Part shown: piece by piece, positions 1 to 34,491 of the stretch
How the letters are laid out: each line of letters begins with the position of its first letter
How positions within the stretch are numbered: position 1 is the stretch's first letter
From: Deltaproteobacteria bacterium
GTDB taxonomy: Bacteria > Bdellovibrionota_F > JAHFAK01
Assembly (NCBI GenBank): GCA_023250585.1
Contig: JAHFAK010000011.1
Coordinates: 1-34,491, forward strand
Direction of reading: 5' to 3'
DNA: 34,491 nucleotides
The notes under the pieces: generated by a model
Seen by the model: the letters and a program-made list of their open reading frames with translations, nothing else
The model's database searches: none
What the model was told of the DNA's origin: nothing
Position numbers and translations under genes: made by a program

Positions 1-62
1 TTACTTAATAATTTACCTATTGATCTCCTTTGATTATTACTTATTGGCGTTGCTATTCGCAT
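1..62 (-). CDS. 5' end of an unidentified gene running off the left edge
   Basis: Reading the minus strand from 62, an ATG opens a frame of 20 codons (MRIATPISNNQRRSIGKLLS) with no stop before the window edge. A strong Shine-Dalgarno sequence (AAAGGAGGG, 67-75) lies just upstream, and behind it a good promoter (TTGCAT, 17 bp, TATAAT; 112-84). This regulatory context is the main support for a real gene. Too little protein is visible to assign a family or function. Confidence 0.5.
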   Translation of the reverse strand, partial: MRIATPISNNQRRSIGKLLS

Positions 63-83
63 AATGCCCTCCTTTCAGAGAAT

Positions 84-112
84 ATTATACTTTAGTTCCT
101 CTATGAATGCAA
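84..112 (-). promoter_or_regulatory. sigma70-type promoter of the left-edge gene
   Basis: On the minus strand, TTGCAT (112-107) and TATAAT (89-84) are separated by 17 bp. The predicted start near 77 leaves a short leader carrying the AAAGGAGGG ribosome site before the ATG at 62. Confidence 0.55.
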
Positions 113-117
113 CTTAG

Positions 118-582
118 TATGAGTACGGCGGAGAATTAGATATTGATAAGTCCAGTATTATTATTGGAGACAAAATACTACACATGTATTTCGGTACTAT
201 CAGTAATTCCGAAATTAAGAGCGACGGAACACATGATGGGATTATTATTTATTATATTCCTTATATAAATGGCGAAGAAATTATTCTTACTATCACTAAT
301 AATAATATATTTAATTTTAAAACTGCAATAAAGCTAATAACTCCTGGTGATCCTATGTTTAAGTATGAGGAGAATTGGATAGGAATCCATAATAATAACA
401 TCTATAATAATACTGACTATAATATAATGAATGAGTATTATACGGATATCGATGCTACAAATAATTATTGGGGTACTGCTGACGAAGAAGAAATTCAAGA
501 AAAAATATATGACTATCTGGACAACGACGAGTTAAGAACTGTTATCTACGATCCCTATATGACTTCACCTATTCAATTTTAA
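118..582 (+). pseudogene. C-terminal fragment of a parallel beta-helix (PbH1-type) surface protein
   Basis: The frame is open from 118, just after a TAG at 115-117. The first ATG is at 184 (132 codons) and has no Shine-Dalgarno sequence. The translation is rich in Asn, Ile and Tyr and contains WIGIHNNNIYNN, then IDATNNYWGT, then EEIQEKIYDYLDN and VIYDPYM. This order resembles the C-terminal cap of right-handed beta-helix repeat proteins (NNYWGT, then IYD, then a final DPY motif). Such proteins are normally several hundred residues with an export signal, and neither is present. The region immediately upstream is the promoter of the divergent left-edge gene, so this is most likely a 5'-truncated remnant. 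A small expressed protein from 184 cannot be excluded. Confidence 0.5.
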
Positions 583-592
583 TAGTAGATTG

Positions 593-730
593 TTATTTCG
601 AGGTAATCCGCATCTGAGAGAAGGATCTCATAATAAAGAAAACTGCAATCGTAAAGAAGATTCCAGCAAGAATGAAATTAGTGGTTTGGCTGAGTTCAAT
701 GGCTATTTCGATTGCGAGTAATCCAAAGAG
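593..730 (-). pseudogene. Displaced copy of the 3' end of the membrane pyrophosphatase gene
   Basis: This segment is a direct duplicate of 1756-1893, the last 45 codons plus stop of the intact pyrophosphatase gene. It starts in frame at the LFGLLAIEIA codons and still ends MRITSK-stop. By eye there are six differences in 138 bp, and all six are synonymous: GCC/GCT, CTC/CTT, AGA/CGA, ACC/ACG, TCG/TCA and AAA/AAG. Homology ends abruptly at 730. The copy has no start and is separated from the intact gene by the MNT/HEPN pair, so it marks the far boundary of an inserted cassette. Confidence 0.9.
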
Positions 731-759
731 GTAACGAGTTTACCTTGATAACTTTGTTG

Positions 760-789
760 TTGATTTTTACAACATATGTTGTATATAAT
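760..789 (+). promoter_or_regulatory. Promoter with embedded 16-bp palindromic operator, upstream of the wHTH-MNT gene
   Basis: TTGATT (760-765) and TATAAT (784-789) are 18 bp apart. The spacer is filled by the perfect palindrome TACAACATATGTTGTA (768-783), and half of it (TTACAACAT) recurs at 789-797 over the start codon. Transcription is predicted to start at about 796, the A of the ATG, so the message would be leaderless. The downstream gene has an N-terminal winged helix, so autorepression through this palindrome is the natural inference. Confidence 0.6.
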
Positions 790-795
790 TACAAC

Positions 796-1341
796 ATGAT
801 TGAATTGTTTTCAAAGCAAACCAGAGAAATAGTACAGCATTTAGTGAAAAATGAACACAAGGCATATTATTTACGTGAGTTAGCTGGGATTTTAGAAATT
901 GATCCGGGTAATTTATCTCGTGCTGTGAAGCCTTTAACCGAATCAGGCTTAATACAAGAAGTTGTGAAAGGAAGATTAAAGTTTTTTTCAATTAATAGAA
1001 ACCATCCTCTTTATAAGGACATTAAACGACTTATTGGTAAGACCTCCGGGATTCCCGATATGATACGAAATATTCTCAAGAAAATAGAGGGAATTGAAAA
1101 GGTATGGATTTATGGATCTTATGTATCCCATCAAATGGATGATAAAAGTGATATTGACTTATTTATTATAGGAACTGTATCTTCGCTCCGGTTGGCAACG
1201 GAGTTTAAATCGATTGAAAAAAGAATCGGGAGGGAAATTCAGTTTCACGTAATGAATCGAGATGACTATAATAAACGCATGAAAAAACACGATATATTTC
1301 TTTATGAAATGAAGAAAGCACGACAACAGATATTTCCATGA
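796..1341 (+). CDS. Winged-helix / MNT-type nucleotidyltransferase, putative antitoxin
   Basis: The protein is 181 aa from the ATG at 796. The open frame extends back to a TTG at 712, but that part overlaps the duplicated pyrophosphatase end and is unlikely to be used. Residues 1-75 form an MarR/ArsR-like winged helix (LRELAGILEIDPGNLSRAVK, then a GLIQEV wing). Residues 95-181 are a minimal nucleotidyltransferase with GSY (107-109) and SDIDLFI (118-124; D119 and D121 are the metal ligands). In the MntA/HepT type VII systems the MNT protein AMPylates a tyrosine of its HEPN partner and neutralises it. The partner gene here overlaps by four bases (ATGA). The winged helix probably binds the palindrome in the gene's own promoter. 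The family call is firm; the toxin-antitoxin role is inferred. Confidence 0.8.
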   Translation: MIELFSKQTREIVQHLVKNEHKAYYLRELAGILEIDPGNLSRAVKPLTESGLIQEVVKGRLKFFSINRNHPLYKDIKRLIGKTSGIPDMIRNILKKIEGIEKVWIYGSYVSHQMDDKSDIDLFIIGTVSSLRLATEFKSIEKRIGREIQFHVMNRDDYNKRMKKHDIFLYEMKKARQQIFP

Positions 1342-1748
1342 GTGATAAACGATTCAAAAAACATCCCTATGATCCAGGACAAGTAAAACGTTACTTCGAG
1401 GGCGCATTACGAAAACTACGAACAGCAGAAAAAATTGCTTATGATGATCGTGAAGCAGCCTATCAATTAGCTTATGAAGCTATGTTAAAAGGATCAATAG
1501 GTTTGATCATGCGTCATGGAATGCGTGTACGAAGTATCCCTGGGCATCATCTTGCTATAATAGAAATGTCTCAAAAGATAATAGGTGAAAAAATATCACC
1601 TATTATGGATCTTTTTGAATATATGCGCCGTAATAGACATTCATTTTTATATGATGATATTTCTGATATCAGTGAGCCTGAATTAAAAGAAGCGCTTGAT
1701 GTTGCTAAGAAATATTTACATATAATAAAAGAACATTTGAAACTATGA
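1338..1748 (+). CDS. HEPN-domain protein, putative toxin partner of the MNT gene
   Basis: This is a 136-aa mostly helical protein that starts inside the preceding MNT gene (ATGA overlap), which implies translational coupling. The helix pair (residues 15-55, FEGALRKLRTAEKIAYD and YQLAYEAMLKGSIGLI) and the motif region MRRNRHSFLYD (96-106) place it in the HEPN superfamily. In the RX4HXY signature, R98 and Y105 are present but the His position is F103; H101 lies two residues earlier. The Tyr targeted by AMPylation in type VII systems is therefore kept, while the RNase His is displaced or lost. The stop lies 7 bp from the convergent stop of the pyrophosphatase gene. Confidence 0.75.
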   Translation: MSDKRFKKHPYDPGQVKRYFEGALRKLRTAEKIAYDDREAAYQLAYEAMLKGSIGLIMRHGMRVRSIPGHHLAIIEMSQKIIGEKISPIMDLFEYMRRNRHSFLYDDISDISEPELKEALDVAKKYLHIIKEHLKL

Positions 1749-1755
1749 TACCTAA

Positions 1756-4146
1756 TTACTTTGACGTAATCCGCATCTGAGAGAAGGATCGCATAATAAA
1801 GAAAACTGCAATCGTAAAGAAGATTCCAGCAAGAATGAAATTAGTGGTTTGGCTAAGTTCAATAGCTATTTCGATTGCGAGTAATCCAAAGAGTGTTGTG
1901 AATTTGATAACGGGGTTAATTGCGACTGATGAAGTATCTTTAAATGGATCGCCAACGGTATCACCAACGACGCAAGCCGCATGAACATCAGTTCCTTTTT
2001 CTTTAAAATTAACTTCAACGAGTTTTTTAGCGTTATCCCATGCACCACCGGCATTGGCCATGAATATTGCTTGATAGAGACCAAACAGAGCGATTGAAAT
2101 AAGATAGCCAATAAAAAAGTACGCGTTAACGCATGCAAATGCAAGTGTGCTAAAAAAAATTGCGAGAAAGAGGTTAATCATTCCGCTTTGTGCAAACTTG
2201 GTACAGATCTCAACGACTTTTTTGCTGTCTTCGATTGATGCCTTAGTGACGCCTTCGAGCTTTATGTTTTTCTTTATGAAATCAACTGCATGATATGCGC
2301 CTGCTGTAACTGCTTGCATAGAAGCTCCGGTAAACCAATATATCATTGCTCCACCCGCAAGAAGGCCAAGCAGAAATGGTGGAAAGAGAATCGATAACTT
2401 GTCAATATTTTCTGTCAAGCCATTAGTTAAAATGACGATAATCGAAAATATCATTGTTGTAGCGCCAACAACGGCGGTACCAATTAATACTGGTTTTGAT
2501 GTGGCTTTAAAAGTATTTCCTGCTCCGTCATTGGATTCAAGATGATGTTTAGCTCGATTAAAATCAGGAGTAAATCCATAGTTTTTTTGTAGATCTTGTT
2601 TAATATTTGGCAGAGTTTCAATAAGCGATAATTCATAAATTGATTGAGCGTTGTCTGCTACCGGGCCATATGAATCAACGGCGATGGTAACGGGGCCCAT
2701 GCCAAGAAATCCAAATGCGACGAGTCCGAAGGCAAAAGTAGCTGGAGCAATCATAAGTTCGGAGAGTCCAAACGTACTGATCCACGCGGCAATTCCCATG
2801 AGAACCATAATGACAATTCCCATCCAGTAAGCGCTAAAATTACCGGTCGTCAGGCCTGAAAGAATATTGAGAGATGCTCCTCCAACTTTAGAAGAATGAT
2901 AAATGTTTTCCACATACGCAGATTCCGTAGACGTAAATCTTTTCACGAGTTCTGGAATAATTGCGCCGGCTGCAGTTCCACATGTTATAATCGAGGCAAG
3001 CTTCCACCAGAGACTTCCTGCTCCTAATTCAGGAATTAATAAATAGGAGCTGAGATAGGTGAGGGATATTGAAATAAAAGAAGTTATAAAAACAAGTGAT
3101 GTTAATGGTGTTTCAAAATTCATCTCTTGCGCATTTCCATATCGAACTTTTGCAAAGAGTTCATTGATCCAATAGGATAATCCGCTGGCAATAATCATAA
3201 CGAGTCTCATCGAGAATATCCAAACGAGAAGTTGTACTTGAAATACAGGATTCTTCACAGCCAAAAGAATAAATGATATGAGAGCAACTCCGGTAACTCC
3301 ATATGTTTCAAATCCATCAGCGGTTGGACCTACAGAATCACCTGCGTTATCTCCGGTACAATCCGCAATAACACCAGGATTACGAGCGTCGTCTTCTTTA
3401 ATGTTGAATACAATTTTCATGAGGTCTGAACCAATATCGGCGATTTTTGTAAATATTCCTCCTGCAATACGAAGCACGGATGCTCCCAACGATTCTCCAA
3501 TTGCAAAACCAATAAAACATGGCCCTGCATACGAGGGATCAATGAAAAGAAGAATAGTGAGCATAACAAAAAGTTCAATACTAATAAGAAGCATTCCAAT
3601 GCTCATTCCAGCTCTTAAGGGGATATCATACACCGGATACGGAGAACCGGTGAGGCTCATAAATGCAGAACGTGAGTTTGCAAAGGTGTTAATTCGCATG
3701 CCAAACCATGCGACTGAATAGCTGCCTGCGATTCCAATGAGACTACAGAATAATATGATTGCCACTTTTGTAGCTTCAAAATGTCTGAGCCAGCCAAAGT
3801 ACATAACCAAAATCACCCCTACAAGGGCCTCAAGAACAAGAATAAATTTTCCTTGTGTAATGAGATAGGTTTTACAGGTTGTATAAATGAGCTCAGAAAT
3901 TTCACTCATTGAAGAATGAACTTTCATATTTTTAATTCGAAAAAACTGTATAAGGCCAAAGAGAAAGCCGAATATACAGATGAGTAGTCCGCCTAAAAGA
4001 AGATTCTTTCCATTGATGTGATTCATGAACATAACGGATGTTAAATCAGGAATAATAAGATCGGCTTCAGAAGCATGCGTTATTCCGAGGAAACTACAAA
4101 AAAAGATTGCCGTAACCAGAAACTTTAATGAGAATCTTGCAACCAT
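1756..4146 (-). CDS. hppA: Membrane-bound ion-pumping pyrophosphatase
   Basis: This enzyme hydrolyses PPi to drive H+ and/or Na+ across the inner membrane. It is 796 aa from the ATG at 4146, chosen because AGAGGT (4156-4151) precedes it; an upstream in-frame ATG at 4161 lacks a ribosome site. Many membrane segments are visible. The catalytic blocks are GGIFTKIADIGSDL, DDARNPGVIADCTGDNAGDS, DGAGNTFKATSKP, and near the end GGAWDNAKK and VVGDTVGDPFKDTSS. The Lys in GNTFKAT is at the position that in the classical A/K rule points to K+ independence; this subfamily (GDSVGPTADGFETYG) may not follow that rule. The N-terminus is hydrophobic and signal-like. Its last 138 bp are duplicated at 593-730. 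Confidence 0.93.
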   Translation of the reverse strand: MVARFSLKFLVTAIFFCSFLGITHASEADLIIPDLTSVMFMNHINGKNLLLGGLLICIFGFLFGLIQFFRIKNMKVHSSMSEISELIYTTCKTYLITQGKFILVLEALVGVILVMYFGWLRHFEATKVAIILFCSLIGIAGSYSVAWFGMRINTFANSRSAFMSLTGSPYPVYDIPLRAGMSIGMLLISIELFVMLTILLFIDPSYAGPCFIGFAIGESLGASVLRIAGGIFTKIADIGSDLMKIVFNIKEDDARNPGVIADCTGDNAGDSVGPTADGFETYGVTGVALISFILLAVKNPVFQVQLLVWIFSMRLVMIIASGLSYWINELFAKVRYGNAQEMNFETPLTSLVFITSFISISLTYLSSYLLIPELGAGSLWWKLASIITCGTAAGAIIPELVKRFTSTESAYVENIYHSSKVGGASLNILSGLTTGNFSAYWMGIVIMVLMGIAAWISTFGLSELMIAPATFAFGLVAFGFLGMGPVTIAVDSYGPVADNAQSIYELSLIETLPNIKQDLQKNYGFTPDFNRAKHHLESNDGAGNTFKATSKPVLIGTAVVGATTMIFSIIVILTNGLTENIDKLSILFPPFLLGLLAGGAMIYWFTGASMQAVTAGAYHAVDFIKKNIKLEGVTKASIEDSKKVVEICTKFAQSGMINLFLAIFFSTLAFACVNAYFFIGYLISIALFGLYQAIFMANAGGAWDNAKKLVEVNFKEKGTDVHAACVVGDTVGDPFKDTSSVAINPVIKFTTLFGLLAIEIAIELSQTTNFILAGIFFTIAVFFIMRSFSQMRITSK

Positions 4147-4230
4147 AAATACCTCTTCCATTTATATTTTTAATAAACGTTTTTTAGAACACATTAAACG
4201 GTCGCTGGGTAATTTAGGTGAGGAAAAATG

Positions 4231-4257
4231 AAAAATCAAAGAAATTTTTTTTCTTTG
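4231..4257 (-). terminator. Rho-independent terminator after tRNA-Glu
   Basis: On the minus strand, CAAAGAAA, a 5-base loop and TTTCTTTG form a perfect 8-bp stem (4257-4237) followed by ATTTTT. The stem begins at the last bases of the tRNA-Glu gene, so it would end the tRNA transcript before the pyrophosphatase gene. Confidence 0.7.
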
Positions 4258-4328
4258 GTCCCAACGGGTTTCGAACCCGTGTTTCCGGCGTGAGAGGCCA
4301 GCGTCCTAGGCCACTAGACGATGGGACC
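4256..4328 (-). tRNA. tRNA-Glu (CTC)
   Basis: The cloverleaf folds on the minus strand: acceptor GGTCCCA pairs with TGGGACC, the D arm reads GTCTAGTGGCCTAGGAC, and the T arm has GGGTTCGAACCC. The anticodon loop CTCTCAC gives anticodon CTC. The discriminator is A, and the 3' CCA is not encoded. Confidence 0.93.
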
Positions 4329-4333
4329 GAATT

Positions 4334-4392
4334 TAAGTTATAAGTTAAGAAAAATTTATATTACAGTTTTTTAACTTACAACTTATAACTTA
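4334..4392 (-). other. Long AT-rich hairpin between tRNA-Gln and tRNA-Glu
   Basis: The arms TAAGTTATAAGTTAAG (from 4334) and CTTATAACTTA (to 4392) pair across a short loop, with matching A5/T6 runs inside. Together with the adjacent hairpin 4393-4435 it fills the whole spacer between the two tRNA genes. It may be a processing or attenuation structure. Confidence 0.6.
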
Positions 4393-4435
4393 GGTAAGAG
4401 AGAAAAATTTTTATAAAAAATTTCTCTCTCTTACC
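4393..4435 (-). terminator. Near-perfect 18-bp hairpin directly downstream of tRNA-Gln
   Basis: GGTAAGAGAGAAAAATTT (4393-4410) pairs with AAATTTCTCTCTCTTACC (4418-4435), with one mismatch. It starts at the 3' end of the tRNA-Gln gene. Its T-rich centre could act as a terminator or as an RNase III-type processing site. Confidence 0.55.
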
Positions 4436-4505
4436 TCTGGGCCGAGGATTCGAACCTCGACAGCTGGAGTCAGAGTCCAGAGTCCTACCATTAGACGAGC
4501 CCAGA
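4435..4505 (-). tRNA. tRNA-Gln (CTG)
   Basis: On the minus strand, acceptor TCTGGGC pairs with GCCCAGA. The anticodon stem CTGGA/TCCAG encloses loop CTCTGAC, giving anticodon CTG, and the T arm reads GAGGTTCGAATCCTC. The discriminator is G, and CCA is not encoded. Confidence 0.92.
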
Positions 4506-4510
4506 AATTA

Positions 4511-4581
4511 GTTTTAGTGGTTAGTTTTTTCATTTTCAGGATTATTCGAAAGATTTTTTTACTAAAAACTACGCACTAAAA
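4511..4581 (-). other. AT-rich hairpin between tRNA-Phe and tRNA-Gln
   Basis: TTTTAGTGGTTAGTTTTTT on one side and ACTAAAAACTACGCACTAAAA on the other form an imperfect stem of about 19 bp that covers the spacer. It follows the same design as the spacer between tRNA-Gln and tRNA-Glu but with a different sequence. Confidence 0.5.
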
Positions 4582-4590
4582 ATGAAAAAA

Positions 4591-4663
<73 letters not shown>

Positions 4664-4778
4664 ATATTAAAGAATCAATTTTTAGGTCGCTTAGCACTAA
4701 ATATAAGGCAAAACAACTACCATCGCATTTTTTTAGAGTCAATTCAAAATAGTATAAAAATGTACTGCCTAACTCACC

Positions 4779-4797
4779 CCATTAACTGAGCCATTAC
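4779..4797. repeat. 19-bp dispersed sequence, copy 1
   Basis: CCATTAACTGAGCCATTAC is identical at 9117-9135, with weaker similarity over the preceding 15 bases. It lies between divergently transcribed units (tRNA-Phe and tmRNA), as does the other copy. The rest of the 220-bp spacer 4665-4884 shows nothing else I can name. Confidence 0.6.
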
Positions 4798-4884
4798 ATA
4801 AAAATCTAATAGATAAAATTTGCTTTTTCATAAATGATTATTATTATCAATTATTGAGCATTAAGATTTTGAATATTTCAAAAG

Positions 4885-5234
4885 GGGGGTGCACCGGTTT
4901 CGACGGGATTAGGAGGATTAAAAACGCATGCCAAGGTTTCTATGCCCTTGTAAAAACATAGAAAAATGTAATTGCAAACAATTACGAATACGCACTCGCT
5001 GCTTAATTAAGCGCGACGCTTGTTGTGCCGATGCTCGCTACGTATAACAAGTGTAAACTCAGCGAACTAGTTTCAAAATTTTTCCTTAGGTTTTGAAGCA
5101 AAACTACATAAGGATCGCTTGCAGGATTACCCTGTTTGTGGGGATTCTTGTGAGTTAAATACAAATACAAACTACGCATGTAGTGCTTTTAGTCTAAATA
5201 ATTTCGGACGCGGGTTCGATTCCCGCCACCTCCA
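4885..5234 (+). ncRNA. ssrA: tmRNA (trans-translation RNA)
   Basis: The RNA rescues stalled ribosomes by acting first as tRNA-Ala and then as a short message. The 5' end GGGGGTG pairs with CACCTCC at 5227-5233 to close the acceptor stem; the discriminator is A5234 and CCA is not encoded. The conserved 5' block CACCGGTTTCGACGGG and the 3' T-arm GCGGGTTCGATTCCCGC are both present. The tag reading frame resumes at GCA (4974) and encodes ANNYEYALAA, ending in TAA at 5004-5006; the AANNYE-ALAA pattern is typical of proteolysis tags. It is a one-piece tmRNA of about 350 nt. Confidence 0.97.
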
Positions 5235-5280
5235 TCCTTTGCTCCTCAAGTTTGAGATAAACTTTCGGAGCTACGGATGG
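5232..5280 (+). other. Long interrupted hairpin at the tmRNA 3' end
   Basis: CCATCC (5232-5237) pairs with GGATGG (5275-5280), GCTCC (5241-5245) with GGAGC (5267-5271), and AAGTTT (5248-5253) with AAACTT (5259-5264), separated by small internal loops. The outer arm uses the last three bases of tmRNA. No T-run follows, so it is more likely a 3' processing structure or a repeat than a simple terminator. Confidence 0.55.
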
Positions 5281-5331
5281 CAAGCCAGTTTCTGAGGACA
5301 AAATTAATTAAAGCAAAATAGGACAAAAAAC

Positions 5332-6342
5332 ATGATGAAGAAAATAGATTTAATACCAGAACAAAAAAACAATCGCGAATTACAAAGACACGTTGTCATT
5401 TACCAAAGTTTTGACGGTAAACTGAGGTTAGAAGCTCAACTTCAAAATGAAACAATCTGGTTATCGCAATTTCAAATTGCAGAATTATTTGGTAAAGGAA
5501 GATCAACTATCACTGAACATATTCAAAAAATTTACGCTGAAGAAGAATTACAACCTACTGAAACTTCAAGAAAATTAAGTAATGTCGGAAATTCCGACAT
5601 TACTACGTTCAAGCCTACGACCTATTACAATCTTGATATGATTATTTCGGTTGGGTATCGAGTCAATTCGGCTATTGCCACGCGGTTTCGTCAATGGGCA
5701 ACACAAACTTTAAAGGAATACATTGTCAAAGGTTTTGTCATGGATGACGAACGTCTTGAAAAGAATGAACGCATCCAAAAGGCTGGTTATTTCGATGAAC
5801 TGCTCGAACGCATTCGCAAGATCAGGACTTCAGAAAAATTGTTTTATGAGAAGGTAAGATTGATTTTTTCAGAAACTAGTTACGATTATGATTCAAGATC
5901 AGATGCTGCAAAAGAATTTTATGCCACTATCCAAAATAAATTTCATTATGCTGTTACTGGTAAAACTGCCGCTGAACTTATCGTTGATCGTATCAGCGCA
6001 CAAAAGAATAATGCCGGCTTGACCGTTTTTAAGGGACATAAGCCCACAACTGATGAAGCAAAAACTGCCAAAAATTATTTGGATGAAAACGAACTTCGTC
6101 AATTATATTTGATTTCCGAACAATTTCTTTCCTTTGCCGAATTACAAATCCAACGAAAGCGAATGATGTACATGGCTAACTGGTCAGAAAAACTCGACGA
6201 TATGCTTAGACGTAATGATTTTGAAGTCCTTATGGACAAAGGCAAAGTGTCCCACAACATGATGGAAGAAAAAGTGAAGGCTGAAATGGAAAAATATCGG
6301 CAACTTCTAGAGTTGGATAAACCGAAAGAAATTACAGAATGA
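5332..6342 (+). CDS. RhuM-family (virulence RhuM-like) protein
   Basis: The 336-aa protein has the features of the RhuM family. An N-terminal region (about 22-130) includes the DNA-binding-like segment IWLSQFQIAELFGKGRSTI, followed by TTYYNLDMIISVGYRVNS and RFRQWATQTLKEYIVKGF. A long helical region lies at 135-336. The family is widespread on genomic islands and its biochemical role is not established. AGGA (5322-5325) precedes the start; the double ATG leaves 5332 or 5335 possible. It lies immediately downstream of tmRNA, a common island insertion point, and overlaps the next gene by four bases. Confidence 0.8.
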   Translation: MMKKIDLIPEQKNNRELQRHVVIYQSFDGKLRLEAQLQNETIWLSQFQIAELFGKGRSTITEHIQKIYAEEELQPTETSRKLSNVGNSDITTFKPTTYYNLDMIISVGYRVNSAIATRFRQWATQTLKEYIVKGFVMDDERLEKNERIQKAGYFDELLERIRKIRTSEKLFYEKVRLIFSETSYDYDSRSDAAKEFYATIQNKFHYAVTGKTAAELIVDRISAQKNNAGLTVFKGHKPTTDEAKTAKNYLDENELRQLYLISEQFLSFAELQIQRKRMMYMANWSEKLDDMLRRNDFEVLMDKGKVSHNMMEEKVKAEMEKYRQLLELDKPKEITE

Positions 6343-6935
6343 AAACAATGATGCTTGAAGTTATTACCACGAGAAAAATCCTTTTGCAATTCCAGAAAGA
6401 CGCTTTCACTCAGGTTGCATCAGCTCAAAAACAACAGGACTTTAATCATTTGAAGTTCAATATAATGAATTGGGCCTTTTGGTTGAGAGCAGATCTAGAG
6501 TTATTGATTCGGGCAGCGTATTGGCAGAATCTTTCGGAAACTGATATTACAGCCCGAATCCTGTATGACTCAAAAGATTTGTATGAAGTTACTTGCAAGA
6601 AGATGGAGATAAAAATTGACAATGAAAAAGTAAAAAAACTCTTCGGTGAGTTGCAAGAGATAGAGAAAAAGAGCAAAATTACACCAATTAAACCTGAAAA
6701 GAATGACGATATTATCGAAAAGCTTAGTTATCGTAAAGATGAACTGAAAGATCTATTTGGTTTTTATAAAGCATTAAGTAAGTTTTCCCATCCAGATCCA
6801 GTTTTTCTTTTTTTTCCCGAAGAAAAATCGAATCAGATTAGAATTAATTTGATGAATATTTTTAGCCGCTGTAGAGATTTACTTGATAAAGAATGGATTC
6901 TCCTTGAAGCTCATCTAAGGAAAGGTAAGGAATAA
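6339..6935 (+). CDS. Unknown protein coupled to the RhuM-like gene
   Basis: I do not recognise this 198-aa protein. Its ATG overlaps the stop of the RhuM gene (ATGA), so the two are translationally coupled. The sequence is mostly predicted helix and has no signal peptide. Features include FNIMNWAFWLRADLELLIRAAYWQNL near residue 45, a charged central stretch, and FYKALSKFSHPDPVFLF near 150. The helical build and the conserved-looking SHPDP motif loosely recall HEPN- or abortive-infection-like proteins, but no catalytic signature is clear. A RhuM plus effector module is conceivable and unproven. Confidence 0.6.
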   Translation: MKTMMLEVITTRKILLQFQKDAFTQVASAQKQQDFNHLKFNIMNWAFWLRADLELLIRAAYWQNLSETDITARILYDSKDLYEVTCKKMEIKIDNEKVKKLFGELQEIEKKSKITPIKPEKNDDIIEKLSYRKDELKDLFGFYKALSKFSHPDPVFLFFPEEKSNQIRINLMNIFSRCRDLLDKEWILLEAHLRKGKE

Positions 6936-6954
6936 AAAAGTTTTATTCCTTACC

Positions 6955-7575
6955 CTACAATTTGAAATTCGTCGAAGCAGTTGTTGAATGCTTAATCGTA
7001 AATGAATCTGAAGTTCCGTAAGCCATAATGATAGTATAGCTTGTTCCTTCTTTTAAAACTCTATCGCGTGAATCGCCGGAATTGAGAGGCATCGTAAATG
7101 CAATTTCCGTTGTTCCATTATTTTCTGTCCCACTTTTGTTGGTGAGATCATCAGTTCCGCCGGCTGCAGTATCGGCTTCGTGTGCGGTTGTTGCCGATCC
7201 ATAATCATCGCGCATAAAAACTTCACCATTTTCCACATATCCAATAATTATATTTGCATCTTTCATGCGGCTCGTTGGATCAAACCCAATTGCAACCCAT
7301 CCGGTTGTTGGAGCGCCGAGTTTTACTGAAATATTTGAATCCACGATTTTCCATTTAATAGTAAAATCATCTTTTGTTTGTGTTTTAAAACCATCAGCGT
7401 CAGTGGTTGTTGTGTCTGTATCGGTCGTTGTTGTAGCGGTTGTTGCAGAATCATTCGTTGAGTTTGTTGCCGTTGTATCATCTGTAGCTGAGGTGTCATC
7501 TTCTGCAGTATCGCATCTATTAATAGCAACGATGAGAAGCAGACTGCTTAAAAATATCGTAAAATTTTTTCTCAT
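6955..7575 (-). CDS. Exported DOMON-domain protein with Thr/Asp-rich linker
   Basis: The 206-aa protein has an N-terminal hydrophobic signal (residues 4-17) ending near C21 (AINRC). That is a poor lipobox because of the Arg before Cys, so lipidation is uncertain. Residues 24-60 are a low-complexity Thr/Asp/Ala linker. Residues 65-206 form a DOMON beta-sandwich with GWVAIGFDPTSRMKDANIII, then GEVFMRDDYG and TTEIAFTMPLNSGD. DOMON domains bind haem or sugars in extracytoplasmic redox proteins. AAGGAG precedes the ATG. It is the last gene of a three-gene minus-strand operon and a paralogue of the adjacent 7744-8253 gene; the two are separated by a palindromic repeat. Confidence 0.75.
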   Translation of the reverse strand: MRKNFTIFLSSLLLIVAINRCDTAEDDTSATDDTTATNSTNDSATTATTTTDTDTTTTDADGFKTQTKDDFTIKWKIVDSNISVKLGAPTTGWVAIGFDPTSRMKDANIIIGYVENGEVFMRDDYGSATTAHEADTAAGGTDDLTNKSGTENNGTTEIAFTMPLNSGDSRDRVLKEGTSYTIIMAYGTSDSFTIKHSTTASTNFKL

Positions 7576-7592
7576 CTATTTCTCCTTCTATA

Positions 7593-7743
7593 GGAACCTC
7601 TGAAAAAGGTCCATCTGTGTCGTTGCACACAAGAGTCACAACCCTCACATACTACCGGAGTATGCTCCGGTTATGACTTTGCGTGCGCCTTACATCTGGA
7701 CCTTTTTGAGAGGTTCCATTAAATATGAGTTTTTCAGAGAGTC
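7593..7743 (-). repeat. 150-bp imperfect palindromic dispersed repeat, copy 1
   Basis: Read on the minus strand, this unit starts at the base after the TAA of the upstream DOMON gene and ends with AGAGGTTCC, 18 bases before the ATG of the next gene. Positions 7593-7717 form a long hairpin: GGAACCTCT and AGAGGTTCC are the termini, AAAGGTCC/GGACCTTT lie inside them, and CCGGAG/CTCCGG is near the tip. It is about 84% identical by eye to 22536-22683, in the same orientation relative to the gene before it. Confidence 0.85.
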
Positions 7744-8253
7744 TTATAATGTAATAGTGACTTTTGCTTTCTTTTTATGTTTTTTGGTAAATGAATCATC
7801 TTCTCCCGTTGCTAAAAGTATTTTGTATTCTTTTCCAGGGATAAGTTTTTGATCATATTTGTCGCCTGAATCAAGTGGAATAGAAAATTCAATCGTTGTT
7901 GTTCCATTTGTTTCACTGCCCTTTTTGGTAAGAATATTGTCTTGTCCCCCGAGTTCTACATCGGCGCTATGTCTTTTTTCTTTTGTTCCAAAATCATCAC
8001 GAATAAAAACGTTTCCATCTTTTACATACCCAATAATAATGTTTGCGTCCCTCATGACTTTTGATGGATTAAAACCAACGCCAATCCACCCAGTCGTGGC
8101 TGCTGAGAGTTTGATCACAAGATTTTGCGCCTCGACTTTCCATTCGAACGCAATATCTTTTGCGACAACTTTTTTTAATGAATCCTTTTTAGCGTCTTCT
8201 GCAAAAGCTGTAAGAGAATATACTAAAAAAAATACGAATATTATTTTTTTCAT
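7744..8253 (-). CDS. Periplasmic DOMON-domain protein
   Basis: The 169-aa protein starts at the ATG at 8253, preceded by GAGG; a GTG six bases upstream overlaps the ribosome site and is rejected. Residues 1-19 are a signal peptide ending in TAFA. The remainder is a single DOMON domain with GWIGVGFNPSKVMRDANIII, then GNVFIRDDFG, GSETNGTTTIEFSIPLDSGD and LLATGEDDSF. It is clearly paralogous to the DOMON protein encoded downstream but lacks the Thr-rich linker, and it has a basic C-terminus (KKHKKKAK). It follows the beta-barrel gene by 8 bp in one operon. A haem- or ligand-binding role at the cell envelope is inferred from the family. Confidence 0.8.
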   Translation of the reverse strand: MKKIIFVFFLVYSLTAFAEDAKKDSLKKVVAKDIAFEWKVEAQNLVIKLSAATTGWIGVGFNPSKVMRDANIIIGYVKDGNVFIRDDFGTKEKRHSADVELGGQDNILTKKGSETNGTTTIEFSIPLDSGDKYDQKLIPGKEYKILLATGEDDSFTKKHKKKAKVTITL

Positions 8254-8261
8254 AGACACCT

Positions 8262-9041
8262 CTAATCATCACCAAAATCAAAATGACGTTTGATATTAAA
8301 ACCAACAAAGATTCGATTTGTATCAGTGCCGAGCATCATGCGTCTCGTGCCTAATTCAATTGTATTACCTGCTTCGAGTACAAATTGATGTCCATATGTG
8401 AGAGCTCCTATTCCAAATGAATAGGTATCTTTGTCCTTTACATACTTTGTTATGCCAATATCTTTATCGAGTACGGGAAAATATTCTCCAAAAACACTGA
8501 GTGATTGAAGCATTCCATGATCTTCAATGATGTTGATATTAATGCCAAAGCCCAGTCCTGGCCTTTCATTGAAGCTATCGTAGCCGACATTTGCAATTCC
8601 TCGTACTTTTTTTATCAAAGGATCAGGCAATGATTGCAGTGAGCCAAGTATAAAAATTGAGTTCTGATGAGTCGTAAGATCGGTTGGTTCAAAATTGAGA
8701 TACTGAACATCTATTTGTGTTTCAATAAAAGCTTGTGGAAAGGAAAATGCATAACCGGTGCCGAGTGCTAATTCTTTTTCTGAAGTTATATAGGAATAAT
8801 CGAGTGTGAATGAAAGTTTTTTCCAGGCAACGTATTGAAAGCCTAAAAGAACATTTGCGCTTGAAATATTAAATGGATTATCATTCGGATGATCAAAATG
8901 ATGAACGAGATTAAATACTCCTTCGTTGGCTTCAATGCTTATAGGAGTTTTTAGATTAGGCATCTCTTGATTAAAGCCGAAAGCAGTGGAAGAAAAAAAT
9001 ACGACACTGACAAAAAAAATAATCCATGAAAATTTGTTCAT
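8262..9041 (-). CDS. Outer-membrane beta-barrel protein, DUF5777-like
   Basis: The 259-aa protein has a signal peptide (1-22, ending STAFG) and alternating aromatic beta strands throughout. It ends HFDFGDD rather than in the usual terminal Phe. The segment SFGIGALTYGHQFVLEAGN followed by IELGTRRMMLGTDTNRIFVGFNI resembles the DUF5777 beta-barrel family, which accompanies extracytoplasmic redox proteins. It is first in an operon with two DOMON proteins, so a surface or outer-membrane partner for them is plausible. No Shine-Dalgarno sequence is visible, and the promoter predicts an almost leaderless message. Confidence 0.7.
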   Translation of the reverse strand: MNKFSWIIFFVSVVFFSSTAFGFNQEMPNLKTPISIEANEGVFNLVHHFDHPNDNPFNISSANVLLGFQYVAWKKLSFTLDYSYITSEKELALGTGYAFSFPQAFIETQIDVQYLNFEPTDLTTHQNSIFILGSLQSLPDPLIKKVRGIANVGYDSFNERPGLGFGININIIEDHGMLQSLSVFGEYFPVLDKDIGITKYVKDKDTYSFGIGALTYGHQFVLEAGNTIELGTRRMMLGTDTNRIFVGFNIKRHFDFGDD

Positions 9042-9052
9042 ATATTCATTTG

Positions 9053-9081
9053 ATTGTATGATGAATGAGATTTCGAATCAA
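9053..9081 (-). promoter_or_regulatory. Promoter of the beta-barrel/DOMON operon
   Basis: On the minus strand, TTGATT (9081-9076) and TACAAT (9058-9053) are 17 bp apart. The predicted start at about 9046 is only five bases before the ATG at 9041, and there is no ribosome site, so the mRNA looks near-leaderless. Confidence 0.55.
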
Positions 9082-9116
9082 TAGTGCTTTTGGATAGAGT
9101 ACGAGTTCTAACCCTT

Positions 9117-9135
9117 CCATTAACTGAGCCATTAC
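9117..9135. repeat. 19-bp dispersed sequence, copy 2
   Basis: This copy is identical to 4779-4797 (CCATTAACTGAGCCATTAC). It lies between two divergent promoters, upstream of both -35 elements, which is a suitable place for a shared regulator site. Confidence 0.6.
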
Positions 9136-9154
9136 CACGAATTTACTTATTGTT

Positions 9155-9183
9155 TTGATTTTTGGACTAGTTATTTTTATACT
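9155..9183 (+). promoter_or_regulatory. Promoter of the subtilase-like/MlaC fusion gene
   Basis: TTGATT (9155-9160) and TATACT (9178-9183) are 17 bp apart. The predicted start near 9190 lies about five bases before the ATG at 9195, and no Shine-Dalgarno sequence is present. Confidence 0.5.
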
Positions 9184-9194
9184 TCATTATAAAT

Positions 9195-11417
9195 ATGGAT
9201 AAGAAATTTTTTTCTAGTAAACTATTGCTCTTGATCTTTTTCTGTCTCGGTATTCCTATGCAAGCTAATGCTCAACGACTTCCCGTCAATACTATATCTC
9301 AAATGCGCGAAGGCTTTATTCCCGGTTTTCATGAAGCGCTTAAAGAATACACCGGCGAAGGAATTTCAATTTATTATGTAACCAAGGAAAAAGCAGATCT
9401 TAATTTTTTAAAAACCATTGATAAACCATCCATAAAAAATATACAGACAATCATTGATAAAGGTCCAAAGTATGTAAATTTCCTTTTTAATTCACTCTTT
9501 TCTCCTGATGCAGTCATTAAATTTTTAACGTTTGATGATTTGGAAAAAGGAGAAGATAAAAAAATTCTCCATGCAGTTATCGTTATAGAAGATATCGAGC
9601 ATTTTATTGAAGAAGCAACGCGGTTTAAAGAACAGCTTCTGCAGTTAGCACAAAAAAATGTTGTCATCGTTCCTTATACTCAAGCCTTGGTCACCGTACT
9701 TACCAGTTTAGATTTAGTAGATAAAGTTCTGATTACAGCTCCATTTGATGCTGAGAAATTTTCTCCTGTTGTACAGAGTGATGTGTTGAATATTGATATT
9801 GATATTTTTACTCCGACGATTTCCTCATCGCTTATTTTTTTGAAGGATATGGATGAAGAAGAAAAAACTGAAAAGATTCAAAAGTATCAACGATCAACTA
9901 TTCATGCAGCTTTGCTCGCATCGGGAGCAAGTCTCGTATTGGAAAAAGTCAAAAAAGATAAAGTTATTAATCCTATCAGAGATACAAAAGCTCTTCTTTG
10001 GAAACATACTAAAAAAATGTGGTTTCCTCCTGAAGATCATATTGTTTACTTTGATATGAATAAACACCAATACCAATCTAATGAAGCAGTGAAAAATGTT
10101 ATTCCTCTTTTAGATAGTGCAGCGGCATTAGATTTGCCCATGGAAGATCATTACCTCAAAGCCATGCAGATTGATAAAGCCCACAGTAGCGCGTCGGGAA
10201 AGGATGTTAAAGTAGCAATTATTGATCACTCATTTATCAAAGAGAGTAGTTCAATGATGCCTTCTATTATTTTGCATGAAATAATGGGCAAAGAAAAGCC
10301 TGCGCAACTTCCTGGACCAGGATTTTTATTGAGCCAAGAACTTATAAAAATAGCTCCTGGCGTGCAAATTATTGCTCTCGAAAGTAGCAGTTCAAGCGAT
10401 GAGCTGAGAAAAGCAATTGAGCGAGCTATCGAGCTCATGGCTAATATTGTTGTGATTCGTGATCTTCCTAAAAATATTGCCAAGGATCTTGTGCCAACAT
10501 TACAAAAACTTCATGATAAAGGAGTTCTTCTCGTTACTCCTTCATATTGTGGCCCTCAAAAAGATTTTACTGTTTTTGAGATATTTAATTCCGGAAGCTC
10601 GTTCGTTCAAGACAAGGTATGCGGTGAAAAAAATGAAATCAAAGTAACGGTAGATACTTTGGTTTTACCCGCTGATGGAATACGACAAGATTTTCCGTAC
10701 GTCAGAGCAACTGAAAATATGAATAGACTTTCTTCTACAGCGATTATAGCAGGCGTGACGGCAATGATGCTTGAAATGAAAAATGATATTAAAAACAGTG
10801 AAGTCAAAAAAGTATTGAGCAGCGCCCAACAAGAATTTGGATTTGGTAACACATTACTTGATGCACAAAAAGTACTCGAAGAAGTTGATCAACTGAAAAA
10901 GAAAAATGACCTTGAGAGTTATTCAGATAAAATGAAAAAAAATATTGAAAATCTCATCGCAGTAAAAGATCAAAAAAGTTTACGAGAGCAACTCAAAGAG
11001 AGTTTTTCTTTTACCTATATGAGTAAACTTGCACTTGGTAATCATTGGGATACTTTAACAGAAAAAGAGAAAGAGGATTTTCTATCCTTACTGAGAGAAA
11101 ATATTCTCCAAGGTCTTGTGAAGGTAATTTTACAAAAGGAACGTTCAATTAATGTTAAAGGCTCTGTTATTAAAGGCGATATGGCTACCGTAAAAGCATA
11201 TGTGAAACAAAAAGAAGTGGATATTGAGTTCCAATTCCAATTTGTAAAGCTCGAAGGCAAATGGCTTCTTTATAATGTTATTGTGGATAATGCGAGCTTA
11301 CTTGATCGTTATAAGCAAGATTTCCAAGAATATATGAAAAAAAATAGCTTCGAAGCCTTACTCGATAAAATGAGAAAAAATCTTGAAAATGTATCTAATT
11401 CTGTCAATCCAAAATAA
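9195..11417 (+). CDS. Exported fusion: degenerate subtilase-like region plus MlaC-like domain
   Basis: The 740-aa protein has a signal peptide (1-26, ending ANA). Residues 30-320 are of unknown type. Residues about 325-565 follow the subtilisin (S8) order: GKDVKVAIIDHSF (D344) matches the Asp block, RLSSTAIIAGVTAMMLE (511-527) the Ser block, and EFGFGNTLLDAQKVLE the C-terminal strand. The His block is replaced by LPGPGFLLSQELIKIAP, and the usual AGN oxyanion motif reads TPSYCG, so protease activity is doubtful. Residues 600-735 match MlaC/Ttg2D phospholipid-binding proteins (FTYMSKLALGNHWDTLTEKE, then GKWLLYNVIVDNASLLDRYKQDF). The MlaC part suggests lipid transfer across the periplasm. No mla genes are nearby. 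Confidence 0.7.
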   Translation: MDKKFFSSKLLLLIFFCLGIPMQANAQRLPVNTISQMREGFIPGFHEALKEYTGEGISIYYVTKEKADLNFLKTIDKPSIKNIQTIIDKGPKYVNFLFNSLFSPDAVIKFLTFDDLEKGEDKKILHAVIVIEDIEHFIEEATRFKEQLLQLAQKNVVIVPYTQALVTVLTSLDLVDKVLITAPFDAEKFSPVVQSDVLNIDIDIFTPTISSSLIFLKDMDEEEKTEKIQKYQRSTIHAALLASGASLVLEKVKKDKVINPIRDTKALLWKHTKKMWFPPEDHIVYFDMNKHQYQSNEAVKNVIPLLDSAAALDLPMEDHYLKAMQIDKAHSSASGKDVKVAIIDHSFIKESSSMMPSIILHEIMGKEKPAQLPGPGFLLSQELIKIAPGVQIIALESSSSSDELRKAIERAIELMANIVVIRDLPKNIAKDLVPTLQKLHDKGVLLVTPSYCGPQKDFTVFEIFNSGSSFVQDKVCGEKNEIKVTVDTLVLPADGIRQDFPYVRATENMNRLSSTAIIAGVTAMMLEMKNDIKNSEVKKVLSSAQQEFGFGNTLLDAQKVLEEVDQLKKKNDLESYSDKMKKNIENLIAVKDQKSLREQLKESFSFTYMSKLALGNHWDTLTEKEKEDFLSLLRENILQGLVKVILQKERSINVKGSVIKGDMATVKAYVKQKEVDIEFQFQFVKLEGKWLLYNVIVDNASLLDRYKQDFQEYMKKNSFEALLDKMRKNLENVSNSVNPK

Positions 11418-11432
11418 ATGTCCTCCTAATCC

Positions 11433-11461
11433 TTGACATGCAGAGCATTTACTGTTAGGAA
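11433..11461 (+). promoter_or_regulatory. Possible promoter of the rpsL operon
   Basis: A perfect TTGACA (11433-11438) is followed after 17 bp by the weak -10 candidate TAGGAA (11456-11461). The start would lie about 35 bases before the rpsL ATG. Only the -35 element is convincing. Confidence 0.35.
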
Positions 11462-11502
11462 AGTCACCTTTTATATTATGATGTTGTATAAGGAGATTTT
11501 TC

Positions 11503-11874
11503 ATGCCGACAGTAAATCAGCTAGTGCGCAAAGGAAGACGAAAAGTTCACAATAAAACGCGGTCCCCGGCTCTTAAAGAAAGTCCACAAAAAAGAGGCGT
11601 GTGTGTTCGTGTTTATACAACAACACCTAAAAAACCAAATTCGGCACTCCGAAAAGTTGCTCGTGTTCGTCTAACCAATGGATTCGAAGTAACAAGTTAT
11701 ATTCCTGGCGTAGGCCATAACCTTCAGGAACACTCGGTTGTTTTAATCCGAGGAGGAAGAGTTAAAGATTTGCCGGGAGTTCGCTATCATATTGTTCGTG
11801 GTTCTTTAGACGCTACAGGAGTTCAGGATAGAAAACAAAGTCGTTCAAAATATGGAGCAAAGAAAAACAAATAA
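11503..11874 (+). CDS. rpsL: Ribosomal protein S12
   Basis: S12 is part of the decoding centre of the 30S subunit. The 123-aa product has the usual length and the conserved [18 protein letters not shown] and [17 protein letters not shown] blocks, with the Lys residues whose mutation gives streptomycin resistance in other bacteria in the wild-type state. AGGAG lies 8 bases before the ATG. It is the first gene of the str operon, 25 bp ahead of rpsG. Confidence 0.98.
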
Positions 11875-11899
11875 GGTTATGTTAAGGAGATAAATAATT

Positions 11900-12373
11900 A
11901 TGCCAAGACGACGAGAAGTTGCAAAACGGACCATTTTAGAAGACCCAAAATATAAGAGTAAACTTGTTGCAAAGTTTATTAACAGTCTTATGATAGGCGG
12001 GAAAAAGAGTGTTGCTCGCGGGCTTCTTTATAATGCTCTTTCTATACTCGGTACAAAACTTAAAAATGAAGATTCTCTTAAGGTTTTAACAAAAGCAATT
12101 GATAATATAAAACCAGTTATCGAAGTAAAATCACGTCGTGTTGGTGGATCGAACTATCAAGTTCCCGTAGAAATTCGGGGATCACGCCGTGAAGCACTTG
12201 CCATTCGTTGGGCTATTCAATATGCACAACAAAGAGGCGGCAAATCAATGGAAGAAAAGCTTGCCGCTGAACTTGAGGATGCTTATCATAATAAAGGATC
12301 TGCAATTAAGAAAAAAGAAGATACTCATAAAATGGCCGAAGCAAATAAAGCTTTTGCACATTTTAGATGGTAA
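11900..12373 (+). CDS. rpsG: Ribosomal protein S7
   Basis: S7 nucleates assembly of the 30S head and contacts the E site. The 157-aa product starts [10 protein letters not shown] and keeps [26 protein letters not shown] and the [15 protein letters not shown] ending. AAGGAG precedes the ATG. The last 42 coding bases plus 17 downstream bases (12332-12390) are duplicated at 13832-13890 beyond an inserted ATPase gene, so rpsG is separated from fusA, its normal operon partner. Confidence 0.98.
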
Positions 12374-12390
12374 CCATATTTCCTCGACTG
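12332..12390 (+). repeat. Direct repeat, rpsG 3' end (intact-gene copy)
   Basis: This 59-bp segment matches 13832-13890 with a single difference (position 12383 C, 13883 T), which lies outside the coding part. The offset is exactly 1500 bp. Similarity stops abruptly at both ends. Confidence 0.9.
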
Positions 12391-12430
12391 CGACACAATT
12401 TACTCAATACGTGTTTTGTCTAAGATACAA

Positions 12431-13705
12431 TCATGAGTTTTCCAAAATAAACTCATCAGCTGAAAGGATTTTAATAGTTTTATTTTCTAATTCAATTGTA
12501 TCATTTTCATTATAAGTAATTATATATCCGTTTTGTTTTTTCATTTCATTCATAAAATGCATAAGTGAATTAATTTCTCTTTTTTTTGTTTTTTCATTTT
12601 CCATGCTATATGAAGCTTGATATAGATTTTTATTATCAAAAAAATCAACTTCATACTTTTCTCGTAAATAAAAAACGTTATCATTTTTATTAATTAAATA
12701 ATTTAATATTATTTGTTCAAATTCTTTTGATATAGAATCTATTGGAAATGTCCCTAATTGTAAAAACCCATTATCGGTTACATAAAGTTTTTTTGCCGAC
12801 TTAAGCTGCTCTTTTATTTTAAAATGAAATTTATCAATTGTTTTTACAATAAAAGCATCTTCAAAGTATCTAAGATATTCCTTTATTGTTTTATCGTTTA
12901 TATTTAATGCATTTGAAAGTAATTTATAATTTATAAGACCACAGGCATTAGACATAATATAATAAAATACTTTTTCTATATCATAATGATGCCGAATCTG
13001 ATATCTTGGAATTATGTCATGAAAAATTATACTTTTTGCATAACTAATCAGAATTTCTTTTTTAATGCTTTCATTGTTTTCATAAAAAACTTCAAAAAAG
13101 CCACCCCACTTTAAATATTCATCAAATGCTCTTCTTATATCAATTTTATTTTTAATTCTTTGAATTTCATCTTTGTGCTCAATGCCTTTATAATTTAAAA
13201 ATTCTCGGAAATTAAAGGAGCTTAAACTAATATTTAAACAACGACCAGTTAAAAGTGTATGTAAATCACTTGATAAAAGAGAAGAATTTGATCCGGTTAC
13301 AACAAACTTAACATTTTGAGTTTCATATTTATTTTTAACAAATACTTGCCAATTCTCGAAAAATTGAACTTCATCGATAAAAAAATAAATTTTTCCTTGT
13401 GGATTTGCAATTTTTATATATTCATCAAATATATGGTTTAAGTAATTGATATTTTGTTTATGCTGAATAAAGAATGGATGCTCAAGATTTAAAAATAAAA
13501 TATTTTTAGAATTTACTCCTGCTTCTATTAAATGATTTATAGCCTGTTTTAAAAGTGTGCTTTTACCGCATCTTCTTATACCCGATATTGTAATAATTTG
13601 TTTGGGCTCTAAAAACGCAATAAGATCTTTCAATTTTTCCCTAATAATTCCTGCTTGAATCTTGTTTTGCCAATGTAAATTTTGTTCTACTAATACATTT
13701 TTCAT
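12431..13705 (-). CDS. AAA-family ATPase with DUF4143-type C-terminus
   Basis: The 424-aa protein starts at the ATG at 13705 (GGAG six bases upstream; the frame also extends to a TTG at 13717). The Walker A motif is SGIRRCGKST (41-50), Walker B is IYFFIDEVQ (106-114), and the sensor-like strand is FVVTGSNSSLL (135-144). The C-terminal half has a winged-helix region (NALNINDKTIKEYLRYFEDAF) and a nuclease-fold-like YEVDFF/LYQASYS segment, as in the DUF4143 family. These stand-alone ATPases are common in archaea and host-associated bacteria, and their role is unsettled. The gene has a consensus promoter of its own, faces rpsG, and is flanked by direct repeats of the rpsG end. It is more AT-rich than its neighbours. 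Confidence 0.85.
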   Translation of the reverse strand: MKNVLVEQNLHWQNKIQAGIIREKLKDLIAFLEPKQIITISGIRRCGKSTLLKQAINHLIEAGVNSKNILFLNLEHPFFIQHKQNINYLNHIFDEYIKIANPQGKIYFFIDEVQFFENWQVFVKNKYETQNVKFVVTGSNSSLLSSDLHTLLTGRCLNISLSSFNFREFLNYKGIEHKDEIQRIKNKIDIRRAFDEYLKWGGFFEVFYENNESIKKEILISYAKSIIFHDIIPRYQIRHHYDIEKVFYYIMSNACGLINYKLLSNALNINDKTIKEYLRYFEDAFIVKTIDKFHFKIKEQLKSAKKLYVTDNGFLQLGTFPIDSISKEFEQIILNYLINKNDNVFYLREKYEVDFFDNKNLYQASYSMENEKTKKREINSLMHFMNEMKKQNGYIITYNENDTIELENKTIKILSADEFILENS

Positions 13706-13746
13706 GCAGTACTCCAAATAATTACATTTTTCGTATTATAACTACT

Positions 13747-13776
13747 ATTATATACGATTTTTTCGGACTATGTCAA
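13747..13776 (-). promoter_or_regulatory. Consensus promoter of the ATPase gene
   Basis: On the minus strand, TTGACA (13776-13771) and TATAAT (13752-13747) are both perfect matches, 18 bp apart. The predicted leader of about 35 bases contains GGAG before the ATG at 13705. This is the best promoter match in the window. Confidence 0.75.
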
Positions 13777-13831
13777 ATTTTATTCCTGACTTACAGAACG
13801 AAAATAGGTACTATCCCACGCATTCATCAAC

Positions 13832-13890
13832 ATGGCCGAAGCAAATAAAGCTTTTGCACATTTTAGATGGTAACCATATTTCTTCGACTG
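13832..13890 (+). pseudogene. Displaced copy of the rpsG 3' end
   Basis: The segment holds the last 13 codons and stop of S7 ([13 protein letters not shown]) plus 17 bases of downstream sequence, repeated 1500 bp from the intact copy. No upstream rpsG sequence is recognisable. It marks the far edge of the ATPase cassette. Confidence 0.9.
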
Positions 13891-14052
13891 AGACTCAAAA
13901 GTCCCATTTTTATTCTACAAATTTTCTTTGTTTTTATAGGTAATAGTATAAAAATATAATAATATTAAAAACTTAGACTTTTTAAATTTTGTGGTATTTA
14001 TTTTGCATATCTAAATTAAAAAGAACATGTTAATAACTTATTGAGGTATTGT

Positions 14053-15507
14053 ATGAACAAAAATGTTTTCTTTATTGTATTAAATTTAATTATTGTTTCA
14101 CCTCTTATTATTGCAGAACAAGCCGCTGCTTCTGCATGTGGCTCGTTACAACATCTTAAGAGAATCGATCCAGAATGTAGAAAAGAATATAAACGAATTC
14201 AGATTGATCGAAAGTTAAATGAACAAGGTAGACCAATTTGGATTAAATATGAGCGACGAAATTCCTGTGATAATGTTATAGGATACGTTGAAGAATCAAT
14301 AGAATATATACGTGAGGGAAAGAAACATCTCATAAAGAAGAATAGTAAATTATTTGATGAAGATTATAATTATACGGGAGAAGGTGGGCAGCCTTGGCCC
14401 GAATGCGATTCTAATGAAGCCAATCTTGAACCGAGAAAAATGGAAATCCTTCATTCTTTATTCAGCAATGTAACACTTGATAGAGATCCCATACAATATT
14501 TGAAAGATTTATTATATAGCCAGGGTATAAAGTATTCAGAAGGAATATTGGAAAGAATTGCTGATAGTGTTGTATTAATTGTACAAACAGATGGGTTCGG
14601 TGTGCGTGAATATGTTTGTGACCCGATTGTTGGTGTTGGCAGCGGATTCTTTATTGATAGGAATTTGATAGTGACTAACAACCACGTGGTTGCTAATCAA
14701 AATTCTCGAGTCTTTATTATTAATATCAGACAAAAAATAATTGAGATAGATAAAGATAAAATCATAAGAATTCCCGGGGAAGATATTGCGCTGATTCCAA
14801 CAAAAACAGAAATAGAGAATCATTTACAATTAGCAAAAAACGATATTAAGCCAGGTGATAAGGTATTTAGTATAGGATTTGGTTCAGAAATGATGAATCA
14901 TATACATAATCAAGAAGAACGAAAAGCATTTGTAACTGCTTCACGCGGAGAATTCATCCAAGAAACAAAAGTTAAAGTTGATAAAGATTTGCCTCTAGAT
15001 GATTCAATGCTTCTTACTATTGATATATCTCCTGGAGATAGTGGGAGTCCGATTCTCAATACCGATGGAAATGTTGCAGGAATTCTCTATTTAGGAATCG
15101 GCTCTTCTATTGTTCAATTGTTTCTTCTCGGTAATACTGGCGAAGGAGGCGCAGAGACGAGAAGAAATATTGAAGACGCTCTTAAAAATCATGCGGGTAT
15201 GCCTATAAGCTATGGCGAAGAGGTTCAAAGGCTCGATTTTTATGGATCTATCATTGCTCTTTCGCAGGTTAAAGAAAAATTTCAAAATATGAAAGTTAGT
15301 TTTTTCTTTTTATTTCCTACAATCAATAATTTTTCGAAAACAACTGAAAAGCTTGGAAAACTACTTTCAACAAACAGTCAGGAATTATTTTCAAACCTCT
15401 CAAATATCTTTATAACTGATATTACAACATTTTGTAATGAGGATATGTGTTTTTTAAACTCTGAAGATAGTGTAGAAAATTGGGAAGAAGTACTAAAAAA
15501 GAGATAA
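14053..15507 (+). CDS. Exported trypsin-like (HtrA-type) serine protease
   Basis: The 484-aa protein starts at the ATG at 14053, with GAGG seven bases upstream; the frame also reaches a TTG at 14041. Residues 1-28 are a signal peptide ending AAASA, and a Cys-containing N-terminal region of about 160 residues follows. The protease domain (about 165-355) has a complete triad: H211 in TNNHVV, D244 in GEDIALI, and S330 in SPGDSGSP. The C-terminal 130 residues are of unknown type, with three Cys, and no PDZ domain is evident. It lies between the displaced rpsG end and fusA and interrupts the str operon. A role in envelope protein turnover or host interaction is possible. Confidence 0.8.
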   Translation: MNKNVFFIVLNLIIVSPLIIAEQAAASACGSLQHLKRIDPECRKEYKRIQIDRKLNEQGRPIWIKYERRNSCDNVIGYVEESIEYIREGKKHLIKKNSKLFDEDYNYTGEGGQPWPECDSNEANLEPRKMEILHSLFSNVTLDRDPIQYLKDLLYSQGIKYSEGILERIADSVVLIVQTDGFGVREYVCDPIVGVGSGFFIDRNLIVTNNHVVANQNSRVFIINIRQKIIEIDKDKIIRIPGEDIALIPTKTEIENHLQLAKNDIKPGDKVFSIGFGSEMMNHIHNQEERKAFVTASRGEFIQETKVKVDKDLPLDDSMLLTIDISPGDSGSPILNTDGNVAGILYLGIGSSIVQLFLLGNTGEGGAETRRNIEDALKNHAGMPISYGEEVQRLDFYGSIIALSQVKEKFQNMKVSFFFLFPTINNFSKTTEKLGKLLSTNSQELFSNLSNIFITDITTFCNEDMCFLNSEDSVENWEEVLKKR

Positions 15508-15558
15508 TCAAAGAATAGATGAGCTGTCTCCACGAATTCAGACAAAAAGGTACAGGCT

Positions 15559-15603
15559 CTAACGGAGTTCTTTAATTTCAAAATCACGACCAATAAAACG
15601 CAT
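15559..15603 (-). pseudogene. N-terminal remnant of an AAA ATPase gene
   Basis: On the minus strand, AGAGGT precedes an ATG at 15603 that reads MRFIGRDFEIKELR and then TAG. This is very close to the usual N-terminus of stand-alone AAA ATPases (M-FIGRE-EI-EL). After the stop the same frame reads SLYLFV before another stop, and no Walker A motif follows. It is therefore a short relic, supported only by its N-terminal signature and ribosome site. The rest of 15508-15738 contains nothing else I can identify. Confidence 0.35.
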
Positions 15604-15738
15604 AATGACCTCTTGATTAATATAATCATAAATATATTACTTTATAGTAATTAAATCAATAGGTGTATTATTTTTACTCACTGTTTTTATAACTGAACAC
15701 TTGCATTATAACCTTTCATAGATTAGGATTCCCGCCGT

Positions 15739-17802
15739 ATGAGTTCTCTCAAAGACATACGTAACATAGGCATAATCGCTCATATCGATGCAGGTAAAAC
15801 TACGACAACTGAGCGTATTCTCTATTATTCTGGAGTTTCACATAAAATGGGTGAAGTAGACGAAGGCTCTACTGTTATGGATTGGATGGTTCAGGAGAAA
15901 GAGCGCGGTATTACAATCACGAGTGCAGCAACCACGTGTTTTTGGAATGGAAAACGCATTAATATAATTGATACACCTGGGCATGTTGATTTTACTATTG
16001 AAGTTGAACGCTCATTACGGGTGCTCGATGGAGCTATTGGTATATTTTGTGCAGTAGGTGGAGTGCAACCACAATCAGAAACTGTATGGCGTCAGGCTGA
16101 TAAATATAAAGTTCCTCGTATAGCCTTTATAAATAAAATGGATCGGATTGGTGCTGATTTTTTTCGCGTTCGTGATGAGATCGAACAAAAGCTTCATGTC
16201 CATTGTATTCCTCTACAGATTCCCATTGGTAGCGAAGCAAGTTTTATGGGAATAATTGATTTACTTCATCAAAAAGCAATTTATTATAAGAATGAATCAT
16301 TAGGCGCCGAATTTGAGATAAAAGAAATGCCTAAAGAATTACATGCTGAAGTTTTTAAATGGCGGGAATATTTATTTGAAGCGATTGTAGAAGAAGACGA
16401 AACGTTACTCGAGCACTATATGAATAATACGGTGAATAATCAGGATGTTTTGCGCGTCTTACGAACATTAACAATTCAATCAAAAATATTACCGCTGTTC
16501 TGTGGATCATCTTTAAAAAATAAGGGTGTGCAACCGCTTTTGGATGCTGTTGTAAATTTTCTTCCATCTCCATTAGATATTTCGAATATACAGGCAACAA
16601 ATATTCATACAAAAAAGATGGAAGAAATACATGCAGATTCAAAAGCGCCTTTATGCGCACTTGCATTTAAAATTTTTGCTGATGTTTATTTGGGTCAGCT
16701 AACCTATATTCGTGTATATTCAGGAAAATTAAAAGTAGGTGACTCCATTTATAATGCTTCAAAAGATAAAAAGGAACGTGTATTAAAAATTTATCAAATG
16801 CATGCAGATAAAAAACGCGAAGTAGAAGAATTACAAACAGGAGATATTGGTGCGATATCGGGTTTGAAGTTTACACGAACAGGAGATACGTTGACGATTG
16901 ATAGAAGGCAAGTTATCCTTGAAGCACTTGAATTTCCTGAACCTGTGATCTCTCGTGTCATTGAACCAAAATCAAAACAAGATGAAGAAAAACTTGAAAA
17001 TACACTTAAAATTTTAACTATTGAAGATCCGTCATTTTTTGTAAAGAAGAATGAAGAAACCGGTGAGACGCTTATTTCAGGTATGGGAGAGCTTCATTTA
17101 GAAATTATTGTTGATCGCTTGCTGCGTGAATTTAATGTGAATGCAAATGTTGGTAAACCTCAAGTTGCTTATAAGGAAACAATTGCAATACAAGCAACAG
17201 CCGAAGGAAAATTTGTAAAATCCAGTGCAGGTAAGAGTCTCTTCGGACATGTTGTCATTCGGCTTAGTCCGAATGAGAGAGGAAAAGGTTTTGTATTTTC
17301 TAATAAAGTTTCTGCTGAAAAAATTCCAAAAGAATTTATTCCTTCTATTGAAGAGGGAATACAAGATGCAGTTGGAACAGGAGTTATCATTAATTATCCG
17401 ATGGTTGATGTGGGTGTAGAATTAATAGATGGAAGTTATAATAAAGATGATTCTACTCCTCTGGCATATAGGGTTGCAGCTACTTTAGCATTTAGAGATG
17501 CGGCAAAAAAAGCAAATCCTATTCTCCTTGAACCGATGATGTTTATTGAAACGACTGTCCCGGATAGTTTTTTAAGTAATATTATTGGGGATCTCAATGG
17601 TCGCCGAGGAAAAATTATTGAAATTAAGAAAAAACTTGATTCGCAATTAATAAGAGCGTATATACCTCTAGCTTGCATGTTTGGGTATGCAACCGAGCTC
17701 AGATCCTTATCACAAGGCCGAGCTAGTTATACCATGGAATTTGCATATTACGCTGAAATTCCTCGCGATATACGCGAAGAAATTTTAGCTCGTTTTAGAT
17801 AA
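15739..17802 (+). CDS. fusA: Elongation factor G
   Basis: EF-G is the translocation GTPase. The 687-aa product has the P-loop [17 protein letters not shown], switch [12 protein letters not shown], switch [11 protein letters not shown] and NKMDR (G4), followed by domains II-V ending in [17 protein letters not shown]. Length is normal. Codon use matches the rest of the window (many T-ending codons), in sharp contrast to tuf immediately downstream. It is separated from rpsG by inserted genes and presumably has its own promoter: TATAAC at 15707-15712 is a candidate -10. Confidence 0.98.
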
Positions 17803-17824
17803 TTTTTACAGTTGATTATTATAA

Positions 17825-17859
17825 ATTTGCATGATACAGGGATCCCTTTTTATGCAAAT
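17825..17859 (+). promoter_or_regulatory. Inverted repeat upstream of tuf
   Basis: ATTTGCAT (17825-17832) and ATGCAAAT (17852-17859) are perfect inverted repeats 19 bp apart in the 83-bp fusA-tuf spacer, with GGGATCCC between them. This could be a hairpin in the tuf leader or a regulator site. Confidence 0.4.
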
Positions 17860-17885
17860 GCGAAAAGTAAATTTTGGAGGCATCT

Positions 17886-18989
17886 ATGAGTAAGGCGAAG
17901 TATGAGAGGACAAAGCCGCATGTAAATGTAGGGACGATAGGGCATGTGGATCATGGGAAGACGACGTTGACAGCAGGGATAACGAAGGTATTAGCATCGA
18001 GAGGGTTAGCAGACTTTGTAGCATTTGATCAGATAGATAAGGCGCCGGAAGAGAAGGAGAGAGGGATCACGATAGCGACAGCGCATGTGGAATATCAGAC
18101 AGCCAAGCGACATTATGCGCATGTGGATTGTCCCGGGCATGCAGATTATGTAAAGAATATGATCACGGGAGCAGCGCAGATGGATGGTGCAATCTTGGTA
18201 GTAAGTGCAGCGGATGGACCGATGCCCCAGACTCGAGAACATATATTGTTAGCAAGGCAGGTAGGAGTACCCCGGATAGTAGTATTCATGAATAAAGTAG
18301 ATACGGTAGATGATAAGGAGTTGTTGGATTTAGTAGAGTTAGAGGTGAGAGAATTATTGAATCAATATGAATTTCCAGGAGATGAGATACCGATAGTAAA
18401 AGGGAGTGGATTACAGGCATTAGAGTGTGGATGCGGGAAAGATGAGTGTAAGAAATGTGGAGGGGTATTAGCGTTAATGAAAGCAATAGATGAGTATATA
18501 CCGAATCCAGTGAGAGCAATAGATAAGCCATTTTTAATGCCGATCGAAGATGTATTTACGATCAGTGGACGAGGGACGGTAGCAACGGGAAGAATAGATA
18601 GAGGAATTGTGAAGGTAGGAGATGAAGTAGAGTTGGTAGGGATAATACCGACGAGTAAGACGGTAGTAACGGGAGTAGAGATGTTTCGAAAGTTATTGGA
18701 TGAGGGGCAAGCGGGAGATAATGTAGGGGTATTATTGAGAGGGAAGAAGCGAGAAGAAGTAGAGAGAGGTATGGTATTGGCAAAGAATGGGAGTATAACG
18801 CCGCATACGAAGTTTAAGTGTGAGGTGTATGTATTGGGTAAGGAAGAAGGAGGGCGCCATACGCCGTTTTTTAATGGATATAGACCCCAGTTTTATTTTA
18901 GAACAACGGATGTGACGGGAGTGGTGAAGTTAAAGGAGGGAGTAGAAATGGTAATGCCCGGAGATAATGCAGCATTAGAGGTAGAGTTA
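17886..18989 (+). other. Segment of anomalous codon use within tuf
   Basis: Over 368 codons the coding strand is strongly depleted of T and C at degenerate third positions: GGG/GGA for Gly, GTA/GTG for Val, ATA for most Ile, TTA/TTG for all Leu, AGA for most Arg, ACG/ACA, CCG and GCA/GCG. Two-fold codons still mostly end in T. The border at 18990 is sharp. As a side effect, long antisense frames stay open. Confidence 0.9.
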
Positions 18990-19085
18990 ATTACTCCTAT
19001 AGCTATGGAAAAAGAACTTCGCTTTGCTATTCGTGAAGGTGGTCGTACCGTCGGCGCTGGCGTCGTTAGCGAAATTATTGAATAA
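17886..19085 (+). CDS. tuf: Elongation factor Tu
   Basis: EF-Tu delivers aminoacyl-tRNA to the ribosome. The product is 399 aa from the ATG at 17886 (GGAGG five bases upstream). The P-loop [26 protein letters not shown] and the domain II/III blocks are all present. Residues 181-191 hold an unusual insertion, [11 protein letters not shown], with four Cys, in the loop before the [13 protein letters not shown] helix. Codons 2-368 use almost only A- or G-ending codons at four-fold sites and TTA/TTG for Leu; codons 369-399 return to the local pattern (ATT, ACT, CCT, CTT, CGC, GGT). The protein itself looks fully functional. Confidence 0.97.
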
Positions 19086-19106
19086 ATAAGGTAAGGATTG
19101 CGTACT

Positions 19107-19421
19107 ATGGAAATGGAAAGTCAAAAAATACGGATTAGATTAAAAGCTTATGATTCTAAGTTGCTCGATCAATCATCGGTTGAGATAGTGAATACAGCTA
19201 AGCGAACAGGTGCGCGAATTATTGGACCTATTCCACTTCCAACAAGTATAAATAAATATTGCGTTCTTAGATCTCCCCATGTTGATAAGAAATCAAGAGA
19301 GCAGTTTGAAATTAGAACCCATAAAAGATTGATTGATATAATGGAGCCTACTCAGCAAACAATAGATTCGTTAATGAAATTGGATTTGTCTGCTGGTGTT
19401 GATGTAGAAATTAAATTATAG
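19107..19421 (+). CDS. rpsJ: Ribosomal protein S10
   Basis: S10 is a 30S head protein and also the NusE antitermination factor. The product is 104 aa from the ATG at 19107, which has AAGGA nine bases upstream; the frame extends to a TTG at 19098 that overlaps the ribosome site. Conserved blocks [45 protein letters not shown] and THKRLIDI are present. It follows tuf by 21 bp. The gene after it is rplD, not rplC. Confidence 0.97.
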
Positions 19422-19436
19422 TGATATGGATAACCA

Positions 19437-20069
19437 ATGTTAAAATTAACCATTTTTAATCAAAATAATAAAGAAAGCGGTATTATTGAAGTTCCAGATG
19501 AGATTTTCAATGTTGAACTTAAAAAAGGGCTTGTTCATCAGGTTGTTCGTCAGCATTTACTTGCCTTGAGATCGGGAACAGCGGCAACTAAAAATAGGAA
19601 ATTTGTTCGAGGTGGCGGGAAAAAACCATTTAAACAAAAAGGAACAGGTCAGGCTCGTCAAGGTTCAACTCGTTCTCCTCTGATGGTGGGCGGTGGTGTT
19701 GTATTTGCAAAAATACCAAAAGACTGGTCTATTTCGCTGAACAAAAAAATACGAAGCCAGGCTCTTTCTCAAATGCTCAGTGTTAAAACAAAAGAAAATA
19801 AACTTACGGTTTTAGATAAAATTGTTATAGATAGCGTAAAAACGAAAAATGCTCTTGTCTTATTCAAGAATCTTGGTATAGCAGATCGTTCTATTCTTGT
19901 AGTTGATGAAGCTAATAAAAATTTACAGTTATCCTGTCGAAATTTACCTTCAGTAAAATTTTTGAGAATAGAAGGTTTAAATGTCTATGATTTATTGAAG
20001 TTTGAGCATTTACTCATAAGTAAAGCTGCATGCGAAAAGCTTTATAAAGGAAAAATGAGCAATGAATAG
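19437..20069 (+). CDS. rplD: Ribosomal protein L4
   Basis: L4 is a 50S protein lining the exit tunnel. The 210-aa product has the tunnel-loop block KNRKFVRGGGKKPFKQKGTG followed by ARQGSTRSPLMVGGG. It begins 15 bp after the rpsJ stop, with no room or remnant for rplC. The start has only a weak ribosome site. Its end overlaps rplW by 8 bases. Confidence 0.97.
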   Translation: MLKLTIFNQNNKESGIIEVPDEIFNVELKKGLVHQVVRQHLLALRSGTAATKNRKFVRGGGKKPFKQKGTGQARQGSTRSPLMVGGGVVFAKIPKDWSISLNKKIRSQALSQMLSVKTKENKLTVLDKIVIDSVKTKNALVLFKNLGIADRSILVVDEANKNLQLSCRNLPSVKFLRIEGLNVYDLLKFEHLLISKAACEKLYKGKMSNE

Positions 20070-20355
20070 ATCGCTTTATAGTGTGGTTAAAAAACCTTTA
20101 ATTAGTGAAAAAGGAACAATGGTTAAAGGTAAAAATAATCAATATATATTTGAGGTTGCCAGAAAAGCAGGTAAAAACGAGATCAAAGAATCTATTGAAA
20201 ATTTGTTTAATGTTTCAGTTCGATCCGTTAATACTGCTATTTATAAAGGAAAGGTAAAAAGAGTAGGAAAGTCAATTGGAAAACAATCGACTTGGAAGAA
20301 AGCCATTGTAACACTTAAAGAAGGTGATGTGATTGATTTCTTTGAAAATGTTTAA
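20062..20355 (+). CDS. rplW: Ribosomal protein L23
   Basis: L23 forms the docking site for trigger factor and SRP at the tunnel exit. The 97-aa product contains VVKKPLISEKGTMV, NQYIFEVARKAGKNEIKESI and the basic loop KGKVKRVGKSIGKQSTWKKA. Its ATG lies inside the end of rplD, with AAAGGA upstream, so the two are probably coupled. Confidence 0.97.
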   Translation: MNRSLYSVVKKPLISEKGTMVKGKNNQYIFEVARKAGKNEIKESIENLFNVSVRSVNTAIYKGKVKRVGKSIGKQSTWKKAIVTLKEGDVIDFFENV

Positions 20356-20394
20356 GTCCTTTATTCAATGAATATTTGTAAAAGGTAAAATAAT

Positions 20395-21222
20395 ATGGCG
20401 ATAAAAAACTTTAGACCATTAACTCCAGGAAGAAGATTTTTTCAGGTAAGTGATTTTGCTGAAATTACAGAAAAGCGCTCAAATAAAGCCTTAACCTCAT
20501 CTGTTTCTAAAACGGGTGGAAGAAATTCTTATGGACGTATAACGTCACGTCATAAAGGGGGCGGGCATAAGAGACAATATCGTCTTATCGATTTTATTCG
20601 ATCAAAACAAGAAGTTACGGGAAAAGTTGTTTCTATTGAGTATGATCCAAATCGTTCTGCTCGCATTGCTCTTGTAAATTACCGAGATGGAGATAAAAAA
20701 TATATATTGGCTCCTTTGGGTCTTCAAGTTGGCGATGTTATAGGTTCAGGAAAAGATGTTGAAATTAGACCTGGAAATACTTTGCCTCTTAAGCATATTC
20801 CTTTTGGGACATTTATTCATAATATAGAGATGAATATAAATGGAGGCGCAAAGCTTGTAAGATCAGCTGGTACCTTCGCTGAAATTATGGCGAGAGATGG
20901 GGAGTATGCGCATGTTAGATTGCCTTCAGGCGAAGTTCGATTGATTCATGTGGATTGTAAGGCAACGATTGGCCAATTGGGTAATACAGAACATAATTCG
21001 TTATCAATAGGAAAAGCAGGAAGAAAGCGTTGGATGGGAAAGAGACCTCATGTGCGAGGCGTTGCAATGAATCCAATCGATCACCCTCATGGCGGTGGAG
21101 AAGGAAAGACCTCCGGTGGAAGGCATCCGGTAACTCCGTGGGGTGTTCCTACTAAAGGCTATAAAACACGGCATAATAAAAGAACCGATAAGTTTATAAT
21201 CAAAAGGAAAAGGGATAAATAG
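20395..21222 (+). CDS. rplB: Ribosomal protein L2
   Basis: L2 is a 50S protein near the peptidyl transferase centre. The 275-aa product has the conserved [30 protein letters not shown] and the basic C-terminus. The His in the DHPHGGGEG motif implicated in catalysis is present. AAAGG precedes the start, and rpsS follows after one base. Confidence 0.98.
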
Positions 21223-21223
21223 T

Positions 21224-21547
21224 ATGAGTCGTTCGTTAAAAAAGGGGCCTTTTGTAGATGACCATGTAATGAAGAAGGTAATTGAAGTTACTAATACGAA
21301 AAGTAAAAAAATTATCAAAACGTGGTCCCGAAGATCGATGATAATGCCCGAATTTGTTGGTGTAACATTTGCTGTGCATAATGGTAAAAAGTTTATTCCT
21401 GTATACGTAACTGAATCAATGGTAGGACATAAATTGGGAGAATTTGCTCCAACGCGTATTTTCTACGCACATTCAGGTGATCGTAAAACTGACGAAGGAG
21501 GAGCAAAAGCACCAGCCCCTCAAGGTAAGAAAGAACAAGGTAAGTAA
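21224..21547 (+). CDS. rpsS: Ribosomal protein S19
   Basis: S19 is a 30S head protein that pairs with S13. The 107-aa product contains [43 protein letters not shown] and [12 protein letters not shown]. It has about 15 extra C-terminal residues rich in Gly, Lys and Pro compared with the common 92-aa form. Confidence 0.98.
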
Positions 21548-21559
21548 GAAAGAATAAAT

Positions 21560-21892
21560 ATGGATATTATTGCGCGAACAAAATTTGTACGAATATCTCC
21601 GAGGAAAACTCGTTTAGTTGCAGACCTCATTAGAGGAAAAGCAGTAGAAGACGCGGTTACTATTTTATCATATACACATCGAAAAGCAGCGAGAGTTTTA
21701 CAAAAAACGCTTCATGCTGCTTTAGCAAATGCAAAAGAAAAAAAATCAGTTGATATTGATTCATTAACCATTGCTGAAATACGTATTGATGGCGGACCGG
21801 TTTTAAAGCGTTTTATGCCACGGGCAATGGGAAGGGCGACCAAGATTCGCCATCGTACAGCGCATATTTTTATGAAATTATCGGAAAGTTAA
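21560..21892 (+). CDS. rplV: Ribosomal protein L22
   Basis: L22 is a 50S protein whose hairpin reaches into the exit tunnel. The 110-aa product shows [35 protein letters not shown] and the loop region [25 protein letters not shown]. Length is normal. It follows rpsS by 12 bp. Confidence 0.97.
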
Positions 21893-21908
21893 AATACAGG
21901 AGGTTATT

Positions 21909-22535
21909 TTGGGTCAGAAGGTACATCCAACAGGGTTTAGATTAGGTATTTCTAAGACATGGAATTCGAAATGGTATGCAGATAAAGACTATAAAGAAAT
22001 GCTTCATGAAGATTTACGTTTGCGACGTTACTTCAAAAAAACATTATATCATGCTGGCATTGCTAAAGTAGAAATTGAAAGACCTACATTAAAGAATTTA
22101 AAGATTAATCTTTTTACTGCAAAGCCTGGATTAGTAATAGGGAAAAAAGGCATTGGAATTGAAAACTTGAAAAATGATATTCAGAAAATGGTGAATAAAG
22201 ATATTTTTGTTAATATAAAAGAAGTGCGTCGTCCCGATATAGAAAGCCAGTTAGTAGCAGAGAACGTTGCAATGCAACTCGAGCGAAGAGTAGCATTTCG
22301 AAGAGCAATGAAAAAGAATATTACTAGTGCATTACGTCTTGGCGCTAAAGGAATTAAAATTAGCTGTTCCGGAAAATTGGCAGGTGCAGATATGGCAAGA
22401 ACTGAATGGTATAAAGAAGGACGAATTCCTCTTCATACACTCAGAGCAGATGTAGACTATGGTTTTGCTGAAGCGCGAACTACATTTGGTGTTATTGGCG
22501 TAAAAGTGTGGATTTTTAAAGGAGAGATTCTTTAG
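21909..22535 (+). CDS. rpsC: Ribosomal protein S3
   Basis: S3 lies at the mRNA entry channel of the 30S subunit. The 208-aa product starts at a TTG (21909) with a full AGGAGG ahead and begins with the invariant [16 protein letters not shown]-type segment ([19 protein letters not shown]) and the C-terminal [22 protein letters not shown] are present. The stop is followed directly by the palindromic repeat. Confidence 0.97.
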
Positions 22536-22683
22536 GACCCTCTAAAAAACTCGTATTTCAAGGAACCTCTACAAAGGTCCAGATGCGAGGCGCACGCAAA
22601 GCCCCAACCGGAGCATACTCGGGTAGTATGTGAGGATTGTGGTTTTGCGTGCAACGATGCAGATGGGCCTTTGTAGAGGTTCC
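22536..22683 (+). repeat. 150-bp imperfect palindromic dispersed repeat, copy 2
   Basis: The unit starts at the base after the rpsC TAG and ends with AGAGGTTCC, about 20 bases before the ribosome site of rplP. Positions 22562-22683 form a long hairpin: GGAACCTCTACAAAGG pairs with CCTTTGTAGAGGTTCC, GCACGCAAA lies opposite TTTGCGTGC, and CATACT opposite AGTATG is near the tip. It matches copy 1 (7743-7593 read on the minus strand) at about 84% by eye. Confidence 0.88.
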
Positions 22684-22716
22684 TTTAGTTTACGTATTTT
22701 ATTACGGAGATAGTGT

Positions 22717-23130
22717 ATGTTAATGCCGAAAAAAGTAAAATATAGAAAAGTCCAAAAAGGTAGAATGCGCGGAGTGGCCTATCGAGGATCTAAAATCGAT
22801 TTCGGTGATTTTGGACTTAAAGCAACTGAATGTGGATATTTAACTAATAAAGAAATTGAAGCAGCGCGAATTGCTATTAATAGATTTATTAAAAGAGGCG
22901 GAAAATTATGGATTAGAATTTTTCCTGATAAGCCTCTCACAAAGAAACCTGCAGAAACACGAATGGGTAAAGGAAAAGGATCCCCTGAAGAATGGGTGAG
23001 CGTAATAAAACCAGGCCGGATACTTTATGAATTAAAAGGTATCCCGTTTGAAGTAGCTAAAGAAGCTTTTAGACTTGCTTCTCATAAACTTTCTCTTTCA
23101 ACAAAAATTGTAAAAAGAGGAATTATCTAG
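22717..23130 (+). CDS. rplP: Ribosomal protein L16
   Basis: L16 contacts the A-site tRNA on the 50S subunit. The 137-aa product contains [42 protein letters not shown] and [22 protein letters not shown]. The start at 22717 has ACGGAG at proper spacing; an ATG two codons later is spaced less well. It is separated from rpsC by the palindromic repeat. Confidence 0.97.
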
Positions 23131-23156
23131 AATAGTGGAGTGGAGAGATTATTATA

Positions 23157-23357
23157 ATGAAGATAAATGAATTAAAAAACTTGACTCTAAAAGAATTAGA
23201 AAATAATGAAACCGATCTCTATCGTAAAGTTTTTGAATTAAAATGTAAGAAGGCTACTAATCAATTAAGTAAAACTCATGAGCTTAAACAGGCGAAAAAA
23301 GATATTGCTCGAGTTAAAACATTACTTCAAATGAAACAACATGAAGGAAAAGAATAA
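23157..23357 (+). CDS. rpmC: Ribosomal protein L29
   Basis: L29 is a small helical 50S protein at the tunnel exit. The 66-aa product has the hairpin signature LKNLTLKELENNETDLYRKV and the C-terminal KKDIARVKTLLQMK. GGAGAG precedes the ATG. The rpsQ start follows its stop without a gap. Confidence 0.95.
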   Translation: MKINELKNLTLKELENNETDLYRKVFELKCKKATNQLSKTHELKQAKKDIARVKTLLQMKQHEGKE

Positions 23358-23633
23358 ATGGAACAGGTAATGAGAGGAAAGAAAAAAACTTTTATTGGTA
23401 CTGTTACGAGCAATAAAATGCAAAAAAGTGCAGTTGTAGAAGTAATGAATACTATAAAGCATCCTCAGTTTAAAAAATATATTAAAAAGAGTAAGCAGTT
23501 TATGGCACACGATGAAAAAAATGAGTGCTCAATTGGGGATACAGTGCTTATACAAGAATCGAGACCTTTAAGTAAGTTAAAGAGATGGCGCGTTGCCAAA
23601 ATTATGAAAAAGGCGACGCTGATAGAGGAGTAA
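23358..23633 (+). CDS. rpsQ: Ribosomal protein S17
   Basis: S17 is an OB-fold 30S assembly protein. The 91-aa product has [35 protein letters not shown] and [21 protein letters not shown]. The start directly abuts the rpmC stop; an internal ATG four codons in is an alternative. Confidence 0.96.
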
Positions 23634-23637
23634 ACCC

Positions 23638-24006
23638 GTGATTCAAATGTATTCAAGATTAAATGTTGCTGACAATTCTGGAGCTAAGGAAGTAGGCTGT
23701 ATAAAAGTACTCGGCGGTACAAAGAAACGATATGCTCATATTGGTGATATTATTGTTGTGTCGATAAAAGAAGCAATTCCCGAAGCAAAAGTCAAAAAGG
23801 GAGAAGTAAAAAAAGCAGTTATCGTTAGAACTAAAAGAGAATTTCGTCGAGATGATGGTTCTTATATCCGATTTGATGATAACTCAGCTGTATTGATTAA
23901 TGATCAAAAGGAGCCAATAGGAACAAGAATATTTGGCCCAGTTGCGCGAGAGTTACGTGCACAAAAGTTTATGAAAATTATTTCTTTAGCGCCTGAAGTT
24001 TTGTAA
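23638..24006 (+). CDS. rplN: Ribosomal protein L14
   Basis: L14 is a 50S protein at the subunit interface. The 122-aa product starts at GTG and has [39 protein letters not shown] and [13 protein letters not shown]. Length is canonical. Confidence 0.97.
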
Positions 24007-24018
24007 TGAAAGGTATAT

Positions 24019-24354
24019 ATGATTGAAGCACGTTTCCATATAAGAAAGAATGATCAAGTATATATAATTGCCGGTAAAGAAAAAGGCAAGATGGGAAAAG
24101 TTCTTAAGGTTATAACAAAAGATGCATCAGTACTTGTGGAAAAACTCAATATGTTTAAAAAGCATATGAAGGGTTCGCAGAAAAATCCACAAGGTGGAAT
24201 TGTTGAGAAAGAGGGGCCTATTCATATCTCTAATCTGCTTATGTATTGTAGTAAATGTAGTAAGCCTGTGCGAATTGGAAGGAAGTTCGTAGAAGAAGGT
24301 AAGAAAAAGGTGAGGGTCTGTAAAAAATGTGGAGAAGTCTTTGATAAAATATAA
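24019..24354 (+). CDS. rplX: Ribosomal protein L24, Cys4 form
   Basis: L24 initiates 50S assembly. The 111-aa product has the KOW segment [18 protein letters not shown] and [19 protein letters not shown]. Residues 77-104 carry two CxxC pairs (CSKC and CKKC), giving the zinc-ribbon form found in many but not all bacteria. AAAGG precedes the ATG. Confidence 0.96.
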
Positions 24355-24375
24355 TTGGAATTTTTAGGGAAAACT

Positions 24376-24918
24376 ATGCCGAGAATTAAAGATAAATATA
24401 AAAATGAAGTTCAAGAGTTTCTCATGAAGGAATTTAATTATAAAAATAGATTGCAAATTCCCGCTTTACAAAAGATTGTAATTAATATGGGACTTGGGGA
24501 AGCTTTGCGAAATCCTAAGCTCATTGATAGTGCTCATGCTGATCTTGCTGCAATTACTGGTCAAAAACCTGTAATAACAAAAGCTAAAAAAGCTATTGCA
24601 ACATTTAAGCTTCGAAAAGGAGCACAGATTGGATGCAGTGTTACTTTACAAGGGAAAAAAATGTATGAATTTTTTGATCGCTTAATAAATATAGCTTTGC
24701 CCAAAGTTAAAGATTTTCGAGGTTTAAGCATCAAATCCTTTGATGGCAAAGGTAATTATACCATTGGAATTCGAGAGCACATTATATTTCCTGAAATTAA
24801 TTATGATAAAGTTGAAAAAATACTTGGTATGAATATTACCATGGTTACTTCCGCAAAAACAGATGCAGAATCGTTGTCGTTACTCAAGCATTTGGGAGTG
24901 CCTTTTCGCGAGAAATAA
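24376..24918 (+). CDS. rplE: Ribosomal protein L5
   Basis: L5 binds 5S rRNA and P-site tRNA. The product is 180 aa from the ATG at 24376 ([16 protein letters not shown]). The frame extends to a TTG at 24355 overlapping the rplX end, which family alignments do not support. Conserved blocks [52 protein letters not shown] and EHIIFPEI are present. Confidence 0.97.
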
Positions 24919-24947
24919 CATAAGAAATTGGACAAATAGGAAAACAT

Positions 24948-25133
24948 ATGGCAAAAAAATCGTTAGTAGTAAAATCAAAGAGAAAACAGAAGTTTAGCAC
25001 ACGAAGATATACTCGTTGTAATTTATGTGGAAGACCTCGAGCTTATTTAAGAAAATTTGATATGTGTAGAATTTGTTTTAGATCTCTTGCTTTATCGGGC
25101 GAAATACCGGGCGTTATTAAATCAAGTTGGTAG
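24948..25133 (+). CDS. rpsN: Ribosomal protein S14, zinc form
   Basis: The 61-aa short form has a Cys4 zinc site, CNLCGRP and CRICFR, and ends [11 protein letters not shown]. It lies in the spc-operon position between L5 and S8. A second, zinc-free rpsN could exist elsewhere, as in some bacteria. Confidence 0.96.
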
Positions 25134-25151
25134 AAGGAGTAGTAAAAAGGC

Positions 25152-25547
25152 ATGAAAGTTACTGATCCAATTGCAGATTATTTAACAAGAATACGAAATG
25201 CTATACTGGCAAAACACAAAGAAGTGACTATTCCTTATAGTAAGATAAAAGAAAACATTTCTCGTATCCTTGTTAACCGTCAGTTTTTAATGGATTATAA
25301 AATTGAAGGAGCGGACCAAGAGAAAACACTTCGTCTTATATTGCATTATACACGGGGGAAAAATATTATTAATGAACTTAAAAGAATGAGCAAGCCGGGC
25401 AGACGATATTATGCTAAAGCGGAAGAACTCAAACCTATTAAACAAGGCTATGGAATTGCAATTGTGTCTACGTCTTCTGGCATTTTTGATGATCAAGAGG
25501 CTCGAGAAAAAAATATCGGTGGTGAAATCCTTTGTACTGTTTGGTAG
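25152..25547 (+). CDS. rpsH: Ribosomal protein S8
   Basis: S8 is a primary 16S-binding protein, and in enterobacteria it represses the spc operon. The 131-aa product contains PIADYLTRIRNAILAKH, SKPGRRYYAK and the C-terminal GIAIVSTSSGIFDDQEAREKNIGGEILCTVW. A 73-bp spacer, unusually long for this operon, separates it from rplF. Confidence 0.97.
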   Translation: MKVTDPIADYLTRIRNAILAKHKEVTIPYSKIKENISRILVNRQFLMDYKIEGADQEKTLRLILHYTRGKNIINELKRMSKPGRRYYAKAEELKPIKQGYGIAIVSTSSGIFDDQEAREKNIGGEILCTVW

Positions 25548-25559
25548 CAAAGTTATAGA

Positions 25560-25607
25560 TATACACGACACCAGAACAAAGGTATGGAAGTTACGAGGTT
25601 GTGTATA
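25560..25607 (+). other. Hairpin in the rpsH-rplF spacer
   Basis: TATACACGACACC (from 25560) can pair with GGTTGTGTATA (to 25607) across a loop of about 24 bases. There is no T-tract. It could be a regulatory or processing stem within the spc operon; this rests only on the pairing. Confidence 0.35.
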
Positions 25608-25620
25608 AGTTGAGGGAGAT

Positions 25621-26172
25621 ATGTCACGAATAGGAAAAAAAAAGATAATGATACCTGATAATGTTACGGTGAGCTTTTCTCATGGTGTAGTTTCAGTGAA
25701 AGGTCCAAAAGGCAAAATTGAGAAAACTATTCTAAAAGATTTAATTGATGTTCAGGTTAAAGATAAGGAAGTTAATGTAATTGCTAAAACTTCTAAGGAT
25801 GATATAGGAGCTTTACATGGACTCTCGCGAAACATTATTAACAATATGATTATGGGAGTTTCGCAAGAATTTCAAAAAATACTGAATATCATTGGGATTG
25901 GATATAAAGCCGAAGTGAAGGGAAAGGAATTACTATTAAGTCTTGGCTATTCACATCCGGTAAAATTTAAGTTACCTGATATAATTAACTGTAAAGTGGA
26001 AGATAAACAAACTACTATAATTTTAAGTAGTGTAGATAAAGAATTACTCGGAGAAGTAAGTGCAAAGATTCGCATGCTTCGTCCGCCTGAACCTTATAAA
26101 GGCAAAGGTATTAAATATAGTGGTGAATATATTAAACGAAAAGTAGGTAAATCTGGAGCGGCCGCAGCATAA
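25621..26172 (+). CDS. rplF: Ribosomal protein L6
   Basis: L6 is a 50S protein near the factor-binding site. The 183-aa product contains MSRIGKKKIMIPDNVTVSF, VSVKGPKGKIE, IIGIGYKAEVKGKELLLSLG and the C-terminal RPPEPYKGKGIKYSGEYIKRK. GAGGGAG precedes the ATG. Confidence 0.97.
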   Translation: MSRIGKKKIMIPDNVTVSFSHGVVSVKGPKGKIEKTILKDLIDVQVKDKEVNVIAKTSKDDIGALHGLSRNIINNMIMGVSQEFQKILNIIGIGYKAEVKGKELLLSLGYSHPVKFKLPDIINCKVEDKQTTIILSSVDKELLGEVSAKIRMLRPPEPYKGKGIKYSGEYIKRKVGKSGAAAA

Positions 26173-26191
26173 CGGAGGCTTATAAAACGAT

Positions 26192-26554
26192 ATGAAAGAT
26201 AGAATTGAAAAAAATAGATTAAAAAGAAAAAAAAGAATTAGAAAGAGGATTTGGGGAACAACAGAGCGACCTCGATTAACCGTAACAAAGAGTTTGAATC
26301 ACATGTATGCTCAAATAATTGATGATTCAGTTGGGAAAACCCTTGTAGCGATGTCTACATTAGATAAAGACATTAAAAGTGAAATCACTACGGGAGGTAA
26401 TATCTCAGCTGGTAAAAAAGTTGGCGAGTTTCTTGCAAAACGAGCCCTTCAGTCTGGTATTTCACAAATTGCTTTTGATAGAAATGGATATGTGTTTCAT
26501 GGTCGTGTGAAAGCCCTTGCAGAAGCAGCTCGCGAACATGGACTTAAATTTTAA
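26192..26554 (+). CDS. rplR: Ribosomal protein L18
   Basis: L18 binds 5S rRNA. The 120-aa product has a basic N-terminus, [19 protein letters not shown], and the conserved [20 protein letters not shown] and [17 protein letters not shown] is upstream at a rather long spacing. Confidence 0.96.
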
Positions 26555-26568
26555 TAGGAGATTATCCC

Positions 26569-27075
26569 TTGGAAGAAAGAAATCAACAAGTAGGCGAATT
26601 ATCTGAAAAGGTTATTCATATAAGCCGTGTAGCTAAAGTAGTTAAAGGCGGAAGAAGATTTAGTTTTAGCGCTTTAGTCGTGGTCGGAAATAATTCTGGA
26701 AAAGTGGGCGTTGGTTTGGGCAAAGCAAATGAAGTGCCTGAAGCTATTAGAAAAGGCTCAGAACAAGCAAAGAAGAATATGGTTACCGTGCCTGTTGTCA
26801 ATGGTTCTATCCCTCATGAGATTATTGGTAGATTTGGCGCTGGAAAAGTTTTTCTGAAGCCTGCCTCAGCAGGAACTGGTGTAATTGCCGGTGGAGCAGT
26901 ACGAGCAGTACTAGAAGCGGCAGGGATTCAAGATGTTCTCACTAAAAGTTTAGGAGCAACTAATCCGCATAATATTACAAAAGCTACGCTGCAAGGTTTA
27001 TTGCGTTTAAAGGTTACTTCACCAAAAGAAGAAAAAAAATCTTCTGATAGAGTAACCCCAACTATGGATATGTAA
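26569..27075 (+). CDS. rpsE: Ribosomal protein S5
   Basis: S5 is a 30S protein of the mRNA entry and decoding region. The 168-aa product starts at a TTG (26569) preceded by GGAG. The blocks [37 protein letters not shown] and [20 protein letters not shown] are present. Confidence 0.97.
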
Positions 27076-27077
27076 TT

Positions 27078-27263
27078 ATGAAGCTTAAAGTTACACAAAA
27101 AAGAAGTCTCATAGGTTCTACAAAAATTCAACGAGAGAATTTGCGTACGTTAGGATTGCGTCCTAAAATAGGCCACTCTGTATGTGTTGCTAATACTGCC
27201 GAGATGAGAGGTAAAATTAAAAAGATTTTGCATTTAGTTACTGTAGAAGAGGTTAAAGCTTAA
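27078..27263 (+). CDS. rpmD: Ribosomal protein L30
   Basis: The 61-aa 50S protein has the signature KRSLIGSTKIQRENLRTLGL followed by GHSVCVAN. Its start lies two bases after the rpsE stop with no separate ribosome site, so it is presumably translated by coupling. Its stop overlaps the rplO start by one base. Confidence 0.94.
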   Translation: MKLKVTQKRSLIGSTKIQRENLRTLGLRPKIGHSVCVANTAEMRGKIKKILHLVTVEEVKA

Positions 27264-27706
27264 TGAAGTTACATGAATTAACACCCAATCCTGAGTCACG
27301 AAAATCAAAAAAACGTCTGGGCCGCGGTATTGGTAGCGGTTTAGGTAAAACATGTGGAAAAGGCCATAAAGGTCAAAAGGCTCGCACAGGCCATCATGGT
27401 ATTCCTCGTTGGTTTGAAGGTGGGCAGATGCCGCTTCAAAGACGTTTACCAAAAAGAGGCTTTACAAATATTTTTAAAAAATTCTATGCTATTGTTAATT
27501 TGTATGCATTGGTTGATATTCCAGAAAATACAGTAATTGATTTAGAATATCTTCGTTCCAATGGCTTAATTAAAAAGCAATTCAATGCATGTAAAATACT
27601 TGGAAATACTCCATTAAAAAGACGTTATACCTTTAAAGTACATAAGATAAGTGCTTCAGCACGAAAAGCTATTGAAGCTGCACAAGGTACCATTGAAATT
27701 GTCTAA
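27263..27706 (+). CDS. rplO: Ribosomal protein L15
   Basis: L15 is a late-assembly 50S protein. The 147-aa product has KKRLGRGIGSGLGKTCGKGH, KGQKAR, FEGGQMPLQRRLPKRGF and the C-terminal domain ending ISASARKAIEAAQGTIEIV. The start overlaps the rpmD stop (TAATG). Confidence 0.97.
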   Translation: MKLHELTPNPESRKSKKRLGRGIGSGLGKTCGKGHKGQKARTGHHGIPRWFEGGQMPLQRRLPKRGFTNIFKKFYAIVNLYALVDIPENTVIDLEYLRSNGLIKKQFNACKILGNTPLKRRYTFKVHKISASARKAIEAAQGTIEIV

Positions 27707-27751
27707 TATTCCACAGTATGCGATAGTATGATATTTTATGGGAGGTAATTT

Positions 27752-29092
27752 GTGGCGATTCAGTCATTTGGCAACATGGCAAAAATTCCTGAACTCAGAA
27801 ATCGATTATTATTTTCCGTTTTAATGTTGGGAGTTTATCGTATTGGAATTCATGTCCCTACTCCCGGTGTTAATGGAGCTGCGATCGGTGATTTTTTTCA
27901 GCGTCAATCTGGCACAATTTTTGGTCTTTTTAATATGTTTTCCGGGGGTGCTCTGGAACGTTTTTCCGTTTTTGCTCTCGGAACTATGCCTTACATAAGT
28001 GCTTCCATTATTTTACAACTTTTAACCGTTGTTATTCCATACCTTGACCGATTATCTAAAGAAGGTGAGTTAGGAAGAAAAAAAATTACTCAATATACTC
28101 GATATGGCACTATACTTTTAAGCATCATTCAAAGCTTTGGAATGAGTACGGTAATCGAGAATATGAGTAATATTTCAGGAGGACTTCCTGCAGTTTATCA
28201 TCCAGGATTTGGTTTTCGAATGATGACTGTTGTGACTCTGACCTCTGGAACAGCATTTCTTATGTGGCTTGGTGAACAAATTTCTGAACGTGGAATAGGA
28301 AACGGCATTTCCTTAATTATATTTGCTGGTATCATTGCACGTATGCCAGCTGCAATTATGAATACAATTCAAGCACTCAAAACTGAAAATATAAATCTTC
28401 TTTTTTTACTTGCACTTGTTGTTGGTATGGTTGTTGTGGTTGGTTTAATTATATTCTTTGAAAGAAGCCAACGAAGAATTCCAGTTCAGTATGCAAAACG
28501 TATTATTGGAAGGAAAGTCTATGGTGGCCAAACCACCTACTTGCCTTTAAAGATTAATACAGCAGGAGTTATTCCTCCTATTTTTGCATCTTCAATTTTG
28601 ATGTTTCCCATGACAATTTTTAATTTTATACCCCAAAATGTAATGACGAACTATCCCTGGCTTCATTCAATTCAAACAGCCTTGGGATTTGGTTCGTGGC
28701 TTCATAATATTTTGTATGTTGCTTTTATTGTATTCTTTTCATTCTTTTACACTGCAGTTAGTTTTAACCCCATGGATATTGCAGATAATATGAAACGTTA
28801 TGGAGGATATATTCCTGGGATTAGACCGGGGAAAAAAACAGCGGAATATATTGATACTGTTTTAACAAGAATTACGGTTGGAGGAGCTCTTTACATCTCC
28901 TTAATTTGTGTATTACCTAATATTTTAATTACTAAAGTAAATGTTCCATTTTATTTTGGCGGGACAGCCCTTTTAATTGTTGTAGGTGTGGCACTCGACA
29001 CGATTGCTCAAATTGAATCGCATCTCTTATCAAGAAACTATGAAGGGTTTTTAGGTCCAGACGGTTCTAAGTTCAAAGGCAGAAGAGGATAA
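27752..29092 (+). CDS. secY: Preprotein translocase subunit SecY
   Basis: SecY is the channel subunit of the Sec translocon in the inner membrane. The 446-aa product starts at GTG with GGAGG upstream and shows ten membrane segments. Conserved blocks are [45 protein letters not shown]-like sequence at [14 protein letters not shown], and the cytoplasmic loop [16 protein letters not shown]. The many signal-peptide proteins in this window would use it. Confidence 0.98.
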
Positions 29093-29096
29093 CATT

Positions 29097-29747
29097 GTGA
29101 ACCTCATTTTACTCGGACCTCCGGGCAGCGGAAAAGGAACCCAAGCAAAATTTATTGAAGAGAGCTATAACCTAAAACAATTATCAACAGGTGAGCTTTT
29201 TAGAAATGCGGTAAAAGAAAAAACAGCATTGGGTCATCATATACAACAATATATGAATAATGGTCATTTGGTTCCTGATGAGATTACCCTTGATGTTGTG
29301 CTTGATACAATAAAGCGCTTAAAAGAATCGGCGGGATTCATTTTTGATGGCTTTCCTCGTACTATAGTCCAAGCTCAATCACTGTATGAACGAGGTATCG
29401 AGATTCAACTCGTCATTAATTTTATTATTGACCTATCAAGAATAGAAGATAGACTCGCACGCAGAAGAATTTGTTTCTCATGTAAACGAGAATACAACAT
29501 AAAATATCAACCACCCAAGGAATTAAATATCTGCGATAGATGTAAAGGTGAACTTATTGTAAGAAAAGATGATGCGCCTAACATTATCAAAAAAAGAATA
29601 GCTGATTATCAAGGCCTTACTCATAAATTAATTGCTTATTATAGAGAAAAACAAATATTAAAAGATATTGATGCTGACTTGCCAATCGAGGAAGTTCGGT
29701 TAGAAATTAAAAATATTCTCGATCCTCTTGTTAGAGAAAAAAAGTAA
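29097..29747 (+). CDS. adk: Adenylate kinase
   Basis: Adenylate kinase interconverts ATP, AMP and ADP. The 216-aa product starts at GTG, four bases after secY. P-loop GPPGSGKGTQ (8-17), AMP-site block STGELFR and FIFDGFPRT are present. The LID domain is the long zinc form with C126, C129, C146 and C149. Placement between secY and map is classical. Confidence 0.97.
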   Translation: MNLILLGPPGSGKGTQAKFIEESYNLKQLSTGELFRNAVKEKTALGHHIQQYMNNGHLVPDEITLDVVLDTIKRLKESAGFIFDGFPRTIVQAQSLYERGIEIQLVINFIIDLSRIEDRLARRRICFSCKREYNIKYQPPKELNICDRCKGELIVRKDDAPNIIKKRIADYQGLTHKLIAYYREKQILKDIDADLPIEEVRLEIKNILDPLVREKK

Positions 29748-29757
29748 ACACGTTCCT

Positions 29758-30507
29758 ATGATTTTTTTAAAAAATAATGATGAGATTAATAAATTACGTG
29801 CGTGTAACTTAATAGTCCTTGAGGTACTCGATACATTAGAATCACTTATCAAAGAGGGAATTTCAACGTACGAACTTGATAAATATGCAGAAGAAATGAC
29901 CATAAAAAAAGGTGCTCAGCCGGCTTTTAAAGGGTATCGAGGATTTCCTGCTTCCCTGTGCATATCGCTTAATGATGAAGTTGTTCACGGTATACCATCA
30001 AAAAAAAGGATTATTAAAAGTGGTGATATCGTCAGTATCGATTATGGAGTTTATTTGCATGGTTACTATGGAGATTCAGCCCGAACTGTAGGTGTAGGAA
30101 ATATATCAGATGAAGCAAAGAAACTCATTAGAGTTACCCGCGAAGCTCTTGATTTAGGAATTGAACAATGCCGCGTTGGTAATAGATTAGGAGATATTTC
30201 TTTTGCAATCGAATCCCATGCAAAAAAATATACGTTTGGTGTTGTCCGTGATTTTGTTGGTCATGGGATTGGAAGGAATCTTCATGAGGACCCTCAAATT
30301 CCAAATTATGGGGCTGCACACAGCGGATTGTTGTTGCAAAAAGGAATGGTGTTTGCTATAGAGCCCATGTTTAACCTTGGGACAGAAAAAGTCTGTATAC
30401 AAGAGGACGAATGGACCGCTGTTACGCTTGATCACAGCATCTCTGCGCATTTTGAGCATTCAGTCGCCATTTTAGACAAAGGTCCCTTTATACTAAGTAA
30501 GTTATAA
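29758..30507 (+). CDS. map: Methionine aminopeptidase, type I
   Basis: This enzyme removes the N-terminal Met from nascent proteins. The product is 249 aa from the ATG at 29758 (MIFLKNNDEINKL). The frame extends to a TTG at 29728 inside adk, which is less likely. The metal ligands are recognisable: SIDYG and GDSARTV (two Asp), GHGIGRNLHEDP (His), IEPMF (Glu) and the late QEDEWTA Glu. No clear ribosome site is seen, so coupling to adk is probable. Confidence 0.96.
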   Translation: MIFLKNNDEINKLRACNLIVLEVLDTLESLIKEGISTYELDKYAEEMTIKKGAQPAFKGYRGFPASLCISLNDEVVHGIPSKKRIIKSGDIVSIDYGVYLHGYYGDSARTVGVGNISDEAKKLIRVTREALDLGIEQCRVGNRLGDISFAIESHAKKYTFGVVRDFVGHGIGRNLHEDPQIPNYGAAHSGLLLQKGMVFAIEPMFNLGTEKVCIQEDEWTAVTLDHSISAHFEHSVAILDKGPFILSKL

Positions 30508-30520
30508 ATAAGGATTTCTT

Positions 30521-30736
30521 ATGCCAAAGGATGATTTTTTAGAAGTAACAGGAACTGTGCTTGAAACCCTTCCCAATGCTATGTTTCGGGTACAATTAGA
30601 GAATGGTCATAAGGTTTTAGCGCATATTTCAGGTAAGATGAGAATGCATTTTATAAAGATTCTTCCCGGTGATAAAGTGAAGCTTGAAATCTCACCTTAT
30701 GACTTGACTAAAGGAAGAATAACATATAGGGTATAG
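30521..30736 (+). CDS. infA: Translation initiation factor IF-1
   Basis: IF-1 occupies the A site during initiation. The 71-aa OB-fold protein contains [31 protein letters not shown] and [25 protein letters not shown] precedes the ATG. It sits in its classical position after map. Confidence 0.97.
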
Positions 30737-30760
30737 CATTTTCTGTGAGGGACTACAACC

Positions 30761-30874
30761 ATGAAGGTGAGATCATCAGTTAAAAAGATTTGTAAGAAGT
30801 GTAAAGTTATACGAAGAAAAGGCGTTGTTCGAATTATTTGTGAAATTGTTAAACACAAGCAACGTCAAGGCTAA
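30761..30874 (+). CDS. rpmJ: Ribosomal protein L36
   Basis: This 37-aa reading frame has ATG at 30761 and TAA at 30872-30874. The protein begins [20 protein letters not shown] and continues with a CEIVKH segment. C11, C14, C27 and H32 give the zinc-ribbon form of L36. GAGGG lies upstream, and the gene is in its usual place between infA and rpsM. Confidence 0.96.
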
Positions 30875-30909
30875 TAAAACTTTCAAGTTAAAAGCCGTGG
30901 AGAAATTAT

Positions 30910-31293
30910 ATGGCAAGAATATCGGGAATTGATTTACCAAAAGAAAAGAGAATAGAAATAGCTCTTACCTATTTATATGGTATAGGTAAAAAACTTTCAC
31001 GAGATATTTTAAAGAAAGCACATATTGATATTAATACAAGAACACATAAGTTGACTGAAGATGAGGTTGCAAATATTCGAAAAGTAATTGATGAAGGATA
31101 TAAAGTCGAAGGGGATTTACGTAGAGAAGTAACAGGTAATATTAAACGCCTTATGGATATTGGATCATATAGAGGTTTGCGCCATAGAAGAAAATTACCA
31201 GTAAGAGGACAAAGAACTCATACAAACGCGCGAACAAGAAAAGGTCCACGAAAAATGATTATTGCAGCTCGTAAGGTAGTAACAGGAGCATAA
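30910..31293 (+). CDS. rpsM: Ribosomal protein S13
   Basis: S13 is a 30S head protein that contacts P-site tRNA. The 127-aa product begins [20 protein letters not shown] and has the C-terminal block [20 protein letters not shown] and [14 protein letters not shown] precedes the ATG. Confidence 0.98.
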
Positions 31294-31296
31294 AAT

Positions 31297-31719
31297 ATGG
31301 CAGAAGAAAAACAAGAACAGCAATCAGAAAAAGTTGAAAAGGTTGCTCCTAAAAAAAAGAAAGAAAGAAAAAATGTTGCGGTGGGAATAGTTCATATTCA
31401 GGCGACATTTAATAATACTATTATTACTATTACTGATATGGCGGGAAATACTATTTCCAACGGTAGTGCTGGAACACAGGGATTTAAAGGCTCTCGCAAA
31501 AGCACTCACTTTGCTGCCCAGCTTGCGGCTGAGAATGCTGGCAGAAAAGCAATGGACAATGGTATGCGGTCTATAACCGTATATGTTAAAGGTCCTGGAG
31601 CTGGAAGAGATGCTGCTTTAAGAGCGTTACAATCGGTTGGCTTTAAAATTAATTTGATCAAAGATGTAACACCTATTCCCCATAATGGTTGCCGTCCACC
31701 TAAAAGAAGAAGAATATAA
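31297..31719 (+). CDS. rpsK: Ribosomal protein S11
   Basis: S11 is a 30S platform protein. The 140-aa product has a charged N-terminal extension of about 25 residues (rich in Glu and Lys) before [37 protein letters not shown] and the terminal [15 protein letters not shown] are conserved. Confidence 0.98.
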
Positions 31720-31739
31720 AGAAAGCGAGGTTACGAAGA

Positions 31740-32366
31740 GTGGCTAGATATAGAGGACCAGTTTGTCGATTATGTAGAAGAGAAGGATTGAAATTATTTT
31801 TAAAAGGCACGCGTTGTTTTACTGAGAAATGTGCAATTGAGCGACGTGGATATGCTCCTGGACAACATGGAAAAAAGAGAACTAAAATGACCGATTATGG
31901 TGTGCAATTGCGTGAAAAACAAAAAGTAAAACGTTTGTATAACCTTTTAGAAAATCAGTTTAGGTCTTATTTTGACGATGCAGCTCGTAAGAAAGGAGTT
32001 ACGGGGGTGGAACTTTTAATGTTACTTGAAAGAAGACTTGATAATATGGTGTATAGAATGGGTTTTGCTATTTCTCGGAGAGAAGCAAGACTTTTAGTCA
32101 AACACAACCATGTATTAGTAAATAATAAAAAAGTAAATATTCCTTCATATCTTATTAAAACAGAAGATGTAGTTTCAATTGGAGAGAAAAGTAAAAAAAT
32201 GGTTATGGTTGAACGAGCATTAGAGCAGGCAGAGGCAAATGGCGTTCCGGGGTGGTTAGCATTGGATAAACAAAACCTCTCCTGTAAAGTAGTCGCGTAT
32301 CCTAAGAGAGAAGAGATTACTCTGCCTATTAAAGAACAATTAATTGTTGAATTATATTCTAAGTAG
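31740..32366 (+). CDS. rpsD: Ribosomal protein S4, zinc form
   Basis: S4 starts 30S assembly and often autoregulates the alpha operon. The 208-aa product begins at GTG with ARYRGPVCRLCRREG, and CRLC with CFTEKC forms the Cys4 site. YAPGQHGKKR, LLERRLDNMVYRMGFA and the S4 RNA-binding domain LVKHNHVLVNNKKVNIPSY follow. Confidence 0.98.
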   Translation: MARYRGPVCRLCRREGLKLFLKGTRCFTEKCAIERRGYAPGQHGKKRTKMTDYGVQLREKQKVKRLYNLLENQFRSYFDDAARKKGVTGVELLMLLERRLDNMVYRMGFAISRREARLLVKHNHVLVNNKKVNIPSYLIKTEDVVSIGEKSKKMVMVERALEQAEANGVPGWLALDKQNLSCKVVAYPKREEITLPIKEQLIVELYSK

Positions 32367-32390
32367 TATTGTAATTAGGAGTGTACAACT

Positions 32391-33398
32391 ATGTATAAAA
32401 ATTGGACAGAGCTCATTAGACCCAAGGGAGTAAAGATAGAAGAAGAATCATTTTCCGATTTTTATGGTAAATTTGAAATTAAGCCTCTTGAGAGAGGCTT
32501 TGGTACTACTCTGGGTAACTCAATCCGGAGAGTCCTTCTTTCTTCTTTGCAAGGAGCAGCTATTACGAGCGTAAAAATCGAGAAAGTTCTTCATGAATTT
32601 TCTACAATTAAAAATGTTCGTGAAGATGTAACGGAAATTATTTTGAATCTTAAAGAAGTTAATATCAAATTGATGGATAAACAAGAGGCGCTTCTTACCT
32701 TGAATGTAAAGTCTCATAAAGGGGAAAAAAAGGTAACAGCTGGTGATATTACGACTATTGCGGGTGTAGAAGTTCTTAATCCCGATGTTCATATCGCAAC
32801 CCTCTACGATGATGCAGAATTAAAAATGGAACTACAAGTAAACATGGGTAAAGGTTACACGCCTTCGGAAAGAAATCGTGAACTTCTTGATGATATTAAT
32901 GCTATTGCTTTGGACTCCGCATTTTCTCCTATTAAAAAAGTTAATTTCCAGGCCGCTGATACTCGTGTAGGACAAAATACTGATTTTGATAAATTAACAC
33001 TTGAAATATGGACAAATGGGGCAATTAAGCCTGACGATGCGTTAGCGTATGCTGCAAAAATATTAAAAGAACAACTTACCGTATTTATTAATTTTGAGGA
33101 AGAAGAGCTTGAAGCTCCTCAAGAAGAAAATAAGGTTAAACGAAGTTCTAAACAAACTGAGTTTTTAAATAAGAGAGTTGATGAACTTGAATTATCAGTT
33201 CGTTCAGCTAATTGTCTTCAAAATGCTAATATTAAATATATTGGTGAATTGGTTCAAAAATCTGAATCAGAGATGTTAAAAACTAAAAATTTTGGCAGAA
33301 AATCATTGAACGAAATTCGCGAGATCTTGACTGAAATGGGTCTCAATCTTGGTATGAAGATTCCTGATTGGAAAGCTCCAAAACAAGAGAATGAATAA
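32391..33398 (+). CDS. rpoA: RNA polymerase alpha subunit
   Basis: Alpha is the assembly scaffold of RNA polymerase. The 335-aa product has an N-terminal domain (about 1-235) with [20 protein letters not shown] and [16 protein letters not shown] charged linker follows, then the C-terminal domain from about 262 ([32 protein letters not shown]) that binds UP elements and activators. AGGAG precedes the ATG. Confidence 0.98.
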
Positions 33399-33414
33399 AT
33401 AAGGGATAGTATTT

Positions 33415-33948
33415 ATGAGACATCGAAAAGGTGGATTTGGTTTTGGAAGAACAACAGAACATCGTAAAGCGCTTCTGAAGAATATGTCTATTGCGCTCAT
33501 ATCGAAAGAAAAAATACAGACAACGCTTCCAAAAGCAAAACAGCTCCGTAGAAATGTAGAACGCCTTATTACGTTAGGAAAACAAGGAACCTTACATGCT
33601 CGTCGACTTGCAATTAGTGCTGTACCCCATAAAGAAACCATACAAAAACTTTTTGAAACCTTAAATACACGATATGCTGCGCGAAATGGCGGTTATACAC
33701 GAATCATTCGTTTGGGAAAACGCATGGGTGATGCAGCTTCAATGGCTGTTATTGAACTTGTTGATCGAGTAGAAATTACTCCGGTAAAAGAAAAGACACA
33801 AGACGTTACTCCAAAAGCAGCTGAATCTACTGAAAAGCAAACAAAAGCTAGGACAACCAAAGCAAAAACTTCTGCAACTGCGCTTAAAACTACTTCGAAA
33901 CCAAAAGCAGCGAAAACAAAAAAAGAAGAAAAATCTCCTAAAGAATAG
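33415..33948 (+). CDS. rplQ: Ribosomal protein L17 with basic C-terminal tail
   Basis: L17 is a 50S protein near the tunnel exit. Residues 1-120 are the normal domain ([56 protein letters not shown]). Residues 121-177 are an extra low-complexity tail of Lys, Ala, Thr, Ser and Pro resembling histone H1 tails, likely disordered and nucleic-acid-binding. The stop overlaps the next gene by one base. Confidence 0.96.
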
Positions 33949-34478
33949 TGAAAGGCTTTGCACATAGTTTAGCAATTCTGAGTAGTATTATTTTTCTTAT
34001 ATCTTCCTGTACAAAAGAAAGCGAAAAGCAAAAATCACACGTTATTATCGAAAAGCCAGAAGTTGGCTTTCGTGCGCCTGCCTTTACTATACTTTCACTC
34101 GATGGCAAGAAGATTTCTCTGAGCGATATTACCAGTGATGTTATTGTTCTTAATTTTTGGTTCACGATGTGCCCACCGTGTATAGATGAAATGCCTCATT
34201 TAAAAGCATTGCAGGAAAAATTTGATCCGAAAAAAGTCCGCGTTATCTTACTTGCCGCTGATTTGCAAAGAAATGTTGAGCGTTTTATTGCCGGTTCCTA
34301 CAAGGCACCATTAGTAGCTCTTGATGTAAATGGTGTAGCCCAAAAGTATAAAGTAGAAAAATTTCCTGAAACGTTTATTCTCGATAAAAAACGAATTATT
34401 ATAGAAAAATACTCCGGGTACCAGGAATGGAATGCACCACGTTTTGCGCATTATTTTCAAGCATTGCTTGTCCAATAG
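33948..34478 (+). CDS. TlpA/ResA-like thioredoxin-fold lipoprotein
   Basis: The 176-aa product starts at a GTG that shares one base with the rplQ stop. Residues 1-20 form a hydrophobic signal ending in lipobox LISSC (C21), so it should be lipid-anchored in the envelope. The thioredoxin-like domain (about 38-170) has FWFTMCPPCIDEMP with the redox pair C75 and C78, and the cis-Pro region KFPETFILDKK. It probably reduces or exchanges disulfides, for example in cytochrome maturation or envelope proteins. An alternative is a peroxiredoxin-like role, but the CPPC motif favours TlpA/ResA. Confidence 0.85.
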   Translation: MKGFAHSLAILSSIIFLISSCTKESEKQKSHVIIEKPEVGFRAPAFTILSLDGKKISLSDITSDVIVLNFWFTMCPPCIDEMPHLKALQEKFDPKKVRVILLAADLQRNVERFIAGSYKAPLVALDVNGVAQKYKVEKFPETFILDKKRIIIEKYSGYQEWNAPRFAHYFQALLVQ

Positions 34479-34491
34479 ATTCTTATACTAA

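What the first reader, a model, noticed from the sequence alone, without database searches (positions are those of the whole stretch)
593..13890. Two unrelated cargo modules share one architecture: candidate class of 3'-end-replacing cassettes
At two loci 11 kb apart the order is the same: intact conserved gene, then a cargo gene convergent with it, the cargo's own promoter, and a direct duplicate of the target gene's 3' end. The intact gene always keeps a full reading frame. Cargo types (nucleotidyltransferase/HEPN and AAA ATPase) are typical of defence or selfish modules, and neither carries an integrase. This resembles attL/attR logic at gene 3' ends but uses protein genes and 59-138 bp of homology. 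Spread by homologous recombination or by a mobilising enzyme encoded elsewhere are both possible. I know of no named element type with this exact form.
Basis: inference. Interest (0 to 1): 0.86.

Follow-up and report, generated by a model that had tools for sequence, protein, structure and literature searches.

The report
Addiction-gene cassettes at gene 3' ends
This uncultured bacterium carries at least nine small toxin-antitoxin-type cassettes, each sitting just behind an essential or metabolic gene whose last 50-175 coding bases appear again, as a dead leftover, beyond the cassette; the pattern suggests that addictive genes spread by swapping in a new gene end through ordinary recombination, without an integrase.

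Summary
In 1.43 Mb of the same genome (64%), eight genes (hppA, rpsG, lepA, thiG, pta-like, aldolase, truA, nrdB) have a direct copy of their own 3' end 0.6-3 kb downstream. The interval always holds a toxin-antitoxin-type or candidate-defence cassette; thiG carries two in a row. No gene 5' end shows this except one dispersed repeat, and 918 kb from 80 other genomes gives none. Differences between intact and orphan ends are mainly synonymous (31 of 44; hppA 6/6, pta 8/8, lepA 5/5), so the two ends diverged as working genes before becoming neighbours. lepA and truA orphans carry their own stop codons, and five orphans show decay. This fits import of a donor 3' end plus cassette, displacing the resident end, better than a local duplication that later decayed. 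No cassette carries an integrase; the genome has two XerC/D-like recombinases plus one atypical one, no serine recombinase, and ComEC. [quoted passage not shown] I rate this a new variant of that kind. Movement is inferred; no empty-site strain was available.

The parts
1756..4161 (-). hppA, H+-translocating pyrophosphatase, the intact target gene of cassette 1
   Evidence: Pfam H_PPase E 1e-178, profile 1-644/645
1756..1893 (-). 3' end of hppA in the intact gene (last 138 bp, ends exactly at the stop codon)
   Evidence: direct repeat D1; alignment
593..730 (-). orphan copy of the hppA 3' end; 6 differences, all synonymous
760..789 (+). putative sigma70-type promoter of cassette 1 (TTGATT 760-765, TATAAT 784-789) over a perfect 14-bp palindrome ACAACATATGTTGT (769-782), a possible autoregulatory operator
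   Evidence: read from the sequence; not tested
796..1341 (+). HTH + MNT-type nucleotidyltransferase (likely antitoxin); PADLOC candidate system PDC-M05A
   Evidence: Pfam Polbeta E 2e-10; PADLOC E 2e-37
1338..1748 (+). HEPN-domain protein (likely toxin); PADLOC PDC-M05B
   Evidence: Pfam HEPN E 6e-4, below gathering cut-off; PADLOC E 1e-11
11900..12373 (+). rpsG, ribosomal protein S7, the intact target gene of cassette 2
   Evidence: Pfam Ribosomal_S7 1-148/148
12325..12398 (+). 3' end of rpsG plus 25 bp after the stop in the intact locus
12431..13717 (-). AAA_14/DUF4143 ATPase cargo, convergent with rpsG; PADLOC candidate single-gene system PDC-S01
   Evidence: Pfam AAA_14 E 2e-33; PADLOC E 2e-102
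13824..13898 (+). orphan copy of the rpsG 3' end (1-bp insertion, one K>N change)

Best explanation
Each locus is an addiction or defence cassette that entered by recombination through homology with the target gene. The incoming DNA carried the 3' end of the same gene from a diverged relative, with the cassette right behind it. Recombination joined the resident gene body to the donor 3' end, so the gene stayed complete, and the resident's own 3' end was left as an orphan on the far side of the cassette. The likeliest routes are a single (Campbell-type) crossover with a circular cassette carrying 50-260 bp of gene end, or uptake of linear donor DNA with one homologous and one illegitimate end. 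RecA and natural transformation are the presumed machinery. The addictive cargo then selects against the deletion that recombination between the two copies would otherwise cause. Shown here: the repeats, their 3' location, the cargo types, the synonymous divergence, the old stop codons on two orphans, and the absence of an integrase in every cassette. Inferred: the donor, the uptake route, the crossover type, the killing function, and mobility.
For: Nine orphan 3' ends at eight genes in 1.43 Mb, against 0/656 C-ends and 0/627 N-ends in 918 kb of control loci and 1/1035 N-ends in the same genome, which is a dispersed repeat. All nine intervals carry MNT/HEPN (3), AAA_14/DUF4143 (2), VapC-PIN with a small upstream partner (1), PIN-like plus a 56-aa partner (1), DUF4160/DUF2442 (1) or a nucleotidyltransferase-like pair (1) (the lepA and aldolase cargo assignments rest on sequence resemblance only). 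Differences pool to 8/2/34 at codon positions 1/2/3; 31 of 44 are synonymous, P = 3e-5 against an orphan drifting freely beside a constrained gene. The truA orphan has TAG directly after the repeat while the intact gene reads three codons into cassette DNA; lepA ends in TAA (intact) and TAG (orphan). Orphans then decayed: nonsense in aldolase, 2-bp insertion in lepA, 1-bp insertion in rpsG, 22-bp deletion in both thiG orphans, 6 of 7 changes nonsynonymous in truA. Genome-wide: two XerC/D-like tyrosine recombinases plus one in a long ORF, no serine recombinase, ComEC present.
Against: No strain with an empty site or donor allele was available, so direction and donor are inferred. The two thiG orphans share a 22-bp deletion, which fits a second cassette landing in, and duplicating, an already dead copy; that is target duplication rather than delivery of a fresh gene end. 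At truA most changes are nonsynonymous. Synonymous differences could also come from later allelic exchange at the intact gene. The synonymous excess is carried mainly by hppA, pta, lepA and thiG. ComEC alone does not prove competence.
Confidence: 0.6

Rival explanations
1. Classical insertion with long target duplication: the cassette inserts and copies about 100 bp of the target, so both copies are identical at birth and the orphan then decays neutrally.
For: Same anatomy and size range as described for restriction-modification genes (about 100 bp; PMC3874152). Both thiG orphans share one deletion, as expected if a dead copy was itself the target. truA changes are mostly nonsynonymous and nrdB has none in the CDS.
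Against: Pooled differences are 70% synonymous where about 39% is expected (P = 3e-5); hppA, pta and lepA are 19/19 synonymous, though that subset was picked after seeing the data. A stop codon change at lepA.
Confidence: 0.2
2. Site-specific integrative elements that use gene 3' ends as attB, as phages and islands do, mobilised by an integrase encoded elsewhere.
For: att-like layout with the gene end restored by the element.
Against: Eight unrelated targets with no common core sequence seen at the junctions. Only XerC/D-like genes plus one atypical tyrosine recombinase, no serine recombinase. Repeats are long and diverged.
Confidence: 0.05
3. Chimeric assembly of strain variants: the orphan is the 3' end of another strain's allele joined behind the cassette.
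For: The record is a draft in 164 contigs; allele differences would be synonymous; one scaffold gap elsewhere shows duplicated flanks (L223 3523-3741).
Against: No N in any cassette. The cassette/orphan junctions share no sequence that would mislead an assembler. Five of eight orphan sets carry frameshifts, a stop or replacement changes, which working alleles would not.
Confidence: 0.07
4. Chance retention: cassettes and duplications of all kinds arise everywhere, and only addictive cargo survives deletion between the repeats.
For: Selection by addiction explains the cargo bias without any targeting.
Against: It does not explain why 3' ends only (9 against 0 genuine 5' ends), nor the synonymous divergence. 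It is probably a true part of the best explanation rather than an alternative to it.
Confidence: 0.08

Closest known systems
Insertion with long target duplication of restriction-modification genes (Nobusato et al. 2000; reviewed in PMC3874152, shown in PMC1643837)
   Same: Addictive gene unit, no transposase, flanked by direct repeats of the order of 100 bp, in a naturally transformable species
   Different: Here the cargo is toxin-antitoxin and AAA_14 modules, every repeat is a gene 3' end, the gene stays intact, and the two copies differ mainly at synonymous sites
Prophage e14 / phage 21 attachment in icd (from memory; no paper read on it)
   Same: Element supplies a replacement 3' end and displaces the host's own, with synonymous differences
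   Different: Those elements carry an integrase and a fixed core; these are 0.6-1.7 kb, carry none, and use many genes
Homology-facilitated illegitimate recombination and transformation-made merodiploids (cited and described in PMC3784515)
   Same: One homologous anchor, uptake of foreign DNA, repeats at the junctions
   Different: Described as rare laboratory events or 100-900 kb duplications, not as a recurrent cassette form with one cargo class
MntA/HepT (type VII) toxin-antitoxin, PADLOC PDC-M05 and PDC-S01, VapBC
   Same: The cargo genes
   Different: These names describe cargo, not the 3'-end arrangement

Membership tests
Insertion with long target duplication | insert flanked by direct repeats of roughly 100 bp derived from the target | tested here: met
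   64-258 bp repeats at nine cassettes
Insertion with long target duplication | single copy at the empty site of a close relative | not testable with these tools
   no close relative held; nearest genome shares only the class
Insertion with long target duplication | copies identical at birth (pure target duplication) | tested here: inconclusive
   synonymous excess argues against it; the shared thiG deletion argues for it at one locus
Insertion with long target duplication | restriction-modification cargo | tested here: not met
   cargo is toxin-antitoxin-type or AAA_14
Integrase-driven element at a gene 3' end | integrase in the element | tested here: not met
   cargo ORFs of all nine cassettes examined; none is an integrase
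Integrase-driven element at a gene 3' end | common core sequence across sites | tested here: not met
   eight different genes; no shared motif seen in repeats or junction flanks on inspection
Integron cassette | attC sites and IntI | not tested
   no model run for attC; flanks are gene ends, which makes it unlikely
MntA/HepT type VII toxin-antitoxin (cassette 1) | MNT nucleotidyltransferase next to a HEPN protein | tested here: met
   Polbeta and HEPN; MntA NCBIfam below its cut-off
MntA/HepT type VII toxin-antitoxin (cassette 1) | toxicity and neutralisation by AMPylation | not testable with these tools
   needs expression

The most novel reading that the evidence does not exclude
A class of integrase-free mobile addiction cassettes that use the 3' end of a housekeeping gene as their attachment homology, excise and re-enter by homologous recombination as circles or transforming DNA, and hand the host a replacement gene end; one genome can hold many, in tandem, with unrelated toxins.
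Probability: 0.33. Interest if true: 0.82.

Novelty: new variant of a known kind. Interest (0 to 1): 0.62.

Why it matters
How toxin-antitoxin and small defence modules move without a carrier element is an open question. Here a sequence signature (intact gene end, cassette, diverged orphan end) marks the entry event and dates it against the orphan's decay. It makes carrier-free spread directly testable in any strain collection, and it links addictive cargo to persistence of an otherwise unstable direct-repeat structure.

Tried and rejected
The same-class genome G001 could therefore not be scanned; its four Polbeta loci showed no gene-end orphan. Dispersed palindromic repeats give many direct-repeat pairs and were filtered by copy number. 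An apparent 5'-end duplicate in L223 is a scaffold gap with Ns. L148 is a dispersed repeat. L162 is two tRNA-Asp genes around 2.3 kb. L173, L158, L159, L164, L207, L234 and L237 have repeats that are not gene 3' ends, or are unclear. Exact searches for the rpsG and hppA repeats in viral contigs found nothing. Thirty HEPN loci and thirty DUF4143 loci, almost all from other genomes: one resembling case, L316; L294 has a 211-bp intergenic repeat around MNT/HEPN; L323 is an insertion among TPR repeats. A first tblastn scan without composition correction was swamped by noise in GC-rich controls and was repeated properly.

Full report
The two loci are as described. The last 138 bp of hppA recur at 593-730, 96% identical, beyond an HTH-nucleotidyltransferase/HEPN pair. 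The last 50 bp of rpsG plus 25 bp recur at 13824-13898, beyond an AAA_14/DUF4143 ATPase. The target genes are complete by profile coverage. In most other genomes rpsG is followed by fusA within 10-278 bp (26 of 29), so the interval in the window is an insertion. A trypsin-like protease gene (14041-15507) also lies between the orphan and fusA.

The window is contig 27 of a 2.24 Mb draft genome whose only relative in the same class is G001. I took 121 stretches, 1.43 Mb in all, and searched them for direct repeats. After removing dispersed repeats and internal paralogy, the remaining repeats that touch a conserved gene lie at 3' ends: hppA, rpsG, lepA (L154), thiG (L182, three copies, two cassettes in tandem), a phosphate acetyl/butyryltransferase (L194), a DeoC/LacD-type aldolase (L198) and truA (L201). 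A protein-level scan added nrdB (L210). With one fixed filter (C- or N-terminal 70 aa, at least 75% identity, 250-6000 bp away, no ORF of its own), this genome gives 9 hits from 1,029 C-ends and 1 from 1,035 N-ends, the latter a dispersed repeat. 918 kb of loci from 80 other genomes give 0 of 656 and 0 of 627. The control loci surround one gene and are mostly GC-rich, so they are a rough control; the N-end comparison within the genome is the stricter one.

Cargo by cassette: hppA, MNT/HEPN (PADLOC PDC-M05). rpsG, AAA_14 (PDC-S01). lepA, a 73-aa plus a 161-aa protein resembling a nucleotidyltransferase by eye, no profile hit. thiG, MNT/HEPN, then AAA_14 (PDC-S01). Pta-like, a VapC-type PIN with a small upstream partner. 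Aldolase, a PIN-like protein with a 56-aa partner, no profile hit. truA, MNT plus a shortened HEPN. nrdB, DUF2442/DUF4160. Polbeta and DUF4143 genes are abundant in this genome (26 and 34 matches). Even so, a random kilobase touches one only about 5% of the time, against 5 of 9 cassettes here (rough estimate, P about 4e-5). Seven of nine cargoes converge on the target gene.

The nature of the differences is the key evidence. Across the coding part of the repeats the changes fall 8, 2 and 34 on codon positions 1, 2 and 3 (one thiG comparison counted). Thirty-one of 44 are synonymous, including CGA>AGA in hppA and TTG>CTG in pta. An orphan that drifted beside a constrained gene should give about 39% synonymous; the observed excess has P = 3e-5. 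hppA (6/6), pta (8/8) and lepA (5/5) are entirely synonymous. So most divergence arose while both ends were under selection as gene ends, in different cells. Afterwards orphans decayed: a nonsense change (aldolase), small insertions (lepA, rpsG), a 22-bp deletion (both thiG orphans), many replacements (truA). At truA the orphan ends in TAG directly after the repeat, while the present gene runs on three codons into cassette DNA. At lepA the orphan ends in TAG and the gene in TAA. The orphan is therefore the older, resident end and the present end came with the cassette. This last step is inference, since no empty site was available.

Machinery: no cassette ORF looks like an integrase or transposase. 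The genome has two XerC/D-like tyrosine recombinases (295 and 306 aa), a third tyrosine-recombinase domain inside a long ORF, no serine recombinase, and ComEC. Repeats share no core and their boundaries are abrupt. Recombination through homology is the economical mechanism; whether by circle or by linear uptake is open. The tandem thiG arrangement, where both orphans share a deletion, suggests that a dead copy can itself receive a cassette, and is the best evidence for a duplication-type step.

Spread: among 60 HEPN or DUF4143 loci, almost all from other genomes, one (L316, G030, not of the window's class) repeats the architecture: a gene 3' end of 56 bp with its stop, a convergent AAA_14, and a second copy at about 70% identity with its own stop. 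It might instead be the end of a paralogous gene. The window's genome thus stands out, but the form may not be unique.

Precedent: restriction-modification genes inserted with long, variable target duplications of the order of 100 bp, first seen between Helicobacter pylori strains (PMC3874152, PMC1643837, PMC3031569). Transformation with partly repeated DNA makes merodiploids, and homology-facilitated illegitimate recombination is a known route (PMC3784515). My literature searches found no report of toxin-antitoxin cassettes at gene 3' ends with displaced orphan ends, but subscription papers are largely absent from the library. I therefore call it a new variant of a known kind, with movement still to be shown.

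Noticed in passing
L182:12599-15820: thiG carries two cassettes in tandem with three copies of its 3' end; copies 2 and 3 share a 22-bp deletion.
   Followed up: partly
L316:1092-2648: In a genome outside the window's class (G030), a convergent AAA_14 cassette lies between two copies of a gene 3' end, each with its own stop codon.
   Followed up: partly
L294:1251-2699: A 211-bp, 98% identical intergenic direct repeat flanks an MNT/HEPN pair in genome G043.
   Followed up: no
L312:1174-3411: Tyrosine recombinase domain at the start of a roughly 1020-aa ORF, unusual for a recombinase.
   Followed up: no
L162:3352-5795: Two nearly identical tRNA-Asp genes (99%) flank 2.3 kb with histidine-kinase-like and glycosyltransferase-like ORFs.
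   Followed up: no
L173:2092-3783: An AbiE-like pair is flanked by direct copies of a dispersed 62-bp repeat, so repeats other than gene ends also frame such modules.
   Followed up: no
window 7588-7743 and 22536-22688: 156-bp inverted repeat at 85%, probably one of several dispersed palindromic repeat families of this genome.
   Followed up: no
window 9195-11417: One ORF joins a protease-like N-terminal part (by eye) to a MlaC domain (Pfam).
   Followed up: no

Follow-up and report, generated by a model that had tools for sequence, protein, structure and literature searches.

ERIC and comparable mobile hairpins

ERIC repeats, also described as IRU or RU-1, became known in 1990-91 and serve for fingerprinting worldwide. 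To our knowledge, their origin, their mover and their function are still open questions. They are imperfect palindromes of about 125 nt that occur in multiple intergenic copies in enterobacteria and Vibrio, carry terminal repeats and form a hairpin with a GGAGCNTAC..GTANGTGA core, a tandem G.A loop and AAGGC and AACGCAG segments. The element described here, which lies between rpsC and rplP in the window (the whole 34,491-nt stretch of DNA that was analysed), is alike in all these respects, and its core resembles the ERIC core GGAGCTTAC..GTAAGTGA. The two differ in the letters of the core stem, CTTAC/GTAAG in ERIC and CATAC/GTATG here, as well as in their termini and host lineages. In addition, ERIC are described as having TA at their ends (PMC2229807); the duplication flanking the present element is 4 bp long. 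In Yersinia, ERIC affects mRNA decay (reviewed in PMC2229807, PMC10969869).

Another system that is similar by description is QMITE2 of Coxiella burnetii, a repeat of 150-190 bp that folds into a very stable hairpin (-85 kcal/mol), has copies with or without a 5' extension of ~40 nt, lies at the 3' ends of genes and is also present in other proteobacteria (PMC5896051). Judged again by description, it differs in its target repeats of 7-11 nt, in the GTAG REP inside it and in being a target for IS1111 (PMC5896051).

The element between rpsC and rplP

The rpsC gene occupies positions 21909-22535, with a TAG stop codon at 22533-22535, and rplP starts at 22717. The inserted unit, an ERIC-class MITE-like element of subfamily A, spans 22535-22683 of the plus strand and matches a cross-phylum covariance model (R3) with 107.4 bits. 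Its first G supplies the last base of the new rpsC stop codon. A sequence-only reading of the window had placed a 148-bp unit directly after this stop; the insertion itself stands, but it starts inside the codon and measures 149 bp. From the 3' end of the element to the rplP start there are 33 nt, in which GGAG (22706-22709, plus strand), the likely rplP ribosome-binding site, lies outside the element.

On both sides the element is bordered by the target-site duplication TTTA (22531-22534 and 22684-22687, plus strand), which would be 5-6 bp long if the ambiguous flanking C and G were counted. All internal features are on the plus strand. The outer 5' terminal repeat GGACCCTCTAAAAAA (22535-22549), recognised from the flank alignment and the sequence, is a degenerate inverted copy of the 3' end; this further copy of the terminal repeat and a spacer make up 22535-22561 (~25 nt), a stretch predicted to stay outside the paired part of the fold. 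The palindrome proper, 22562-22683 (~122 nt), forms one long imperfect hairpin. Its 5' outer arm, which is at the same time the inner terminal repeat GGAACCTCTACAAAGGTCC (22562-22580), is followed by the conserved internal-loop segment AGATGCGAGGCG (22581-22592), which reads AAGGC in most relatives, and by the apical core AACCGGAGCATAC..GTATGTGAGG with its tandem G.A internal loop (22605-22635), which is invariant or almost so across phyla. The descending side consists of the 3' internal-loop segment GTGCAACGATGCAGAT (22649-22664; TGCAACGCNGCAGAT in relatives) and the 3' outer arm with the 3' terminal repeat GGGCCTTTGTAGAGGTTCC (22665-22683). Folded as RNA, the element is predicted to reach -81.7 kcal/mol (z -9.75), and none of 200 shuffled sequences folded as well. 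It has no Rfam match at gathering score; the Rfam matches in the window are tmRNA and tRNAs only.

The insertion accounts for a spacer of 181 nt between rpsC and rplP, compared with 13 nt, and no repeat, in the sole genome of the same class that was compared. In 16 other genomes measured automatically, the same-class one among them, the spacers range from -26 to 87 nt. The long spacer of the window is not unique sequence inherited from an ancestor.

The second copy in the window (7593-7744, minus strand) lies between two minus-strand genes, directly 3' of one stop codon and 18 nt ahead of the next start, so that here too a stop codon precedes it and a ribosome site follows, and is flanked by TATA. 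It is 85% identical to the copy between rpsC and rplP, its own fold has a z of -10.4, and both copies carry the core in sense orientation. The arm pairs quoted from the two copies in the sequence-only reading, ACAAAGG with CCTTTGT and CAAAAAGG with CCTTTTT, are present.

A dispersed family with the marks of a MITE

The repeat seen in the window belongs to a real, dispersed family. BLAST finds ~22 full copies in the genome, and a covariance model of the own family (R2) finds ~40 distinct places, many of which, owing to the palindromic nature of the unit, give a score on either strand. Two subfamilies can be told apart, A with the core GCATAC/GTATGT and B with GCGTAT/ATACGT, so that compensated pair differences occur even in the core; besides them there is one very divergent copy (L220). 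In both subfamilies a GGRNCCTCTNAAAAA-type terminal repeat is found at the outer 5' end, again ~27 nt inward, and inverted at the 3' end. The terminal inverted repeats are GGRCYCTCTNAAAAA / TTTTTNAGAGGTTCC, and the ends of the element are GGGNNCCTCTNAAAAA. In being multicopy, shorter than ~400 bp, non-coding and provided with terminal inverted repeats and a target-site duplication, the element has the required features of a MITE.

The duplication is seen across the family. Of 34 copies, 20 share a flanking word of at least 4 nt, where 9.0 would be expected and 2000 shuffles never gave more than 19, and in-register 4-bp flank repeats exceed those of shuffled flanks with z 5.3 in subfamily A and 4.7 in subfamily B, overlapping registers of 5-6 bp scoring about equally. 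The duplicated words are T/A-rich (TTTA, TATA, TAAA). TA stands at the junction of some copies, and in some the duplication is missing. When genes are called simply as ORFs, 32 of 39 copies are at most 20 nt away from a gene 3' end, in both orientations. Relative to the core, the neighbouring genes are oriented -- in 15 cases, +- in 10, ++ in 6 and -+ in 3, so that between co-directional genes 15 copies are antisense and 6 sense. Insertions between a stop codon and a ribosome site, as in the S10 operon, also occur in unrelated gene pairs (L005, L016, L018, L021, L211). One copy (L023:1380-1573; G000:C152:11361-11433) has kept its right half but carries unrelated sequence in place of the left, and looks recombinant or truncated.

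Searches of the genome by end pattern and with PF01609 found no autonomous element with the same ends, which would support but is not needed for classing the repeat as a MITE, although the assembly, which is in 164 contigs, may have lost it. Two DDE_Tnp_1 transposases are present and were rejected as movers, as their ends differ. The short GG(G)NNCCTCTNAAAAA terminal repeats and the 4-bp T/A-rich duplications have a parallel, which we take as a lead only, in IS5-family-derived MITEs; the difference is that the present genome yielded no transposase with such ends. An attC site was also considered and rejected, because the conserved letters of the element lie at the apex of the hairpin and not at its ends. 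A blastn search against phage and plasmid records gave no match and the core pattern described below is found in only one viral contig, which argues that the element is not phage-borne.

Taken as a whole, the locus is probably best explained by transposition of a non-autonomous, MITE-like, ERIC-class element into the stop codon of rpsC, an element that has been kept for its own spread. The insertion would have duplicated 4 bp and left both rpsC and rplP intact.

Concerted change in the arms and the strand that folds

Covariance over the copies, a check proposed with the sequence-only reading, reveals compensatory change far beyond what recent duplication would leave. Among 23 own copies, 16 of the 44 pairs show double changes; the 46 double-change cells compare with 11.1 +/- 3.2 in shuffled alignments and with 1 to 7 after sliding the pairing partners out of place. 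Relative to the subfamily consensus, 45 double changes preserve a pair and 4 break one. Covariation is likewise elevated in 38 cross-phylum cores (0.326 versus 0.112 shuffled) and in 68 full-length cross-phylum matches (0.665 versus 0.160), the latter in an alignment (A3) that was fitted to the structure and therefore inflates pair counts.

Such a pattern may also arise from templated repair, that is, quasi-palindrome correction or gene conversion between arms or copies, in place of selection on pairing. The ratio of 45 compensated to 4 broken double changes would fit this, and in single copies (L183, L178, L179, L148) long stretches of the arms have been replaced on both sides together, which, for L183, L178 and L179, points to templated correction as a contributor. 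Private changes of the terminal repeats appear in concert at both ends of the palindrome in L215, L022, L179, L213 and L216, and in L215 the outer, third copy has changed together with the other two; these concerted changes suggest templated correction as well. Repair of this kind should nevertheless erase imperfections, yet the unpaired bases GGA/GA, AAGGC and AACGC persist across phyla, and it does not predict the wobble asymmetry found inside the helices. As a replacement for selection on pairing, templated repair is somewhat unlikely.

The asymmetry concerns mismatches within helices in the cross-phylum set, counted on an alignment in which G.T and A.C carry the same weight. When two paired neighbours were required on each side, 39 G.T stood against 16 A.C (p 0.003), and 42 G.A against 7 T.C. 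Over all aligned positions without the neighbour filter, the same set gave no difference (114 G.T and 119 A.C), a null attributed to the A.C contributed by conserved internal loops; the asymmetry thus depends on leaving these loops out. Since the filter was chosen after this null, the p-values err somewhat on the optimistic side, although the result is the same at three stringencies. A wobble count of 141 versus 39 in alignment A3 was discounted because that alignment favours G.U. Constraint on the duplex or on both strands predicts equal numbers of G.T and A.C, so that folding of the core strand alone is the better reading. As far as comparison of sequences can tell, the mismatches thus show that one strand, folded single-stranded, is what appears to be constrained, with RNA and single-stranded DNA both compatible. 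The earlier proposal that the two copies, differing at about 16% of positions, keep their pairing through selection on RNA structure holds in that the fold of one strand is kept, but not where it is tied to this operon.

Copies are found in either orientation to their host genes, which makes the host transcript an unlikely reason for the fold; a transcript of the element itself, or a stage as single-stranded DNA, would be the likelier one. The element's strand would then be kept as a hairpin through recognition, either by a transposase acting in trans or by a host factor to which the hairpin would be presented as single-stranded DNA or within a transcript of the element.

A class shared across phyla

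A search with the core pattern GAGCATAC N2-8 GTATGTGAGGATT found more than 100 places in species genomes. The hosts include Bacteroidota (Alistipes, Cryptobacteroides), Desulfobacter, Bdellovibrio/Bacteriovorax-like bacteria, Legionellales and Coxiellaceae, and further Rudaea and other Xanthomonadales, Pantoea and Halomonas. Across phyla the arms have wholly different sequences and remain palindromic. Certain letters recur outside the search pattern, namely AACC before the core, AAGGC in the left arm and AACGCNGCAGA in the right arm. The own-family model R2 matches cross-phylum repeats down to 1e-22, and the cross-phylum model R3 has matches in 9 of 116 genomes (the own genome included), each of a different family. 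Several of the R3 matches have compensated cores that were not selected by sequence and that a sequence pattern would miss, for example GGAGGCGTAT..ATACGTTGAGG and GAAGCACAC..GTGCGTGAGG.

In Alistipes and other Bacteroidales (L110:3958-4111, L131, L075, L088), the class occurs in tandem or near-tandem pairs, with outer arms that are almost unique to each copy and still complementary. Three Alistipes species genomes (L034, L043, L055) carry the element at seemingly the same place with the same flanks, which indicates that single copies can persist through speciation. The genome of L138 also contains a different repeat of ~215-230 bp with GGAACCTCTGCACAA at both ends (G118:C153:7862-8093, C182:33780-34012, C190:9475-9692), possibly another MITE family with related ends.

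Model R3 was built without any ERIC sequence, and it nevertheless matched all five ERIC loci tried, aligning in register, with modest bit scores: 27.6 and 28.6 bits for two from E. coli, and 31.9-39 bits for three from Klebsiella, two of which are the same ilvC-ilvY place. In a 50-kb stretch of E. coli, ERIC was the only match (E 1.9e-4). The own-family model R2 had no match to the two E. coli ERICs, and similarity at nucleotide level to the 127-bp consensus of the narrow enterobacterial ERIC family is thus not seen. The relation between the element and ERIC is a distant, structural one, seen only at the level of structure (models R1 and R3).

Sub-threshold Rfam matches were obtained for class members elsewhere. 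ERIC of E. coli and Klebsiella matched V_AS5 (RF02818) or Ysr49 (RF02766), and the gammaproteobacterial members L046, L068, L116 and L138 matched sX9 (RF02228) on the opposite strand of the element; all of these are below the gathering threshold, and the elements of the present genome match none of the three. The matches suggest that some class members are transcribed, and sX9, a Xanthomonas sRNA, may derive from this class. An STnc70 match near L138 comes from a terminator that has nothing to do with the class.

Each lineage has terminal repeats and outer arms of its own, so that common descent rests on the internal fold. Together with the ERIC scores of 27-39 bits, this lineage specificity would fit unrelated MITE families that had converged on a similar hairpin. 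Against convergence, which we regard as unlikely, stand the asymmetric unpaired bases, identical in letter and in position, and the presence of AAGGC and AACGCNGCAGA outside the search pattern. The fold common to ERIC and the repeats of distant groups suggests that ERIC is a branch of a much wider family. The fuller proposal, to which we would give an even chance, is that ERIC, far from being peculiar to enterobacteria, is a single branch within a pan-bacterial class: mobile hairpins whose arms are free to change in concert, while the asymmetric core (GGA/GA, AAGGC, AACGC) is fixed through recognition of the folded single strand by a widespread putative factor.

No description of the cross-phylum class, nor of its core letters or of "ERIC-like" MITEs, was found in the open-access literature; the coverage excludes the original ERIC papers (Hulton 1991, De Gregorio 2005, Wilson and Sharp 2006, Zo 2011), which makes priority uncertain. 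The shared fold provides comparative data that ERIC alone never offered: it identifies the bases under constraint and the strand that folds, and it gives a model with which the moving enzyme or a host factor can be sought. It may also help to explain ERIC-PCR bands in bacteria far from the enterobacteria.

Consequences for the S10 operon

The pairing had originally been read as evidence of selection on RNA structure, and the hairpin could have been recruited as a regulatory or processing element of the S10-operon RNA. Its stable fold, its location between stop codon and ribosome site, the sense orientation of the core in both window copies and the effect of ERIC on mRNA decay in Yersinia (PMC2229807, PMC10969869) are all compatible with recruitment. 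The arm covariation, however, characterises the dispersed family with its source copies and is older than the S10 insertion, and for this reason it provides no evidence of selection on the S10 transcript. Pairing is kept equally in the ~40 scattered copies, 15 of the 21 co-directional ones being antisense; the element is absent from the same-class relative, and similar insertions are found in unrelated gene pairs. Recruitment is accordingly improbable, and selection on the operon's transcript is not supported. An ordinary intrinsic terminator or REP-type palindrome, for which the location after stop codons would speak, is very improbable given the ~122-nt palindrome, the terminal repeats and target duplications, the lack of a T-run directly 3' of the stem and the absence of an Rfam gathering-score match.

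If the element is a mobile one kept for its own spread, the hairpin in the S10 operon would be mostly tolerated, perhaps serving as a site of mRNA processing or stability. For the operon the message is modest, namely that an element inserting at a stop codon can be tolerated even in a ribosomal operon as highly conserved as this one.

The window contains two other repeats. One is a 138-nt direct repeat (593-730 and 1756-1893; 96% identical, spacing 1163) that is unrelated to the hairpin, and the other is a 70-nt direct repeat (12329-12398 and 13829-13898; 94% identical) that flanks a minus-strand ORF at 12431-13717.
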